Shown here one piece after another: positions 1 to 64,000 of a stretch of 64,000 nucleotides of DNA. The stretch is from an uncultured Latescibacterota bacterium (GTDB lineage: Bacteria; Latescibacterota; UBA2968): contig OY282377.1 in NCBI GenBank assembly GCA_958295785.1, positions 1,626,394 through 1,690,393 of the forward strand. The letters are read 5' to 3'. Position 1 is the stretch's first letter; every line of letters starts with the position of its first letter. The notes below the pieces were generated by a model. That model ran no database searches, was not told where the DNA came from, and was given only the letters and a program-made list of their open reading frames with translations. A program made the position numbers and the translations under genes.

Positions 1-1461
1 ACGGGCGTCGTTCGGGGCCTGTTTTAAGGCGATGCGAAAGGCGGCGAGGGCTTCTTCCCAACGATTCTGCTTGGTCAATGCCTCGCCCAGATTGCGATGG
101 GCTTGTCGCGCCGTGGGGTTGTGTGCAATGATGTGACTGAAAAAGGTTACACCATCTCTGTAGATGCCCGCCTGCCGCCAAGTCAGAGTTCCCAGGACGA
201 CCAGTATTGCCGCCGCGGCGCATGCTGCCCCCTTTCGCCATCCCTCCGGCCAGCGGCCCGCACTGTGCGTCGCTGCGCCTACGAGCACCGCCATCACTCC
301 GATACCGGCCAGATATTGGTAGCGGTCCGCGACAAAGGAGAACTGCATGTAGCCAAAGTCCACAAAGCCGAGCACCGGCGACAATGTGACCGCGAAGAAC
401 AGCGCGCCGGCCAGCGGCCCTCGCCCGATCCGATGCCGAAAGCGGTAGAGTGCCGCGACCCCTGCGAAAGCGGTTATGACATAGCCCCACGCCAGCGGAT
501 CTGCAATGTTCACCTCCCAATGGGGATAAATGACGGCCAAGTTCGCCGGCCAGAGCAGTTTGCCCGCGTAAAACCACAGGGCGTGCGCTGCGATGAGCAC
601 CCGCTCGGCCATTGAGTAGTCGAGGGCAAGGGGTTCCCTGGACTGGTAGAATATTGTGTCCGCCACCGCGGCGATCAGCCCCACTGCGAAGAACGGCATC
701 AGCCGGAGCAGATCCGCGCCGGTCGTGCGGCCATGTTGCCACCAATGATAGATCAACAGCGCAACGGGCAGAGTGACCGCGATGGACTTGCACAGCATCC
801 CCAGCGCGAATAGGAATAGGGCGAGGAAATAGCGTCTCGGTCTGCGTTCCGCCACAAAGCGGATATAGGCGGAGAAGGCGGCGAGATAGAACAGGGCCGA
901 GAGCAGGTCCTTGCGCTCGATTACCCAAGCCACGGATTCGACATGCAGGGGATGGATGGCGAACACCGCCGCGACGATCCACGCGCCGGGCACGGTTAGA
1001 CGCGCCACCAGACGCCAAAGAAGCAAGGTGTTGACGAGGTGTAGCAGAACATTGACGATATGATAGCCGGTCGGGGCATAGCCCCACAGTTTGTGCTCTA
1101 ACCAAAAGGTCGTATAGACCAGCGGCCAGTAGTGCGCCTCGTTCTCGATCTCCGCAGGCGAGAACCAGACGCGCCACAGGCCGTCCATGTCTCGGACCGC
1201 GCGGGCCTCGGTGAAGACGCGGTCATCCCAGACAAAACCGGCGAAGAACGCGGGGAAGTAGCTGCCCACCAGTAGCAGGCCGAGCGCGAGGATGCCCAGC
1301 GCGTCCTGCCGCGTCAGTGTGCGCGATTCGCGGCGCGGTTGATGCCGTCGCGTCTTTGCGTTTTTTCGATCCGCCCGCCTGCGCTCCCGCCGCGACGCAT
1401 GAACGCTTTGCTCGGTGGACGATCTGTTGCGCGTCCTGTTTGCATGCGTTCTTTTCGCCAT
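1..1461 (-). CDS. TMTC-like GT-C glycosyltransferase/TPR membrane protein, copy 1 (3' end outside window)
   Basis: Open reading frame from ATG at 1461 to the window edge (487 codons, no stop). A Lys/Arg-rich cytoplasmic head is followed by many hydrophobic segments. The first outer loop carries the WDD pair typical of TMTC/GT-C O-mannosyltransferase-like proteins, followed by the conserved HPLHVESVAWVIERKD block. TPR repeats begin near the cut end. An AAGGAAGT ribosome site precedes ATG. Family knowledge: such proteins are thought to glycosylate secreted proteins at the membrane. The DNA is a patchwork: the start and the TPR part match copy 2 almost exactly, while the middle (about 600-1110) matches copy 3. 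The acceptor and sugar are unknown. Confidence 0.85.
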   Translation of the reverse strand, partial: MAKRTHANRTRNRSSTEQSVHASRRERRRADRKNAKTRRHQPRRESRTLTRQDALGILALGLLLVGSYFPAFFAGFVWDDRVFTEARAVRDMDGLWRVWFSPAEIENEAHYWPLVYTTFWLEHKLWGYAPTGYHIVNVLLHLVNTLLLWRLVARLTVPGAWIVAAVFAIHPLHVESVAWVIERKDLLSALFYLAAFSAYIRFVAERRPRRYFLALFLFALGMLCKSIAVTLPVALLIYHWWQHGRTTGADLLRLMPFFAVGLIAAVADTIFYQSREPLALDYSMAERVLIAAHALWFYAGKLLWPANLAVIYPHWEVNIADPLAWGYVITAFAGVAALYRFRHRIGRGPLAGALFFAVTLSPVLGFVDFGYMQFSFVADRYQYLAGIGVMAVLVGAATHSAGRWPEGWRKGAACAAAAILVVLGTLTWRQAGIYRDGVTFFSHIIAHNPTARQAHRNLGEALTKQNRWEEALAAFRIALKQAPNDAR

Positions 1462-1492
1462 TTTACTTCCTTGAGAAAAAGGGCGTATTCAA

Positions 1493-3301
1493 TTATTGCC
1501 CGCGTTGCCGCAAGATCTCCCGCACCTCGTCGCGGTTGGTCCGTATGTCCTCGCGCATCGGGTCTAGGGTCAACGCTCGCTCCAAAGCATTGAGCGACTC
1601 GTCGGGTCTGCCCAAGAAGTACAGCGCGGTGCCAACGCCGTGGTGGGCACTCGGATTGCGGGGACTGACTTCGACGAGGCGGCGATAGAGATCGAGTGCT
1701 TCGCCGTAGCGTTGTCGCATGACCTGTAGCGCGGCCAGGTTTTGGAGGGCGTACACCGAGCGGGGATCGAGTGCCAGAGCGCGACTCAGGGGTCCCTCGG
1801 CCTCGTCTATCCGGTCTAGCTTGATCAGCGCGGCCCCGACGTTGGAGTGTTCGCGGGCGTCGTTCGGGGCCTGTTTTAAGGCGATGCGAAAGGCGGCGAG
1901 GGCTTCTTCCCAACGCTTCTGCTTGGTCAATGCCTCGCCCAGATTGCGATGGGCTTCTCGCGCCGTGGGGTTGTGTGCAATGATGTGACTGAAAAAGGTT
2001 ACACCATCTCTGTAGATGCCCGCCTGCCGCCAAGTTAGAGTTCCCAGGACGATCAGTATTGCCGCCGCGGCGCATGCTGCCCCCTTTTGCCATCCCTTCG
2101 GCCAGCGGCCCGCACTGTGCGTCGCTGCGCCTACGAGCACCGCCATCACTCCGATACCGGCCAGATATTGGTAGCGGTCCGCGACAAAGGAGAACTGCAT
2201 GTAGCCAAAGTCCACAAAGCCGAGCACCGGCGACAATGTGACCGCGAAGAACAGCGCGCCGGCCAGTGGCCCTCGCCCGATCCGATGCCGAAAGCGATAG
2301 AGTGCCGCGACCCCTGCAAAAGCGGTTATGACATAGCCCCACGCCAGCGGATCTGCAACGTTCACCTCCCAATGGGGATAAATGACGGCCAAGTTCGCCG
2401 GCCAGAGCAGTTTGCCCGCGTAAAACCACAGGGCGTGCGCTGCGATGAGCACCCGCTCGGCCATTGAGTAGCCGAGGGCAAGGGGTTCCCTAGATATGGA
2501 GAATGCCACGTCTGCGACTGCGGCGATTAGCCCCACTGCGAAGAACGGCACCAGCCGGAGCAGATCCGCGCCGGTCATGCGCCCATGCTGCCACCAATGA
2601 TAGATCAACAGCGCAGCGGGTAGCGTGACCGCGATGGACTTGCACAGCATCCCCAGCGCGAACAGGAATAGGGCGAGGAAATAGCGTCCCGGTCTGCGTT
2701 CCGCCACAAAGCGGATATAGGCGGAGAAGGCGGCGAGATAGAACAGGGCCGAGAGCAGGTCCTTGCGCTCAATTACCCAAGCCACGGATTCGACATGCAG
2801 GGGATGGACTGCGAACACCGCCGCGACGATCCACGCGCCGGGCACGGTTAGACGCGCAACCAGACGCCAAAGAAGCAAGGTGTTGATGAGGTGCAACAGA
2901 ACATTGACGATATGGTAGCCGGTCGGGGCATAGCCCCACAACTTGTGCTCTAACCAGAAGGTCGTATAGACCAGCGGCCAGTAGTGCGCCTCGTTTTCGA
3001 TCTCCGCAGGCGAGAAATAGATGCGCCACAGGCCGTCTATGTCTCGGACCGCGCGGGCCTCGGTGAAGACGCGGTCATCCCAGACAAAACCGGCGAAGAA
3101 CGCGGGGAAATAGCTGCCCACCAGTAGCAGGCCGAGCGCGAGGATGCCCAGCGCGTCCCACCGCGTCAGTGTGCGCGATTCACGGCGCGGTTGATGCGGT
3201 CGCGTCTTTGCGTTTTTTCGATCCGCCCGCCTGCGCTCGCGCCGCGCCGCACGTCTATTTTGACGCGAGTTGCTGCTGCGCGTCCCTCTTCTCGCATTCA
3301 A
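1493..3301 (-). CDS. TMTC-like GT-C glycosyltransferase/TPR membrane protein, copy 2
   Basis: 602 aa. The start is TTG at 3301, with AAGGGAG seven bases upstream; no in-frame ATG sits near the conserved head. Order: basic N-terminus (1-45), about ten membrane spans with WDDRVF in the first loop (near residue 73) and HPLHVESVAW near 165, then from about residue 420 four or five TPR units (motifs such as AHRNLGEAL and EHSNVGAAL). It ends naturally after a TPR-like helix. It lies 31 bp downstream of copy 1's start on the opposite side, in the same orientation, so the three genes could be co-transcribed. It most likely glycosylates envelope proteins, by analogy with TMTC. A tandem-array paralog. 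Confidence 0.88.
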   Translation of the reverse strand: MNARRGTRSSNSRQNRRAARRERRRADRKNAKTRPHQPRRESRTLTRWDALGILALGLLLVGSYFPAFFAGFVWDDRVFTEARAVRDIDGLWRIYFSPAEIENEAHYWPLVYTTFWLEHKLWGYAPTGYHIVNVLLHLINTLLLWRLVARLTVPGAWIVAAVFAVHPLHVESVAWVIERKDLLSALFYLAAFSAYIRFVAERRPGRYFLALFLFALGMLCKSIAVTLPAALLIYHWWQHGRMTGADLLRLVPFFAVGLIAAVADVAFSISREPLALGYSMAERVLIAAHALWFYAGKLLWPANLAVIYPHWEVNVADPLAWGYVITAFAGVAALYRFRHRIGRGPLAGALFFAVTLSPVLGFVDFGYMQFSFVADRYQYLAGIGVMAVLVGAATHSAGRWPKGWQKGAACAAAAILIVLGTLTWRQAGIYRDGVTFFSHIIAHNPTAREAHRNLGEALTKQKRWEEALAAFRIALKQAPNDAREHSNVGAALIKLDRIDEAEGPLSRALALDPRSVYALQNLAALQVMRQRYGEALDLYRRLVEVSPRNPSAHHGVGTALYFLGRPDESLNALERALTLDPMREDIRTNRDEVREILRQRGQ

Positions 3302-3376
3302 GGTCGCTCCCTTGTAGCTTAACCGTCAATTGAAGGATGAGAGGATTTTTAGGCTGAGAGTCAGTACGTCTCTGCG

Positions 3377-3404
3377 CGGGCGAGCACGGGGGCATCGCCC
3401 CTAC
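3377..3404. repeat. Palindromic repeat C, copy 1
   Basis: A 28-bp hairpin-forming unit reading, on the minus strand, GTAGGGGCG...CCCCCGTGC...CGCCC. Similar units occur at 28300-28326, 36683-36710 and 38279-38306. The arms pair while the sequence between varies, which is typical of dispersed intergenic palindromic repeats. It sits in the gap between TMTC copies 2 and 3. Confidence 0.6.
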
Positions 3405-3479
3405 CACACCGCTCGCCTTTTGCGCGGCGGTTTCGCCGGGGTTACTTGCTACGTTGCGTTGTAGGCGACGCCTGTGCGT

Positions 3480-5321
3480 CTATTCGCCGGCTCGCCCCAG
3501 AAATGTCAGCGCGGATTCGCGCATAGCCCGCACTGTTTTTAGTGTCGGATCCAGCGCGAGTGCCCGGTTGAAGCTTTGAAGGGATTCTTCGTACCGATTC
3601 AGGTGAAAGAGGGCGTCGCCCATGCCGGCATAGGGCAAGGCGTTCCCGGAATCTATCTGGATTGCGGTGCGATAAAATTCGAGCGATTCCTCGAATCGCC
3701 TTTGCCGCCTGAGTGCCTCCGCCAAGTTTTGAAGGACAACCATCTGTCGCGGATCCAGTTCCAAGGCGTGGCGTAGCCATTCCTCCGCCTCGTCAAACCG
3801 GCCCAAGCGTACGAGCGCGACGCCGGCGTTGACACGCGCCTTGACATCGTCCGGGTCTTGTTCTGCGGCGATGCGAGAAGCGGTCAGTGCTTTCTCCGGG
3901 CGTTGCGCGGCAAGCAGCGCGCGACCGAGATTCTGGTATGCCCCGCGGGCCGTGGGATTGTGCGAAACGATGTGGGAGAAGAAGGTCACCTCGTCCCGGT
4001 AGATGCCCGCCTGCCGCCAAGTTAGAGTTCCCAGGACGATCAGCATTGCCGCCGCGGCGCATGTTGCCCCCTTTCGCCATCCCTCCGGCAAGCGGCTCGC
4101 CCCGTGCGTCGCTGCGCCCACGAGCACTGCCATCACCCCAATGCCTGCCAGATATTGGTAGCGGTCCGCGACAAAGGAGAACTGCATGTAGCCAAAGTCC
4201 ACAAAGCCGAGCACCGGCGACAATGTGACCGCGAAGAACAGCGCGCCGGCCAGCGGCCCTCGCCCGATCCGATGCCGAAAGCGGTAGAGTGCCGCGACCC
4301 CTGCGAAAGCGGTTATGACATAGCCCCACGCCAGCGGATCTGCAATGTTCACCTCCCAATGGGGATAAATGACGGCCAAGTTCGCCGGCCAGAGCAGTTT
4401 GCCCGCGTAAAACCACAGGGCGTGCGCTGCGATGAGCACCCGCTCGGCCATTGAGTAGTCGAGGGCAAGGGGTTCCCTGGACTGGTAGAATATTGTGTCC
4501 GCCACCGCGGCGATCAGCCCCACTGCGAAGAACGGCATCAGCCGGAGCAGATCCGCGCCGGTCGTGCGGCCATGTTGCCACCAATGATAGATCAACAGCG
4601 CAACGGGCAGAGTGACCGCGATGGACTTGCACAGCATCCCCAGCGCGAATAGGAATAGGGCGAGGAAATAGCGTCTCGGTCTGCGTTCCGCCACAAAGCG
4701 GATATAGGCGGAGAAGGCGGCGAGATAGAACAGGGCCGAGAGCAGGTCCTTGCGCTCAATTACCCAAGCCACGGATTCGACATGCAGGGGATGGACTGCG
4801 AACACCGCCGCGACGATCCACGCGCCGGGCACGGTTAGACGCGCCACCAGACGCCAAAGAAGCAAGGTGTTGACGAGGTGCAACAGAACATTGACGATAT
4901 GGTAGCCGGTCGGGGCATAGCCCCACAACTTGTGCTCTAACCAGAAGGTCGTATAGACCAGCGGCCAGTAGTGCCCCTCGCGCTCGATATCCGCGGGTGA
5001 AAAATAGATGCGCCACAGGCCAGACCAATCCCGAACCGCGGCCTCGGTGATGATCTCGTCGTCCCAGACAAAACCGGCGAAGAACGCGGGGAAGTAGCTG
5101 CCCAGCAGCAGCAGGCCGAGCGCGAGGATGCCCAGCGCGTCCCGCCGCGTCAGTGTGCGCGATTCACGGCGCGGTTGATGCGGTTGCGTCTTTGCGTTTT
5201 TTCGGGCCGCCCGCCTGCGCTCGCGCCGCGAGGCACGTCTATGTTGACGCGAGTTGCTGTTGCGCGTCCCTCTTCTCAGGGAGGAATGAGGAATGGGGAA
5301 AAGACGTTCCGTAGAGATCAT
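3480..5321 (-). CDS. TMTC-like GT-C glycosyltransferase/TPR membrane protein, copy 3
   Basis: 613 aa, same architecture as the other copies: basic head, WDDEIITE in loop 1, HPLHVESVAWVIERKD, multiple spans, then a C-terminal TPR domain that is diverged from copies 1 and 2 (ARVNAGVALVRLGRFDEAE is an example unit). The first ~14 codons (MISTERLFPIPHSS) lie inside dispersed repeat A, which has replaced the original 5' end. Homology to copy 2 begins only at LRRGTRNSNS. The ATG at 5321 therefore comes from the repeat and has no good ribosome site, so expression is doubtful. A CTG at the junction is the only nearer alternative. Confidence 0.8.
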   Translation of the reverse strand: MISTERLFPIPHSSLRRGTRNSNSRQHRRASRRERRRAARKNAKTQPHQPRRESRTLTRRDALGILALGLLLLGSYFPAFFAGFVWDDEIITEAAVRDWSGLWRIYFSPADIEREGHYWPLVYTTFWLEHKLWGYAPTGYHIVNVLLHLVNTLLLWRLVARLTVPGAWIVAAVFAVHPLHVESVAWVIERKDLLSALFYLAAFSAYIRFVAERRPRRYFLALFLFALGMLCKSIAVTLPVALLIYHWWQHGRTTGADLLRLMPFFAVGLIAAVADTIFYQSREPLALDYSMAERVLIAAHALWFYAGKLLWPANLAVIYPHWEVNIADPLAWGYVITAFAGVAALYRFRHRIGRGPLAGALFFAVTLSPVLGFVDFGYMQFSFVADRYQYLAGIGVMAVLVGAATHGASRLPEGWRKGATCAAAAMLIVLGTLTWRQAGIYRDEVTFFSHIVSHNPTARGAYQNLGRALLAAQRPEKALTASRIAAEQDPDDVKARVNAGVALVRLGRFDEAEEWLRHALELDPRQMVVLQNLAEALRRQRRFEESLEFYRTAIQIDSGNALPYAGMGDALFHLNRYEESLQSFNRALALDPTLKTVRAMRESALTFLGRAGE

Positions 5322-5460
5322 GCGTTGCTCGTCTCAAGTATTTGGTCCTACAGCATCGTTGGTTGCCTTCGATGCGTTGGCTACGCCTGTGCCTACGGCG
5401 TGCGGCGTCAAACGCTCAAATTATTCGCGTTTTCATCCTTTTTTTCAACAGCAAAAAAAT
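5283..5460 (+). repeat. Dispersed repeat A, copy 1
   Basis: About 175 bp highly similar to 37785-37960 on the same strand. Shared blocks include GACGTTCCGTAG, TTTGGTCCTACAGCATCGTT and GGCTACGCCTGTGCCTACGG, ending in a TTTTTTTCAACAGCAAAAAAA tract. It overlaps the 5' end of TMTC copy 3, and the IS1595-type element is inserted in its terminal A-run. I see no coding function. Confidence 0.75.
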
Positions 5461-6696
5461 GGGAATTATATACTTGCCAACCCTAAATTTTCTTGTTATA
5501 TTTATCCAAGTTACGAATTAACAAGGGGGTGTATGATGGCAAAGCCGCTTAGTTTCGTCGCGTTCACACAGAAGTTTGCCACGCCTGAAGCGTGTATTTT
5601 GCACCTTGAAAAGATACGCTTTAAGGATGGCGCGTCTTGTCCGCATTGTGGTAGTATGGGAAAAATCTATCGTCGTTCTGATTTGGCGTATAGGTGCTCG
5701 GATTGTGGGCGTAATTTTCATATTATTTACGGAACGATGTTTGGCAAGTCTAAAATCAAGATGTTGCCTAAATGGTTCGCGGCAATATGGATTGAAACGA
5801 ACCCCTCAAAAGGTATTTCAAGCGTTCAGTTGGCTAAAATGATCGGTACAACGCAAAAGACCGCTTGGTTTATGCTTCAAAGAATACGAAACGCTTTTGG
5901 CAACAAAGACGATGATGATGATGATGATTTTCTGTCTGGTATCGTTGAAATTGATGAAACCTACATCGGTGGCAAAGAAAAGAACAAACATAAATCCAAA
6001 AAGTTGAATGCGGGTCGCGGAACAGGAGGTCAATCGGTTGCTTTCGGAATGCGGGAAAAGGGGATGATGGTGAGGCAATGGCGGTTCATGTACAGGATGC
6101 AAAAGGGGCAACATGACACGATCAGATGTTGAACCAGGTCTTGACGGGCGCAACTATTCATGCAGACGAGAACCGCGCATACGGCGCATTGAGGGATGAT
6201 TACGAAGGGGAACAAATCAATCCTTCTGCCGACGAATATGAACGCGATGGGGTCCATACGAACGCCATTGAGAGTTTGTGGGCACGGGTTAAGCGTGTCT
6301 ATATGGGTATTCATCACCATTGGTCAGACAAACACATGCAAAAGGACCTGAATGCTTGCGTGTTTCGCATCAATCGAAAAAAGGGTGATACCTTAAGTCG
6401 TGTTGATGAGATGTTGAATAGGGCGATGGGCGCCCGGTTGACTTACAAGCAACTTATAGCCAGTGAGGCGGTTGCATGAACAACCTTTATGGCACAGGCG
6501 GGCGATATGGAAGTCAACGGGAAATGTTATCCACGCATGCAAATGTTATCCGTTCCTGAAAGACGCGAAGGAAAACGTTTTGAAACGTTAGATGTTAGGG
6601 GCAGGCATGCCCAAAATCAGAGGGCGCTTGCATTCAACACCAAAAACCCGTGATTACTTTAACAAGAAGATTTAGGTTGTCAAGTATATAATTCCC
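5461..6696 (+). mobile_element. IS1595-family insertion sequence (ISXO2-like), decayed
   Basis: A 1236-bp element bounded by near-perfect inverted repeats: left GGGAATTATATACTTGCCAA from 5461, right end at 6696 with one mismatch over about 22 bp. Flanks are A-rich on both sides (AAAAAAAT / AAAAAAAA), compatible with the 8-bp target duplication usual for this family but too simple in sequence to prove it. It encodes one broken ISXO2-type transposase. About 190 bp between the transposase end and the right terminus hold no recognisable gene. A solo left end of the same element lies at 58406-58446. Confidence 0.88.
5533..6479 (+). pseudogene. IS1595/ISXO2-like transposase, frameshifted
   Basis: The N-terminal zinc ribbon is visible (CPHCGS ... 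YRCSDCGRNF, residues about 35-60). The first catalytic Asp follows in VEIDETYIGG. The reading frame then shifts by one base near 6058, within GAAAAGGGGATGATGG, and a TGA interrupts the new frame before HDQMLNQVL. The second Asp (HADENRAYG) and Glu (HTNAIESLWARVKR) lie in the downstream part, which ends at 6479. A run of seven Asp codons (GATGAT...) near 5910 is a slippage-prone tract. Inactive as it stands, unless the frame break is a sequencing error. Confidence 0.85.
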
Positions 6697-7440
6697 AAAA
6701 AAAAAGACAGGTCGTGGAGTTTGGCGATTTTCAAACGCCATCTCATCTCGCAGATGAGATTTGCCATTGCCTGCTTGCCGAGGGCGTGCGTCCCAAGAGT
6801 GTCGTTGAACCGACGTGCGGGATAGGGGGGTTTCTTATCAGTGCGATGGCCGCTTTTGAGCATGCGCGGAAATTTTTGGGCATTGAGATTAACCGGGCAT
6901 ATCTGCGGGTTCTCGAACAAAAACTGCGACAGGCAGACCGCAAGCGGGTGGAACTGAGACATGCGGATTTTTTTCAACTCGATTGGGAGGATATTTTGAC
7001 CCACCTGCCTGAACCCATTCTCGTGCTCGGCAATCCGCCGTGGGTGACCAATTCGGTTTTGGGGCGCATTCGGGGATCGAATTTGCCCATCAAAAATAAT
7101 TTTCAAGGCCACAGGGGATTCGATGCCATAACCGGAAAATCCAATTTCGACATATCCGAGTGGATGCTCATTCACCTGCTGGATAAATTGCAACACAGGC
7201 GCGCTGTATTGGCGATGCTGTGCAAGACTGCGGTTGCGAGAAAAGTGTTGAAACATATATGGACTCGGGATTTCAGCATCTCGGATCCCCGGTTATACAC
7301 CGTGGATGCCAAGGCGCATTTCAATGTGTCTGCGCCCGCCTGCCTGCTGGTGTGTCGGGCGGGCCCGCCTGCTGAGGCCAAGGCGTGCGGTGTTTTCAGC
7401 GGCGTTTCGATCGAGCCTTTGGCAAATAAAGATTTCTCAG
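6697..7440 (+). pseudogene. N-6 adenine DNA methylase fragment, both ends truncated
   Basis: Begins directly after the IS1595 right end in mid-gene (EFGDFQTPSHLADEI). It contains the AdoMet-binding region (VVEPTCGIGGFLISA) and the catalytic NPPW motif encoded at about 7031-7042, so it is a class I amino-methyltransferase. A GTG at 6714 offers an accidental start. Recognisable similarity to a methylase fades after about NVSAPACLLV, and the last codons overlap the oppositely oriented neighbour, so the target-recognition part is gone. Likely the remains of a restriction-modification or phage-exclusion locus disrupted by the insertion. Confidence 0.7.
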
Positions 7441-7941
7441 TGTTGTCAAAAAACCTTGCAACAACGCGGTGTCTGATAATGTGCAAATTCCTTCAACTTC
7501 ACGCTTGTCCCCAAAAAAAGCACCATAAATGACATGATTGTCCCCGTATAAACTCATCGTAACGATGCCGTTCTCTGGGCGCCATTCCAATCCAATCCCT
7601 CCGTCTTCAGACCACATGATGTCGGGCATCGGAACATTGCGAGGCATCTGTTTCAACAAAGAAAGCGTCTCCGCGTATGCCGAATCAGGGACAGGATCAA
7701 TCTCGTTATTCGAAGCATAAGCTTCCATAGCCTCTTGGCGAATCCCCGCCATTTGTGCATTGAGCCAGAAGGAATGCTGATCAACGACTGGAACCTCCTC
7801 AATCACAGCCCTACTACCAGTCTCTGGAATCCCGTACTCCTGAGTTTGCAACCCATAGTGAGGCGATGATGGAAGCGCGTGAGGGCTGATCTCGGTGTTC
7901 CGCTCCACTTGGGTTTGAGGCCACGGCCTAAGCGCGTTCAT
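7396..7941 (-). CDS. Hypothetical protein, second gene of an overlapping pair
   Basis: 181 aa from ATG 7941 (MNALRPW). This start overlaps the TGA of the upstream gene as ATGA (7938-7941), implying translational coupling; an in-frame ATG at 7956 is a less likely start. The middle has MPDIMWSEDGGIGLEWRPEN followed by short alternating hydrophobic strands (IVTMSLYGDNHVIYGAFFG), which suggests a small beta-rich domain, and the tail is basic. Proteins with this GLEW-type motif often sit beside TIGR04255-like genes; I recall that pairing only loosely. Function unknown. The 3' end overlaps the methylase remnant. Confidence 0.6.
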   Translation of the reverse strand: MNALRPWPQTQVERNTEISPHALPSSPHYGLQTQEYGIPETGSRAVIEEVPVVDQHSFWLNAQMAGIRQEAMEAYASNNEIDPVPDSAYAETLSLLKQMPRNVPMPDIMWSEDGGIGLEWRPENGIVTMSLYGDNHVIYGAFFGDKREVEGICTLSDTALLQGFLTTLRNLYLPKARSKRR

Positions 7942-8330
7942 GATTTTCGCTCCCATATTTGTGTTTGGATGTCTTCCGTGAACATACGGACGAATTTTTC
8001 GCGGATCCGATCACGCGCCCACTTAAACCACTCAGGCATTGCATGTTCCGCGTTCTGTGGAAAGCCACGCATTGTGAAATCGGTTTGCAACGTTTGCCTT
8101 TGGTCAGATACTCTGACGCGATTACCTATGGTCAGGTACAATCGGCTGTGTAAATCCCCAATGGGAAATGATGCCTGCAACATCATCGATTCGGCGCCAG
8201 ACCAAAATGAATCCGATGATTGAGAATCCATAAACAGGTTGTAAATTTTTCCCATGTCCTCGAGGTTATTCCATACGACCTCTTCTATGGGAGGTCGCAC
8301 GAAATCGAGTTTCTGGTCCAGGGTTTCCAT
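7938..8330 (-). CDS. Hypothetical protein, TIGR04255-like C-terminus, first gene of pair
   Basis: 130 aa from ATG 8330. The N-terminal half is acidic and the C-terminal half amphipathic. The ending MPEWFKWARDRIREKFVRMFTEDI resembles the C-terminal helix of the TIGR04255 family, while the rest is shorter than that family. It overlaps the next gene by 4 bp (ATGA), so the two products are probably made together and may interact. No catalytic motif or membrane segment is seen. The location next to methylase and insertion-sequence debris suggests an accessory module. Confidence 0.55.
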   Translation of the reverse strand: METLDQKLDFVRPPIEEVVWNNLEDMGKIYNLFMDSQSSDSFWSGAESMMLQASFPIGDLHSRLYLTIGNRVRVSDQRQTLQTDFTMRGFPQNAEHAMPEWFKWARDRIREKFVRMFTEDIQTQIWERKS

Positions 8331-8437
8331 AGTGTCCCCATGCGAGTTTGAGATACGTTTTCAACTTAAAATGTAGCGACGCCTGAGTTCAGACTGCGGT
8401 TTCACCAAATGCCACGCGCCCAAAATTTAGTATAAGA

Positions 8438-8884
8438 TCACTGCCTCCGCCAGACCCACCGCTTTGCCATGATGAAGTTCATCACCGTACCACAGGCCAC
8501 GCCGCCGAGCAGCGCGATCAGCCACGGCGTGCCCATCCAGTGGAGTCCTACCGAAGTCCCCCAGTTTACCACTGCGCCGGTCATCTGGCAGGCGACATAG
8601 CGTATCCAGCCGAGGATCATGGGCGCGGCACCGCGATGTTGCACATCGCCGAACGTCAGTCGGTTGTTCAAGAGGTAGTTCTGCGTCATGCTGAAGAGGA
8701 TGGGCAATGGCCGGGCGAGCGCGAAGGACAGGCCGATCATCCCGTGCAGGACATAGGTCAACAGCGCGTCTGTTGCCATGCCGAGCGCGCCCACGCCGCC
8801 AAAGCTGATCCACTGCTTGGGCACGCGCCCGCCGAGCGCGTTTTGCGTGATCGAAACCAGCCGTTCCCATAGATTTGCGCGCAT
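8438..8884 (-). CDS. GtrA-like small membrane protein
   Basis: 148 aa from ATG 8884 with four hydrophobic segments, the usual size and topology of the GtrA/DPMS-associated family. Family features seen: WISFGGVGALGMATDALLTYVL at the first span, NYLLNNRLTFG after the second, and a C-terminal MNFIMAKRWVWRRQ close to the F-x-x-x-R-x-W-V-F motif. GtrA proteins are thought to help move polyprenyl-linked sugars across the membrane. No glycosyltransferase partner is adjacent, but TMTC and GT22 enzymes that use lipid-linked donors lie nearby, which makes a shared pathway possible. Confidence 0.8.
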   Translation of the reverse strand: MRANLWERLVSITQNALGGRVPKQWISFGGVGALGMATDALLTYVLHGMIGLSFALARPLPILFSMTQNYLLNNRLTFGDVQHRGAAPMILGWIRYVACQMTGAVVNWGTSVGLHWMGTPWLIALLGGVACGTVMNFIMAKRWVWRRQ

Positions 8885-8895
8885 TGCCCTTGGCC

Positions 8896-9579
8896 CTATT
8901 TCACGGGAAAATCAAAATACGTGTCTGGATGCGGTTCGTTGCGAAGGGTGTAATGCCACCACTCTTTGTCGTAATTGACAAACCCGTGTTTTTCCATCGC
9001 GGTTTTCAGCAACAGGCGGTTGTTTTTTTTCTTTTCCGCAATGCGCGGATCCGCGGTGTTGGACAGGGTATCGAAATAATCGAACGGCGTTCCCATGTCC
9101 AGCTCTGTGCCATCGGAGGTTCGGGCCAATGTCAAATCCAATGTGCTGCCCCGACTGTGCCCGGACCGATCCGCAATATACCCCTTTTCGATCAACCGCG
9201 CTTTGTCCTCATTCGGATAATATTCCGCTTTGGTTTTTTGATCGCCCACATCCCGCACCCAGCGCACGAAGTGATCCACGGCCCGCTGTGGGCGGTAGCA
9301 ATCGAAAATTTTGAGCGTGTATCCCCGTTGCTGCACGTCTCGTTGCACATGTGCCAAAGCCGCGCTCGCCTGCGCCGAGAGCACGCAAAACGGCTTTTCG
9401 TAGCCATCCACTTTTGTGCCGAGAAAATTGTTGTCCGAATAATACCGAATCTCAAACAGCGCGGCCGGAAGTGCCTCATTCACCACGACAAAATCCTCTG
9501 GCATGGCTTCCCGATTTGCCATGCTCCCACAGCCGACCAACACCACAATCACCGCAGACGAGAAGAACTTTCTTTTCAT
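8896..9579 (-). CDS. VanX/DdpX-like D-Ala-D-Ala dipeptidase lipoprotein (M15D)
   Basis: 227 aa from ATG 9579, with GGAGG four bases ahead. An N-terminal signal with a lipobox-like VVLVGC predicts a lipid-anchored periplasmic enzyme. Zinc and catalytic motifs of peptidase family M15D are present: FDCYRPQRAV near residue 92, SGHSRGSTLDL (SxHxxGxxxD) near 140, and EWWHY near 205. It would cleave D-Ala-D-Ala or related dipeptides released from peptidoglycan. It is 11 bp from the GtrA-like gene in the same direction. Whether it contributes to vancomycin resistance cannot be told; no vanH or vanA is seen. Confidence 0.87.
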   Translation of the reverse strand: MKRKFFSSAVIVVLVGCGSMANREAMPEDFVVVNEALPAALFEIRYYSDNNFLGTKVDGYEKPFCVLSAQASAALAHVQRDVQQRGYTLKIFDCYRPQRAVDHFVRWVRDVGDQKTKAEYYPNEDKARLIEKGYIADRSGHSRGSTLDLTLARTSDGTELDMGTPFDYFDTLSNTADPRIAEKKKNNRLLLKTAMEKHGFVNYDKEWWHYTLRNEPHPDTYFDFPVK

Positions 9580-9600
9580 CGACCTCCACCTTTCAAAAAA

Positions 9601-12600
9601 TCACCCGCCAAGCGCGTGTTCAACAACCTGCTTCAAACACTCGCGCTCGTTCAAAAAATAAACCCCATCCGCTTTCCAGTCACGCGCAGAACGCCCGCTG
9701 TCGCCAATCTCTGCGGCCGGCGTAACGGACAACACATAAGCGCGCAATCGCAAATTCGGGTCGTCGTCTCGCACCCGCTTTTCGACCTCGGCGATCTCGC
9801 GGTGCAACAACACTTTTCGGCGTTCTCTTTCGCCAAACCGGCTCAATCCCTTTGGATCGAGAAACAAAACGTGCTGGAGAACATCGTCTTTCAACCAGAC
9901 GATGAAATCCGGGTAATAACCGAAATCATCAAAAAACGACACGCCCCTGCCCCGCGTCAGATTGCGGATCAAAAACAACTCCTTGCCTTGCAAACAGGGA
10001 TCGCGCTTCCGGGCGAGTGCCTCCAGTCCTTCGACAACGCGCTTCTCGTTCGCGTCTAAGGGAACGGGTTGAACCGCGATGACGCGATCTTTTTCCGCAT
10101 AGAGCAGGGGGCGATAGGCGTGGGCGTTTGATTGCATCGCGCCGATCTTCAACTCGCGGTACCAGTATTTCAAATCCGCCCACCGGCCTTCCCTGATCGC
10201 GTGCGCCAGATCGCTCGCATCTTTGACCAACTGATCCTCGGTCGCATCCACGGACAGTTCGTAGGTCGCGGCATTGTTCGGATCGTCCGCATTCAAGGTG
10301 ACGACCTCGATCTCGCCGTGTTCCCACCGCCTGCGCTGCCTGCGGTAAAACACATCGGCGTATTCTGTGATCAGATCGACGGCAATATCCTCTAAGTCGC
10401 GCACCTGCTTGAACGCCGTAGCGTTTAGCCTATCCTGCGGCAGATAGAGTTCGTACCACGCATCGCTTTGCAGCAGGTGTTCTATGGTCCCCCGCGCAAT
10501 GACCAGATTTTGCCAGCCCTTTTGCCGCTTGCGCCGCAGCACGCGCTCGTAAATGCGAACCGCGTTGAAAAACGCAGCGTAGGGCGCGAGGCTAACCGCG
10601 TGTTTTGTCGTTTCCCCTTGGGCCGCGTTGCCAACGGATGCGACGGATTGAAGCCGCGAGTACAGATCCCGCACCACAACCGGGCGGTCGTCATCGTTCG
10701 GCCCGGGTAAAATGGGACGTTCATCGGAAAGGTCGTATTGCCGATCTTCCCTGAGACGGATCAACTTCAAATCCGTCTTCACGGCAAAATTCCAAGTGGT
10801 GGGCAAGCGAAAGGTCTCTTGCTCAATGCCCATCCCCTCTTTTGCGAGCAAATCCCGAAACGTCTGCATGTAGTTGGCGCGCAGTCCAAAGATGTACAGC
10901 TTTTCTAATTCTGCCAACTCCGCGCTGTTCCCGGGCGGCACCACCCCGGTTTCCCGGTGCCGCTTCAAGCTCATGTCGTGGCCCTTGAGGCGCACGCCGC
11001 GCCCGAACATCTGGATGATCTCCGGGCCTTCGCGCACCCCGACGTGCATCAACCCCATTGTGCTCACGCGCCACGAGTTCCACCCGGCAATAAAACGCCG
11101 CGCGCCAATGACGATGTTCACGGGCGAATCCGGGCGATCCACATGGGCGAACAACCGCGTTGCAAAGCCCATCTCTCGCTCGACGTCAAAATCCGGGTTG
11201 GGATTCTCCACGAGCAACCCGTAGAGCTTGGCCGAATCCCCGACATTGACCACGCCGAAGGGATCGTTGTCTGCGGTGCGAAGGTGCAACTCGCCCTCGC
11301 CAGCGGTCAGATAGGCCACAGACAACCGCCCCGGCCCGTGGAACAAGGTCTCGCAGAGATCCGCGTACAGGTCTTCCCCGCGCGGCAGATGGGAAAACCG
11401 GCCGGCAAAATAATCGCGGCCCGCGTCGTCTATCAAGCCCGATTGCCCGGCCAACAAGCGGTCGATCAGGGGCCTCACCTCTTCGGCGTGGGACAGCACA
11501 TAGCCGAGAAAATTCAGGATGCGGACCACGTCGGAACGGGTCGCTCGATCCGCCTTGCTCGATCCGATCACGGTCTTGCCCAAGAACACCCACAGGGGCT
11601 TGGCAGGGTTAAACGCCTTCCACAACGCGCCCTTGTCCCGATAGATGCGGCACTGCTGGTAAAAGGTCAGCAAGCAACCGAGCAAGTACATGTCGCTGTT
11701 CTCATCCTGTACCCCGCCCGGCAAGTTCAAGATGGCGTAGTCTTTGCCGTATCCGTCCGCGTAGAACCGGCGGTACGCGTAGTCGAACAGCAGGCACTTG
11801 CCATAAGCGTTGAGCAGATCGTCATCCCGCCCCGCCACTTGGTTGAAGGTCGCAGAATATTCAAACGCAAAGCCCCCGCTCGCCAATTCCCGGCGGCGTT
11901 CGCGCCAGACCTTGCCGGACGCGCCCAGGTGCCCTTCGTCGACCAGCACCAAATTGTCGTCGCCAAAATCCGCCACGGCAACGCGCTTTACCCCCTTTTT
12001 CTCCGCCAACTTGTTCAAGTCGATAATCTCGACCGGCGCGAACAAATCAGAACGCGCATCGCTGGAAAACAGCCGCGCCCGCAGCCCGCTTTGTCGCATC
12101 TCGCGCTCGTGCTGCATGGACATTTGCTCGTTTGGCGTGACCAGTACGATGTTGTTTAACCGCCTGCCCGCGCGATTGAGATAGTGCCGGTATTGCAAGA
12201 TGTGGGCGTGCATGAGGAGCGTCTTGCCGGATCCGGTCGCGCTTTGGAAGGCGAGGGTGTGCAGGTCGTCTAATTCGTAATCCGGCATGCCCCAGGTCGG
12301 GAGATGCATGGCCTTTTCCCGGTTCAGGTCCGCGCACAGGGCCTCGGGGTCGTCGAAATACCGACGCAAGTAGTGTTCGGTGAACAACAGGGCGAGGTAT
12401 TGGTGGGGTTTCCAGGTGCGCCCGTGTTCTTCTGTGATTCGCAACCTGTTGCTGTGCGCCGCGATATTGGCGTCGTATTCGGCGAATTGATCTGCGGGCA
12501 CTCGGGCGTGGTCCGGATGCGGGTACAGGGATTGGGCATAGTCGCTCTCGCGGCCCGAGGCGCGTTCTCCATAGCGCGTTCTCTCGAGCATTGCGCCCAG

Positions 12601-12693
12601 GTCGTCATACCCAAACTCTCGGCATATAAAGCGATGGAGCGCGAGACGGGTTTGGAGCGGCGCGGTTCCCCTGCGGCGTTGGCGCGCTGGCAT
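9601..12693 (-). CDS. Type III-like restriction enzyme, Res subunit (SF2 helicase plus nuclease)
   Basis: 1030 aa from ATG 12693, whose first bases overlap the Mod stop (TAATG). Helicase motifs: Walker A ATGSGKT at 152-158, VDEGH Walker B at 251-255, SAT near 280, and a late arginine-rich block FGRGVRL. The C-terminal YPDFIVWLKDD ... FLDPKG fits a PD-(D/E)XK endonuclease core. Type III Res subunits translocate or slide on DNA and cut near asymmetric sites together with Mod. The size is normal for the family and no frame disruption is seen. Last gene of the operon. Confidence 0.9.
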   Translation of the reverse strand: MPARQRRRGTAPLQTRLALHRFICREFGYDDLGAMLERTRYGERASGRESDYAQSLYPHPDHARVPADQFAEYDANIAAHSNRLRITEEHGRTWKPHQYLALLFTEHYLRRYFDDPEALCADLNREKAMHLPTWGMPDYELDDLHTLAFQSATGSGKTLLMHAHILQYRHYLNRAGRRLNNIVLVTPNEQMSMQHEREMRQSGLRARLFSSDARSDLFAPVEIIDLNKLAEKKGVKRVAVADFGDDNLVLVDEGHLGASGKVWRERRRELASGGFAFEYSATFNQVAGRDDDLLNAYGKCLLFDYAYRRFYADGYGKDYAILNLPGGVQDENSDMYLLGCLLTFYQQCRIYRDKGALWKAFNPAKPLWVFLGKTVIGSSKADRATRSDVVRILNFLGYVLSHAEEVRPLIDRLLAGQSGLIDDAGRDYFAGRFSHLPRGEDLYADLCETLFHGPGRLSVAYLTAGEGELHLRTADNDPFGVVNVGDSAKLYGLLVENPNPDFDVEREMGFATRLFAHVDRPDSPVNIVIGARRFIAGWNSWRVSTMGLMHVGVREGPEIIQMFGRGVRLKGHDMSLKRHRETGVVPPGNSAELAELEKLYIFGLRANYMQTFRDLLAKEGMGIEQETFRLPTTWNFAVKTDLKLIRLREDRQYDLSDERPILPGPNDDDRPVVVRDLYSRLQSVASVGNAAQGETTKHAVSLAPYAAFFNAVRIYERVLRRKRQKGWQNLVIARGTIEHLLQSDAWYELYLPQDRLNATAFKQVRDLEDIAVDLITEYADVFYRRQRRRWEHGEIEVVTLNADDPNNAATYELSVDATEDQLVKDASDLAHAIREGRWADLKYWYRELKIGAMQSNAHAYRPLLYAEKDRVIAVQPVPLDANEKRVVEGLEALARKRDPCLQGKELFLIRNLTRGRGVSFFDDFGYYPDFIVWLKDDVLQHVLFLDPKGLSRFGERERRKVLLHREIAEVEKRVRDDDPNLRLRAYVLSVTPAAEIGDSGRSARDWKADGVYFLNERECLKQVVEHALGG

Positions 12694-15600
12694 TACGATT
12701 CTCCCATGAACATCAGGTCCCGAAAAACGGGTTCAATGGTCTCGGCAGTCCAAGGCGCGCCCGGCTCTCGCATGGCGTTTAGGGTGTGGTCGCCATTGGC
12801 GTAAATGACATCCAGCGATTCGGCGAATTGATCGCGGTTGCGGTCGAACCAAGCGTCTAATGCGGCGTGATCCACTTTGTCCAAATCGCGCCAGAGGATC
12901 AGGCAGTCGCGGCCCTCGGCATCTGTGCCCATAATTGCGAGCACGCCATCGATCCGCCGGTGAGATGCCACGCGCAGGCCGATCAAAAAGTTGAAGGTCT
13001 CGGGCAAATCGACACAAACTTCGCTACGCACCCCATCGCGCACGACCGAGAGCGTGTACGCAAACGGATTGGCAAACGCCTTGCCCAGCAAAGACGCGCT
13101 GCCGGCAGTTTCCACGCCGAGCATGTAGCGCAACCGGTAATCCTCGGCCAGCGCGGTATTTCCGGCCAGCAAATCCTTTTGGGCGTCCGATGGCGGCGCG
13201 ATGTCCAAACTGTCCATCGCATCTTCGTAGGATTCCAATCGGATGTATTTGAACACCTGCGTAACCCCATTGCGCGACACCGGCTCGCCGTCCTTCCAAT
13301 TCGATGAATAGACGACCTTTTTCATGCGCGGCAACAACACGGTGTCGAAATGGTGGCCGAGTTCCACGAGCATGTATTTGCGCCGCCCCCCATCCTCGCG
13401 GTTGAGATTGACGACCGCGTGCCCGGTGGTGCCAGAGCCGGCGAAGAAATCGAGAACCAAGTTGTCGGTCTCCGGCGCGGCGGCGGCAACGAGTTCCTCG
13501 TATAGCGAAACCGGATGGCAATAAGGAAACGATAGACCGAGTTTATCTACATCGCTTTTTCCTCTTCCCGAGTCACTAATCACGGAAGACATTTGGCGTT
13601 TGCTGTTAGCGGTCAGAAATACCTTTCTCGTTGGCTGAATAGTCTCGTCTTTCCCGAAAATGATTTCGTCATTCTGAATCAGTTGTTGTAGCGTTTCAGG
13701 AGTACGAGACCAACCATAGGGAGGAACAGGGCACGGTTTCTTGGTTACAGGATGAATGAGTGGCTCATAGAATTTGGGATCCGTTCGCCGCTCAGGTGCC
13801 CCCATCGCTACGCCTCGAAAAACATTTCCATTATCATCAATGAACCGATAAGCCCGTTCTCCGCCTGTGAAAGCTCTTTGCCTCACAATCCACCTGTTGA
13901 ACTCCCGTCTGACTTGTTCGCCAACTCCGCCGTGCTTGTGGATGAGGGATTGGGCTTTAGCGAGAATGATACGGATGTTCACAGGACGTATAAAGACAGC
14001 AGACTCACTCCATGTTCTCCACAGGACGTACTCATGCTGAGTTGCTATTCTCTTGCGTCCCAGCATGGGATTCTTTTTGTTCCAAACAACTGTTCCACCG
14101 TCCGGTATGTTCATGTCAGTCAATAACAGATGCAACACCTCGTACTCATTTTCATCAATGTGGCACAGGAAATGTCCTTTCTCATTCAGCAACGCGATCC
14201 CGGCTTCCACGCGATTGTGCATCATTGTAAGCCAACTCGAATGCTGGTACCCGTTTTTGTACATAAAGCCGCTCGTTTGGGTATTGTATGGCGGATCGAT
14301 GTGAACGCACTGCACTTGCCCCTGATACCGCGCTTGCAACAGGTTCAACGCCTGAAAGTTTTCGCCGTGAATGAGCAGGCCGTCCAACTGGTCGTCTAAC
14401 GGGCCAGCATCGGAAAGCGCGGCCAACAGGCGGTCCGTGAACGCGCGGTCAAAGTGCCGCGTGTCCAGCACGAGATAGGGGTTGGCCTTGAGGAACGCGA
14501 TGCTCGGCGGATCGGTCCAAGTTGTGTTGCCATTGGTCAGGTCTCCCTCGATCTCGGCGGCGGCGAACAACGCGACCCATTCCGCGCACTGCGCTGTGTT
14601 GGCGGCGATCTCTGCGTACAGCGCGTCTGGAACGCGGTCCAATGTCACGCACCAATGGGTCTCGAGCGCGAACTTCTTTTTGAGATAGAGTTGTTTTTGA
14701 AACGCCTCCAACTGCGCCAAGAAGTCGATGATCTTGCAGCCGATGAAGCGCACCGCACGCACGCGCGCCAGTGCCCGATCCAGCCGCAGAATGTCGCCTT
14801 GCTCCAGATCGTCCAAGTTCAGTACTTCCGAGTTCAAGTACAAATCCAACTCGCGGCGCAAAAACCCGCCCAAATCCCTGTGGATGAAATAGTCAAAACT
14901 GTTCTTGGCCGTATAACGCTCGACGTGCTTTGCCAGCACCGTGCGCTCGCCATTGGCATCTGTGGGCGCGGGTGCGGCCAGCAAAGGCAGCCAGTCCGGC
15001 ATCGCCTTGAGGATGCGCGCAACTATCGCCTCGTTGATCCGCCCCTGTTGTTTGATCCCATTGCCGGCCCATTGCTTCTTTTCGCGCTCTGTTAGGGGCC
15101 GATGCGCGAAGCGCACGACCAAATCGCCCTCCTCAACCGCAATGGCGCGTGTGCCCCCTGCGAGCGCGAACCGCCGCTGTTTGCCGGCCGGTTCCGCGAT
15201 GGTGTCCTTCTCGTTATCCGCCGTTGCGATCTCGAAACGCACGCGCTTTTTCGCGTCGCCCGCCCCCACTGTGAACGCATAGGCCGCGTAGTTCTCGGTC
15301 GTTTTGACGTAATACTGCTCTGCGTTTGCCCAGTGCAACTTGACTTCCTCGCCATCGTAGGGGATCAGATAGGCCGCGCGCCCCCCGCTTGCATAACGCC
15401 GTTGCGAGATGAAATCGCCCTCGGCGTAATACCGGGCGAAGAAATGGGTGAGATGATTGTACACATCGGCCTCGGTTGCCGCATCGACCTGTTCGTCATC
15501 GTCCTTCCGCATTTCCGCGAGCCGCTTGTACAACTCTTGGACCAAGGGCGAGGTGTCTGGATCGATCCGCAACTTTTGGGCCGTTTTGCGGGCGTCATCC

Positions 15601-15857
15601 AAGTCTCTTTCGAGCGCGGCCAGTTCCTCCTCGCTGGTGAGATTCAACTTGGTCTTGACCTGCGGCAACAAATCCTCGTCGAGAAACGCCGCGATCTCGC
15701 CGGCCTTCAAGTTCATGATTCGGTACAATCCAAAGTCCAAATCGCCGCGGTCGAGTTGAAACATCTCGCGCAACAACGCCCGCAACCGGTCGAGCTTTCC
15801 ACCCGCCCCCGGCGCAGGTTGCACTTTGTTTGGTTGAGATGAGGTCATGTTCGTCAT
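12693..15857 (-). CDS. Type III-like DNA methyltransferase, Mod subunit
   Basis: 1054 aa from ATG 15857; an in-frame TTG at 15869 overlapping the upstream stop is the alternative. The first ~500 residues form a long helical/recognition region. The adenine methylase catalytic DPPY lies at about 521-524 (CVHIDPPYNTQTSGF) and the AdoMet motif LDFFAGSGTTGHA near 830, the order of beta-class amino-methyltransferases. It is longer than classical Mod (about 650 aa) and belongs to the roughly 1000-aa type paired with DEAD-box Res proteins. It methylates the restriction site for self-protection and supplies sequence recognition to Res. Overlaps res by TAATG. Confidence 0.9.
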   Translation of the reverse strand: MTNMTSSQPNKVQPAPGAGGKLDRLRALLREMFQLDRGDLDFGLYRIMNLKAGEIAAFLDEDLLPQVKTKLNLTSEEELAALERDLDDARKTAQKLRIDPDTSPLVQELYKRLAEMRKDDDEQVDAATEADVYNHLTHFFARYYAEGDFISQRRYASGGRAAYLIPYDGEEVKLHWANAEQYYVKTTENYAAYAFTVGAGDAKKRVRFEIATADNEKDTIAEPAGKQRRFALAGGTRAIAVEEGDLVVRFAHRPLTEREKKQWAGNGIKQQGRINEAIVARILKAMPDWLPLLAAPAPTDANGERTVLAKHVERYTAKNSFDYFIHRDLGGFLRRELDLYLNSEVLNLDDLEQGDILRLDRALARVRAVRFIGCKIIDFLAQLEAFQKQLYLKKKFALETHWCVTLDRVPDALYAEIAANTAQCAEWVALFAAAEIEGDLTNGNTTWTDPPSIAFLKANPYLVLDTRHFDRAFTDRLLAALSDAGPLDDQLDGLLIHGENFQALNLLQARYQGQVQCVHIDPPYNTQTSGFMYKNGYQHSSWLTMMHNRVEAGIALLNEKGHFLCHIDENEYEVLHLLLTDMNIPDGGTVVWNKKNPMLGRKRIATQHEYVLWRTWSESAVFIRPVNIRIILAKAQSLIHKHGGVGEQVRREFNRWIVRQRAFTGGERAYRFIDDNGNVFRGVAMGAPERRTDPKFYEPLIHPVTKKPCPVPPYGWSRTPETLQQLIQNDEIIFGKDETIQPTRKVFLTANSKRQMSSVISDSGRGKSDVDKLGLSFPYCHPVSLYEELVAAAAPETDNLVLDFFAGSGTTGHAVVNLNREDGGRRKYMLVELGHHFDTVLLPRMKKVVYSSNWKDGEPVSRNGVTQVFKYIRLESYEDAMDSLDIAPPSDAQKDLLAGNTALAEDYRLRYMLGVETAGSASLLGKAFANPFAYTLSVVRDGVRSEVCVDLPETFNFLIGLRVASHRRIDGVLAIMGTDAEGRDCLILWRDLDKVDHAALDAWFDRNRDQFAESLDVIYANGDHTLNAMREPGAPWTAETIEPVFRDLMFMGES

Positions 15858-15865
15858 GCGTTTTC

Positions 15866-16216
15866 TCAATATGCTGTTGTTTTTCTGATCGGCTTCTGTG
15901 GTTGTCGCCGCGGGCTGTGGTACCGGATTGCATCCGCAATAGGCCCGAGCCGTGCTGGGCCGGAAAACATCCCGTTGTCCATGATTCTCTGAAGTTCATC
16001 AATTTCCATTGTTGCTAGGAACTTAAAAACCCTCGGGATGGCACTGGCGCGAGACTTGGACGCCGGTTCGGGAATGTCGTAAATCTGGCAAAATTCTCTA
16101 AGATCGCCAAATGCGGGCAAAAAACATTTGTCCTCAAATTTTTTCGCAAGCGCAATGACTGCGGATTCCCGCTCCGCAGAAAGTTCCATTTTCGCCACGT
16201 ATTCCGGTGCGGTCAC
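15866..16216 (-). CDS. Small conserved accessory protein of the type III-like RM operon
   Basis: 116 aa from GTG 16216, which overlaps the preceding stop as GTGA. Mostly helical, with a central LPAFGDLREFCQIYDIPEP segment and an ending rich in Arg/Lys/Pro (PRRQPQKPIRKTTAY) that could bind nucleic acid. Its stop overlaps the TTG alternative start of mod, so it is translated in step with it. I recall similar small ORFs ahead of large Mod/Res pairs but cannot name a family. No catalytic motif. It could regulate or stabilise Mod. Confidence 0.65.
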   Translation of the reverse strand: MTAPEYVAKMELSAERESAVIALAKKFEDKCFLPAFGDLREFCQIYDIPEPASKSRASAIPRVFKFLATMEIDELQRIMDNGMFSGPARLGPIADAIRYHSPRRQPQKPIRKTTAY

Positions 16217-16389
16217 TTTTGCTTTCCTTTTTTTGGTTTTGCCGTTGCGCCATTGGGCAAGGCTTTGCTCGGCTTGGTGCTTTTGAGTGGATGGTCTGAA
16301 CGCATCTCATGTAGAGATTGTTCAACCCGCTCAAACCCATAGCGGTGAACCATCAAACGCAGGGTGTCTTTGAGTTTCGCTTCGGTCAT
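16213..16389 (-). CDS. Very small ORF (58 aa) in the RM operon
   Basis: From ATG 16389, reading MTEAKLKDTLRLMVHRYGF and ending in a Lys-rich tail (PKKGKQK), with TGA at 16213-16215 overlapping the next GTG start. Because of this GTGA overlap and its place between the AbiJ-like gene and the 116-aa gene, it is probably real although short. The first half is a predicted helix and the second half a basic, disordered tail. Function unknown; a DNA- or RNA-binding adaptor is only a guess. Confidence 0.5.
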   Translation of the reverse strand: MTEAKLKDTLRLMVHRYGFERVEQSLHEMRSDHPLKSTKPSKALPNGATAKPKKGKQK

Positions 16390-16408
16390 AACCCATCCCT
16401 TTCATTAT

Positions 16409-17323
16409 TCAAGAGCAAGCCTTTTGATGCTTGTTCACGAGATAGGCAGCGAAGGACGCGCAGGCCCCAAACATGAACATGGCCTCGTCCAATTCGACAT
16501 CCGGTGAGTCTTTATCAAGCAGGGCATGCCGAATCCCTTGTTCGTCGCTTGTATAGCCATACAGCTTAGAGAACGCTTCTTTGAGTGCCGGGTGCTTGAT
16601 CAAACCGGCTTTCTCGAGGGCGTTTAGCGCGGGACCAAGGGTTTTTGATTTTGGATCATTTGGATCAATTTGGCGAGCAACGGATTCAACCGCGTGGATG
16701 CTGTTTCCAACCGAAGCGGCAAATTGCCCTGCGTTTATGTGCGCTGCAGCTTGGCGCAAGTGCTCCGCCGCACCTTCCATACCGCCTGCGCTGATCGTTT
16801 CGATAGCTTCCCGCGTTGCCTTACCTTGCGCTTGGTTACTGCACGGAATGAACTGATAAGGATGGCGCGACATATCCAAGTAGTAAGCAGCAGCGCATTT
16901 TTCAAACGATTCCCTGATATGGTCTGCGAATGCGGCTCCGTTACTATCGAATGCGGCTCCGTACTCACTATCGTTTGCTATGTACTCAATGAGATCAAGC
17001 ACGACATTAAAATCATTTTTCAGAATCAGTTCCTTGAAATACTGCCATACAGTCTCATAATGAGTATCAATTTCATCTTCAGGTTTTTGCCACAACTTGC
17101 CCAAGACACGCTCGATAAACCGCGCCTCATTTTTGGTGAAGTAAGGATGTCTCATGGGGTTATATGAGCTGAGTGAAAGAAGCAATTTTCGAGTTTCATT
17201 CCATATCTCTCGCCTTAGAGCATCTGAAAGTTCTTCATGTTGCATCGGCTTGGGCAGAGGCGCATAGTCGTGGCGTTGCGAGAAGGTTGAGCCATCGGCG
17301 AAATTATTTTTTTTCTTTGGCAT
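16409..17323 (-). CDS. AbiJ-like protein with AbiJ-NTD4-type N-terminal domain
   Basis: 304 aa from ATG 17323, placed five bases after a perfect GGAGG; ATG 17326 and TTG 17335 are in frame but badly spaced. The N-terminal ~140 residues (FSQRHDYAPLPKPMQHEELS ... FIERVLGKLWQKPEDEID) match what I know as AbiJ-NTD4. The C-terminal half (SIHAVESVARQID ... LYGYTSDEQGIRHALLD) matches the AbiJ C-terminal HEPN-like domain. AbiJ is an abortive-infection factor of lactococci, where the HEPN-type part is a presumed RNase. Here it heads a restriction operon, so it may act as a back-up toxin when restriction fails. Confidence 0.82.
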   Translation of the reverse strand: MPKKKNNFADGSTFSQRHDYAPLPKPMQHEELSDALRREIWNETRKLLLSLSSYNPMRHPYFTKNEARFIERVLGKLWQKPEDEIDTHYETVWQYFKELILKNDFNVVLDLIEYIANDSEYGAAFDSNGAAFADHIRESFEKCAAAYYLDMSRHPYQFIPCSNQAQGKATREAIETISAGGMEGAAEHLRQAAAHINAGQFAASVGNSIHAVESVARQIDPNDPKSKTLGPALNALEKAGLIKHPALKEAFSKLYGYTSDEQGIRHALLDKDSPDVELDEAMFMFGACASFAAYLVNKHQKACS

Positions 17324-17356
17324 CATGTCCTCCAAATATTTTGTTGGGTGTCGAAT

Positions 17357-17593
17357 CTATATCTTGCGGTACCTGTTGATTGCCTCATCAATTGTCTCGG
17401 TTTTGATGCCGCCTTGTCGATGCACTTCAGAGCGGATGGACTTGACATCTTTGCAGAGTTGTTCTTTCCAGCCGAATTTCTCGTGTAATTTTAAGAAGGC
17501 CGAAATCGCTGCCTGCAAATCTCCGTCATAGTCATCTTTGACGACCTCCCACAGGTGTTGTCCAAGACCTCTGGGCAAATCTATGGAAATCAT
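17357..17593 (-). CDS. Small hypothetical protein upstream of AbiJ-like gene
   Basis: 78 aa from ATG 17593, chosen because GAGG lies six bases ahead; the longer frame to 17644 lacks a ribosome site. Sequence MISIDLPRGLGQHLWEVVKDD ... GGIKTETIDEAINRYRKI is mainly helical and charged, the size of antitoxin-like proteins, but no ribbon-helix-helix or known antitoxin motif is certain. It lies 33 bp upstream of the AbiJ-like start and is probably co-transcribed with it. It could be the partner of the AbiJ-like protein. Confidence 0.5.
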   Translation of the reverse strand: MISIDLPRGLGQHLWEVVKDDYDGDLQAAISAFLKLHEKFGWKEQLCKDVKSIRSEVHRQGGIKTETIDEAINRYRKI

Positions 17594-17874
17594 GATGAAC
17601 CTCATTTCTGGTAGGTCAAGCGACCATTGTTTGCGTAGCGACACGGCGTCGCCCTTTGCGAAATGGTGAACAAAACATTACACAAGTCATTATACTCAGT
17701 CAACGGCGAATCGTCAAGTAGGCGTTGCGATGAGAGGATAAACCGCGAGGGGTTTGCCGCCATGCATGTGCTACATGACTTACCACTTGTCAGACCAAAC
17801 GCAATTTGGTAACATAGCGATATTTGGGGCGATATTGTTTGCAAACGCGCAATGGCGTAATCCAGAGCATAACA

Positions 17875-19854
17875 ATGGCGAGAAGGAAAAAGACGAACAA
17901 CTCGCGCAGGAGTAGGCCGACTTCGCGGCGGGAGCGGCGGCGGGTGTCCTCGGAGGAGCGAGCGTCATGGCGCGAACTAACTCGGCGGGATGTTTTGGGC
18001 ATCCTCGCGCTCGGTTTGTCGGTGGGCGTTTGTTATTTGCCGGCTGTGTTGTGGGGCGGGTTTGTGTGGGATGATCGGGTGTTCACCGAGGCCGAGCCTG
18101 TACGAGATGGGGTTGGCGGCCTGTGGCGGATCTGGTTCTCGCCGAGCGACATCACGAGCGAGGGGCACTATTGGCCGTTGACTTATACGAGTTTTTGGAT
18201 TGAGCACGAGTTGTGGGGGTTCGACCCGACTGGGTATCACATCGTCAATGTGGTGCTACATCTCGCCAACACTCTGCTGTTGTGGTGCTTGCTGGCGCGG
18301 TTGGTCGTGCCCGGCGCGTGGGTCATTGCCGCGGTGTTTGCGGTGCATCCCTTGCACGTCGAATCTGTGGCGTGGGTGATCGAGCGCAAGGACGTGCTTT
18401 CGGGGGTGTTCTATCTGACCGCGTTTTTGACTTATGTTCGCTTTGTGGCGTCAAAGGCGGGATGGCGTCACTACTTTCTCGCACTCGCGCTGTTTGTACT
18501 CGGGATGTTGTGCAAGTCCATTGTCGTTACGCTGCCGGTGGCGTTGTTGATCTATCATTGGTGGCAACATGGTCGCATAATCGGCGCGGATGTGCTTGGG
18601 CTGCTGCCGTTCTTCGCAGTGGGGTTGGGCATTGTGATCGCGGATATGTCCTACTACGAGGAGGATATTGCGATTGGTTATTCGCCACTCGAGCGGGTGC
18701 TCATTGCAGCGCGTGCCCTGTGGTTTTACGCAGGGAAATTGCTGTGCCCGGTCGGGCTGGCGGTCATCTATCCCCATTGGGAAATTGGGGTTGCAGACCC
18801 GATAGCGTGGGGCTATGTCGCAGCCGGTTTTGCGGTGGTCGCGGCACTTTATCGCTTTCGGCATCGGATCGGGCGCGGGCCACTTGCCGGCGCGCTGTTC
18901 TTTGCGGTGACATTGTCGCCCGTGCTCGGGTTGATCGACTACGGATACATGCAGTTTTCCTTTGTTGCGGATCGCTATCAGTATTTGGCCGGCATCGGCG
19001 TGTTGGCGGTCGTTGTCAGCGCGGCGGTGCATTATGCGGGCAGGCTACCGGGCGCGTGGCAACGGGTCATCCCCATCATCGCACTGGGAACCCTGGGAAT
19101 CCTGGGGACGCTAACTTGGCGTCACGCAAGCATTTATCGGGATGAGTTGACGTTCTTCAACCACATCATCGCGCACAACCCCACAGCGCGAAACGCGCAC
19201 CTCAATCTGGGCAAGGCCCTGTTCGAGTCCGGGCGCAGGGAAGACGGCCTCGCTGCCATCCAAACCGCGGTGGCACAACGGCCCACCTCCTTCAAGGCAC
19301 ATCTCAGCGCGGGGCTGATGCTCATGCACTTGTCGCGTTTCGACGAGGCCGAGCGACACTTGCGTCGGGCCGTGGAACTCGATCCCAACCACCGAGACGC
19401 GCACTACAGCGCGGGCATGGTGCTTTCAAGGATGGACCGCATTGACGAGGCAGAACAACACTACCTCCGCACTGTGGAAATCGATCCGTCCCATTTTGAA
19501 GCACTGACCAACCTCGGTGCCCTGCTCATAAGCGCGAGCCGGTTCGAGGACGCAGCACACCACTTGCGCCGCGCCTTGCACATCAACCCGCGCGATTCAA
19601 AAGCCCTTCACAACTTGGCGTTGGCGCAACTGCGGCAAAAACATTACGCCGAAGCCCTCGCCCTCTATCGGCGCGTCGTCGCACTTATGCCCCGCAATGC
19701 ACGGGCTTATGCGGACATGGGCATCGCGCTCTACTATTTGGGCCGCGCTGCGGAAGCATTAGAGAGCCTCAACCGCGCGCTGTCTCTCGACCCCACGCTC
19801 GAAGACGCACGGGCCAACCGCGATGCAATACAGCAGGCAAAAACACGCAGATGA
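17875..19854 (+). CDS. TMTC-like GT-C glycosyltransferase/TPR membrane protein, copy 4
   Basis: 659 aa from ATG 17875 (MARRKKTNNSRR), preferred to the ATG at 17824 because all paralogs begin with this basic head. About ten spans follow, with WDDRVFTEAE in the first loop and HPLHVESVAWVIERKDVLS, then about six TPR units (AHLNLGKALFESGRREDG and others), one or two more than in copies 2 and 3. At DNA level it is clearly diverged from the 1-5 kb array, so it is an older paralog. It ends 16 bp before the GT22-like gene; this pairing supports a role in membrane protein glycosylation with lipid-linked sugars. Confidence 0.88.
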   Translation: MARRKKTNNSRRSRPTSRRERRRVSSEERASWRELTRRDVLGILALGLSVGVCYLPAVLWGGFVWDDRVFTEAEPVRDGVGGLWRIWFSPSDITSEGHYWPLTYTSFWIEHELWGFDPTGYHIVNVVLHLANTLLLWCLLARLVVPGAWVIAAVFAVHPLHVESVAWVIERKDVLSGVFYLTAFLTYVRFVASKAGWRHYFLALALFVLGMLCKSIVVTLPVALLIYHWWQHGRIIGADVLGLLPFFAVGLGIVIADMSYYEEDIAIGYSPLERVLIAARALWFYAGKLLCPVGLAVIYPHWEIGVADPIAWGYVAAGFAVVAALYRFRHRIGRGPLAGALFFAVTLSPVLGLIDYGYMQFSFVADRYQYLAGIGVLAVVVSAAVHYAGRLPGAWQRVIPIIALGTLGILGTLTWRHASIYRDELTFFNHIIAHNPTARNAHLNLGKALFESGRREDGLAAIQTAVAQRPTSFKAHLSAGLMLMHLSRFDEAERHLRRAVELDPNHRDAHYSAGMVLSRMDRIDEAEQHYLRTVEIDPSHFEALTNLGALLISASRFEDAAHHLRRALHINPRDSKALHNLALAQLRQKHYAEALALYRRVVALMPRNARAYADMGIALYYLGRAAEALESLNRALSLDPTLEDARANRDAIQQAKTRR

Positions 19855-19870
19855 ACGCAAGGGAAATAGC

Positions 19871-21520
19871 ATGGCAAAAAGCAAACGGACAAACAGACTG
19901 CGCCGCAGGCAGCAATCTCGACCGCGCTCGGTGTGGGATGTCGCGTTGCATTTGCAGACGCCCGATGAACCGGTGTGGAAATACCTGTGGGTCGTGCTCG
20001 CGTTGGCGTTTGCGGCGCGGGCGACTGTCGCGTTGGCGGGCGATTTCATGCTGCATCCCGACGAGATCATGCAATACTTGGAGCCGGCGCATCGGTTGGT
20101 TTTTGGCAATGGCGTTATCTACTGGGAATTTTTCTACGGCGCCCGCTCATGGCTGGTGCCCGGCTCGGTCGCTGGCGTGCTCGCGCTGTTCAAGGGGGTC
20201 GGCCTCGGCGCGCCGGGCTGGTATGTCGGTGGGGTCGAGTTGATGTTTTGCGCGGTTTCTCTGCTGATTCCGGGGGGGATGTACTTTTTGGCGCGCCGGC
20301 ACTTCGGCGAAATTGCGGCGCGGGTCGCGCTGATCGCCGGTGCGTTTTGGTACGAATTGGTCGGTTTTGCCCACAAGCCGATGACCGAGTTCATTGCGAC
20401 CGCCTTGTTGATGGCGTTGCTCGCCCTGTGCGTGCGTCCGTTAAAACCGAGGATCGCGTGGTTGGTGGCCTTGCTCGCGGTGCTGGCAGCGGCGATACGG
20501 ATGCAGTACGCGCCGCTCGCGCTCGCGGTGCTCGGCCTGTATTTTTTTCGTTTGGGAAAGGGATCGAGAATGCGACTCGCGGTCGCTGTGGTCGCGTTCT
20601 TCCTCGCGGTCGGGGTATTCGACGCGGCGACGTGGGACGCCGGCTTGTTTCACTCGTATTTTACCAATATCCATTTCAACCTCGCGCTCGAGGATGCGCG
20701 TTCAGGCAGCAGCCCGGCGTATCAGTTCCTCTCGTGGCTTTTGTTCGCCAGCGGGGGGCTTTTCCCGCTGTGCGTTGCGCCGGCCCTGCGCGATCTGCGC
20801 CGCTATGGGTTCTCGCTCGCGCTCATCGCCTTGGTTCTGATCATCCATTCCGCCGAAGCCCACAAAGAGTACCGCTTTGTCTTTGTCGTCATTCCGCTCT
20901 ATTTGCTCATCGGCGCGGATGTCGTGGCGCGACTCGCCGGGCGCGTGGGCAAGCCGATTTGGACGTACGGATTGGCCGGTGCCGCGTTTGCGGCGGTTTC
21001 CCTGGCCGGAATTTTGAACGCCTTGCCCAAGCAGGACGAAGCGTACCGGCTGATTTACGCGCCCGAGAAAGTGCCCGTCCGGTTCATCCGCAACCAAGAC
21101 CCCGGTTTCGCCGCGTACCGCTATCTGGCCAGCGCGCCCAATGTCGTCGCCGTGTGGCATGTGGATCGGGCGTATTTCGACCTTCCAGGCTATTATTATT
21201 TGCATCGCAAAATACCGTTTTACGACGCCGCCACCGGGCCGAATAGCAACATACAAAAGGATGTGGCAACGCTCCACGCCTCGGTCAGCCACCTCGTATC
21301 CGAGGCCCCAAACCTCGCCGCGCCCGGCTATGTGGTGGAGAAGGCGTTTGGCGATCTCCGCATTTTGCGCCGTGCGGAAAACGCATCCCCAGTCCGGCAA
21401 TGGCAAAACTTCACCCCGACCCTGACCGGCGATCTCGCCGATCAGATCATGCGGCGGATGGGGCCCGATGTTCCATCTCCCCCGGTCAATAACAATATCC
21501 GTTTTGTCGCGCAGGAATGA
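19871..21520 (+). CDS. GT22 (ALG9/PIG-B-like) mannosyltransferase-family membrane protein
   Basis: 549 aa from ATG 19871 with AAGGGA upstream. After a basic head the first loop contains HPDEIMQYLEPAHRLVFG, the GT22 signature, and the later luminal/periplasmic motif HKEYRFVFVVIPL matches HKE-x-RF of the same family. About ten hydrophobic segments. GT22 enzymes transfer a sugar, usually mannose, from a polyprenyl phosphate donor. The gene is 16 bp behind TMTC copy 4 and 10 bp before a DUF167 gene, so the three form an operon. The last ~35 codons are duplicated at 28619. Confidence 0.85.
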   Translation: MAKSKRTNRLRRRQQSRPRSVWDVALHLQTPDEPVWKYLWVVLALAFAARATVALAGDFMLHPDEIMQYLEPAHRLVFGNGVIYWEFFYGARSWLVPGSVAGVLALFKGVGLGAPGWYVGGVELMFCAVSLLIPGGMYFLARRHFGEIAARVALIAGAFWYELVGFAHKPMTEFIATALLMALLALCVRPLKPRIAWLVALLAVLAAAIRMQYAPLALAVLGLYFFRLGKGSRMRLAVAVVAFFLAVGVFDAATWDAGLFHSYFTNIHFNLALEDARSGSSPAYQFLSWLLFASGGLFPLCVAPALRDLRRYGFSLALIALVLIIHSAEAHKEYRFVFVVIPLYLLIGADVVARLAGRVGKPIWTYGLAGAAFAAVSLAGILNALPKQDEAYRLIYAPEKVPVRFIRNQDPGFAAYRYLASAPNVVAVWHVDRAYFDLPGYYYLHRKIPFYDAATGPNSNIQKDVATLHASVSHLVSEAPNLAAPGYVVEKAFGDLRILRRAENASPVRQWQNFTPTLTGDLADQIMRRMGPDVPSPPVNNNIRFVAQE

Positions 21521-21530
21521 GGGACGCGGT

Positions 21531-21788
21531 ATGACGTTGGACATCAAAGTATATCCCAAAGCGCGGCACAACAGCATTGAGGTTCAGGGCGCGCGCGTCA
21601 CAGTGCGCGTTGCGGCTGCGCCCGAGGGCGGCAAGGCCAATGACGCAGTGGTGGCATTATTGGCGAAGCGACTCGAGATCGGCAAAGGCAGGGTGCGGAT
21701 AGTGCGGGGGCACAAGGCGCGAAACAAGCGGCTGTGCATCGCTGGCCTGACTGCGGAACGGGTCTTCGCGCATCTGGCGGCGAAGTAG
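21531..21788 (+). CDS. DUF167/YggU-family protein
   Basis: 85 aa from ATG 21531. It has the family core PEGGKANDAVVALLAKRL (GG-x-AN motif) and the usual small alpha/beta size. The cellular role of YggU/DUF167 is unknown; it often accompanies membrane-protein genes. It follows the GT22 gene by 10 bp and is closed by a hairpin at 21821. A frameshifted duplicate lies at 28736-28991. Confidence 0.85.
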   Translation: MTLDIKVYPKARHNSIEVQGARVTVRVAAAPEGGKANDAVVALLAKRLEIGKGRVRIVRGHKARNKRLCIAGLTAERVFAHLAAK

Positions 21789-21820
21789 CGTTTGACGATT
21801 CGCGCCTGACCGACCCCCAA

Positions 21821-21878
21821 AAGCCCTCGCATAGCTTGGCCCCTAATCAATCCCTTCAGGGTCCGTATGCGAGGGCTT
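21821..21878. terminator. Hairpin terminator between convergent genes
   Basis: A perfect 13-bp stem, AAGCCCTCGCATA and its complement at 21866-21878, with a long loop of 32 bases that itself holds CCCTTCAGGG. It separates the DUF167 gene (+) from the propeller protein gene (-). On the minus strand TTTT follows the stem, so it serves that direction better. It was copied with the segmental duplication (29024-29081). Confidence 0.7.
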
Positions 21879-21912
21879 GTGTCGTTAGTGACGCTTTCTC
21901 ATGACCAACCGG

Positions 21913-24900
21913 TTAGGGAACCGCGTCAATCCGATAATCGTTGCCCACCCGAGTCACACGAAAGCCGTTCACATTGAGGCTACCAACGCAAATCCGGATA
22001 CTGCTGAAGGGGATATAGACGAAGCACCCACCGCCGACATTTCTAAACTCTCCACCGCCGATACTACAACTCTGGTTGGGACGTACGACCATCCCCGCAC
22101 TGCAAGCACCGAGACTACCCGTTGGTGGTGGCGGAGTACTACCGCTCACCGTGACGCGCACGCCGGTTGAGCAGTTGTTGCCGGTATTGCTCTCGCCGCT
22201 GACGCTTGCCACGCACGCGCCGTAGTAATACGTGCCAGAACTCGATGGGGCAGTCAGGCTGATCGACTCAGAACTGGTCGCCGAAGCCGCAAGCCCGCTG
22301 ACCGAATCCGTGCCGACTTCTGTATCGCTTGTCGAGATCGTCGAATTTGACGAGCGGTAATAGCGCAGGGTCGTCGAGGCTGACCGTCCCGTACCCGAGT
22401 TGCGAACGGTCGCTCTCAGGGTGAAAGATTGCCCGGTTGTCAGCGTGTTGTCGCTGACCGAAGGCGATTGAACAATCAGATCGGGACGACTACTGCCACC
22501 ACCACCGCTGCCACTGCTCACCGTGACGCGCACGCCGGTTGAGCAGTTGTTATTGGCATTGCTCTCGCCGCTGACGCTTGCCACGCACGCGCCGTAGTAA
22601 TACGTCCCCGCACTCGAAGGCGCTCTCAGGCTGATCGACTCAGCACTGGTCGCCGAAGCCGACAGCCCACTCACGCTATCCGTGCCGACTTCTGTATCGC
22701 TTGTCGAGATCGTGGAATTGGACGAACGGTAATAGCGCAGGGTCGTCGAGGCTGACCGTCCCGTACCCGAGTTGCGAACCGTGGCACGCAGGGTAAAGGA
22801 TTGCCCGGTTGTCAGCGTGTTGTCGCTGACCGAAGGCGATTGAACAATCAGATCGGGACGACTACTGCCACCGCCGCCACCACTACTGATAGACCCTGAA
22901 GTATCCAGCGCGATGCCATACAGCCACTCCAATCCTGTGGTGACGAGGTCTTCAACATTGGAGCCATTGAGGTTGGCACGCTGAATCTTTCTCGTGCCCC
23001 TGTCCGTCCAGTACATCTTTCCGCGCCCCACATCCAGCGCGATGCCATATGGCCCCGACAATCCTGTGGTGATGAGATCTTCGACATTAGACCCATCCAG
23101 GTTGGCACGCTGAATCTTATCCGTGCCCCTGTCCGTCCAGTACATCTTTCCGCGCCCCACATCCAGCGCGATGCCAGTTGGCACCGACAATCCTTCTCGC
23201 CTGGTGATGAGGTCTTCGACATTGGACCCATCGAGGTTGGCACGCTGAATCTTAGCCGTGAGCCAGTTCGTCCAGTACATCTTTCCGCGCCCCACATCCA
23301 GCGCGATGCCATCTGGCCTCCTCAATCCTGTGGTGATGAGGTCTTCGACATTGGACCCATCGAGGTTGGCACGCTGAATCTTATCCGTGCCATAGTTCGT
23401 CCAGTACATCTTTCCGCGCCCCACATCCAGCGCGATGCCATATGGCCTCGACAATCCTGTGGTGATGAGGTCTTCGACATTGGACCCATCGAGGTTGGCA
23501 CGCTGAATCTTATCCGTGCCATTGTCCGTCCAGTACATCTTTCCGCGCCCCACATCCAGCGCGATGCCATACGGCCCCGACAATCCTTCTCGCCTGGTGA
23601 TGAGGTCTTCGACATTGGACCCATCGAGGTTGGCACGCTGAATCTTATCCCTGAAACCGTCCGTCCAGTACATCTTGGGCGTACCGCCCCCGCTGCCACT
23701 GTTCACCGTGACGCGCCCCCCATCCGAGCAGTTGTTATCGGAATTGCTCTCCCCGCTGACGCTTGCCACGCACGCGCCGTAGTAATACGTCCCCGCACTC
23801 GATGGGGCAGTCAGACTGATTGACTCAGCACTCGTGCCCGAAGCCGAAAGCCCGCTGACCGAATCCGTGCCGACTTCCGTATCACTCGCGGAGATCGTCG
23901 AATTGGACGAGCGGTAATAGCGCAAGGTCGTCGCGGCAGCCGAACCCGTGCCCGAGTTGCGAACTGTGGCGCGTAGGGTGAAGGTTTGCCCAGGCGTCAA
24001 GGTACTATCGCTGACAGAAGGCGATTCAACGATCAGGTCGGGACGACTACTGCCACCGCCAGGAGGCGATACTGGGCCGTCATAACTGCCGATAAAAATC
24101 AGAAAATCAGAAAAGTCTATCGCGCCATCTCTATTCAAATCATACCTAACTTGGTATCTGCCATCCCCACGCCTTGACCTATACTGCTCTGCAAACGCCA
24201 TAAAGTCGGAAAAGCCAACCGTGCCATTGCCATCAAAATCCGGCGTCCGGGCAGTCGTCGCATTAAACTCGATTCGGTTTGTCGTGGTGAGCATGTCGCT
24301 CGATGACGAGCTTTCAGAAAGCGTCACCGACGCAATACCAATGGAAAATTCCCTGCCCGTGACATTGGTCGCTGTGGTGAACTCTGCCCGTGTTAGAAAA
24401 CCAGAAGACAGCAATGTAACCGGCGGAGTCGCCGCGAAGTCAGTGCCCGTTGAAGCTCGAATTGGCAAGGTAAATGCGCTGTTCTCGGCTTTGTCAAAGG
24501 TCAGCAGAGTCGCATCAAAGTCAAAGCCGATTTGCATGCCGACCAAAGCAGTGGTCACGCCGGTTGCGAAAACTTCAATGGCAATTTTGGTGCCCTGTCC
24601 AGACACGGTGCCCGAGGTCACGGCATCATTTCGTTGATTGCCCGACCCGCCATTGGGAATCAAATCCAGCGACAGACGCGCATTGGCATTGGGGCCAGCG
24701 GCAACTTTTGCACGCTGTATCGCGTCATCCGAACGCCAGGCTTCTGCCTCGTCCTCGGCGAGCAGGCCGTGCAACCCCGCATCGCGCGCCTCGGCAATTT
24801 TCGCACGCAGGTCAGAACTCGGGGCAGATTCCCCAGGGGTCGCACCGGCAGTGACATCGGGTGAAGCAACGGCCTGATAGCCCACAAAGACCAGCACGGT

Positions 24901-24948
24901 CAATGCGGTCATCAACAAGCCCATTGCCACAATCCGTTTACTACGCAT
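21913..24948 (-). CDS. Secreted cohesin/dockerin/CARDB protein with YWTD propeller
   Basis: 1011 aa from ATG 24948, chosen because AAGGAG is correctly spaced and a signal peptide (residues 1-28) follows at once. Order: charged helix; cohesin-like beta domain (about 90-225); two EF-hand-like dockerin loops, DFDGNGTVGFSDF and DLNRDGAIDFSDF (about 228-285); one CARDB domain; six YWTD blades (about 405-670), enough for one closed six-blade propeller; two CARDB domains; and a Cys-containing C-terminal domain (CFVYIPF). Probably an extracellular adhesion or scaffold protein. Front and tail are nearly identical to the LRR paralog at 29116-32217. Confidence 0.85.
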   Translation of the reverse strand: MRSKRIVAMGLLMTALTVLVFVGYQAVASPDVTAGATPGESAPSSDLRAKIAEARDAGLHGLLAEDEAEAWRSDDAIQRAKVAAGPNANARLSLDLIPNGGSGNQRNDAVTSGTVSGQGTKIAIEVFATGVTTALVGMQIGFDFDATLLTFDKAENSAFTLPIRASTGTDFAATPPVTLLSSGFLTRAEFTTATNVTGREFSIGIASVTLSESSSSSDMLTTTNRIEFNATTARTPDFDGNGTVGFSDFMAFAEQYRSRRGDGRYQVRYDLNRDGAIDFSDFLIFIGSYDGPVSPPGGGSSRPDLIVESPSVSDSTLTPGQTFTLRATVRNSGTGSAAATTLRYYRSSNSTISASDTEVGTDSVSGLSASGTSAESISLTAPSSAGTYYYGACVASVSGESNSDNNCSDGGRVTVNSGSGGGTPKMYWTDGFRDKIQRANLDGSNVEDLITRREGLSGPYGIALDVGRGKMYWTDNGTDKIQRANLDGSNVEDLITTGLSRPYGIALDVGRGKMYWTNYGTDKIQRANLDGSNVEDLITTGLRRPDGIALDVGRGKMYWTNWLTAKIQRANLDGSNVEDLITRREGLSVPTGIALDVGRGKMYWTDRGTDKIQRANLDGSNVEDLITTGLSGPYGIALDVGRGKMYWTDRGTRKIQRANLNGSNVEDLVTTGLEWLYGIALDTSGSISSGGGGGSSRPDLIVQSPSVSDNTLTTGQSFTLRATVRNSGTGRSASTTLRYYRSSNSTISTSDTEVGTDSVSGLSASATSAESISLRAPSSAGTYYYGACVASVSGESNANNNCSTGVRVTVSSGSGGGGSSRPDLIVQSPSVSDNTLTTGQSFTLRATVRNSGTGRSASTTLRYYRSSNSTISTSDTEVGTDSVSGLAASATSSESISLTAPSSSGTYYYGACVASVSGESNTGNNCSTGVRVTVSGSTPPPPTGSLGACSAGMVVRPNQSCSIGGGEFRNVGGGCFVYIPFSSIRICVGSLNVNGFRVTRVGNDYRIDAVP
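22890..23680 (-). repeat. Six in-frame YWTD propeller repeats
   Basis: Six tandem coding units of 43-45 codons, each reading KMYWTD...KIQRANLDGSNVEDLIT...YGIALDVGRG, with most DNA positions identical between neighbours. Differences cluster at the blade-top residues (NGTD, NYGT, WLTA, RGTD, RGTR) and in an optional RREG insertion. The near identity points to recent expansion or ongoing homogenisation. Confidence 0.85.
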
Positions 24949-25045
24949 AGCTATCTCCTTTGCGTTGGGAATACAGGTGTCCATCTCACGAGTAGATGGA
25001 GGTCTTGACGAGAGGGAATATATAACCTGCCGAAAATAAAAAACA

Positions 25046-26137
25046 TAGGACTTACGCATGCTGAGTTAAAAAAGGGTGCAATTCCGTAAAATTTATCACT
25101 TTGAGGAGGTGTCAATGCGCCACCCGACGCGTTTGGATTCCTGTCAGTATCTGCTTAGCCGTCCCCTCAACGATACCCTGACCCCTTTCGCCGACCATAG
25201 CGAAGGGTTCAGTCATGATAGGATCAACCGCTATCTCGCCGGTGAGCGTATCCCACCCCGCTTGGTGTGGGAACACGTCAAAGACCACATCGCGCTGACG
25301 CCTGAAGGCGATGTGATCTTTGATGACCCGGTTTTAGACAAGCGACACGCGCGCAAGATCGCGTGAGTGCGTCGTCAATAGAGCGGCAACGCCCAAGGCG
25401 TCATCAATGGCATCGGGGTGGTCACATGTGTCTATGTCCATCCGCAACAGGATCGGTTCTGGCTGATTGACTATCGGATTTATGACCCGCAAGGCGATGG
25501 CAAAACCAAATTGGATCATCTCAAGGACATGCGCTCTGTGTTGGTCTATCAGAAGTGCCTCCCTTTTACCGGGGTCTTGATGGACAGTGGGTATGCGACC
25601 AAAACGGTCATGCGACACATAGAGCAGATGCAAAAAACCTATTATTGTCCTCTCAAGACGAACCGGCGCGTGGACCATTCGGCAGGCACAACCCCCTACC
25701 AGCGCGTAGATAGCTTAACTTGGACTCAAGCGCAACGCAAACAAGGCAAGCCAATTAAAATCAGAGGGTTTCCCAAAGACCACAAAGTGAAATGATTCCG
25801 GGTGGCGTCTTCTGATAGACGCACGGCGTAGGTCGTGACCAACGACCATGCTCAAAACGATTCTTCAGGGGTACAACAGGTGTGTCACCAAAGATGGAAA
25901 ATTGAGCCATTTCACCGCGAAGTCAAACAGGTGACCGGGCTTGAAAAGTGTCCATGTCGGTTGGCACGCATGGTACGAAATCATATTGGGTGTGCGATGT
26001 TCGTTTGGATTCGACTCGCGCAGGTGGCCTATCAAACAGGACAAACCATTTATCAAGTCAAATACCGAGGGCTGGCTGACTTCTTGAGACAACAACTCAA
26101 AGCACCTCATATTCCAATGGAGATTGCGTAAGTCCTA
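25046..26137 (+). mobile_element. IS701-like insertion sequence, copy 1
   Basis: 1092 bp bounded by inverted ends TAGGACTTACGCA and TGCGTAAGTCCTA. It carries one degenerate DDE transposase gene. It is inserted just upstream of the propeller-protein gene's start region. I see no clear target-site duplication. A near-identical copy is at 58446-59540 and a deleted one at 26145. Confidence 0.85.
25115..26131 (+). pseudogene. IS701-like transposase with four in-frame stops
   Basis: From ATG 25115 after GAGGAGG to TAA 26131 the frame is continuous (339 codons) but holds four stops: TGA and TAG in KIA*VRRQ*SGNAQ, TGA in KVK*FRVAS and TAG in TA*VVTN. DDE residues are recognisable: DDPVLDKRHARK (the paralog has DDTVLDK), the DSGYATK block, and RWKIEPFHREVKQVTGLEKC. 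Similar cyanobacterial-type transposases are usually filed under IS701; this assignment is from memory. Inactive. The first two stops are shared with the copy at 58515. Confidence 0.85.
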
Positions 26138-26144
26138 CAAAAAT

Positions 26145-26413
26145 AGTACTTACGCATGCTGAGTTAAAAAAGGGTGCAACTCCATAAAATGAATCGCCTT
26201 GAGGAGGTGTCAATGGACCGACCGACGCGTTTGGATTACTGTCAGTATCTGCTTAGCAGTCCCCTCAACGATACCCTGACCCATTTCGCCGACCATAGCG
26301 AGGCGATGTGATCTTTGATGACACGGTTTTAGACAAGCGACACGCACGCAAGATCGCGTTAGTGCGCTGTCAATATAGCGGCAACGCCCAAGGCGTCATC
26401 AACGGCATCGGGA
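26145..26413 (+). mobile_element. IS701-like relic, copy 2 (internally deleted, 3' truncated)
   Basis: Starts TAGTACTTACGCATGCTGAG like copy 1, then matches its first ~180 bp. About 100 bp are missing (between GACCATAGCGA and GGCGATGTGATC), and homology stops near 26413. It reads sense codons (KIALVRCQYSGNAQ) where copies 1 and 3 have stops, so it derives from an earlier, functional version. The 26414-26530 stretch after it shows nothing recognisable. Confidence 0.75.
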
Positions 26414-26530
26414 CAGTATCACTCACAACCAAACCACTCATCAACAAATCCACAACAGGGATATTCTCCTGGGAAACAGTATCATCCACCGCATACAAAA
26501 TCATAGTTGAACAAAAACCCAACATCACAA

Positions 26531-27460
26531 TAAGAAGCCCTAACATAAAGAAATCAAGCATCTGAAACAGATGAGAGAACAGCCGATAGAGAGGAACGCC
26601 TCATGGATGTCCGCTCTGCGTTCGTCGCGCACCCGCAGGCTGCCAAACTGCCGGAGCCAGGCCAGCGTCCGCTCAACGACCCACCGGTACACGCCCAACC
26701 CGCTGCCATGCTCTGTACCCCGCCGGGCGATCACCGGCCAGATGTGGCATGCACGCAGGGCCTTCCGGCACGCCTCCGAGTCATAGGCACGCGCCGCATA
26801 CAGCCGTTGGGGTCTGCGGCGCGAACGACCGCGTTTGCCTCTAACCGCAGGCACGGCGTCCACCCATGGCAACTATTGCGTCACATCTGGCCGGTTCGCC
26901 CCGGTCACAATCGCGGCCAAAGGCAGCCCGTTGGCATCGGTGATCCCATGATGCTTACGCCCGGGCTTGCGGCGGTCTGTGGGATTGGGGCCGGGTTTTC
27001 CCCCCAGCGCCTACCGCACGCAGGGAGGCGCTGTCCACGCAGGCACGAGACCCGTCCAGGCCATCGGCCGCTCGCAGTTTGGACAACAGCAGATGATGAA
27101 GCCGCTCCCACACGCCGGCGTCATGCCATGCCTTCAGACGACGCCAGCAGGTCATCCCGGAACCCCACCCCATCTCTTGGGGCAACCTCTCCCACGGGAT
27201 GCCGCTCTTCAGGACGAATAGAATGCCGGTCAACGCCTTGCGGTCGTCAATGCGCTTACGGCCAGGAAAGCGGAACCGTCCAGGCTTGGGAACCGGCAAA
27301 AGGGGGGCCCTTTTCCCAGAGTTCATCGCTCGCGAGGGGGTTGGACATTTGTCCCTCCTCGCCCGGTAAAAATGCCGGGCATGGACGTTGTAAGGGTTGG
27401 GCTGAGAAGAAAAGCGGCCTCTCACAAATCCATGGCAACGCTTTTTGTTAGGGACTCTAA
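26531..27460 (-). mobile_element. IS5-family insertion sequence (IS427-like), decayed
   Basis: About 930 bp with imperfect terminal repeats: TAAGAAGCCCTAACA at the left and, in reverse complement, TTAGAGTCCCTAACA at the right. One minus-strand transposase gene with several lesions. The same ends occur as a 118-bp internal-deletion form at 27712-27829 and as a solo end at 57378-57401. Confidence 0.8.
26540..27348 (-). pseudogene. IS5-like transposase, multiple frameshifts and a stop
   Basis: The original start is probably ATG 27348 (MSNPLASDELWEKG) after GAGGAGGGACAA. A shift in a C-run near 27306 moves to the frame VPKPGRFRFPGRKRIDDRKAL. A second shift near 27000 breaks after VDSASLRAVGAGGKTRP. 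A TAG follows LPLAAIVTGANRPDVTQ. The remaining fragment carries the second Asp (LPWVDAVPAVRGKRGR) and the Glu (YRWVVERTLAWLRQF). So all DDE residues are present but in separate frames, and the gene is dead. Confidence 0.82.
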
Positions 27461-27711
27461 ATATCATGGTAGATGTCAGATTCATTGCGTTTTGGATTTT
27501 CTGACGGGCAGGATCGGGAGGGGCCTGTCAGAAAAAAAAAGCAGTAAAGTCTGTATATTTTCGATTATTCGGTCGTTTTTTTCCTGGTATACAGAAGGAA
27601 GCGAAACCGGAAAGAGATCTGTCTGTTCCAAAAATTTTGTGAAAAAGCGATAGTCTATCGTCTTTTGTCCTAGCGCATGGAATACGAGCAATGGGGCATG
27701 GCGTCCTCCTC

Positions 27712-27829
27712 TTAGAAGCCCTAACAGAAAGAAATCAAGCGTCTGAAACAGAGGAGTGAACACCCGCAGGTACGCCGCAAAGGCGGCCTCTCACAAAGCC
27801 ATGGCAACGCTTTCTGTTAGAGACTCTAA
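27712..27829. mobile_element. 118-bp MITE-like derivative of the IS5 element
   Basis: Terminal inverted repeats TTAGAAGCCCTAACAG and CTGTTAGAGACTCTAA match at 13 of 16 positions. The left ~45 bp are near-identical to the left end of the full IS5 copy (AAAGAAATCAAGCGTCTGAA) and the right ~50 bp to its right end (GGCGGCCTCTCACAAAGCCA), with the whole transposase region missing. A deletion derivative able to move only in trans. Confidence 0.72.
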
Positions 27830-27837
27830 GAACAGCC

Positions 27838-28176
27838 CTGGCTCTATTCTCAGGCGTATCTGCAATGCGCGCAGGCCATGCCCATGCACGCGCTTGTTTC
27901 TCTTCTTCCACAACAAAGCGACCCCTTCTACTCCCAACTCACGCCCACAACCCACGCACAAACCGATCCACACACCAAAGGGGGGGGGCATCACCCGATT
28001 TTTTCCAACTTTTCACTTCTTCTTCACCCAACTGCCACAACGGCCGCTCATGCTTTGATAGCGTTACAGATAGAATAACCAAATGGGGGATAAGCGTCAA
28101 GCCATATAAGACGGGCTTTAGAGGTCGTAATTGTATGTTTTATGGTCTTCAAACACCTGGCGCCAGTGGGCAAAAT
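27838..28176. other. Stretch without recognisable gene
   Basis: About 340 bp between the MITE and a terminator. Short open frames here are low-complexity (His/Thr/Pro-rich from CAC/CCC runs) and lack ribosome sites. A GGGGGGG run is present near 27980. I see no conserved feature. Confidence 0.5.
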
Positions 28177-28211
28177 AAAACGGGCTGTGAAAAAATCTCG
28201 CAGCCCGTTTT
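28177..28211 (+). terminator. Strong rho-independent terminator
   Basis: Stem AAAACGGGCTG / CAGCCCGTTTT with a 13-base loop, and a T-run following on the plus strand. No intact gene precedes it within 300 bp on either side, so it is probably a remnant of a lost gene. Confidence 0.75.
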
Positions 28212-28299
28212 TGCTTTGTTTTTTGCTTCCAAATACACGGCAAAGTGTTCGCCCCCATCAGGCACCAACGCCCGATTCATCTCGTCATCCTCTCACCTT

Positions 28300-28604
28300 C
28301 GGGCGAGCACAGGGGCATCGCCCTACGGTTCTATACTCGCATCTTAATTTTCACTTGGCCTCATGTGATGCGATAGGTTGCCAGCAAGCTTTCCCCTTGA
28401 CGTTACCCAATCATTCAAAGAAGCCATGGCAACAAGGCCATCCCAAAAAACCCTCCGATAAAGCCATCGCGCACAGCGCGCAAGGCCGTCTCGCAACCCA
28501 CCTCCCTCTTGCAATTCCCTTCGCAGGCCAACGCATGTCGTCCTGTTACAAAAGCGATTTGCGCTGTGCAGAGCACCCCTCGGCGTTTGAGAGCGGCATT
28601 TTTT
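28300..28604 (-). repeat. Dispersed repeat B plus palindrome C, inverted copy
   Basis: About 300 bp matching 38003-38306 in reverse complement. Shared blocks: GCCATCGCGCACAGCGCGCA, AGGCCAACGCATG, GCGATTTGCGCTGTGCA, GGCGTTTGAGAGCGGCATTT. Palindrome C forms its left edge (28300-28326). The segmental duplication begins about 15 bp beyond its right edge. Confidence 0.7.
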
Positions 28605-28618
28605 GCTTCCTTACTTCA

Positions 28619-28725
28619 GCCCGACCCTGACCGGCGATCTCGCCGATCAGATCATGCGGCGGATGGGGCCCGATGTTCCATCTCCCCCGGTCAATAACAA
28701 TATCCGCTTTGTCGCGCGGGAATAA
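28619..28725 (+). pseudogene. Duplicated 3' tail of the GT22 gene
   Basis: About 107 bp nearly identical to 21414-21520, reading TLTGDLADQIMRRMGPDVPS and ending in TAA at 28723-28725. No start or body is present. It marks the left breakpoint of the 21.4/28.6 kb segmental duplication, which begins in mid-gene beside repeat B. Confidence 0.85.
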
Positions 28726-28735
28726 GGGACGCGGT

Positions 28736-28991
28736 ATGACGTTGGACATCAAAGTATATCCCAAAGCGCGGCGCAACAGCATTGAGGTTCAGGGCGCGCG
28801 TCACAGTGCGCGTTGCGGCTGCGCCCGAGGGCGGCAAGGCCAATGACGCAGTGGTGGCATTATTGGCGAAGCGACTCGAGATCGGCAAAGGCAAGGTGCG
28901 GATAGTGCGGGGGCACAAGGCGCGAAACAAGCGGCTGTGCATCGCTGGCCTGACTGCGGAACAGGTCTTCGCGCATCTGTCGGCGAAGTAG
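28736..28991 (+). pseudogene. DUF167 duplicate, frameshifted
   Basis: Copy of the DUF167 gene at 21531-21788 with about 97% identity. A GC pair is missing in the run following GAGGTTCAGG (GCGCGCGCGTCA became GCGCGCGTCA), shifting the frame after about 19 codons. The rest (TVRVAAAPEGGKANDAVV...) remains open but has no start or ribosome site. A slipped-strand deletion in a GC repeat after duplication. Confidence 0.85.
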
Positions 28992-29023
28992 CGTTTGACA
29001 ATTCGCGCCTGACCGACCCCAAA

Positions 29024-29081
29024 AAGCCCTCGCATAGCTTGGCCCCTAATCAATCCCTTCAGGGTCCGTATGCGAGGGCTT
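29024..29081. terminator. Duplicated hairpin terminator
   Basis: Same 13-bp perfect stem (AAGCCCTCGCATA) and loop as 21821-21878. It sits after the broken DUF167 copy and before the 3' end of the LRR protein gene on the opposite strand, for which it still can act. Confidence 0.7.
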
Positions 29082-29115
29082 GTGTCGTTAGTGACGCTTT
29101 CTCATGACCAGCCGG

Positions 29116-32100
29116 TTAGGGAACCGCGTCAATCCGATAATCGTTGCCCACCCGAGTCCCCCTAAATCCGTTCAAATTGAAACCACCAGTGCAAAGCGTG
29201 CCACTGCCGAAGGGGGTATAAACGAAGCACCCACTGCCGATATTTCTAAACTCTCCACCGCTGATCCTACAACTCTGGTTGGGACGCACGACCATCCCCA
29301 CACTGCAAGCACCGAGACTACCCGTTGGTGGTGGTGGCGGAGTACTACTGCTCACCGTGACGCGCACGCCGGTTGAGCAGTTGTTGCCGGTATTGCTCTC
29401 GCCGCTGACGCTTGCCACGCACGCGCCGTAGTAATACGTCCCCGCACTCGAAGGCGCTCTCAGGCTGATCGACTCAGCACTGGTCGCCGAAGCCGACAGC
29501 CCACTCACGCTATCCGTGCCGACTTGCGTATCGCTTGTCGAGATCGTGGAATTAGACGAGCGGTAATAGCGCAGGGTCGTCGAGGCCGACCGTCCCGTAC
29601 CCGAGTTGCGAACCGTCGCACGCAGGGTAAAGGATTGCCCGGTTGTCAGCGTGTTGTCGCTGACCGAAGGCGATTGAACAATCAGATCGGGACGACTACT
29701 GCCACCACCACCGCTGCCACTGCTCACCGTGACGCGCACGCCGGTTGAGCAGTTGTTATTGGCATTGCTCTCGCCGCTGACGCTTGCCACGCACGCGCCG
29801 TAGTAATACGTCCCCGCACTCGAAGGCGCTCTCAGGCTGATCGACTCAGAACTGGTCGCCGAAGCCGAAAGCCCGCTGACCGAATCCGTGCCGACTTCTG
29901 TATCACTCGTGGAGATCGTCGAATTGGACGAGCGATAATAGCGCAAGGTCGTCGCGGCAGCCGAACCCGTGCCCGAGTTGCGAACTGTGGCACGCAAGGT
30001 GAAGGATTGCCCGGTTGTCAGCGTATTGTCGCTGACCGAAGGCGATTGAACAATCAGATCGGGACGACTACTGCCACCACCGATCACTGTAACCCCTCTG
30101 GCCTGAAGGGCTGGAATATGCGTATTGATCGATGTGGCACTCAGCGGGTTACTCTGCACAAAAACAGAATCCACGTCTCCAATGCCCAATCCCCTATTTG
30201 CCACCAAGGGCGAGAGATCCGAGATGCTGTTGTTGTAAAGATACAGCTTTTCCAGACTGGTCAATCCGGATAGCGCAGATATATTCGAGATGCTGTTGGA
30301 GGAAAGATACAGCCTTTCCAGACTGGTCAATCCGGATAGCGCAGATATATCCGAGATGCTGTTGTTGTAAAGATTCAGCGTTTCCAGACGGGTCAATCCG
30401 GATAGCGCAGATATATTCGAGATGCTGTTGGAGGAAAGCCACAGCGTTTTCAGACTGGTCAATCCGGATAGCGCAGATATATTCGAGATGCTGTTGTTGT
30501 GAAGCCACAGCCATTCCAGACTGGTCAATCCGGATAGCGCAGATATATTCGAGATGCTGTTGTTGAAAAGAGACAGCAATTCCAGACTGGTCAATCCGGA
30601 TAGCGCAGATATATCCGAGATGCTGGTGTTGTAAAGATACAGCCTTTCCAGACTGGTCAATCCGGATAGCGCAGATATATCCGAGATGCTGTTGTAGTCA
30701 AGAGCCAGCCATTCCAGACTGGTCAATCCGGATAGCGCAGATATATCCGAGATGCTGTTGAAGGAAAGCCACAGCGTTTTCAGACGGGTCAATCCGGATA
30801 GCGCAGATATATTCGAGATGCTGTTGTTGGAAAGATTCAGCGTTTCCAGACGGGTCAATCCGGATAGCGCAGATATATCCGAGATGCTGGTGTTGTAAAG
30901 ATACAGCCATTCCAGACTGGTCAATCCGGATAGTGCAGATATATCCGAGATGCTGTTGCCGGCAAGAACCAGCAATTCCAGACGGGTCAATCCGGATAGC
31001 GCAGATATATTCGAGATGCTGTTGTTGCCAAGAGACAGCGTATCCAGACGGGTCAATCCGGATAGCGCAGATATATTCGAGATGCTGTTGTTGTAAAGAG
31101 ACAGATATGTTAGGCTGGTTGCAAACTCAAGCCCGGTCAGATCGCGAATGTCTGAGCTCACTGCTCTAAGGCGGGTTAAGGTCGCCATCTCCGATCTGGT
31201 GATCGGCGCGCCGGGTGCCTTGCCCAAACTGTCCGCAATCACAGCGCGCAGGTTGGCGTCTGAAATGTCAACGGTTATATTTCCGCCGCCAGGAGGCGAT
31301 ACTGGCCCGCCATAACTGCCGACAAAACTCAGAAAATCAGAAAAGTCTATCGCGCCATCGCCATTCAAATCATACCTAACTTGGTATCTGCCATCCCCGC
31401 GCCTTGACCTATACTTCTCTGCAAACGCCATAAAGTCGGAAAAGCCAACCGTGCCATTGCCATCAAAATCCGGCGTCCGGGCAGTCGTCGCATTAAACTC
31501 GATTCGGTTTGTCGTGGTGAGCATGTCGCTCGATGACGAGCTTTCAGAAAGCGTCACCGACGCAATACCAATGGAAAATTCCCTGCCCGTGACATTGGTC
31601 GCTGTGGTGAACTCTGCCCGTGTTAGAAAACCAGATGATGGCAATGTAACCGGCGGAGTCGCCGCGAAGTCTGTGCCCGTCGGTGATGGCAGGTTAAAGG
31701 CAAACGCGCTGTTCTCGGCTTTGACAAAGGTCAGCAGAGTCGCATCAAAGTCAAAGCCGATTTGCATGCCGACCAAAGAGGTGGTCACGCCGGTTGCGAA
31801 AACTTCAATGGCAATGGTCGTGCCCCGTCCAGACACGGTGCCCGAGGTCACGGCATCATTTCGTTGATTGCCCGACCCGCCATTGGGAATCAGGTCAAGC
31901 GACAGACGCGCATTGGCATTGGGGCCAGCGGCAACTTTTGCGCGCTGTGCCATGTCATCCAAACGCTCTGCTTCTGCCTCGTCCTCGGCGATCCGTTCAA
32001 GCATCTGCCGCGCTTTTTCCTCGTCCTCGGCGAGCAGGGCGTGCAACCGCGCATCGCGTGCCTCGGCAATTTTCGCACGCAGGTCAGAACTCGGGGAAGA

Positions 32101-32217
32101 TTCCCCAGGGGTCGCGCCCGCATTGGCATCGGGCTCAGCAGCGGCCTGATCGCCCACAAAGACCAGCACGGTCAGTGCGGTCATCAACAAGCCCATTGCC
32201 ACAATCCGCTTACACAT
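29116..32217 (-). CDS. Secreted cohesin/dockerin/CARDB protein with leucine-rich repeats
   Basis: 1033 aa from ATG 32217 after AAGGAG, followed by a signal peptide (1-27) and a charged helix extended by AEDEEKARQMLERI relative to the paralog. Then a cohesin-like domain (about 120-243), dockerin-like loops DFDGNGTVGFSDF and DLNGDGAIDFSDF (248-305), an LRR cap, 14 LRRs of 22 residues (about 365-690) closed by an internalin-like cap (INTHIPALQARGV), two CARDB domains (about 713-940) and the same Cys-containing end as the propeller protein. Probably surface-attached or secreted and ligand-binding. The paralog at 21913-24948 has a propeller in place of the LRRs. Confidence 0.85.
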   Translation of the reverse strand: MCKRIVAMGLLMTALTVLVFVGDQAAAEPDANAGATPGESSPSSDLRAKIAEARDARLHALLAEDEEKARQMLERIAEDEAEAERLDDMAQRAKVAAGPNANARLSLDLIPNGGSGNQRNDAVTSGTVSGRGTTIAIEVFATGVTTSLVGMQIGFDFDATLLTFVKAENSAFAFNLPSPTGTDFAATPPVTLPSSGFLTRAEFTTATNVTGREFSIGIASVTLSESSSSSDMLTTTNRIEFNATTARTPDFDGNGTVGFSDFMAFAEKYRSRRGDGRYQVRYDLNGDGAIDFSDFLSFVGSYGGPVSPPGGGNITVDISDANLRAVIADSLGKAPGAPITRSEMATLTRLRAVSSDIRDLTGLEFATSLTYLSLYNNSISNISALSGLTRLDTLSLGNNSISNISALSGLTRLELLVLAGNSISDISALSGLTSLEWLYLYNTSISDISALSGLTRLETLNLSNNSISNISALSGLTRLKTLWLSFNSISDISALSGLTSLEWLALDYNSISDISALSGLTSLERLYLYNTSISDISALSGLTSLELLSLFNNSISNISALSGLTSLEWLWLHNNSISNISALSGLTSLKTLWLSSNSISNISALSGLTRLETLNLYNNSISDISALSGLTSLERLYLSSNSISNISALSGLTSLEKLYLYNNSISDLSPLVANRGLGIGDVDSVFVQSNPLSATSINTHIPALQARGVTVIGGGSSRPDLIVQSPSVSDNTLTTGQSFTLRATVRNSGTGSAAATTLRYYRSSNSTISTSDTEVGTDSVSGLSASATSSESISLRAPSSAGTYYYGACVASVSGESNANNNCSTGVRVTVSSGSGGGGSSRPDLIVQSPSVSDNTLTTGQSFTLRATVRNSGTGRSASTTLRYYRSSNSTISTSDTQVGTDSVSGLSASATSAESISLRAPSSAGTYYYGACVASVSGESNTGNNCSTGVRVTVSSSTPPPPPTGSLGACSVGMVVRPNQSCRISGGEFRNIGSGCFVYTPFGSGTLCTGGFNLNGFRGTRVGNDYRIDAVP
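30160..31160 (-). repeat. Leucine-rich repeat array, 66-bp DNA period
   Basis: About 14 tandem units with consensus LTSLEWLYLYNNSISNISALSG. On the plus strand every unit contains GGTCAATCCGGATAGCGCAG, and variation falls on the solvent-exposed positions (LYLYNT, LWLSFN, LALDYN, LVLAGN). The strong DNA conservation means that unit number could change by recombination or slippage. Confidence 0.88.
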
Positions 32218-32540
32218 AGCTATCTCCTTTGCATTGGGAATACAGGGGGCCATCTCACGAGTAGATGGCGGTCTTGACGAGAGACAATATATAACCTGCC
32301 GAAAAAAACAAAACAAAAAAACCGAATGCCACAATACAGTGACGCTCGGTTGATTTTTGGATAGACCGATCAAATGCCACAGGCGGCCTGTTTGAAAATC
32401 CCGGTGAAAAAATCGCCCATTCCAAGGTGGCGAAGGATATGCTGTGAAAATCAATGCCGCTCACTGGGCTTGATATGCGATTTAATTCCGCGTATATTTA
32501 CTGCGAATGACTGACCCACCCAAATTTCCGGAGGAATGCC

Positions 32541-32630
32541 ATGGGCAAACCCCTGTATGCGATTTTTGATGGTCGCGTGTTGTGTCCTGATGGATGTTCG
32601 TTGCGAGACGGCCTTGCGCGCTGTGCGTGA
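32541..32630 (+). pseudogene. Truncated DUF104-like antitoxin start
   Basis: A strong ribosome site (CGGAGGAATGCC) precedes ATG 32541, reading MGKPLYAIFDGRVLCPDG. This resembles the N-terminus of small DUF104-type antitoxins (xxYAIYDGxVLxP). From about 32589 the sequence becomes repeat B, giving a nonsense tail that stops at 32630. The gene was evidently cut by the repeat. No toxin partner is seen. Confidence 0.5.
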
Positions 32631-32690
32631 TGGCTTTATCGGAGGGTCTTTTGGGATGCTCTTGTTGCAATGGCTTATCTGAAGACTGCG
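32589..32690 (+). repeat. Partial copy of dispersed repeat B
   Basis: About 100 bp similar to 38092-38190: GTTGCGAGACGGCCTTGCGC, GCTGTGCG, GGTCTTTTGGGATG. It interrupts an antitoxin-like gene and lies just upstream of the symporter gene. Confidence 0.65.
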
Positions 32691-32714
32691 TATCGTCAAT
32701 TAGGAGCCCGATCT

Positions 32715-34121
32715 ATGGATCGATTTATCGACACGACAATGAAGCCCGTCTCTGACTTTGTGTCGGCATTCATCTTTGCCAGCGTGCCCGTGTTCGGCGC
32801 GGATATGCCACTCATCGTCTTGTGGATGGTCGCGGGCGGGGTGTTCTTCACGGGCTATTTGCGCTTTGTCAACATCCGCGGCTTTGCCCGAGCACTCCGC
32901 ATCGTGTCGGGCCGATACAAAGAACCGGGCGATCCGGGGGAAATCTCGCAATTTCAGGCCCTCACCACTGCCGTGTCGGGAACCGTGGGCGTGGGCAATA
33001 TCGCCAATGTCGCGGTGGCGATCTCTATCGGCGGGCCCGGCGCGACGTTTTGGATGATCGTCGCGGGCCTGCTCGGCATGTCCACCAAATTTGCTGAATG
33101 CACGCTCGGCGTGCGCTACCGCAGGGACAATCCCGACGGGTCGGTCTCGGGCGGGCCGATGTACTACTTGGAGCGCGGTTTGACGGACCTGCACTGGCCG
33201 AGGCTCGGCAAAGTGCTCGGGATTTTCTACGCGGGGAGCATCGTCATCGGCTGCATTGGCATTGGCAACATGTTCCAGTCCAACCAAGCCACCGCGATCT
33301 TCCTCAACGTGGCAAACATCGGCTTCTTGTCCGACAATGCGTGGCTGTTCGGCGTCGCGCTGGCGGTTCTCGTGGGCGCGGTCATTGTCGGCGGGATCAA
33401 GTCTATCGCCAACACCACGTCGAAGTTGGTGCCGACGATGGCATTGCTCTACATCGCAATGGCACTGGTGGTTATCGGGCTCAACGCGGACCGCTTGCCC
33501 GGCGCATTGGTGGCGATCTGGAACGGCGCGTTCTCCCCCGAGGGCATAGCGGGCGGCGCGCTGGGCGTGCTCATCCACGGCTTTCGCCGCGCGGTGTTTT
33601 CCAACGAAGCCGGGCTGGGCAGCGCGGCTATTGCACACGCCACGGCACAGACGCCAAAACCCGTGAGCGAGGGATATGTCGCATTGCTGGAGCCGTTTAT
33701 CGACACCGTGGTGATCTGCACCATGACGGCGCTGGTCATCGTCACCACAGTGTACGAACCCGCGCTTGCCGGCAGCGATGTGAGCGGGATTGAATTGACC
33801 ACGCGGGCGTTCGCCTCAACGCTTTCATGGTCGCCTGTGCCCTTGGCCCTCGCGGCCTTGCTGTTCGCGTATTCCACGATGATCGCATGGGCTTACTACG
33901 GCCTCAAGGCGTTCACCTACATCGCCGGCGAGGGCCGCGCGAAAGACCTCGGATTCAATATCTTTTTTTGTGCGTTCGTGGTGATCGGCTCGAGCGTCAA
34001 CCTCGGCACGCTGATCGACCTGTCGGACGCGCTGATCTTCACGGTCGCCATCCCCAACTTGTTGGGGCTGTACTTCCTCGCGCCGGTGGTGAAACGAGAC
34101 CTGGACAATTACGCGCCCTAA
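32715..34121 (+). CDS. AGCS-family sodium:alanine/glycine symporter
   Basis: 468 aa from ATG 32715 with AGGAG nine bases ahead; the frame runs further upstream but only through repeat B. About ten to eleven membrane spans. Family signatures: FQALTTAVSGTVGVGNIANVA, GGPGATFWMIVAGLLGMSTKF, VSGGPMYYLERG and FSNEAGLGSAAIAHA. Members import alanine or glycine with Na+. The window also encodes a Na+-pumping NADH dehydrogenase, so a sodium motive force is plausible. First gene of a possible four-gene cluster (to 37725). Confidence 0.9.
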   Translation: MDRFIDTTMKPVSDFVSAFIFASVPVFGADMPLIVLWMVAGGVFFTGYLRFVNIRGFARALRIVSGRYKEPGDPGEISQFQALTTAVSGTVGVGNIANVAVAISIGGPGATFWMIVAGLLGMSTKFAECTLGVRYRRDNPDGSVSGGPMYYLERGLTDLHWPRLGKVLGIFYAGSIVIGCIGIGNMFQSNQATAIFLNVANIGFLSDNAWLFGVALAVLVGAVIVGGIKSIANTTSKLVPTMALLYIAMALVVIGLNADRLPGALVAIWNGAFSPEGIAGGALGVLIHGFRRAVFSNEAGLGSAAIAHATAQTPKPVSEGYVALLEPFIDTVVICTMTALVIVTTVYEPALAGSDVSGIELTTRAFASTLSWSPVPLALAALLFAYSTMIAWAYYGLKAFTYIAGEGRAKDLGFNIFFCAFVVIGSSVNLGTLIDLSDALIFTVAIPNLLGLYFLAPVVKRDLDNYAP

Positions 34122-34148
34122 ACGCGGTCAATGGAGGGGCGAAAAATC

Positions 34149-35654
34149 ATGGGCAATCGGGATTCACTTTTCAGCGATGGCGGGCTTTCGCCCCAGTTGA
34201 TCGCCGACTTGCGGCGGCTAAACCCTTGGTGGGCGGGCGATCCCATGCCCCTGCAACCGAAGACGCGCCGCCACTTGGTCGCGCAGATACGCCATCGTTT
34301 GGACGCGGAAATCGCGCCGATAGTCGCGGTGCGCGGCCCTCGCCAAGTGGGCAAGACGACCGCACAGTTTCAAATCATTGCGGATTTGCTCGACGAAGGC
34401 GTGCCTTCTGTGAACATCCTCCGGGTCCAGTGCGATGAATTGCCTTTGCTGCAAAGAATGGACGAACCCATTCTCGCCATCTCCGACTGGTTTGAGCGAC
34501 AGATCGCCAAAAAGCACTTGAACGCACTGGCGCGAGACGGACAAAAGGCATATCTCTTTTTTGACGAGGTGCAGAATCTTCAGAACTGGGCGCCGCAACT
34601 CAAGTTTCTCGTGGACAATGCCTCGGTCAAGGCCGCGGTCACGGGAAGTTCCGCGCTGCGAATTGAAATGGGGCGGGACAGCTTGGCCGGGCGCGTCAGC
34701 ACAGTTGAGGCCGGGGGGCTTTCGCTGACCGAAATCGGCGCGTTGCGCGCGTTGGACGCGCCGAAGCCATTTCTGCCGGACAACGGCCTGAGTTTTCTGA
34801 TCGACAAGGATTTTTGGCGGGCACTGCGCGCTTACGGACAGGAGAACGCGGCATTTTTGAAAGAAGCGTTTCGGCATTTTTCAGATCGGGGTGGGTATCC
34901 GATAGTCCACAAACAGCGGGATGTCGAATGGGCTTTGCTCGCGGACCAGTTGAACGAAACCGTGATCGAGCGCGTTATCCAACACGACCTCCGCGTGGGC
35001 AGGCGCGGGCGAAAACGAGATGCCCAACTGCTCGAAGAACTCTTCCGCTTGGCGTGTCGCTACGCCGGGCAGGCGCCGTCGGTTTTAACGCTCGCAGACG
35101 AGGTCCGCCAAGCCCTCGGCGCGAATATCGGCAGCCAGCGCGTGACGCATTATTTGAAATTTCTCAGCGAGACGCTTTTGCTCCGCCTCATTCCGCCGCT
35201 CGAGATACGGCTCAAAAGAAAGCGCGGGAGTTCCAAACTCTGTCTGGTCGATCACGGCTTGCGCGCCAGTTGGCTGCAAAAACATATCCCCTTAACGCCC
35301 GAAGCCCTCGCCAAACGCCCCGAATTGACCCCCTTGGCCGGGCATCTCGCCGAGAGTATTTTTGGCTCGGTCGCCTCGACCATTCACGGCTTGGACCTTG
35401 CCCACTTTCCCGGACGCGGAATGGATCGCGAAGTGGATTTTGTTTTGACTATCGGCGCACAACGCCTGCCCGTGGAAATCAAATATCAGCGCAGGATAGA
35501 CCCCCTGCGGGATACGCTGGGCCTTCGGTCATTTCTCGAAAAATCGGTGAACAACGCCTCTTTTGGCTTGCTGATCGTGCAGGACAATGCCGGGGATGTT
35601 GACGACCCGCGCATCGTGAGCCTGCCGCTTTCAACCTTTATGCTTCTCAGATGA
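34149..35654 (+). CDS. AAA ATPase with DUF4143 C-terminal domain
   Basis: 501 aa from ATG 34149, preceded by GGAGGGG; the ATG at 34131 lacks a ribosome site. Walker A GPRQVGKTT near residue 70 and Walker B-like YLFFDEVQNLQNW near 140 are typical of the AAA_14/DUF4143 ATPases. The C-terminal part (DREVDFVL ... LPVEIKYQ) has the D...E-x-K pattern of a PD-(D/E)XK-like fold common in DUF4143 proteins. Role unknown. Such genes are sporadic and often mobile, and this one sits between the symporter and sugar-acid genes without an obvious link. Confidence 0.82.
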   Translation: MGNRDSLFSDGGLSPQLIADLRRLNPWWAGDPMPLQPKTRRHLVAQIRHRLDAEIAPIVAVRGPRQVGKTTAQFQIIADLLDEGVPSVNILRVQCDELPLLQRMDEPILAISDWFERQIAKKHLNALARDGQKAYLFFDEVQNLQNWAPQLKFLVDNASVKAAVTGSSALRIEMGRDSLAGRVSTVEAGGLSLTEIGALRALDAPKPFLPDNGLSFLIDKDFWRALRAYGQENAAFLKEAFRHFSDRGGYPIVHKQRDVEWALLADQLNETVIERVIQHDLRVGRRGRKRDAQLLEELFRLACRYAGQAPSVLTLADEVRQALGANIGSQRVTHYLKFLSETLLLRLIPPLEIRLKRKRGSSKLCLVDHGLRASWLQKHIPLTPEALAKRPELTPLAGHLAESIFGSVASTIHGLDLAHFPGRGMDREVDFVLTIGAQRLPVEIKYQRRIDPLRDTLGLRSFLEKSVNNASFGLLIVQDNAGDVDDPRIVSLPLSTFMLLR

Positions 35655-35666
35655 GAGGAGTTTGTC

Positions 35667-36620
35667 ATGACCATTCAGGAGCAGTTGCACTACGCGCAGG
35701 TGAACGACGAAACCCTGAGTTTTCTCAAGGCGATAGGCGTGGACTATCTGACCATCAACCCGTCGATGGACATGCGCGATGGCAAAGACCGCCGTGCGTA
35801 CTGGGAGAAGATGCGCGATCTCGCAGACACACACGGCTTGATTTTGCAAAATGCCGCCAGCGCGTGCTGGGATGAAGTGACCTTGGCACTGGAAGACCGA
35901 GACGCGAAAATTGACGCCTGGTGCATGTTCATTCGCAACTTGGGCGAGGCGGGCATCCCCACTTTGGGATACAATTTTAAGCCAATAGGGAATTTTCGCA
36001 CGGAATCGGCGACAGGGCGCGGGGGCGTCAAATACAGCACGTTTGATTACGGCGAATGGGCGCAGGCTCGTATTTACAATCCCGACAAAGCGATCTCTGA
36101 AGCGGGCATGTGGGAAAATATCGAATACTTTTTGAAGCGCGTGGTGCCCGTGGCCGAGGAATACGGCGTGACGATGGCATTGCACCCCGACGATCCGCCC
36201 ATCCCCGAACCCATGGGCGGGGCCGCGCGTATCGTGTCGACGCTTGCCCACTATCACCGCATCTTTGACCTCGCTCGCAGCGAGCGCAATGCCATGCTGT
36301 TTTGCCAGGGCTGTGTGGCTGAAATGGGCGAGGATGTTTGCGAAGCGATCCGCGATATTGGCGGCAAGGGCAAAATTGTGTACGTGCATTTTCGGGACAT
36401 TCAGGGCACGCCGAGAAGTTTTCGCGAGGTGTTTATCGACGAGGGGCAAAACGACATGCACCGAGCCATGCAAACGTACAAAGCAGTGGGTTTTAACGGG
36501 CCGTTTATGATGGATCACACCCCCAAATTCTGGCAATCGGGCACGGAATGGGCGGGTCGCGCCTTTGCCGTGGGGTATATGCGCGCGCTGATCCAAGCGG
36601 TTTATGGCGGCGAGATGTAA
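35667..36620 (+). CDS. UxuA-like mannonate dehydratase / TIM-barrel sugar enzyme
   Basis: 317 aa from ATG 35667 with GAGAGGAG upstream. TIM-barrel enzyme with UxuA-like landmarks: MALHPDDPPIPEPMGGAARI near residue 170, a Cys-containing metal-site loop (MLFCQGCVAEMG), YVHFRDIQG and MMDHTPKF. Mannonate dehydratase turns D-mannonate into 2-keto-3-deoxygluconate. Divergent members could act on other sugar acids, so specificity is open. The next gene is a Gfo/Idh/MocA dehydrogenase, fitting a sugar or uronate degradation route. Confidence 0.82.
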   Translation: MTIQEQLHYAQVNDETLSFLKAIGVDYLTINPSMDMRDGKDRRAYWEKMRDLADTHGLILQNAASACWDEVTLALEDRDAKIDAWCMFIRNLGEAGIPTLGYNFKPIGNFRTESATGRGGVKYSTFDYGEWAQARIYNPDKAISEAGMWENIEYFLKRVVPVAEEYGVTMALHPDDPPIPEPMGGAARIVSTLAHYHRIFDLARSERNAMLFCQGCVAEMGEDVCEAIRDIGGKGKIVYVHFRDIQGTPRSFREVFIDEGQNDMHRAMQTYKAVGFNGPFMMDHTPKFWQSGTEWAGRAFAVGYMRALIQAVYGGEM

Positions 36621-36682
36621 AAGGCAGGTGGCGCGAAAGGGCACGGAGTTCGCGTCCATCCAAAGATACGAGAAGTGAGGCC

Positions 36683-36710
36683 GTAGGGTCAGGCCCCTGT
36701 GCCTGACCCG
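36683..36710. repeat. Palindromic repeat C variant between uxuA-like and Gfo/Idh genes
   Basis: GGGTCAGGC and GCCTGACCC form a nine-base stem around CCCTGT, inside GTAGGG...CCCG, followed by AAAAAAA. The layout is that of the units at 3377, 28300 and 38279, with the arm sequence changed on both sides so that pairing is kept. Confidence 0.6.
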
Positions 36711-36738
36711 AAAAAAACCACAGCACGAGGAGATCGCG

Positions 36739-37725
36739 ATGAAAAAAACAGCAGCGCAATTCGAGGTCGTCAAGGTTGCCATGATCGGCGCGGGGGGGCG
36801 GGCGCGCAGTGTACACTATCCCTCGCTGCGAGATATGGCAGATGTGGCGATGGTGGCCGTGTGCGAATTGAATGAAACGCGCATGAATCAAGTGGCCGCA
36901 GAATACGACATCCCCGCGCAATACACCGATTACGCGGCGATGATCGAACGGGAAAAACCGGATGTGGTCTATGCGATTATGCCGCCGCATCACGTCTATG
37001 ACCTGGCGGCAAATATCATGGAGATGGGCGTTCATCTCGTCATTGAAAAACCGCCTGCGGTCACGACCGAACAGGCCAAACAGATGGCATTGCTGGCAAA
37101 AAAAAACCGCGTGATCACGGGCGTGACATTCCAAAGGCGGTTCGCGCCCGTGATTCGCACGGGGAAAGCGATCTGTGAGAAAAACGGGCCGATTCACAGC
37201 GCGGCGGCGTATTTTTACAAAAATGAGGTGGGCGGGCAGCCGATTTACAAGGGTGCGATGGAAAAGCTGACCTGCGATGGCATTCACGCGGTGGATACCC
37301 TGCGGTATTTGTGCGGGGGCGAAGTGGAAAGCGTGGCGAGCGACGTGCGGCGATTGGATGCCACATTTAGGAATATGCACACGGCATTGGTGCGCTTTTC
37401 GTCTGGGGCTACGGGCGTGTTGCAAAATTGTTATCTGATGGGGCGGCGCATGTTCACGGTGGAAGTGCATTCGGCGGGCGTGTCGATGTTCGGCGATCCC
37501 GAAGAGGGCGGGCAGGTCTTTGCCGATGGCCAGGTCGAACCCGTGCGCGTGCTCGATCCCTGGGCACAGTGCAAGAGCCATGAGCCACATGTGGCTTTTG
37601 GCGCGTATGCCATCAACCGCCATTTTATCGACTGCATCAAAACGGGCAAACAGCCGGAAACAAATTTTGAAGACGCGGCAAAGTCTATGGCATTGGTGGA
37701 TGCGATTTACGATTCGCAAATATAG
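36739..37725 (+). CDS. Gfo/Idh/MocA-family oxidoreductase
   Basis: 328 aa from ATG 36739 after GAGGAGATCGCG. Rossmann start VAMIGAGGRARSVHYPSL (GxGxxA-type) and the family Glu-Lys-Pro motif VIEKPPAV near residue 98. The likely catalytic region is CDGIHAVDTLRYLCGG (Asp and His typical of the family). These enzymes oxidise or reduce sugars, inositols or related compounds with NAD(P). It lies 118 bp after the UxuA-like gene in the same direction; the substrate is unknown. Confidence 0.9.
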   Translation: MKKTAAQFEVVKVAMIGAGGRARSVHYPSLRDMADVAMVAVCELNETRMNQVAAEYDIPAQYTDYAAMIEREKPDVVYAIMPPHHVYDLAANIMEMGVHLVIEKPPAVTTEQAKQMALLAKKNRVITGVTFQRRFAPVIRTGKAICEKNGPIHSAAAYFYKNEVGGQPIYKGAMEKLTCDGIHAVDTLRYLCGGEVESVASDVRRLDATFRNMHTALVRFSSGATGVLQNCYLMGRRMFTVEVHSAGVSMFGDPEEGGQVFADGQVEPVRVLDPWAQCKSHEPHVAFGAYAINRHFIDCIKTGKQPETNFEDAAKSMALVDAIYDSQI

Positions 37726-37784
37726 CGGCAGGGAGACGCAATACCAATTTGCTTTTTATTTGTCCGTATCCTGCCTCCCATCAG

Positions 37785-37960
37785 GGAGGAATGAGGAATG
37801 AGGAATGAGGAATGAGGAATGAGGAATGGGGAACAGACGTTCCGTAGCACTCATGCGTTGCTTGTCTCAAGCGTTTGGTCCTACAGCATCGTTGGTTGCC
37901 TTTGATGCGTTGGCTACGCCTGTGCCTACGGCGTGCGGCGACCGACTTTTTTTCAACAGC
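37785..37960 (+). repeat. Dispersed repeat A, copy 2, with GAGGAAT tandem array
   Basis: Begins with about six tandem heptamers (GAGGAAT/GGAATGA, 37785-37828), then follows the repeat A sequence shared with 5283-5460 up to the TTTTTTTCAACAGC tract. Only one to two heptamers are present in copy 1, so the tandem number varies. Confidence 0.75.
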
Positions 37961-38002
37961 AAAAAAAAGGAGGCGAGCGGGGTACAACTGCCCAGCAGTT
38001 CA

Positions 38003-38306
38003 AAAATGCCGCTCTCAAACGCCGAGAGGCTTGCACAGCGCAAATCGCTTTGCGGGTCGCACAACATGCGTTGGCCTGCGAGGTGGGTTGCAAGAGGGGG
38101 GTTGGTTGCGAGACGGCCTTGCGCGCTGTGCGCGATGGCATGATCTGATGGTCTTTTGGGATGGTATTTTGCCAGGGCTTATTTGACGTACTACGTAAGG
38201 TCAAGGGGATCGCTTGCTGGCAACATAGCACATCACATGAGGACAACAGCTATTCAATAAAGATGCGAGGATAGAAACGTAGGGGCGGTGCCCCCGTGCC
38301 CGCCCG
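38003..38306 (+). repeat. Dispersed repeat B plus palindrome C
   Basis: About 300 bp matching 28300-28604 in inverted orientation and 32589-32690 in part. It ends with palindrome C (38279-38306, GTAGGGGCGGTGCCCCCGTG). The whole gap 37726-38561 holds repeats A, B and C, a terminator and two short direct repeats (GGTCGTCTCCCGTTTG at about 38386 and 38524), but no gene. Confidence 0.75.
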
Positions 38307-38440
38307 AAAATGCAAGATAGAAGATAAAAGACAATAAGGGCGTAGGCCCTGCGAGGTGTAAGGCGCGAGACGCAGCGGGGTTGGGTGGTCGTCTCCCGTT
38401 TGCCATTTGCCATCTCCCTGCTTTTCCCGTAGATACGACA

Positions 38441-38475
38441 ACTCCCCGACGGTTTTGAACTGTCGGGGAGTTTTT
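38441..38475. terminator. Rho-independent terminator
   Basis: Stem ACTCCCCGAC...GTCGGGGAGT with a T-run on the plus strand. It lies between the Gfo/Idh gene (+) and the 3' end of the ABC permease gene (-), and the stem is strong enough to work for both. Confidence 0.75.
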
Positions 38476-38561
38476 ATGTGGTGTGTCTGAAACGGGAGAC
38501 GCAAGACGTAAGGTGGCAGAGGGTGGTCGTCTCCCGTTTGTCGTCTGCCGTCTCCCTGATG

Positions 38562-40037
38562 TTAGACCAAATCCGCTGTGGTGTAATGGCGTTTGAGCCG
38601 GTTCAGTAGGAACCATTGAAGCAGGGCAAAGCACACAATGAGCAGCGGCACTTCGCCGATCAACATCAAGTCCGGATACAGGAGACGCATCGCACTCATG
38701 GCCCCGATGATGATGAGAGCCAAAATCAAGACCACAAGTTGCCGAGCACTATCCCACCTGAGTTGCAGTGTTCTGCGATCTTCATGCAAGTGATATTTGA
38801 CTTGCACCCACTGAAACAGCGGTGTCAGAACCATTCCCCATCCGAGCGGACAAAGGACGCCGAGAAAAACACCGCCTTCGGATGCAAACCCGATCTTTGC
38901 ACCCGCCAACGCGCCCAACACACTCAACAACAAGGCAGATGCGAGAAAAAAGGAAACATTTTGCACCAGCAAACTGCAATACCGAATCCACATCTGTTGG
39001 TTGCGAGAGAGCGGATAAACATACCCTCTTTTCAGTGAAAAGGAGGAAGCGGGCATCAAAAGATACATCATCAGACCAAAAAATACCGAGAAGGAAATAC
39101 AAAGGGCTGTTTTTGATTTCAATTGGTCAAAATGAAATGCCGCTCGATAGATCGTTTTCAATACCGCATCAAAATCGTACTGAAACACATTCAGCCCAAA
39201 CGTCATGACAATGAACCACATGGGTATTATTAAAGCCGCATAAAACACGGAAGACAGCCAGTTACCTGCTCTCCAGCCACAATTTTCATACTGACCCGCA
39301 CGCAGCCAATTGACAATGCCTGTGCCGATGTGGTCGAGATGCCATATCTCGGTACTCGACTTTCGCATCTTAGAGATATTCTTTTTTCTCCTCTCTCGGG
39401 TGGGCAAATAATGGGCCGCGTGCAAAGAGAAAAACAGCGCGAATGGCTTCATCCGAAACGCCTTCTGATTAAATACCGAATAAAACGCCCAAACTGCGAT
39501 GGCGAATGCAATGACCGCCAGTGCCAATGTCTGTTGCTGTCCAAACGCGAGCAATGCTTGCCAATGCCAAGCCAATGCCAGTCCCAAAGCCAAGAGGATG
39601 CCCCTGTACGCAACCCCCACGCCGAAGCGATGGGCGGTCACATCCCAACCCCCGGCTATGGCAAATCCCAAGCCGTAAAGCCCCAAATTGAGGCAAAAGA
39701 TCGCCGGCCACGTCACATTCCCCGAAGCGGAAATGAGCAGTGCTGTCCACACTGAGACGGAAATCAGCCCGACACTTGCGGCCCAGGCCATCAGACGCCT
39801 GCGAAAATGCGGCAGGGACCAGGTGAACATCCGATATTGGTTTTCCCCCACCAGATTGCCCATGGCATAGGCCCAAAACCCGATAGGCCCGAAGAGAAGA
39901 ATGACATAGAGCCGATCTGTAAAGGAATTGGAAAACAAGTCCATGTTCGGGGCCAAAATCAGGAACGGAGAGATTCCCAATGCAATCCAGAGATAAACCG
40001 GACTTCGCAACAGCCTAAAAAACGGAGAAATATCCAT
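38562..40037 (-). CDS. ABC transporter permease (large membrane partner)
   Basis: 491 aa from ATG 40037, with GGAGGG ahead; the start overlaps the ATPase stop (TAATG). About twelve hydrophobic segments in two halves separated by a basic loop (TRERRKKNISKMRKSS). No family name is certain. It resembles the large permeases encoded after GntR(YtrA)-ATPase pairs, which export or sense envelope-active compounds such as cell-wall antibiotics. Last gene of the three-gene operon; substrate unknown. Confidence 0.72.
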   Translation of the reverse strand: MDISPFFRLLRSPVYLWIALGISPFLILAPNMDLFSNSFTDRLYVILLFGPIGFWAYAMGNLVGENQYRMFTWSLPHFRRRLMAWAASVGLISVSVWTALLISASGNVTWPAIFCLNLGLYGLGFAIAGGWDVTAHRFGVGVAYRGILLALGLALAWHWQALLAFGQQQTLALAVIAFAIAVWAFYSVFNQKAFRMKPFALFFSLHAAHYLPTRERRKKNISKMRKSSTEIWHLDHIGTGIVNWLRAGQYENCGWRAGNWLSSVFYAALIIPMWFIVMTFGLNVFQYDFDAVLKTIYRAAFHFDQLKSKTALCISFSVFFGLMMYLLMPASSFSLKRGYVYPLSRNQQMWIRYCSLLVQNVSFFLASALLLSVLGALAGAKIGFASEGGVFLGVLCPLGWGMVLTPLFQWVQVKYHLHEDRRTLQLRWDSARQLVVLILALIIIGAMSAMRLLYPDLMLIGEVPLLIVCFALLQWFLLNRLKRHYTTADLV

Positions 40038-40923
40038 TACGCGCCCTCCCGAATCAAAATGGGGAACAATTGGTCCAAACTCAGCGCGCGACTGGCAACT
40101 TCCGCCCGATACGCCTGCCCGAACAGGTCGGGATTGCCCGAGGTTTGATCGACAATCAAATGCGCCTGCGCGCCATTGACGGTTTGCGACAAGACAAAAG
40201 GTTCGGCAAACCGCTGTGGCAATCCGCTTCCCGTGACGGTCCACGCCGCATAAGTTTGGCGCAAATCGTCCAGCGATCTATTGGTTTTGACCACGCCTTT
40301 GTCCAAACACACCACCCAATCCACAATTTTTTCAATATCTCGCAAAACGTGCGACGAAATGACAATGGTATTTTCGTCCTCGGCCAAAAGTTCCATCAAA
40401 AATTTCAACATGGTCTCTCGTGCAATGGGATCCAGACCGCTGAGGGGTTCATCCAAAATCAGCAATTCGGGATGGTGGCACACCGCCAAAATAATGCCCA
40501 ATTTCTGCACATTGCCCGAAGACAGCGCGCCCACGCGCGCCGAGGTTTCCAACTCGAGTTCGCGCAGCAAACGCGCTTCCAACTCGCGATCCCAAATCGC
40601 GTAAAACGATGCCACATAGCGCAAATGTTGCTCGACGGTCATCCATTCAAAAAAGCGATTCTCTTGATGCACCACGCCAAGACGCGACAATTCGTCTGCG
40701 CCCAACTGATCGCACGCGCGCCCCAGGGTTTTACACATTCCCTCGGTGGGCAAATACAAGCCGATCATGTGGCGGATCAAGGTCGTCTTGCCGCCCCGCC
40801 ATTGCGCCCGACCAAGCCGATCACCCGACGCGCCTCAAGGGACAGGGTCACGGCATTGAGCGCGACCGCGTCATCGAATTTTTTGGTCAAAGACGCCGCT
40901 TCAAACACAGGTGAAAAAATCAC
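40037..40923 (-). pseudogene. ABC transporter ATPase with frameshift in the Walker A motif
   Basis: Frame 1 opens at GTG 40923 (VIFSPVFEAASLTKKFDDAVAL), overlapping the GntR stop as GTGA. It reads VIGLVGRNGG and then shifts; the second frame resumes as KTTLIRHMIGLYLPTEG. At the junction GGGGCGGC stands where a GxGK codon set of six bases is expected, i.e. two extra bases or one lost. Downstream, Q-loop (VVHQENRFF), signature (LSSGNVQKLG), Walker B (LLILDEP) and H-loop (VISSHVL) are intact. Either a recent inactivation, a phase-variable or recoded site, or an assembly error in a G/C run. Confidence 0.82.
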
Positions 40924-41309
40924 ACCTTACCTCCTTCCAACGAATCCAATATGGATGTAAAAAGATCTACGACTTCCGCCCGATCAACCCCCAATTGTCG
41001 AACCATGGTTGCCAACTGTGTTATTTGTGGTTTGAGTTGTGCCAATTTTTCGGCGTGTATCACCTGCGCCTGCAAGGGTTTTACCGTCAAGGGCCTGCCG
41101 CGTCGCCGCTCGACCAACCCCTCTGCCTCCAGCAAGCTATAAGCCTTGCTCACGGTCATGGGATTGAGGCCGAGTTGCGCCGACAATGCGCGCGTGGAGG
41201 GAAGCGCGTCCCCCTGCGCGAGCAACCCGCTGACCACATGAAACTTCACTTGGTCGATAATCTGCCGAAAAACCGGAATGCCATTGTGATGGTCTATCGA
41301 GATCAACAT
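40920..41309 (-). CDS. GntR-family regulator, YtrA type
   Basis: 129 aa from ATG 41309 after AAGGAAG. The N-terminal winged helix (RQIIDQVKFHVVSGLLAQGDALPSTRAL ... LGLNPMTVSKAYSLLEAEGLV) is followed by a short C-terminal dimerisation helix, the small YtrA layout. Such regulators repress their own ABC transporter operon and respond to envelope-active antibiotics or other ligands. The stop overlaps the ATPase start. A palindrome 30 bp upstream (41340-41357) is the probable operator. Confidence 0.88.
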   Translation of the reverse strand: MLISIDHHNGIPVFRQIIDQVKFHVVSGLLAQGDALPSTRALSAQLGLNPMTVSKAYSLLEAEGLVERRRGRPLTVKPLQAQVIHAEKLAQLKPQITQLATMVRQLGVDRAEVVDLFTSILDSLEGGKV

Positions 41310-41339
41310 AAGCCACTTCCTTCCCCAATGTGAATTACT

Positions 41340-41357
41340 GTATTACTAATATAATAC
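41340..41357. promoter_or_regulatory. Probable operator/promoter of the GntR-ABC operon
   Basis: GTATTACTAATATAATAC is a near-perfect palindrome (GTATTA / TAATAC) ending 31 bp upstream of the regulator's ATG. On the minus strand it also holds a TATTAG/TAGTAA-type -10 region. YtrA-type regulators bind AT-rich palindromes of this kind, so binding would block RNA polymerase and autoregulate. Confidence 0.6.
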
Positions 41358-41396
41358 ACTTGGTCGCGTTACGCAAGTTTTTTTTTAAAAAATTTT

Positions 41397-41427
41397 AAGG
41401 GCTTATGTCTGAACGACACAAGCCCTT
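41397..41427 (-). terminator. Terminator of the hsdS gene
   Basis: Stem AAGGGCTTATGT / ACACAAGCCCTT, followed on the minus strand by an A/T stretch with TTTTTT. It lies about 140 bp downstream of the HsdS stop and upstream of the divergent-side GntR promoter. A sister hairpin with nearly the same stem ends the tRNA gene at 42947. Confidence 0.65.
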
Positions 41428-41564
41428 TGTGTTGCCTGAGTTGAACTTTGTTTTTTACGTTTTCAACTCGTCCGAAACGCCCTTTGAACGCAAGCCAGCG
41501 AGGGTGCCATCAACAATATGTTTCGCAGTCTCGCCTTGGTCATGACATGTCAAGAGCGCGTGAG

Positions 41565-42875
41565 TCATACAAGTTCCTTTGTTTTTTTTGTGGCACCGCG
41601 TGAACAAAACTCGCCGGAGATCAGCTTTGGCAACAGCGTATCGCGCATGGCGGCGAGGGTGCGATTCTCGGCAGTGTTCAACCGTATTCGCTCATCCCAA
41701 TTTAGTGCAAAGGTACCAAAGGCATCAACCATCACAGTCGGCGGCTCCAATGTAGGTAGCGTTTCAAACTGTCGCTTGTTGATAGCACCGAACACCGTTC
41801 CCGTGTGCTCGTATTGTTGGATTTCCCTTTGCAGGGCATTGACCGCGTAGTAGGTGAATGAACGGCAACCCGACTTATGCCGCAGGGCTGCCAAACCCCG
41901 GCCGATGCAACACTTTTCCCACGCCATGTTGATTGTGCCAACGGGAGCGCGGACGCTGACCAGTGTGTCGTCGGGTTCGGCGATACGGGCCGGTGCCGTG
42001 CAATATCGACGGTTGGTGGGGTAGCGAAAGTCGAAATCAGCGGAGCCTTGAAAGAAGGACATGCCATCGCCCTCCTCGTTGTAAGTGCTACCCGGTGGCG
42101 ATTGTCCCATCGTTAGATTGAAACATTCGCCCACCGTGCCAACTGCCCACCCTTCCGGCACCGCTCCCAATTCCGAGTCCACGAGCCGATCCGGGAACAG
42201 GTCGTAGAGTTCGGCGGGCATGCCGGGCAAGGACTCGCCGCGCCGCCAGCGGCCTTCAATTTTGGCGCGCACCGGCTCGAAATTGATGAACCACGCTTTG
42301 AAGAGGGCGCGCGCCATTTCTTCGAGCGTTTCGTTCATTCGCCGGTTCAACGCGATCTTGTCGTCCAGCGTGCCGAGAATGTGGGCGATGCGCCGTTGCT
42401 CGGGGAGCGGAGGGATTGGAACGATGAGATGCTCTAACGAATTTATGGGGACGCGCTGCCTGCCGGATGTTCCCGTCATCTGAGTGATGGCATAGTTGCG
42501 GACTTTATCCCATCGCGTCAGATAGTAGGCAAAATCGTTATCGGTAACTTCGGGACGGCCTCGGATAACGATAAACTCAGTGGAACCGTGCGCGGCTTCA
42601 GTCGCATCTTTCGCATGGTACCGGGCAATTTTGCCGTTCTCCAAACAAGGGGTAATACGCGCCATCAAAGTGTCGCCATTCTGGAATCTGGATCCCCCGC
42701 TTCGAAACGTGCGCTGTTCAGATGGATACACGCTCCGTGTATCCGCGCTGATGTCGGCCATACTGACAAAAGAATAGGCTACGCCACGTTCGAGACGAAC
42801 TGTTGGGTTGAGTAGCACCGCTTCGTTAAATGGCAGATGGCGCCATCCGTCCGCTATATCCCGTTTATATGTCAC
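41565..42875 (-). CDS. hsdS: Type I restriction-modification specificity subunit (HsdS), orphan
   Basis: 436 aa from GTG 42875 with GGAG ahead. Two target-recognition halves: residues about 1-150 and 215-390, each followed by a conserved helix (PPLPEQRRIAHILGTLDDKIALNRRMNETLEEMARALFK; the second half ends in NRTLAAMRDTLLPKLISGE). Size and layout are complete, so it should specify a bipartite DNA site when joined to HsdM. No hsdM or hsdR is in the window; it sits alone between a terminator and tRNA-Thr. It may have been left behind or gained by recombination. Confidence 0.88.
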   Translation of the reverse strand: MTYKRDIADGWRHLPFNEAVLLNPTVRLERGVAYSFVSMADISADTRSVYPSEQRTFRSGGSRFQNGDTLMARITPCLENGKIARYHAKDATEAAHGSTEFIVIRGRPEVTDNDFAYYLTRWDKVRNYAITQMTGTSGRQRVPINSLEHLIVPIPPLPEQRRIAHILGTLDDKIALNRRMNETLEEMARALFKAWFINFEPVRAKIEGRWRRGESLPGMPAELYDLFPDRLVDSELGAVPEGWAVGTVGECFNLTMGQSPPGSTYNEEGDGMSFFQGSADFDFRYPTNRRYCTAPARIAEPDDTLVSVRAPVGTINMAWEKCCIGRGLAALRHKSGCRSFTYYAVNALQREIQQYEHTGTVFGAINKRQFETLPTLEPPTVMVDAFGTFALNWDERIRLNTAENRTLAAMRDTLLPKLISGEFCSRGATKKTKELV

Positions 42876-42946
42876 TTTTTCTCCAAAATTCGGCTTGCAG
42901 TGATAGCAGTAGGCAACGTATGATATGCGACCCCACTTGGCAACAA

Positions 42947-42979
42947 AAAGGGCTTGTGCCTAAGCGACACAAACCCTTT
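42947..42979 (-). terminator. Terminator after tRNA-Thr
   Basis: Stem AAAGGGCTTGTG / CACAAACCCTTT, directly downstream of the tRNA 3' end on the minus strand, followed by CTTTTTG. The stem resembles that at 41397-41427. Confidence 0.7.
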
Positions 42980-42984
42980 CTTTG

Positions 42985-43060
42985 TGGAGCCATCCAGCGG
43001 ATTCGAACCGCCGACCTCCTGATTACGAATCAGGTGCTCTACCAGTTGAGCTAGGATGGC
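42985..43060 (-). tRNA. tRNA-Thr (anticodon CGT), CCA encoded
   Basis: 76 nt. Acceptor stem GCCATCC pairs with GGATGGC, followed by discriminator T and CCA. D-arm GCTC/GAGC with AACTGGTA loop, anticodon arm CCTGA-TTCGTAA-TCAGG (anticodon CGT, reading ACG), variable AGGTC, T-arm with TTCGAAT loop. Canonical in all arms. Confidence 0.95.
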
Positions 43061-43249
43061 TCTAAAATGTTGAAAGACCGACAAATGACAGAATATACGG
43101 CTCATTTTGTGCAACCAAAAATACACAAAGCCCTAAACCCTGTCAAGTAAGAAGCGGTTTTAACTTGATCGGGCCCTACCCCCCGTTGCGGGGAGGGGTC
43201 GTATTTCGTTTTAAGACAGCTTCTAAGGAATCCAAAATAGGAGGCTCCA

Positions 43250-44032
43250 ATGAAATTTGTCGTTGCGGTCGATTGTGAAGGCGTGGCCTGTGGCGTGGGA
43301 TCGCCGGGCGCGTCGCTCAATGAATCCCGGAATTTGGCTTTCGCGCAGTTGCAGGCCACGCGAGAGGCAGACGCAGCAGTTCGGGGCTTGTTTGACGCGG
43401 GGGCAAAACAGGTGATTGTGTGGGACAATCACAACGGGAGTTTGAATCTCGATTACGACCTGTTGGACGAGCGGTGCGACATCGCGCTCGGCGTGGGATT
43501 TGAACACCGGTTTCCCGGCATGGATGAATCGTTTGATGGGGTCGCGCTGGTGGGCTATCACGCGATGGATAACACAGTAGATGGGGTGATGTGCCACACG
43601 TTTAGTTCGGCCACGTATCAATGGATCGAGATCAATGGACGAGAAGTGGGCGAAATGGCAATCGATGCAGCCGTTGCGGGTGAACGGGGGGTGCCTGTCA
43701 TTTTTGTATCTAGCGATGACAAGGGCACTGCCGAAGCCGAGCAATTTTTCCCCGGCGTTGTCACGGTCACGACCAAGCAGGGAATGGGATGGAATTGCGC
43801 GGTGAGCAAACACCCCCGGCGCGTGGTGCGCGAGATTTGCGAAATGGTTCAACAAGCCGTGGCAAAGCGCGAGGCGATCAAACCCTTTGCATTTTCATCG
43901 CCCCTGACCATGGAGGTGCGCTATAAACGCCTTGAAGCCGCGCAGTCAGCCAGTCGCGGATTTCAAAGAGCAGAGCGCGTGGATGCCTATACGGTGCGGC
44001 GAACCATGCAGTCCATTTGTGATTATTATTGA
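43250..44032 (+). CDS. M55-family D-aminopeptidase (DppA-like)
   Basis: 260 aa from ATG 43250 with GGAGG upstream. Motifs of the M55 zinc peptidases: AVDCEGVACGV (DxEG) at the N-terminus, IVWDNHNGSLNLDYDLL (DxH) near 60, VGYHAMDN near 103, and HTFSS. DppA forms a decameric D-aminopeptidase acting on D-Ala dipeptides. With the VanX-like enzyme at 8.9 kb and the adjacent lytic transglycosylase it fits recycling of peptidoglycan peptides. It ends 44 bp before the next gene, probably co-transcribed. Confidence 0.88.
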   Translation: MKFVVAVDCEGVACGVGSPGASLNESRNLAFAQLQATREADAAVRGLFDAGAKQVIVWDNHNGSLNLDYDLLDERCDIALGVGFEHRFPGMDESFDGVALVGYHAMDNTVDGVMCHTFSSATYQWIEINGREVGEMAIDAAVAGERGVPVIFVSSDDKGTAEAEQFFPGVVTVTTKQGMGWNCAVSKHPRRVVREICEMVQQAVAKREAIKPFAFSSPLTMEVRYKRLEAAQSASRGFQRAERVDAYTVRRTMQSICDYY

Positions 44033-44076
44033 CTGACGTTACGCACATATCAGCTAGATTGAAGGAGGAACACGCC

Positions 44077-46215
44077 ATGTTGCATCGCTTAAAAACGCTT
44101 CTGCCCGCGGGGCTGATCGCCTTGTATGCCTTTGCACAATGCGGTCAACCCGCGCCTGTACCTGCGCCATCGCCGCCCAAATACACCGGCGATCTTCCAG
44201 CATTGCAGGCGCGCGGCGCGTTGCGCGTGATCGTCCGCCCGGACCTGATCGCCTATATGCCCCGCAATGCGGAACAGGTGACGCTGGACTACGACATCGC
44301 CCGCGGCTTGGCCGATGCACTCAAGTTGAAACTCGAGAGTGTAACGGTCAAAAATTACGCCGAGATGATGGAGAAATTGCTCGGAGGCGAGGGCGATATC
44401 GTGGCCGCCAGCCTGACGATTACGCCAGAGCGCGTGAAGCGTGCGGCGTTTTCCGTGCCGTATCTCTACGTGGATGAATACCTGATTACAGCATCTCGTG
44501 ACAGCCTGCCCGAGACCATAGCCGATCTCGCTGGTATGGATATCCATGTGCGACAGTCCAGTTCGTTTTACCAAACCCTGGTCGATATCCAGCAGCAGGT
44601 GCCATCTTTGCACATCCACGCCGTACCGGAAACGCTCAATGTCGAAGACCTGATGGAAGGGGTTGCGCGCGGCAAATACGCAGCGACCGTATCCGATGCC
44701 CATATCTGGCACACCTTGTCCAACTATTACGACAACTTGGTCACGCCGCTGGTGCTGGCCGAAAATCGCCCGCTCGCCCTGATGATGCGGCCCGGCGATG
44801 TGAAGCTCAAAGCAAAGGTGGATGAGTACCTGCTCGCGCATCATTTCACGCGCTATCGGCAACAGACATTTACCGACGACCTGAGCGGCCTGAAAAAACG
44901 CCGTCGGTTGCGGATGATCACGCGCAACAATGCCATGACGTATTTTATTCACCGAGGGCGCCAGGTGGGGTTCGAATACGAGTTGATGAAAAAGTTCGCC
45001 GCGCAGCACGACTTGCGCCTCGAAATCGTCATTCCGGACAGCCACGCCGAACTGTTCTCGTATTTGAACGCGGGCAAGGGCGATGTCGTGGCCGTGGCAA
45101 TGACCATCACCCCTGAACGACAAGCGCGAGTCGCATTTACGCGGCCCTATAACGAGGTGGATGAACTGGTGGTGGTGCATGCGGATCGAGATTCGATAAT
45201 TAGTCTTGGGGATTTGGCCGGGCGGACGGTGCATGTGCGCGCCAGTTCTTCGTTTTATTCCACGCTGACCGCGTTGCAAGATTCCATCGAGGGCCTCGAA
45301 ATCGCGCTGGTTCCCGACGATATCGAAACCGAAGATATTTTGGCCAGGGTGGAAGATGGCACGTATGACATCGCGATGTGCGACTCCAATTTGCTCGATG
45401 TGGAACGCGCTTATGGCCGCCGCATCAAAGCCGCTTTCAGCATCAAGCCCACGGCATTGGGCTGGGCCGTGCGAAAGGGCAACGCCGAATTGCTGGCCGC
45501 GCTCGACCAATACATAGCGAAAGAAAAGGGCGGTTTGTTTTTTAACATGATGAAAAAGCGGTATTTTAAGAACAAACGCGCGGTCTTCAGAGCCAAGGAT
45601 TCCCTGCGGGTCGATTTGGGCGGGCAGTTGTCGCCTTATGATGACCTCGTCAAAAAATACGCCAATCAATACGGGCAGGACTGGCGGTTGATCACCGCGC
45701 AGATGTACCAGGAATCCAAATTCGATCCCAAAGCCGTCAGTTGGGTCGGCGCGCAGGGCCTGATGCAGGTGATGCCGAGGACGGGGCGGCAGTTGGGATT
45801 TGTCAATCTCCAGGATCCGCGTGAAAGCATCCATGCTGGCGTGAAGTACATGCATCAACTCATCAACAGGTTCGATCCCAAGTTGCCGATGGACGTGCGG
45901 ATTCGCTTCGCGCTGGCTTCGTACAATGTCGGCTACGGCCATCTGCTCGACGCCCGCCGCTTGGCGCGGGAAAAGGGATGGGATGCCAACCGCTGGTTCG
46001 GCAATGTGGAACGGGCCATGCGCCTGCTCTCCCAACCGGCCTACTACAAACGGGCGCGATACGGCTTTTGCCGCGGCGGCCAACCCGTACACTACGTGGA
46101 AAATATCCAGAGTTTTTACGACGCCTATGTCGAAATCCTGAGCGCGGCGATACCTGCAACGCGCCCCCTCGGCGCGGGCCTCGTCGGATACCCACCCGCT
46201 ACAACCCATCGCTGA
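44077..46215 (+). CDS. MltF-like lytic transglycosylase with two solute-binding domains
   Basis: 712 aa from ATG 44077, after a perfect GGAGG. Signal peptide with a Cys at about 22 (FAQCG), possibly a lipoprotein. Then two consecutive SBP_bac_3-type domains (about 45-265 and 285-510) that resemble each other (ITPERVKRAAFSVPY and ITPERQARVAFTRPY), and a C-terminal SLT domain with the catalytic Glu in MYQESKFDPKAVSWVGAQGLMQVMP and the AYNVGYGH-like SYNVGYGHLLDA. MltF normally has one sensor domain, so this one is enlarged. It would cleave peptidoglycan glycan strands, likely controlled by bound muropeptides. Confidence 0.87.
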   Translation: MLHRLKTLLPAGLIALYAFAQCGQPAPVPAPSPPKYTGDLPALQARGALRVIVRPDLIAYMPRNAEQVTLDYDIARGLADALKLKLESVTVKNYAEMMEKLLGGEGDIVAASLTITPERVKRAAFSVPYLYVDEYLITASRDSLPETIADLAGMDIHVRQSSSFYQTLVDIQQQVPSLHIHAVPETLNVEDLMEGVARGKYAATVSDAHIWHTLSNYYDNLVTPLVLAENRPLALMMRPGDVKLKAKVDEYLLAHHFTRYRQQTFTDDLSGLKKRRRLRMITRNNAMTYFIHRGRQVGFEYELMKKFAAQHDLRLEIVIPDSHAELFSYLNAGKGDVVAVAMTITPERQARVAFTRPYNEVDELVVVHADRDSIISLGDLAGRTVHVRASSSFYSTLTALQDSIEGLEIALVPDDIETEDILARVEDGTYDIAMCDSNLLDVERAYGRRIKAAFSIKPTALGWAVRKGNAELLAALDQYIAKEKGGLFFNMMKKRYFKNKRAVFRAKDSLRVDLGGQLSPYDDLVKKYANQYGQDWRLITAQMYQESKFDPKAVSWVGAQGLMQVMPRTGRQLGFVNLQDPRESIHAGVKYMHQLINRFDPKLPMDVRIRFALASYNVGYGHLLDARRLAREKGWDANRWFGNVERAMRLLSQPAYYKRARYGFCRGGQPVHYVENIQSFYDAYVEILSAAIPATRPLGAGLVGYPPATTHR

Positions 46216-46291
46216 GTCCACGCTGTGGATAAAAAGTGGCATTGCCGATCACTTGGGCGGCGACCTTCTCGCGTCTTCAGGCCACTAACTA

Positions 46292-47296
46292 CTACTTCTG
46301 AACCAATTTCTCAAACTGAGAAGTCATTTTTTCCGCGAATCCATCCCCTTGCCGCACGATCATAAACGCGGCCAAGCCGCGGGCTTCTGCAAACGCAAAT
46401 CCCTTTTCCGGCCCCATCACGTTGATCGCCGTGGCCAAGCCATCGGCGTAGAGGCAACTTTGATGCACCACCGATACAGACGCCAAGCCATGCGTGATCG
46501 GCTGGCCTGTGCGCGGGTCAAGGGTATGCGAATACCGCACCCCGTCGCGTTCAAAATAATTGTGGTAATCGCCCGATGTCGCCATAGACATATTGTCCAG
46601 AGCCAGTGCTTTTTGAAGTCTGCCGTATTCCGCTGGCCTCGCAATGCCAACCCGCCAGCGTTGGCCGAGGTGATTGCGTCCCTTCGTCCGCAACTCGCCG
46701 CCGATTTCGACAAAATAGCGATTGATGCCCAAACTGTCCAGATAGGTCGCCACGCGGTCCACGCCAAAGCCCTTGGCTATCGCAGACAAATCGCAATAAA
46801 CCCCGGCGCTCTCTTTTTTGATTGCAGACGCAGACAGATCGACTTGAACCTTTTCGTGGCCCACCCGCGCTTTGCACGCCGCTATCGAGTCGGGCGGTGG
46901 CACGCGGTCGGGGATGGCGTTGGGACCAAAGCCCCACAAATTGACCAATGGCCCCACCGTGACGTCAAACGCGCCATTGGACCAAGTGCTGATTTTTTGG
47001 GCAATGCTCAAAACACGTGCAAAGTCCGGCGAGACGCCAACCCAGTCTGTTGAGCGCGAGCGGTTAAAGCGGCTGATCTCGGAATCCTCGCGATACGTGG
47101 ACATCTGGCGGTTCACCTCGTCCAATCGCGCATGGATCGCTCGGTGCAATACCTCTGCGTCTAACGCCATATCTTCGCGCGCGATCTTCACTTGAAACGT
47201 CGTCCCCATCGTCGGGCCAGAAATCGTTATCAGACGTTGCGGCTCACCACACCCGGCAAGGAGAACAGACAGCAATATCGGAAACACCCATCTCAT
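46292..47296 (-). CDS. apbE: FAD:protein FMN transferase ApbE
   Basis: 334 aa from ATG 47296, beginning with a lipoprotein signal (LLSVLLAGCGE). ApbE motifs: GTTFQVK, NRQMSTYREDSEISRFN, GAFDVTVGPLVNLWGFG, DLSAIAKGFGVDRVA and the metal-binding HTLDPRTGQP. It attaches FMN to Thr of NqrB and NqrC. It is the last gene of the nqr operon, 76 bp after nqrF, which is the usual arrangement and supports this role. Confidence 0.93.
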   Translation of the reverse strand: MRWVFPILLSVLLAGCGEPQRLITISGPTMGTTFQVKIAREDMALDAEVLHRAIHARLDEVNRQMSTYREDSEISRFNRSRSTDWVGVSPDFARVLSIAQKISTWSNGAFDVTVGPLVNLWGFGPNAIPDRVPPPDSIAACKARVGHEKVQVDLSASAIKKESAGVYCDLSAIAKGFGVDRVATYLDSLGINRYFVEIGGELRTKGRNHLGQRWRVGIARPAEYGRLQKALALDNMSMATSGDYHNYFERDGVRYSHTLDPRTGQPITHGLASVSVVHQSCLYADGLATAINVMGPEKGFAFAEARGLAAFMIVRQGDGFAEKMTSQFEKLVQK

Positions 47297-47371
47297 CGCG
47301 CATCTCGCAAAAGAAAAGCGGAGGCCGGCACATCGGCACTCCGCCATTTGTATTTCGCAGGTGGCAAACGC

Positions 47372-48622
47372 TTAACCGCCAAAATCGTCGAACAAAACGT
47401 TCTCGGGTTCCACGCCCAAATCGTCCAGCATGTTCAGGCAGGCCGTGAGCATCATCGGAGGGCCGCAAATATAATATTCGCAATCTTCGGGCGCGGGGTG
47501 GTCTTTCAAATACTCATCGTAGAGCACTTGGTGAATAAACCCGGTCAGGCCCGTCCAGTTGTCTTCTGGCATGGGATCGGACAGCGCGACATGCCATGTA
47601 AAGTTGTCGAAATCGCGCTGCAACCCGTCGAAATCATCCACGTAAAACATCTCGTTCAAACTGCGCGCGCCATACCAGAAGGTGATTTTGCGATCTGTGC
47701 CAATGCGTTTGAACTGGTCAAAAATATGCGACCGCATCGGCGCCATTCCCGCGCCGCCGCCAATGAAAATCATCTCCGCGTCTGTCTCTTTGGCAAAAAA
47801 CTCGCCATAAGGCCCCGAAATGGTCACGTCATCGCCGGGTTTCAAATCGAATGTCCAAGACGACATCTTGCCCGGCGGAATGCCCGTTGTGCCAGGCGGG
47901 GGAGACGCCACGCGGATGTTGAGCATGATGATCCCTTTTTCCTCGGGGTAATTCGCCATGGAATACGCGCGAAAAACCGGTTCGTCCACCGTGGAAATAT
48001 TGTCCCACACATTGAAGTGATCCCAGGTGCTGCGAAACCGATCTTCGCCATCGGCGGCTTTGATATCGAAGCCGCGGTAGTCAACTGTGTGCGGCGGGCA
48101 TTCGATCTGGATAAATCCCCCTGCGCGAAACCCCACATCTTCGCCCGGGGGCAGTTCGAGCACCAATTCCTTGATAAATGTGGCGACATTGTAATTGGAA
48201 TGCACCGTGCACTGCCACTTCTTCACGCTAAACACCTCGGCGGGCACTTCGATATTCATGTCGCCCTTTACGGTCACCTGACACGAGAGGCGGCATCCCT
48301 CCCGCGCTTCTTTGCGGTTGATGTGCGAACGCTCGGTCAGCAAAATATCGCCGCCCCCTTCGCGGATCGCCACCTTGCACTGACCACATGTGCCGCCGCC
48401 ACCGCACGCAGAAGACACAAAAATTTTGTTGTCGGCCAAGGTGTTGAGCAATTTGCCGCCCACGGGCACCGCGATGCTGCTGTCGGGATCGTCATTGATC
48501 ACAATGCGCGCCTGACCCGCCGCGACCAACCGCGATCTGGCAGCGAGAATGATCGCCACGAGTGCCAGCACAATGGTCGTGAACATCCCCACACCGAGTA
48601 GAATCAGCTTGACGTCGTCCAT
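47372..48622 (-). CDS. nqrF: Na+-translocating NADH:quinone oxidoreductase subunit F
   Basis: 416 aa from ATG 48622. One N-terminal span (7-28), a 2Fe-2S ferredoxin domain with Cys in [13 protein letters not shown] and GCRLSC, a FAD domain with RAYSMANYP, and an NADH domain with [11 protein letters not shown] and YICGPPMM. It accepts electrons from NADH and passes them inward to NqrD/E and NqrB. It lies 15 bp after nqrE. Full length for the family. Confidence 0.95.
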
Positions 48623-48637
48623 ACCCTCTCCCCGTTG

Positions 48638-49246
48638 CTAAAGTTGAATCCCGGAAAAAAGCATAAAGGCCATTGCCATCAACCCCACGGTCATAAACGT
48701 AATGCCCAACCCGCGCAAGGCCGGCGGCACATTGCTGTATTTCATCTTTTCGCGCACCCCGGCCAGCCCGACAATGGCGAGTGCCCAACCCGCGCCACTG
48801 CCCAGGCCAAACACCACGCTCTCGGGAAAATTGAAATCGCGCTCGACCATCAGCAGTGACCCGCCCAAGATCGCGCAGTTCACCGTGATCAGGGGCAAAA
48901 ATATGCCCAAGGCGTTGTACAGACTGGGAACGTATTTGTCCAGCACCATTTCCAAAATTTGTATCATCGCGGCGATCACGCCGATGTACGTGACCAAGCC
49001 CAAAAACGTCAGATCGCCATCAAAACCGGCCCAGGCCAGCGCGCCTTCGGTCAGCACATGGTTAAAAATCAGATTGTTGATCGGCACGGTGATCGTCTGC
49101 ACCACAATGACCGCAATGCCCAGCCCAACCGCCGTTGTCACCTGCTTGGAAACGGCGAGATACGTACACATGCCCAAAAAGAAAGCAAGGGCCATGTTTT
49201 CCACAAAAACGGCTTTGACAAACAAGCTGATATAGTGTTCGAGCAT
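48638..49246 (-). CDS. nqrE: Na+-translocating NADH:quinone oxidoreductase subunit E
   Basis: 202 aa from ATG 49246 with six membrane spans. Conserved Cys-containing half-helices ([12 protein letters not shown] and TVNCAILGG) hold the Fe site shared with NqrD in known structures. One base separates its start from the nqrD stop, so translation is coupled. Confidence 0.95.
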
Positions 49247-49247
49247 T

Positions 49248-49931
49248 TTAGTCCTCTTCCACTTGTTCGGGTTTCCAAGCGCGCACGATCCAGATAAAGA
49301 AACCGATTAAGAAAAACGCACTCGGCGACAACAACATCAAGCCATTGGGCGTGTACCAGCCCCCTTCGGTGACGAGGTGCAAAACATCGACCCCCAAAAT
49401 TTTGCCCGACCCCAAGAGTTCGCGGAAAAACCCCACCGCAATCAGAATCGTACTGTAGCCCAAGCCATTGCCCACGCCGTCTAACAAACTGTGCATGGGC
49501 GGGTTTTTCGACGCGAACCCCTCGGCGCGCCCCATGATGATGCAGTTGGTAATGATCAACCCGACAAAAATGGACAACTGCTTGGAGATGCTGTAGGCAA
49601 ACGCCTGAATAAACTGATCGGCGATGATCACGAGCGCGGCGATGATGGTCATTTGAACGAGGATGCGGACGCTCGACGGAATGTGATTTCTGATCGCGCT
49701 GACCGACACATTGGAAAGTGCCAGCACAAAAATGACCGCCAACGACATCACGACAGACGTTTCCAGCTTGGTGGTCACTGCGAGCGCGGAACAAACCCCG
49801 AGCACCTGTCGCCCGATGGGATTGTCGTCAAAAACAGGCGTGAACAACAGGCTCTTGGCTTCTTTCGCCGTCAGCGGCGGCGACGAAGGTGCTTCTATGG
49901 CGCGTTCTTCGCGTTCGATCACTTCAGCCAC
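49248..49931 (-). CDS. nqrD: Na+-translocating NADH:quinone oxidoreductase subunit D
   Basis: 227 aa from ATG 49931, overlapping the end of nqrC by 8 bp. Six spans. The inverted-repeat Cys motifs [12 protein letters not shown] and [14 protein letters not shown] match the Fe-binding sites of NqrD/RnfE. The N-terminal extension of about 25 residues ([13 protein letters not shown]) is acidic and slightly long. Confidence 0.95.
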
Positions 49932-50721
49932 GACCCCCTCCTTGTTTTAGCGTTTTTAAGAATGGACCGTATCCCTCCTCGCCCAACCAATAATTGATCA
50001 TGTTGTGTACTCCGCGCGTGGTAATGGTCGCGCCCGATAGGCCATCGACTTGATATTGTGCTTTTGCACTTTTGGGATCGACCTGCCCTTTGATCACGGA
50101 AAGCACCACATTGCCCGCGTCGTCAAACGCCCGTTTGCCCGGCCACAACGCCTTCCATCGGGCATTATCGACCTCGCCCCCCAAGCCCGGGGTTTCGCCG
50201 TGTTCGTAAAACGCGATGCCCCGAATGCTTTTTAAGTCGTTGCCCAAAGACACAAACCCGTAGAGCGTGGACCACAGGCCATACCCGTAAATGGGCAAAA
50301 TAACGCGCTGCAATTTGTCGCCTTCCATCACCTGATACACGAAAATGTATTGCGGGCGGTTGCGGATATTGGCAATGTCTTCGCCCGGATCGACAGGCCG
50401 CCCAAACGCGGGGTCAACGGCCATCTTTTTTATTTCATACGTCCCCACGCGAATCCCTTCCGGGTAGTCTTCGGGGTTCAAAATCTGACCCGTGTCCAAT
50501 TGGATCAGCAAGGGCACGACCTTGTTTTCGTAAACGGCCTGCACGTCAACAGACGGATCGTACAGCCCACCTGCGACCAAAATATTTTTTATCATGTCGA
50601 GGCGTTTGTTTTCCTTTTGGATCTCATCGAGCGACACCGCGGCCAACGACACGAAGAACGAACAGACCAGACACAGGGCAACCGCAACAAAGATCGTTTT
50701 TTTGATGCTGTCATTTTGCAC
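49924..50721 (-). CDS. nqrC: Na+-translocating NADH:quinone oxidoreductase subunit C
   Basis: 265 aa from GTG 50721, chosen for the AGGAGA site and family start ([15 protein letters not shown]); it overlaps nqrB by 11 bp. One N-terminal span, then a periplasmic FMN-binding domain. The flavinylation motif SGATITT is near residue 230; ApbE would attach FMN to a Thr there. Typical length. Confidence 0.94.
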
Positions 50722-51913
50722 GGGCGAGTCTCCTCTTGATATTGCGGTTGATGAACACGCGGTCGATGATGGGCGCGAACACATTGCCGAACAAAATCGC
50801 CAGCATAATGCCTTCGGGATAGGCCGGGTTGGTCACGCGGATCAACACGGTCATCACGCCGATCAACGCGCCGTACACCCACTTGCCGCCGCGCGTTGCG
50901 GTCGCGCTGACCGGATCGGTTGCCATAAATACCGTGCCAAATGCAAACCCGCCGATGACAAAATGCCACGCCGGAGACACGTTGAACATCGGGTTGGTCG
51001 CGCTGCCGACCCAGTTGAAAAACAACGCGGACCCCACCATCCCGAGTGTGACGCCGGCCATGATTTGCCACGAACCCACGCGGGTCAAAATCAACACGGC
51101 CGCGCCGAGCAAACAGCAAAGCGTGGAGGTCTCACCCATCGATCCGGGGATCAGGCCCACAAACGACTCCCACCACGTATAGGAAAAATCCATCTGTTGC
51201 GGATCGGCATACGCGGCCAGCGGCGTGGCCTGACTGTAGCCATCGACAGCCACCCAAACCGCATCGCCCGAAATTTGCGCGGGATAGGCAAAATAGAGAA
51301 ATGCGCGGCCCGTCAGCGCGGGATTGAGGAAATTCATCCCCACGCCGCCGAAAATCTCTTTGCCGATGACCACGCCGAAAATGATGCCGAGCGCGACTTG
51401 CCACAGGGGAATCAGCGGCGGCAATGTCAGCGGAAACAGCGTGCTGGTCACGAGAAAGCCCTCGTTGATCTCGTGTTTGCGAATCGTGGCAAACACGGCT
51501 TCGCACAGGCCGCCCGCGGCCACGGTCATCAGTTGCACGGGCACAAAATAGATCGCGCCTATCGCAAAACAACTCAGCACGTCATTGGGTTGGAACGACA
51601 AGCCCAAGGCGTGGGCGATCCAAATATGCCAATCGCCCGTGCCCATTGCGCCGATATTTTGATAGGCCAGGCTCGCTTGCAGGCCCGTATTGTACAGGGC
51701 CATCAAAATGCACGGTTGCAACGACAGCACCACCGTAATCATCATCCGCTTCAAGTCCATGCCATCGCGCACATGGGCATCGGCACGGGTCACTTCGCCG
51801 GGGGTATAGAGGAATGTATCGCCGGCCTCGTAAAACGGATACAGTTTCTCGAGCTTGCCACCTTCTTCAAAATGCTCGGCCTGTTTGTCGAGTAAATCGC
51901 GTAGGGGCTTCAC
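50711..51913 (-). CDS. nqrB: Na+-translocating NADH:quinone oxidoreductase subunit B
   Basis: 400 aa, start overlapping the nqrA stop at 51913. Ten or so spans. [16 protein letters not shown] holds the Thr that carries covalent FMN (equivalent to DPVSASFT of Vibrio). It also binds riboflavin and quinone in known complexes and forms the sodium path. Confidence 0.95.
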
Positions 51914-53265
51914 TATCCTTCCTTTTCAATCTCGGTGAGGTTTTCGCGCAAAATGGGTCCAAAATCCATCTTGGACGAGCACGAAAACGTACACAATGCC
52001 AGGTCTTCCTCGTCCAATTCCAGAATGCCCAGGTTTTCGGCGTCGTCGAGGTCGCGGGTCACGAGTGCCCGAATCAAAAAATTGGGCAAAATATCCATGG
52101 GCATCACGTCGTCGTAATTGCCGTGCGGCACGAGGGCGCGATGGCTGCCATTCGTCGAGGTGGTCAATTTGAGGCGTTGGCCGAAAAACAATTTGGACAG
52201 GGCCAAATTCTTGATGGTGAAAAAATCCAGCCCGAGCGTGAGCCAGCCCAAAAACGCGCGTTTGTTGCCTTCCTCAAGTGCCGTAATCTGTTGGTGATAC
52301 CGCCCCAAAAACGCGCGGGCTTCGTCTGCTTTGCGCCCGGAGAGCACAGAGCCGCTGATGACGCGATTTTCGACATTGTCGAGTTCGCCCGAGGTCAGAT
52401 CCTCGAGGGACGCGCCCAGGCGCGTGCGGATCAATCGGGGGTGTTTCACCGTGGGGCCGCCCAAAGACACCACGCGCTCGGTCATAATCCGCCCAGTTGA
52501 GAACAGATGCCCCCATGCGATCACATCCTGAAGCCCGATGTGCCAGACTGTTTTGTTGCGATGCACGGGGTCCAAAAAGTGGATGTGCGTCCCCACCAAG
52601 CCGGCCGGATGCGGCCCGGAAAACTCTTCGACTTGCACGCGGTCAGAATTGACTTCGGGCAATGCCAACTCGGGGGACTTGCACACAAAAACCGTCCCAT
52701 CTATGAGTTTTGAGACGATCTCCAAGCCCAGTGCAAAATGTTTTTCTCGCCCTGCCGTGACCCGCGCCATGTCGGCTGCCAAGGGGTTGGTGTCCATGGC
52801 ATTGACAAAAATGGATCGCGCCTCTGTCGCCGGGTCAGCCACTTTGCCAAATGGCCGCGCCCTCAGGGCCGTCCACTGCCCCGAATCCACGAGTTGTTTT
52901 TTCACCGCCTCCGGAGCCAGATGCCCAATCGCATCTTCCGAATGAGCTTCAAAGGTGACCTCATCGCTGCCATCCAAGCGAATTGCCACAGACAAAAACG
53001 CGCGTTTTGCACCCCGATGAATGGCGACCACTTCGCCCGCGCCGGGCGACGTATATTGCACGCCCGCCATTTTTTTGTCCGTGAACAACACATCGCCGAG
53101 TTTGACGCGATCCCCCACTTGCGCCACCATTGTGGGCCGCATGCCCACGTAATCTTCACCCAAGAGGGCCACCGTCTGAACGGGCTTGCCGTTTTGCACC
53201 GCCGATTGATCGGGCACGCCATCAAGGGGCAGATCGAGCCCCTTTTTAATTGTTGTCAATCCCAT
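51913..53265 (-). CDS. nqrA: Na+-translocating NADH:quinone oxidoreductase subunit A
   Basis: 450 aa from ATG 53265 with GAGGCG ahead. Soluble subunit with the family start ([15 protein letters not shown]) and core motifs ([35 protein letters not shown]). First gene of the nqrABCDEF-apbE operon. A 53-bp piece of it (53066-53118) is copied exactly at 57323-57375, upstream of the VPA1262-like gene. Confidence 0.95.
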
Positions 53266-53680
53266 ATCGCCTCAATTTCCCTATAAAAAAAGCAACCACC
53301 CCTGTCGGTACAATCGGCCTTTGAGAAGGCGCGAGACAGACAGCGCAGTTGCATTGTGTTGGGACAATCAACACCTACATAGAGAGGAAACAAGTCCATT
53401 TCAATCCAAAAAAGAACAGACGCCAGCGCGAAACTGACGCGATATGTCGGTCAAAATTCCAATGGAGAACCAACCCTCCCGCTACGGAAATAATTTAGTA
53501 CAAGCCCTTTTAATTGTCAAGAAAAACGATTGGGATTTACGCAAGGCTTGTGGGGATAGCATAGCACTTTGCGTTTTTGAATCATCGCCTTACGCATCCA
53601 TTCCTAATTGGAGCACCGCGCAATACAACTGCTCGACCCGTTGCAAATCTCCAATGAGCACAATAACGGCGGCGAGGGCA
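53266..53680. other. Intergenic region upstream of nqr operon
   Basis: About 415 bp between nqrA and the stop of the 554-aa gene. Both flanking genes are on the minus strand, so this holds the nqr promoter. A TTTTTTTATAG stretch just upstream of nqrA is AT-rich enough for a promoter but no clear -35/-10 pair stands out. The plus-strand ORF starting at 53444 has no ribosome site and runs into the next gene's antisense. Confidence 0.5.
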
Positions 53681-55345
53681 TCAAGCGATTCTTCCGATGG
53701 CATTCATCTCCACATGCATCTCATTCACCGCATCAACCAGTTCCTGCCTTTGGCGTACAGCCCGTTCCAGTTCCTGCCACCTAGCGAACTGATCGAGAAC
53801 GGCGTCGAGGCGGTCTGTGTGTTTCAAGGCATTTGCCAAAATTGTTGGCGTTACGCCGTTGAGGTTTGCGCGAACACAGCATGTAGCCACCATGAGGTCA
53901 TCGCCACCCAACCGGGCGAGGTCTTTGGCGAGAAGTTCGCTGTAATCGTTGTTGATATCCACCACATCAGCATCGCCATGGCTTATCGCGGCGGCGTTGC
54001 CAAACACGAGGTAGTGCTGTTCGAACAGCCACCCGATGCGGGCCTCGATGCGCTCCACCAAGTTTGCCAAAGAAATCGTCAACCAGCATTCCAAGGTAGC
54101 GTCGAACACCTCCCGCCACAACTTTCCTGCTGCATTGAATCGCTCGTGCGGTTTCGAACATAACCAGTCCATGCCCGCGATGCCAACGGTAAGCAGGAAC
54201 GACGAGGGGGCAAAAGCATCACTATCCCGCGTTTGCAACCAATGCTGGGTACGTCGCCGTTGCTCGGCCAGTAAATCCCACGACTGCCGCCAGCGTTCAG
54301 ATGGTTTTTGTGTATTCGCCAGCAAATAGGCGCAACAGGATGCAGGAAGGCCCGATGTACTGTCGAAAATGGACTCAACCTCGAAGCCTGGATCCCGGTT
54401 AGCCAACAGGACATCCAGTCGCCGGAGGAGTTCTACGTCATCACCTGTTCCCTTGCCCCTTGAGCGGCGGCCCATCAGTTCCATCATAGCTAGTGCCCCA
54501 AGGCGCGGCGGAGGGGATTCGCCATCCGGCAACGCCTCGCCGCCTGTGGTCGGCGTGGCGGGAAGTTCCACCAACGCTGCTATATCAGCACTGACAACCC
54601 CTGCCTTCGAAAGACCTGCGACGATCCACGAGATTAGATCACTCTGCCGAAGATCCCTCGCATGAGGTTGATAGGCTCGCTGTCCGCGCTCGTCTCGCAC
54701 TTTCATCAAGAGCCACTGAGGGCCGAGGAAACGCCCGTCCGCCCGCGCCATAACAATGCCGCCGAGTTTCTCTATCCAAGTTGAAAGGATGGCCCTCACC
54801 TCGTCAGGTTCAGGCAATCCATCTGTGTCGAACTCTCCTGTCCGATGCGCTTTTTCCCATAGCCACTGACAATGATCCTCAGCGGTTTCCAACAGAAGAA
54901 AAGCCAATAAACTGCGATTCCAATGCCGCCCGTCCTCACTGCATGACGGCGCAACTGCCAGCGCGGCTTCGATCTTTTCGCGGTCGTGCAAAATAGTTGA
55001 GTGCCTTAAAACTTGGCGTATGGGATGCGGAAATCGAAAACGGTCCAAACAGCCAAGAACATTGGCTATGTCAACCTCCAAGAGGTTGGGAGCGATATCC
55101 AATTCGTCGAAATGCCCTGGATAATGATCTTGCTTTCGCCAAAGGTCGTCCAAGGGACAGCCAGTTCGCCACTCCTCAACTCGTTGTTCAAAGGCGTTGC
55201 TGTCCAGATAGTCATAGACGCCCTTACCCGGAGCCTTGTTGATTTTGTCAACCACCGCCTCAAGGTCCGAAAACGGCGCCGCGTTGTGCATCTTACTGGT
55301 GGTCTCAGAATACTCGGTGTGGTTATCAAGTAGATTATCGCGCAT
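53681..55345 (-). CDS. Large hypothetical protein of a VPA1262-associated locus
   Basis: 554 aa from ATG 55345 with a strong GGAGG seven bases ahead; an in-frame stop lies just upstream, so this start is firm. Mainly helical, with many Trp and Leu residues (HWNRSLLAFLLLETAEDHCQWLWEKAH, WDLLAEQRRRTQHWLQT), no membrane span and no motif I recognise. The C-terminus is a charged helix (FARWQELERAVRQRQELVDAVNEMH). It starts inside the preceding short ORF, so production may be coupled. It probably works with the PLD-like and VPA1262-like neighbours. Confidence 0.68.
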   Translation of the reverse strand: MRDNLLDNHTEYSETTSKMHNAAPFSDLEAVVDKINKAPGKGVYDYLDSNAFEQRVEEWRTGCPLDDLWRKQDHYPGHFDELDIAPNLLEVDIANVLGCLDRFRFPHPIRQVLRHSTILHDREKIEAALAVAPSCSEDGRHWNRSLLAFLLLETAEDHCQWLWEKAHRTGEFDTDGLPEPDEVRAILSTWIEKLGGIVMARADGRFLGPQWLLMKVRDERGQRAYQPHARDLRQSDLISWIVAGLSKAGVVSADIAALVELPATPTTGGEALPDGESPPPRLGALAMMELMGRRSRGKGTGDDVELLRRLDVLLANRDPGFEVESIFDSTSGLPASCCAYLLANTQKPSERWRQSWDLLAEQRRRTQHWLQTRDSDAFAPSSFLLTVGIAGMDWLCSKPHERFNAAGKLWREVFDATLECWLTISLANLVERIEARIGWLFEQHYLVFGNAAAISHGDADVVDINNDYSELLAKDLARLGGDDLMVATCCVRANLNGVTPTILANALKHTDRLDAVLDQFARWQELERAVRQRQELVDAVNEMHVEMNAIGRIA

Positions 55346-55680
55346 TGCACTCCCTCCAATGCTTGGCTACCAATCAATCCGAGCTCTAGTGCATTCGCGC
55401 CAATATCGTCAAAATGAGGATCAAGGACGAGAATGTGTCTCATTGCTACATTAACGGCCTTCTCGAACGCGACCAACCCCAGTATCCGGCCGTTGTGGTG
55501 TTCTAGACGTCTATGGTAGACGGCAGAACGCTCGGGAAAAAAGAATATGTCCTTATTCCTTTTTTCCCTTCCAAACTCAATTGATGGCCACAATAACTGT
55601 GGGGCGGTTGGCGGCTCAGGAAGATAGGTGCTTGGCGGCTCATGGTGCCGGCGCGTTGGTGGCAGTATTTCGTTGCTCAT
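55066..55680 (-). CDS. Short PLD-like ORF, probably truncated
   Basis: Frame of 204 codons from ATG 55680. The first ~115 residues look natural (SIEFGREKRNKDIFFFPERS ... AFEKAVNVAMRHILVLDPHFDDIG) and resemble the start of PLD-superfamily proteins. From about 55335 on, the composition turns Arg/Thr/Ser-rich and the frame runs 280 bp inside the next gene, which is more like read-through than protein. The second catalytic half is missing. So this is either a single-domain partner or a truncated or frameshifted gene. It lies 26 bp after the VPA1262-like gene. Confidence 0.45.
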   Translation of the reverse strand: MSNEILPPTRRHHEPPSTYLPEPPTAPQLLWPSIEFGREKRNKDIFFFPERSAVYHRRLEHHNGRILGLVAFEKAVNVAMRHILVLDPHFDDIGANALELGLIGSQALEGVQCAIIYLITTPSILRPPVRCTTRRRFRTLRRWLTKSTRLRVRASMTIWTATPLNNELRSGELAVPWTTFGESKIIIQGISTNWISLPTSWRLT

Positions 55681-55706
55681 TGTCGGAGGGCCGTGGGGTC
55701 AAATCG

Positions 55707-57266
55707 TCATTTGGGTCGTGTGGTCATCGGTTTAGCCAACCAACGTGCGAGGGGTTTGGCACTGTCCCATAAATCTTCGAGATGACCGATAACCGGTTCA
55801 GGATCTGGCAGACCAACAATCATGCCAGCACGCTCGCCTATCGTATGAAGGGAATTTCCAGAGAGCCAAACCTTCTCGTCGACCACCAAAAACCGATCAT
55901 GTAAATCGGGTACTTTGCCGCCGAGGACGCGGATCTCAGGCTTCGTGGAATAGCTTTTGAAGGTCTTTTTTAGTACTCTTTGCAATTCTTTGCCAGCACT
56001 GATGTTTTCGTCAACGCGACCCTTCCCTTTGAGACATTCTGTAGATGTCAGAATCCTGAGTTGTACGCCCTGCCACTGGATAGCATGACCAAAGGCGAGC
56101 AGTTCCCGGCCAGCGAAGTAAGGATCCGCGATGAGCACGGATCCGCATGCCGCCCCAATTTTGTCGCGAATGTATTGCGCCGCGTCTGTTGGCGAATCGT
56201 GAAACCAATGTTGTTCAGCGGCGGCCTGCCGGCGTGATCGCCGGTACTCGGCCTGTACTAGCCGCGAACCGACATCGACATTTTGGCGATCTTTGCCGAC
56301 AACCATATCCCTTTCCTTTTCCTTTTCGGAGACATCATACGAATATGCGGGGCGCTGCCCACTCGCCGGTACATGTACCCTCTTCCGACGCCGTTGTAAT
56401 GCCGCTTCAATACGGACCCTCCTTACGATTGGAGTGGGCTCGAGCCAATAGAGCAACCCATAGTCAGGATGCGTAATCGCACATCCTTCGCGGTTAATTT
56501 TCTCTGGAAACTCGAGAACAGCTATCGCATCGTTATCGAATTTGTGGATAACCGGCGTCATCCGTCCACGCAAACACTCGTTGACGATCTCCATTCGCAA
56601 TCCGCTGAGGCATTGCCCCTGGCGGGCGACGAGCTTGTAAGCCACTGTTTCAGCCGATCCAGTGTTCGGCTTTTCGAGATGGGTTTTCTGAATGGACCGG
56701 AACAGAGGATTCGGACCGATCAGGCACATCGCCCCTTGGTATTCGTAGTAGGCATCTACCAAATCGAAAAGGAGCCACTCCTTCAACTTAATACGGTTCT
56801 TGTCCTCCTGAATGAGATCTTTGATCTTCCGTGGTAGCTCTTTTTTGGCATAGAGAAAGTGGGCGCGTGATCCCTGAACCCATTCAGGCGCGAAATCCAG
56901 CTTGTTCGACGCAACGAGATGCGGCCAAGCGGGTTCGTCCACGAACGGGCCACCCAACAGTTTCGCCCCATCTCCGGGCGTCGGCGTATAGGGGTCTGCG
57001 GGGAGAGACAGATCGCCGCGAATGGCGCGTTTGTACCAATCAATGGCGTCCGTCACAGTTAAGGCAAAACGGCGATAATGCAGATATAAACGTCCTCTGT
57101 TTTGTGCTCGAAAGAGTTGCTCTTCACTACTCGCGGTTTCTGGAAACTCGCTGGGGCGTAGTTCTACCATCCCAAACAGCAGGTGCCGAACCTTGTCGTT
57201 GCGAAACCAAGCTAAGTGGATGACCGCTTGGCGATAACCGGTCCATTTGCAGGAAATAGGGGCCAT
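55707..57266 (-). CDS. VPA1262-like protein with PLD-type C-terminal domain
   Basis: 519 aa from ATG 57266 (AAGGA eight bases ahead); the frame extends to 57380, but those codons come from an nqrA fragment. N-terminal ~330 residues (VIHLAWFRNDKVRHLLFGMVELRP ... YLEPTPIVRR-like) fit what I recall as the VPA1262 family. The C-terminal ~150 (GSVLIADPYFAGRELLAFG ... DLHDRFLVVDEKVWLSGNSL) resembles a PLD-fold nuclease with HDR in place of HxK. It heads the three-gene operon. Such genes occur in defence-rich regions, but no mechanism is known to me. Confidence 0.7.
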   Translation of the reverse strand: MAPISCKWTGYRQAVIHLAWFRNDKVRHLLFGMVELRPSEFPETASSEEQLFRAQNRGRLYLHYRRFALTVTDAIDWYKRAIRGDLSLPADPYTPTPGDGAKLLGGPFVDEPAWPHLVASNKLDFAPEWVQGSRAHFLYAKKELPRKIKDLIQEDKNRIKLKEWLLFDLVDAYYEYQGAMCLIGPNPLFRSIQKTHLEKPNTGSAETVAYKLVARQGQCLSGLRMEIVNECLRGRMTPVIHKFDNDAIAVLEFPEKINREGCAITHPDYGLLYWLEPTPIVRRVRIEAALQRRRKRVHVPASGQRPAYSYDVSEKEKERDMVVGKDRQNVDVGSRLVQAEYRRSRRQAAAEQHWFHDSPTDAAQYIRDKIGAACGSVLIADPYFAGRELLAFGHAIQWQGVQLRILTSTECLKGKGRVDENISAGKELQRVLKKTFKSYSTKPEIRVLGGKVPDLHDRFLVVDEKVWLSGNSLHTIGERAGMIVGLPDPEPVIGHLEDLWDSAKPLARWLAKPMTTRPK

Positions 57267-57322
57267 TTTTGGAATCCTTTTGAGAGTAAAAACGTGCGTC
57301 CGTTTTATCTGGACACACGCTC

Positions 57323-57375
57323 GCCATTTTTTTGTCCGTGAACAACACATCGCCGAGTTTGACGCGATCCCCCAC
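57323..57375. other. Exact 53-bp copy of an nqrA segment
   Basis: Identical to 53066-53118 inside nqrA over all 53 bp (58 bp with one mismatch), in the same orientation. It lies immediately upstream of the VPA1262-like gene and is joined directly to an IS5 end. It codes for nothing in the local frame. A templated-insertion or recombination scar. Confidence 0.9.
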
Positions 57376-57377
57376 GT

Positions 57378-57401
57378 CAACGCTTTCTGTTAGGGACTCT
57401 A
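57378..57401. mobile_element. Solo IS5 terminal relic
   Basis: AACGCTTTCTGTTAGGGACT plus CTAA, matching the right ends at 27437-27460 and 27806-27829. No other part of the element is present on either side. Its last bases supply the stop codon of the Rpn-like gene. Confidence 0.7.
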
Positions 57402-58316
57402 AGCCTCTGCGTCCAACGCATGCTGAAAAGCATCGAGATTGTCCACTTGCACCGCCGCACGATGCAACTGCTTGAGCCGTTGCAAATCGTCAATGGCCCG
57501 AATGCGACCGGCGAACTGACCGGGCGCGTCTGCATCAAAGCGAACCTCCAACACATCGAGAATATCTTCAATGGTGCTTTCTCTAATCCCTTCCTCCCTG
57601 CCCTGTTCAATGCCTCGGTCAATACCTTGTTGGGTAAGGTATTGAGCAAATGATGATTCACGCATAATCGCATCCATAAAACCCTCCTGAGAAATAATAC
57701 GCCTAACGGTGGACAATTCATAAGATATCCCACCTAAAATAGCCATACCCGCCATCATGTCAACCTTGGTTGAAGCGTCCAAGGGCAAGGCTTCCGTCGC
57801 ATGAAGACATTGACGCAACCACGCATCCACAGACACGCCAGACGGAGGTTTCATCAATGGCGCAAACGGAAGCAAGCCCGGATGACCGCCCTCGATAATC
57901 GCTTGACCATCGATTTCACTCAGACGAATCACCTGATATTCCACGACAACGCGGTGGCCGGGCAGTTCTTGGATGTAGTATCCCTTATCGCGTCGTCCAG
58001 CACCGGGACGCAGGTAGATCACAAAGGAAAAGATCGGCAGACCATAGCGTTCTATGGCGCGACCAATATAGCCGGCCATGCGACGCGACATCGGAGTGTC
58101 CGTGCTATCCGCGGTTTGAAATTCGCAATGAATCAACGCATCCTCGCCCTCAATACGCACGCGAATCAGGCTATCGGCGCGCCGGGCTTCCACAGTGGGT
58201 TGCTCGGTCTCGAGCACCTCGAGCACCTCGATGTCAGCGCGTCCGAGTGTGAAGCGGATGAAATCGTCCGGGTAGGTTTGAATCAGGTGTTTGGATATCG
58301 TATCGTATTCGGCCAT
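57399..58316 (-). CDS. Rpn-family recombination-promoting nuclease / PD-(D/E)XK protein
   Basis: 305 aa from ATG 58316 with AAGGTGG ahead (the longer frame to 58361 has a hydrophobic head foreign to the family). PD-(D/E)XK core: DSLIRVRIEGEDALIHCEFQT, with D and E-x-Q near residues 55-70. The C-terminal half has QGIDRGIEQGREEGIRE, a flexible linker typical of Rpn/DUF4351-type proteins. Rpn proteins cut DNA and promote RecA-independent recombination in E. coli, and some are linked to phage defence. The TAG stop is formed by the IS5 relic, so a few C-terminal residues may be lost. Confidence 0.82.
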   Translation of the reverse strand: MAEYDTISKHLIQTYPDDFIRFTLGRADIEVLEVLETEQPTVEARRADSLIRVRIEGEDALIHCEFQTADSTDTPMSRRMAGYIGRAIERYGLPIFSFVIYLRPGAGRRDKGYYIQELPGHRVVVEYQVIRLSEIDGQAIIEGGHPGLLPFAPLMKPPSGVSVDAWLRQCLHATEALPLDASTKVDMMAGMAILGGISYELSTVRRIISQEGFMDAIMRESSFAQYLTQQGIDRGIEQGREEGIRESTIEDILDVLEVRFDADAPGQFAGRIRAIDDLQRLKQLHRAAVQVDNLDAFQHALDAEA

Positions 58317-58405
58317 AAACGCCACCTTGAAAAAATTGATGAAAAAAAATGATACAATCACGCCATTTTTGACAAGACTTTGTTTGACAAAGATGCGAAA
58401 ATAAA

Positions 58406-58446
58406 GGGAATTATATACTTGCCAACCCTAAGCTTTCTTGTTATAT
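58406..58446. mobile_element. Solo left end of the IS1595-type element
   Basis: GGGAATTATATACTTGCCAA followed by CCCTAAGCTTTCTTGTTATAT, matching 5461-5501 with one difference. It is cut off by the IS701-like copy 3, whose first base follows. A nested insertion: the IS1595 arrived first and was later interrupted and its rest lost. Confidence 0.85.
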
Positions 58447-59540
58447 AGGACTTACGCATGCTGAGTTAAAAAAGGGTGCAATTCCGTAAAATGTATCACT
58501 TTGAGGAGGTGTCAATGCGCCAACCGACGCGTTTGGATTACTGTCAGTATCTGCTTAGCCGTCCCCTCAACTATACCCTGACCCCTTTCGCCGACCATAG
58601 CGAAGGGTTCAGTCATGATATGATCAACCGCTATCTCGCCGGTGAGCGTATCCCCCCCCCCGCTCGGTGTGGGAACACGTCAAAGACCACATCGCGCTGA
58701 CGCCTAAAGGCTATGTGATCTTTGATGACACGGTTTTAGACAAGCGACACGCACGCAAGATCGCGTGAGTGCGTCGTCAATAGAGCGGCACCGCCCAAGG
58801 CGTCATCAATGGCATTGGGGTGGTCACATGTGTCTATGTCCATCCGCAACAGGATCGGTTCTGGCTGATTGACTATCGGATTTATGACCCGCAAGGCGAT
58901 GGCAAAACCAAATTGGATCATCTCAAGGACATGCTCTCTGCGTTGGTCTATCAGAAGGGCCTTCCTTTTACCGGGGTCTTGATGGACAGTGGGTATGCGA
59001 CCAAAACCGGTCATGTTACACAGAGAGCAGATGCAAAAAACCTATTATTGTCCCCTCAAGACGAACCGACGCGTGGACGATTCGGCAGGCACAACCCCCT
59101 ACCAGCGCGTAGATAGCTTAACTTGGACTCAAGCGGAGCGCAAACAAGGCAAGCCAATTAAAATCAGAGGGTTCCCCAAAGACCACAAAGTGAAATTATT
59201 CCGGGTGGCGTCTGCTGCCAGACGCACGGCGTATGTCGTGACCAACGACCATGCTCAAAACGATTCTTCAGTGGTACAACAGGTGTGTCACCAAAGATGG
59301 AAAATTGAGCCCTTTCACCGCGAAGTCAAACAAGTGACCGGGCTTGAAAAGTGTCAATGTCGGTTGGCACGCATGGTACGAAATCATATTGGGTGTGCGA
59401 TGTTCGTTTGGATAAGACTCGCGCAGGTGGCCTATCAAACAGGACAAACCATTTATCAAGTCAAATACAGGGGGGTGGCTGACTTCTTGAGACAACAACT
59501 CAAAGCACCTCATATTCCAATGGTGATTGCGTAAGTCCTA
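58446..59540 (+). mobile_element. IS701-like insertion sequence, copy 3
   Basis: 1095 bp with the same ends as copy 1 (TAGGACTTACGCA / TGCGTAAGTCCTA), about 97% identical to it. Inserted in the IS1595 end. It carries a dead transposase gene. Confidence 0.85.
58515..59534 (+). pseudogene. IS701-like transposase with frameshifts and stops
   Basis: Starts as MRQPTRLDYCQYLLS at ATG 58515. A C-run (58652-58661) has two extra bases relative to copy 1, and GTCATGTTACACAGA near 59010 has one more. It contains the same TGA and TAG (KIA*VRRQ*SG) as copy 1, but not copy 1's two later stops. The C-terminal half, from MGMRPKPVMLHREQMQK to MVIA, is open and carries RWKIEPFHREVKQVTGLEKC. Inactive. Confidence 0.85.
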
Positions 59541-59883
59541 TTTCATTTATTGGTTTTCTCCTTCTGTGTCTACCAGGTTTTCGATTGTCGGCGCGGCAAT
59601 GCTCGCTTTCGCAGCATGTACGCTATTCATAATTTTTGTTTGGTTAGATGGATAATTACAAGATGTAAAAAATACTGAAAAAATGAGATCAATTACCTCT
59701 AAGGGTGCTGTTTGCACGGCCTATGCCTGCAATGATCGCATCTAATCAAAAAGATCATTTCGCAGAGAACATCGCTGTGGCAAACTCTGTGAACTTGGGA
59801 TGATCGCCAAGCGCATGCACTAAATTCCGCACGCTCCGTGCCGCGGGAGAGGGACTTTGCATAAATGCTGCGTCCATCTCTTT
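59541..59883. other. AT-richer spacer, no gene seen
   Basis: About 340 bp between IS701-like copy 3 and the subtilase remnant. Only short frames without ribosome sites. No repeat shared with other parts of the window was noticed. Confidence 0.5.
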
Positions 59884-60810
59884 CTACAGCACCGGTCCGC
59901 AAAGCAAATTTGCAACACCAAGCCCATACTCCACATCCGGGCCCGGTTCTCCGGCATCTATTGCACACTCCTTCAGGACACTTACCACTTTCTGTGGAGT
60001 GTTCCATTCAGGGAATTGGAAGAGATAGAATGCCATGGCTGAGAGGCGGGCGGAGGCGGGCGAGGTATACTGCTCAGGAATAATCGTAAGACAAGCATCT
60101 TTGAGAGTGCCGCAACGAATAACTCTTCGCTCTGGCTCCACCGTTGTGCTGTCCGAACCGATACCCGCACTACTGGCAAAAATCACATTATCGAGCCGCG
60201 CGATCTCCAGGTTGTTCTGGTAAAGTTTCCAATTTTTCTCTGCACTGGAGGTTGCTCCATATGCACCACCCGCCTGCCAGAACAGATGATTGTCGTTCCA
60301 CAAGTCCCAAGGACGGGATGTCGGGGAGACGATGTCAGTATCGTCATATATACTATTGCCCGCGGCAAGAATAAACAAGATGCCGTTCTCTCCGCGCAAC
60401 CTCTCCACATCCAGCTCTGTTTTAAAGGGAATACCAAGCGGTACATGCACCACCCGGGTTTTCCGACGCAATGATTCGTGTCTGCCGGAGGTGAGATATC
60501 GCAGTCCTGCGTTTTCTCCGCTAATAAAAGAACCCCAAATACCCAAAGAAAACGAGAGCGAGGTCTCCGGGATGCCCATATAGACCAGCACTTCCTTCAT
60601 GATTTCTCCGTGTTGACTTTCTGGATCATCACCGACCAGCAGAGTATCTCTGAACCCTCCCTGCTACCTGATTGCCAAAGTGTTGAGGATGTATATGCTT
60701 TCATCCGATTGTCCGCTGTTGTACCTCCCGTTGATTCTGATTAAGGATTCTTTGGTCAGCGGAACATCATTTGGACCGCAGCCGCCATCCCGCAGGATGA
60801 AGCACGGCAT
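59884..60810 (-). pseudogene. S8 subtilisin-like peptidase, interrupted and 5' truncated
   Basis: The main open part runs from ATG 60600 to 59884 (238 aa). It contains the oxyanion-Asn motif FILAAGNS and a catalytic-Ser motif YTSPASARLSAMAFYL (GTSxAxP-like). In the same frame upstream of 60600 the sequence reads GDDPESQHGEIMKE, which looks like the catalytic His motif, but TAG at 60664-60666 stops it. Beyond that the frame continues to ATG 60810 (MPCFILRDGGCGPNDVPL...IRINGRYNSGQ). The Asp region is not found. So the protease has lost its start and been split. Alternatively two short adjacent genes, but the His placement argues against that. Confidence 0.6.
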
Positions 60811-61036
60811 GATTAACAATACTACCAACTAATACAGTCGCATCTTTCAGATCCTTTCTGTATGGTCGCTGAATTTTCGGAGGCTTTCAAAGGATTACGA
60901 AGTCTTGACCCGCAGCAGTGAAGCCTTTATTCACCTATCTATGAGTCCTCTCTGGCTCAAGCGACTCGCTTAACGGACAGGGTTAAGATGGCTTCTGAGA
61001 AACGGTCAGTTGTACCCCGCTCCGTCTATTCACCCA

Positions 61037-61951
61037 CTATCCCCTTCGATCACTCCAAATATTATCCGCGTCAATGGGTTCTTCTGTGCGAACAACGCCT
61101 TGATCGTCAATGCCCAAAACCGGAAGTTCCGCGTGGTAATTGGAATACGGCCCCCACATAACGGCGAGTTGCTCGGGTGTCATCCCCGCAATGCTCGGCT
61201 GATCCCAATACTGTTTGGGGCGCGCCACTTCTTCTGCGGTGCCCTGGCGGGCCGAGGTTCTGCTCGTGTATTTGTACAGAATGGATCGGCGTTGGTGCGC
61301 TGCACGCCAGGGCAAGGTGCCGTGCGTTTGCGCCCCATCCATAAAAAAGAGCACATCGCCCGCTTGCATCGCGGGTTGAACGAGCACATCCATGTCGCTT
61401 TTGAAGTATTTGAGATCTTCGGGCATAATGTATTTGGATTTGTGCGATCCGGGCACGGCGACAAACCCGCCATCGCCTGCATTGACATCTGACAATTGCC
61501 ATGAAACAGTGACGCCGCCGCAATACATTTCGCCATTTTGGTTGCGATACGCCACATGAGGTTTGTGGCGATCTCCGGATCCGTGTAGCCGAAGGCCCGC
61601 CACGCCCTTGACATGGCCGATGAGCTCGGGGCCGTGATCCAAGCGAAAGCCCGGCCCGCACATGTCGTTGAGACGCGACACGATCTGGGGATGGACGAGC
61701 ATTTTTCTGAACGGATCGGAATGCGGCGCGGGCATTTTCAGAAAATAGGGATGCTGGTTGCTGGTTCTCACAACCGCATCGGCCCGCACATCCGGTCTTC
61801 CGGGCAGGTCGTCAGCATCCCCGATTTTTAGAATTTTCCGCGTGTAATAATCAATGGCCTCGTTCGCTGTTGCGACCTCATCGGGGCCGAGCACTTGCGG
61901 CACGACGAGGTGCCCGGTGAGGTCCCAGAAGTATCTCTCTTTTGCATCCAT
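61037..61951 (-). CDS. Phytanoyl-CoA dioxygenase (PhyH) family protein
   Basis: 304 aa from ATG 61951. Fe(II)/2-oxoglutarate-type double-stranded beta-helix: MYCGGVTVSWQLSDVNAGDGGFVAVPGSHKSKY is the family core (W-x-L-x-D-x-x-x-x-NG/DGG-x-x-x-x-PGSH), and the distal His lies in FFMDGAQTHGTLPW. The proximal metal pair is probably in the HKPHVAY region and is less clear. Bacterial PhyH enzymes hydroxylate many small substrates, so none can be named. It lies 18 bp after the TPP enzyme gene, suggesting a shared pathway. Confidence 0.87.
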   Translation of the reverse strand: MDAKERYFWDLTGHLVVPQVLGPDEVATANEAIDYYTRKILKIGDADDLPGRPDVRADAVVRTSNQHPYFLKMPAPHSDPFRKMLVHPQIVSRLNDMCGPGFRLDHGPELIGHVKGVAGLRLHGSGDRHKPHVAYRNQNGEMYCGGVTVSWQLSDVNAGDGGFVAVPGSHKSKYIMPEDLKYFKSDMDVLVQPAMQAGDVLFFMDGAQTHGTLPWRAAHQRRSILYKYTSRTSARQGTAEEVARPKQYWDQPSIAGMTPEQLAVMWGPYSNYHAELPVLGIDDQGVVRTEEPIDADNIWSDRRG

Positions 61952-61969
61952 AACAGAATCCTTACGAAT

Positions 61970-63643
61970 TTACGCCGGTGCCCAAGCCTGCGGCGCAATG
62001 CCTTCAATGTGCGTTTTGACATCGACAACCGCGGGTTTGCCCGAAGCCAGGGCCTGCTCCAACGCGCTCGACAGTTCGCTCGGGCGATGAACTGCAATGC
62101 CAAAACAATCCATAGATTGCGCGATTTTTGCAAAATCCGCATCCGTGAGGATCCAGAGTTCGTCAGAGCCGGGGGTCTGCCCGCCATAAGTTCGCTCGTT
62201 GATGCCCTTTTCTTGGTTTAGGGAGCGATTGTTGTTGACAATGGTCACTGTGGGAATGTCGTATCGCAGGGCCGTGTCCAGTTCGGTGAGGTGATACCAT
62301 ATCCCGCCATCGCCGGTGAAGCAGATCACCGGGCGGTCGGGTTCGGCGCATTTGGCGCCGATTGCCGCGGGAAGCCCCCAGCCGAGGGACCCAGCGCAGC
62401 GGATGAACCGCTGATCCGGGTGTTTGAGATCCATCATCGTGCCCGTCCATATCCCCGAGTGGCCCGTGTCAGAGACGAGGATGGCGTCGGAAGGCAGGAT
62501 GTCGGTGAGTTCTTTGCACAGGCGTTCCGGGCGCGTGGGCAGGTCGTCTGAGTTGGCGAGCGGTTCGACTTCGGCGCGCCATTCGCGCACCAATGCTTGG
62601 ACGCGGCTGACCCATTCGGCGCGTTCGGCAACCGGGGCCGCATGGTCGATCATTTTTCGCAGGGATGCCCGCACATCGCCTTGCAGGCCGAGCGCGAGGG
62701 GAAATGACCGACCGAGTTCCGCGGGGTTGATATCGAGTTGGATAACGGGCGTGCCTTTGGGCGGGATTTTCCACTCATTGGTGACTTGCCCACCGGTGTG
62801 GCTACCGATGAAAAACACGAGGTCCGCTTCGCAGACGGCCTTGTTCGCGCAGGCCCGCGAGTAGTGCCCGCAAACCCCAATGGCGAGCGGATGGTCATAC
62901 TGGAAGGTCTCTTTGGCGTTGAGAGAGGTGGCAACCGGGATGGACAATTTCTCCGCGAGTTCCACGAGTTCGGCGCCTGCCTGAGAATAGGTGACACCGC
63001 CGCCGGCAATGATGACGGGGCGTTTGGCGCGGGCGAGCAATTGGATGGCTTCCCGCACGCGCGACAGTTCTGGCTCTGGGCGAAAGGGCGGAACCTGTGT
63101 GAATTGTTCTTCGATGATGACGTCTAAGTCCGCTTCGGCTTCTGCGATGTTTTGCCCGATAAATCCCTCAAAGTCCAGATGAACCGGGCCGGGCGTGCCC
63201 GAGATGGCTTCTCGAAATGCCTGACGCAGGAAATACGGCAGTTGTTCGAGCGCGTTCACGTTGACACTGTATTTGGTGACCGCGCCAAAAGGGCCCTTGT
63301 GATCGACTTCTTGATAGGCGTGCCGGTGCTGGTTGATCTGGGTCTGGCGTCCGGTGATGGCGATCACGGGCGCGCACGCGAGATAGGCGTCTTGCAGGCC
63401 CGCCGCGAGATTGGCCGCGCCGACCGATTGGGCCATGCAAATGCCGGGGCCTCGGCCGATGCGGGCGTACGCATCGGCCATGTACGCAGCGGCTTTTTCG
63501 CCGTGTGTCATAATGCGTTTGATGCCCAAATTTTCCATTTCATACAGCGCTTTGGGCGCGATGACGGGCATAAAAAAAACGTGGCTAATGCCATATCCCT
63601 TAAAGGTTTCGGCGATGAACCGCCCGCCGGTCATTTTGGGCAT
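61970..63643 (-). CDS. TPP-dependent acetolactate synthase-like enzyme
   Basis: 557 aa from ATG 63643, which has AGGAG ahead; the frame upstream to 63772 is noise. Domain order: TPP_N with catalytic Glu in MTHGEKAAAYMADAYAR (about residue 50), central domain (VIIAGGGVTYSQAG), TPP_C with GDGG...VNNN cofactor site near 450 (CFTGDGGIWYHLTELDTALR). Such enzymes include acetolactate synthase, benzoylformate decarboxylase and oxalyl-CoA decarboxylase types; the substrate is unknown. No ilvN-like small subunit is adjacent, so catabolic rather than branched-chain synthesis is likelier. Followed by the PhyH gene. Confidence 0.87.
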   Translation of the reverse strand: MPKMTGGRFIAETFKGYGISHVFFMPVIAPKALYEMENLGIKRIMTHGEKAAAYMADAYARIGRGPGICMAQSVGAANLAAGLQDAYLACAPVIAITGRQTQINQHRHAYQEVDHKGPFGAVTKYSVNVNALEQLPYFLRQAFREAISGTPGPVHLDFEGFIGQNIAEAEADLDVIIEEQFTQVPPFRPEPELSRVREAIQLLARAKRPVIIAGGGVTYSQAGAELVELAEKLSIPVATSLNAKETFQYDHPLAIGVCGHYSRACANKAVCEADLVFFIGSHTGGQVTNEWKIPPKGTPVIQLDINPAELGRSFPLALGLQGDVRASLRKMIDHAAPVAERAEWVSRVQALVREWRAEVEPLANSDDLPTRPERLCKELTDILPSDAILVSDTGHSGIWTGTMMDLKHPDQRFIRCAGSLGWGLPAAIGAKCAEPDRPVICFTGDGGIWYHLTELDTALRYDIPTVTIVNNNRSLNQEKGINERTYGGQTPGSDELWILTDADFAKIAQSMDCFGIAVHRPSELSSALEQALASGKPAVVDVKTHIEGIAPQAWAPA

Positions 63644-63777
63644 GGTGTTCTCCTTATTGGGTTTGCGTTGAGACAGTCGGGAAACCCCGTCGGTACGTGG
63701 ATGTCGCTGTAATGAACTGCAAAAACATCCGAAATTCAAGAAAAAAACAGTTTGTAAAGACAGGTTACGCAACCTCT

Positions 63778-63819
63778 AAAAAAAGGCCCGCCGCTTGCAG
63801 CAACAAGCGACAGGCCCGA
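63778..63819 (-). terminator. Terminator of the upstream small membrane protein gene
   Basis: On the minus strand, GCCTGTCGCTTG and CAAGCGGCGGGC pair around TTGCTG, then TTTTTTT follows. It ends transcription of the gene at 63840-64000 before the TPP enzyme promoter region (63644-63777). Confidence 0.82.
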
Positions 63820-63839
63820 AGTCAACACGGGGTAGCAAC

Positions 63840-64000
63840 TCAATTCGCCGACATTCGCAACAAAACGATCAGCGTTTGAATCAGCAACCCGCCCAGCACG
63901 ACAAACATTGTGATCTGAATGCCGATTATCCAGCGCAATGTTGCCCGTATGTCTTGAATGTCTGCACGCTGGTCGTCCATGCGCCTGTTCATGTCCGTGC
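63840..64000 (-). CDS. Small coiled-coil/membrane protein, 5' end outside window
   Basis: The last ~53 codons of a minus-strand gene, ending at TGA 63840-63842. Read: TDMNRRMDDQRADIQDIRAT, then a single membrane span (IGIQITMFVVLGGLLIQTLIVLL) and a short tail. A charged helix before one C-terminal span is typical of many small unknown proteins (XhlA-like or DUF1640-like). The start lies outside the window, so function cannot be judged. Confidence 0.65.
   Translation of the reverse strand, partial: TDMNRRMDDQRADIQDIRATLRWIIGIQITMFVVLGGLLIQTLIVLLRMSAN

Follow-up and report, generated by a model that had tools for sequence, protein, structure and literature searches.

A VPA1262_N gene pair as a candidate anti-phage module, with an eroded copy in an uncultured Latescibacterota bacterium

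Introduction

Enzymes of the PLD type bring two half-sites together in each active unit. Among bacterial defence systems, Mokosh and Azaca contain a PLD-like domain (PMC10952713), and BrxL-HKD of BREX belongs to the HKD superfamily, with the lysine of the motif replaced by arginine (HRD) in a form argued to be still active (PMC12839542). A different kind of defence nuclease is represented by the Rpn proteins, which are anti-phage toxin-antitoxin systems (PMC10327210). VPA1262, from which a further protein family takes its name, is a gene of the genomic island VPaI-6 of Vibrio parahaemolyticus, and the excerpted account of that island states no function for it. The VPA1262_N domain is named in public annotation, with no described function in the literature searched.

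Here we analyse a locus that encodes a VPA1262_N protein in a 64,000-nucleotide stretch of the genome of an uncultured Latescibacterota bacterium (hereafter the window). A preliminary description made from the sequence alone had proposed an uncharacterised defence locus of three genes with no described mechanism. We found no description of such a gene set in the open-access library searched, and the PADLOC library matches it weakly, through the candidate system PDC-S05. Comparison with other genomes turned the locus into one member of a recurrent module, which can now be tested as an immune system.

Results

A VPA1262_N protein with a PLD-like end

The three minus-strand genes of the preliminary description lie at 57266-55707, 55680-55066 and 55345-53681, with the 26-bp spacing (ORF1 to ORF2) and the overlap (ORF2 with ORF3) that it gave. 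All three required reinterpretation, so that the locus now reads as follows:

55707..57266, minus strand: ORF1, VPA1262_N protein of 519 aa and predicted PLD-superfamily nuclease (ATG start at 57266; NCBIfam NF040700)
55345..55680, minus strand: ORF2 remnant of about 112 codons, the N-terminal half of a small PLD-like protein whose HDR half-site is lost (from the alignment of relatives and codon-position GC)
53681..55345, minus strand: ORF3, large partner protein of 554 aa; compared with its 717-aa counterpart in L007, about 143 residues are missing close to the N-terminus
56115..56126, minus strand: DPYF motif, ORF1 residues 381-384
55848..55901, minus strand: HDRFLVVDEKVWLSGNSL, ORF1 residues 456-473, an HxR form of the HKD motif (from the alignment of 13 relatives)

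Residues 62-501 of ORF1 match positions 3-477 of the 478 in NF040700 (VPA1262_N_dom; E 2.1e-59, 201.5 bits, above the curated cut-off of 80), whereas the full-length model NF040699 (VPA1262) reaches 18 bits, below its cut-off of 325, over positions 397-502 only of 1026. The preliminary description rightly recognised the VPA1262 start and the HDR end, and took them for two joined parts; since the PLD-like half lies within the VPA1262_N model, ORF1 is not a fusion. A longer TTG-start version of ORF1 reaching 57380 was set aside as an artefact, as it crosses a 60-bp, 98%-identical copy of part of nqrA.

PLDc_2 matches ORF1 at E 7.5e-4, under the Pfam cut-off. In the alignment of 13 relatives D381 and P382 are invariant, as are H456, D457, R458, W467, G470 and S472. 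ORF1 reads HDRFLVVD from residue 456, an HxR variant of the PLD signature HxKxxxxD with arginine for lysine. By this alignment, the invariant residues (DP, then HDR...W..G.S) constitute a predicted PLD half-site, present once. A second clade of relatives lacks the aspartate (D463) that ends the HxR-x4-D motif and reads HDRFLIFP instead, so catalysis by VPA1262_N proteins is not certain.

ORF1 is 59% identical to its relative in L007, a MAG deposited as Gemmatimonadota, with divergence of 0.30/0.22/0.58 at the three codon positions; the corresponding values for ORF3 are 0.39/0.31/0.57. This is the pattern of constrained coding genes, beyond chance. A sequence search of the PDB gave no relative (one chance-level match, E 0.052), and structure predictions from a two-row input were poor (pLDDT 29.5 for ORF1 and 37.1 for a relative of ORF3), too poor to settle the fold or to show that the partner is helical.

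A shortened partner and the remnant of a small PLD-like gene

A contig scan with ORF3 alone returned nothing; an alignment query then found the L007 relative (717 aa, 48% identical), and ORF3 also has relatives on plasmids of Azospirillum (658 aa) and Burkholderia glumae (656 aa). Its start is conserved, with MRD-LLD as in L007, and the first dozen residues align with the relatives. Residue 17 then aligns with residue 160 of L007, so that some 143 residues have been lost without a change of frame. The firm start noted in the preliminary description is retained, and the alignment to L007 excludes that ORF3 is full-length. Tested members of the partner family gave no convincing match to a Pfam, PADLOC or NCBIfam family, and ORF3, in which the preliminary description had seen no known motif, matched no housekeeping family.

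ORF2 is an open frame of 204 aa (55680-55066) of which only the first 112 or so residues, with the PLD-like start seen in the preliminary description, are genuine. Its onward stretch to 55066 is non-coding and runs over ORF3 out of frame: for the last ~92 residues, codon-position GC is 0.32/0.60/0.61 in the ORF2 frame versus 0.60/0.32/0.60 in the ORF3 frame (0.63/0.43/0.59 for ORF3 overall), and it is the ORF3 frame that aligns with relatives in the overlap. Codon-position composition and this alignment together dispose of a 204-aa protein. Intact relatives in Burkholderia (227 aa) and Klebsiella (213 aa) carry a half-site, HDRF...D...WHFG, in their second half, which resembles that of ORF1 (hhalign E 4e-5, 25 columns). 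This HDR half was absent from the window in all three forward frames. The Azospirillum ORF2 (L004, 8875-9557) is frameshifted, its HDRF half being readable in another frame, and in the L007-type locus only a 123-bp gap is left between the genes that flanked the former ORF2. ORF2 is thus broken or gone in three of the five lineages that have or once had it, and this speaks against an essential role.

An island with scars of rearrangement

Around the module the window contains the following elements:

57399..58361, minus strand: Rpn-family (recombination-promoting nuclease) gene of 320 aa, the upstream neighbour (TIGR01784 E 2.3e-5, below cut-off)
57316..57375, minus strand: 60-bp duplicate of nqrA codons 47-66 that separates rpn from ORF1, a rearrangement scar outside ORF1 (98% identical to 53059-53118)
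53590..53675, minus strand: 3' end scrap of a second rpn gene up to its stop codon, directly downstream of ORF3 (translation IVLIGDLQRVEQLYCAVLQLGMDA, then stop)

The Rpn nuclease and insertion-sequence scars reported by the preliminary description are indeed there. Over 68 nt the scrap shares 72% identity with 57447-57514. A complete rpn gene thus stands on one side of the module and the 3' scrap of another on the other side; anti-phage activity has been published for the Rpn family (PMC10327210). Further out lie part of an IS701-family transposase gene (58989-59534) and, at 59884-60600, a weakly matching remnant of an S8 peptidase (subtilase).

Homology of the window to two relatives of the genus (L038 and L039) ends at 53420 and restarts at 61038, and the island in between (53421-61037) has a GC content of 0.49-0.53 against 0.57-0.58. 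At this place L034, L038 and L039 have TPR/GWxTD-like and hydrolase genes, between nqrA and a phytanoyl-CoA-dioxygenase-like gene (names assigned by eye). Neither ORF1 nor ORF3 was found in the other genus genomes searched, ORF3 being absent from 10 of 10. Since the nqrA scrap is 98% identical to its source and nqrA proteins of genus members share 83-86% identity, the rearrangement appears recent.

A constant pair with an optional third gene

VPA1262_N genes were sought by tblastn and contig scans. In all 15 loci with a readable downstream side, VPA1262_N is followed by a large partner of 449-717 aa. These loci (plasmids, MAGs and one viral contig) are those of the window, L007, Azospirillum, B. 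glumae, Bradyrhizobium septentrionale, Rhizobium tumorigenes, Klebsiella variicola, Methylorubrum, Gluconobacter, Agrobacterium, B. barranii, R. etli, Vibrio halioticoli, Aliarcobacter and a contig of a P4-like satellite (L054); two contigs that end at the VPA1262_N gene (L052, L053) stand outside this count. The partner lies directly 3' of VPA1262_N or after ORF2, with an IS630 in between in B. barranii, and gene overlaps are mostly of 4-8 bp. In Vibrio and L054 the module genes are ORFs rather than annotated features. Because some loci were reached with a partner query and others with a VPA1262_N query, the pairing is not assumed from one route only. The triplet of the preliminary description therefore holds as a pair: VPA1262_N and partner form the constant unit, and ORF2 is optional, occurring in some lineages, where it carries its own HDR half-site.

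The module occurs in Pseudomonadota, Campylobacterota and the window's own phylum. Alignments of a first clade retrieved no viral contig and the ORF1 query no phage record; queries from the second clade retrieved a small record without annotation as well as two viral contigs. The E. coli genomes searched gave no match to the Klebsiella or the L054 module.

Some loci have additional neighbours. In Azospirillum (L004, 2019-7235), a gene for a CorA-like transporter and one for an SMC-like ATPase of 1314 aa, which matches LmuB weakly, lead straight into VPA1262_N and possibly form a larger system with it; as core genes they were rejected, being present in no other locus. In L007 an AAA NTPase of 1718 aa and its neighbour of 309 aa (16038-22126) are encoded about 4 kb from the pair, on the far side of housekeeping-like genes (panC-, folK- and purD-like by eye). 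In Methylorubrum (L016, 12581-13363) an extra 260-aa gene without a family match above cut-off overlaps the partner's end.

Partner types follow the VPA1262_N tree

Partners fall into two types. The first comprises those of the window, L007, Azospirillum and Burkholderia, to which the proteins of Klebsiella, Bradyrhizobium, Rhizobium and Methylorubrum can be joined with modest confidence by profile comparison (hhalign E 5e-5 to 1e-4, 101-136 columns). The second is found in Gluconobacter, Agrobacterium, B. barranii, R. etli, V. halioticoli, Aliarcobacter and L054. Compared as profiles, the partners of the second clade gave no significant match to those of the first (E 0.063 and 0.91), and common ancestry of the two types is therefore not claimed.

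In a tree of 13 ORF1 proteins the group with second-type partners forms one clade (100/100). When three groups are distinguished (first type with ORF2, first type without ORF2, second type), two changes on the tree explain them, the minimum possible, against a mean of 6.4 after shuffling. Partner type follows the VPA1262_N clade, which we read as stable co-inheritance of nuclease and partner.

Recurrence beside defence genes

The preliminary description had proposed looking for conservation near other defence genes, and the pair does recur in such company. Anti-invader genes stand in the retrieved flanks of eight of the 11 annotated plasmid loci, whereas in similarly sized control windows from elsewhere on these plasmids the count was 0/11 on a strict reading and at most 3/11 on a lenient one (p 0.0005 and 0.043, respectively, in one-sided Fisher tests), the labels for loci and controls having been assigned with the groups known, not blinded. 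Defence neighbours include Abi, multiubiquitin/ThiF, TrlF, SIR2 (twice), restriction endonucleases, a helicase with ResIII and Eco57I domains plus a PAPS reductase, a CBASS cyclase with an S-4TM effector, and HsdS, DUF4297 and an RT; no clear defence neighbour was seen at L005, L014 and L031. In L052, an 815-aa protein encoded nearby has by eye an HNH-like start and a P-loop NTPase, without confirmation by Pfam.

The psu-int interval of P4-like satellites is an anti-phage hotspot (PMC9122126). L054 shows the order phage integrase, VPA1262_N, partner, Psu and pieces of a P4-type primase, and in this one case the pair sits exactly in that interval. Recurrence beside anti-phage genes and this satellite slot together make a bacterial immune system the probable function. 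A defence role by association is well supported, protection itself being predicted, and the family is a real, conserved and uncharacterised module, probably anti-phage. The uncharacterised defence locus guessed in the preliminary description withstands both refutations that it had named, since the gene set recurs in other genomes and ORF3 matched no housekeeping family.

Discussion

We consider it reasonably probable that the eroded locus in the window belongs to a mobile module directed against invaders, in which a VPA1262_N nuclease of the PLD type is restrained and triggered by a large partner. The mechanism that we infer for the module as a whole would involve two co-expressed core genes, with the VPA1262_N protein as effector nuclease. 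One half-site per protein is seen in VPA1262_N and in ORF2, and PLD enzymes need two; VPA1262_N would therefore act as a homodimer, or as a heterodimer with ORF2 where the latter is intact. The large partner, variable and weakly predicted to be all-helical, would keep the nuclease inactive and release it on sensing an invader, whereupon cleavage of DNA (or RNA) would lead to protection or cell suicide. As the core has no methylase, helicase or ATPase, discrimination of self from non-self would lie in sensing by the partner and not in DNA marking; and with no motor, methylase or second-messenger enzyme in the core, direct activation on invader sensing is favoured.

Other roles would fit part of these data. 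The two-gene, translationally coupled layout and the frequent plasmid location (biased, since a plasmid collection was the main one searched) recall a toxin-antitoxin or plasmid-maintenance module, in which the PLD nuclease would be the toxin, the large partner its inhibitor and any effect on phages secondary. But partners of 449-717 aa far exceed antitoxins of usual size, and the module is found on chromosomes and in the psu-int defence slot of a satellite as well, which makes this unlikely. The abundance of plasmid members, together with the SMC-like ATPase directly upstream in the Azospirillum locus, could also suggest competition between mobile elements, the module cutting incoming plasmid or satellite DNA in a Wadjet-like role instead of acting on phages. 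We hold this to be quite improbable, as the SMC-like gene occurs in one locus only and it is anti-phage systems that the psu-int hotspot of P4 stores (PMC9122126).

A separate question is whether the window copy still works, whatever the role of the family. With its ORF2 half-site and part of the ORF3 N-terminus lost, it may be inactive or reduced. That it is a dead remnant without function we judge to be nearly an even matter: ORF2 is truncated, ORF3 lacks about 143 residues, the locus is surrounded by gene scraps, pieces of IS701 and the weak remnant of an S8 peptidase, and ORF3 is missing from the 10 other genus members searched; yet ORF1 and ORF3 remain open and in frame, ORF3 retains its start codon and the sequence immediately ahead of it, and L007 has also lost ORF2 with its other two genes intact. 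The linkage data point to intact versions of the module, among them one of two genes (L054, 7123-10111) and one of three genes (L015, 8881-13209), and these should come before the window copy in any test.

More tentatively, and with less than even probability, the module may exemplify a new class of motor-free, two-component immunity that combines an HRD-type PLD nuclease with a large, fast-diverging sensor (at least two types without detectable kinship), ORF1 and ORF2 sharing a heterodimeric site in some lineages.

Comparison with known systems

ORF1 belongs to the VPA1262 family, a name given by NCBI, over nearly the whole of NF040700. NF040699, with 1026 positions, is some 500 positions longer, and from size only we would guess that its extra half is a fused partner protein. 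As for PDC-S05, the PLD half of ORF1 matches two models (E 1.4e-6 and 7.5e-6), not over a whole model but at positions 156-267 of 285 with 26 bits at best, and the Klebsiella ORF2 also matches (E 1.3e-5). These models have 285-306 positions and are matched by the PLD part of the module alone; the PADLOC library holds no model of the partner.

ORF1 and its partner did not match the PADLOC models of Mokosh and Azaca, both of which also use helicase-type ATPases. RpnL/RpnS, whose family adjoins the module in the window, resembles it in joining a nuclease to a restraining protein, but differs in its PD-(D/E)XK fold and in an antitoxin encoded inside the gene, and is unrelated in sequence. The likeness to BrxL-HKD of BREX lies in an HRD-type PLD motif, as in ORF1; whereas BrxL-HKD and other HKD effectors are fused to, or work with, AAA+ or helicase motors, the core of the present module is without a motor.
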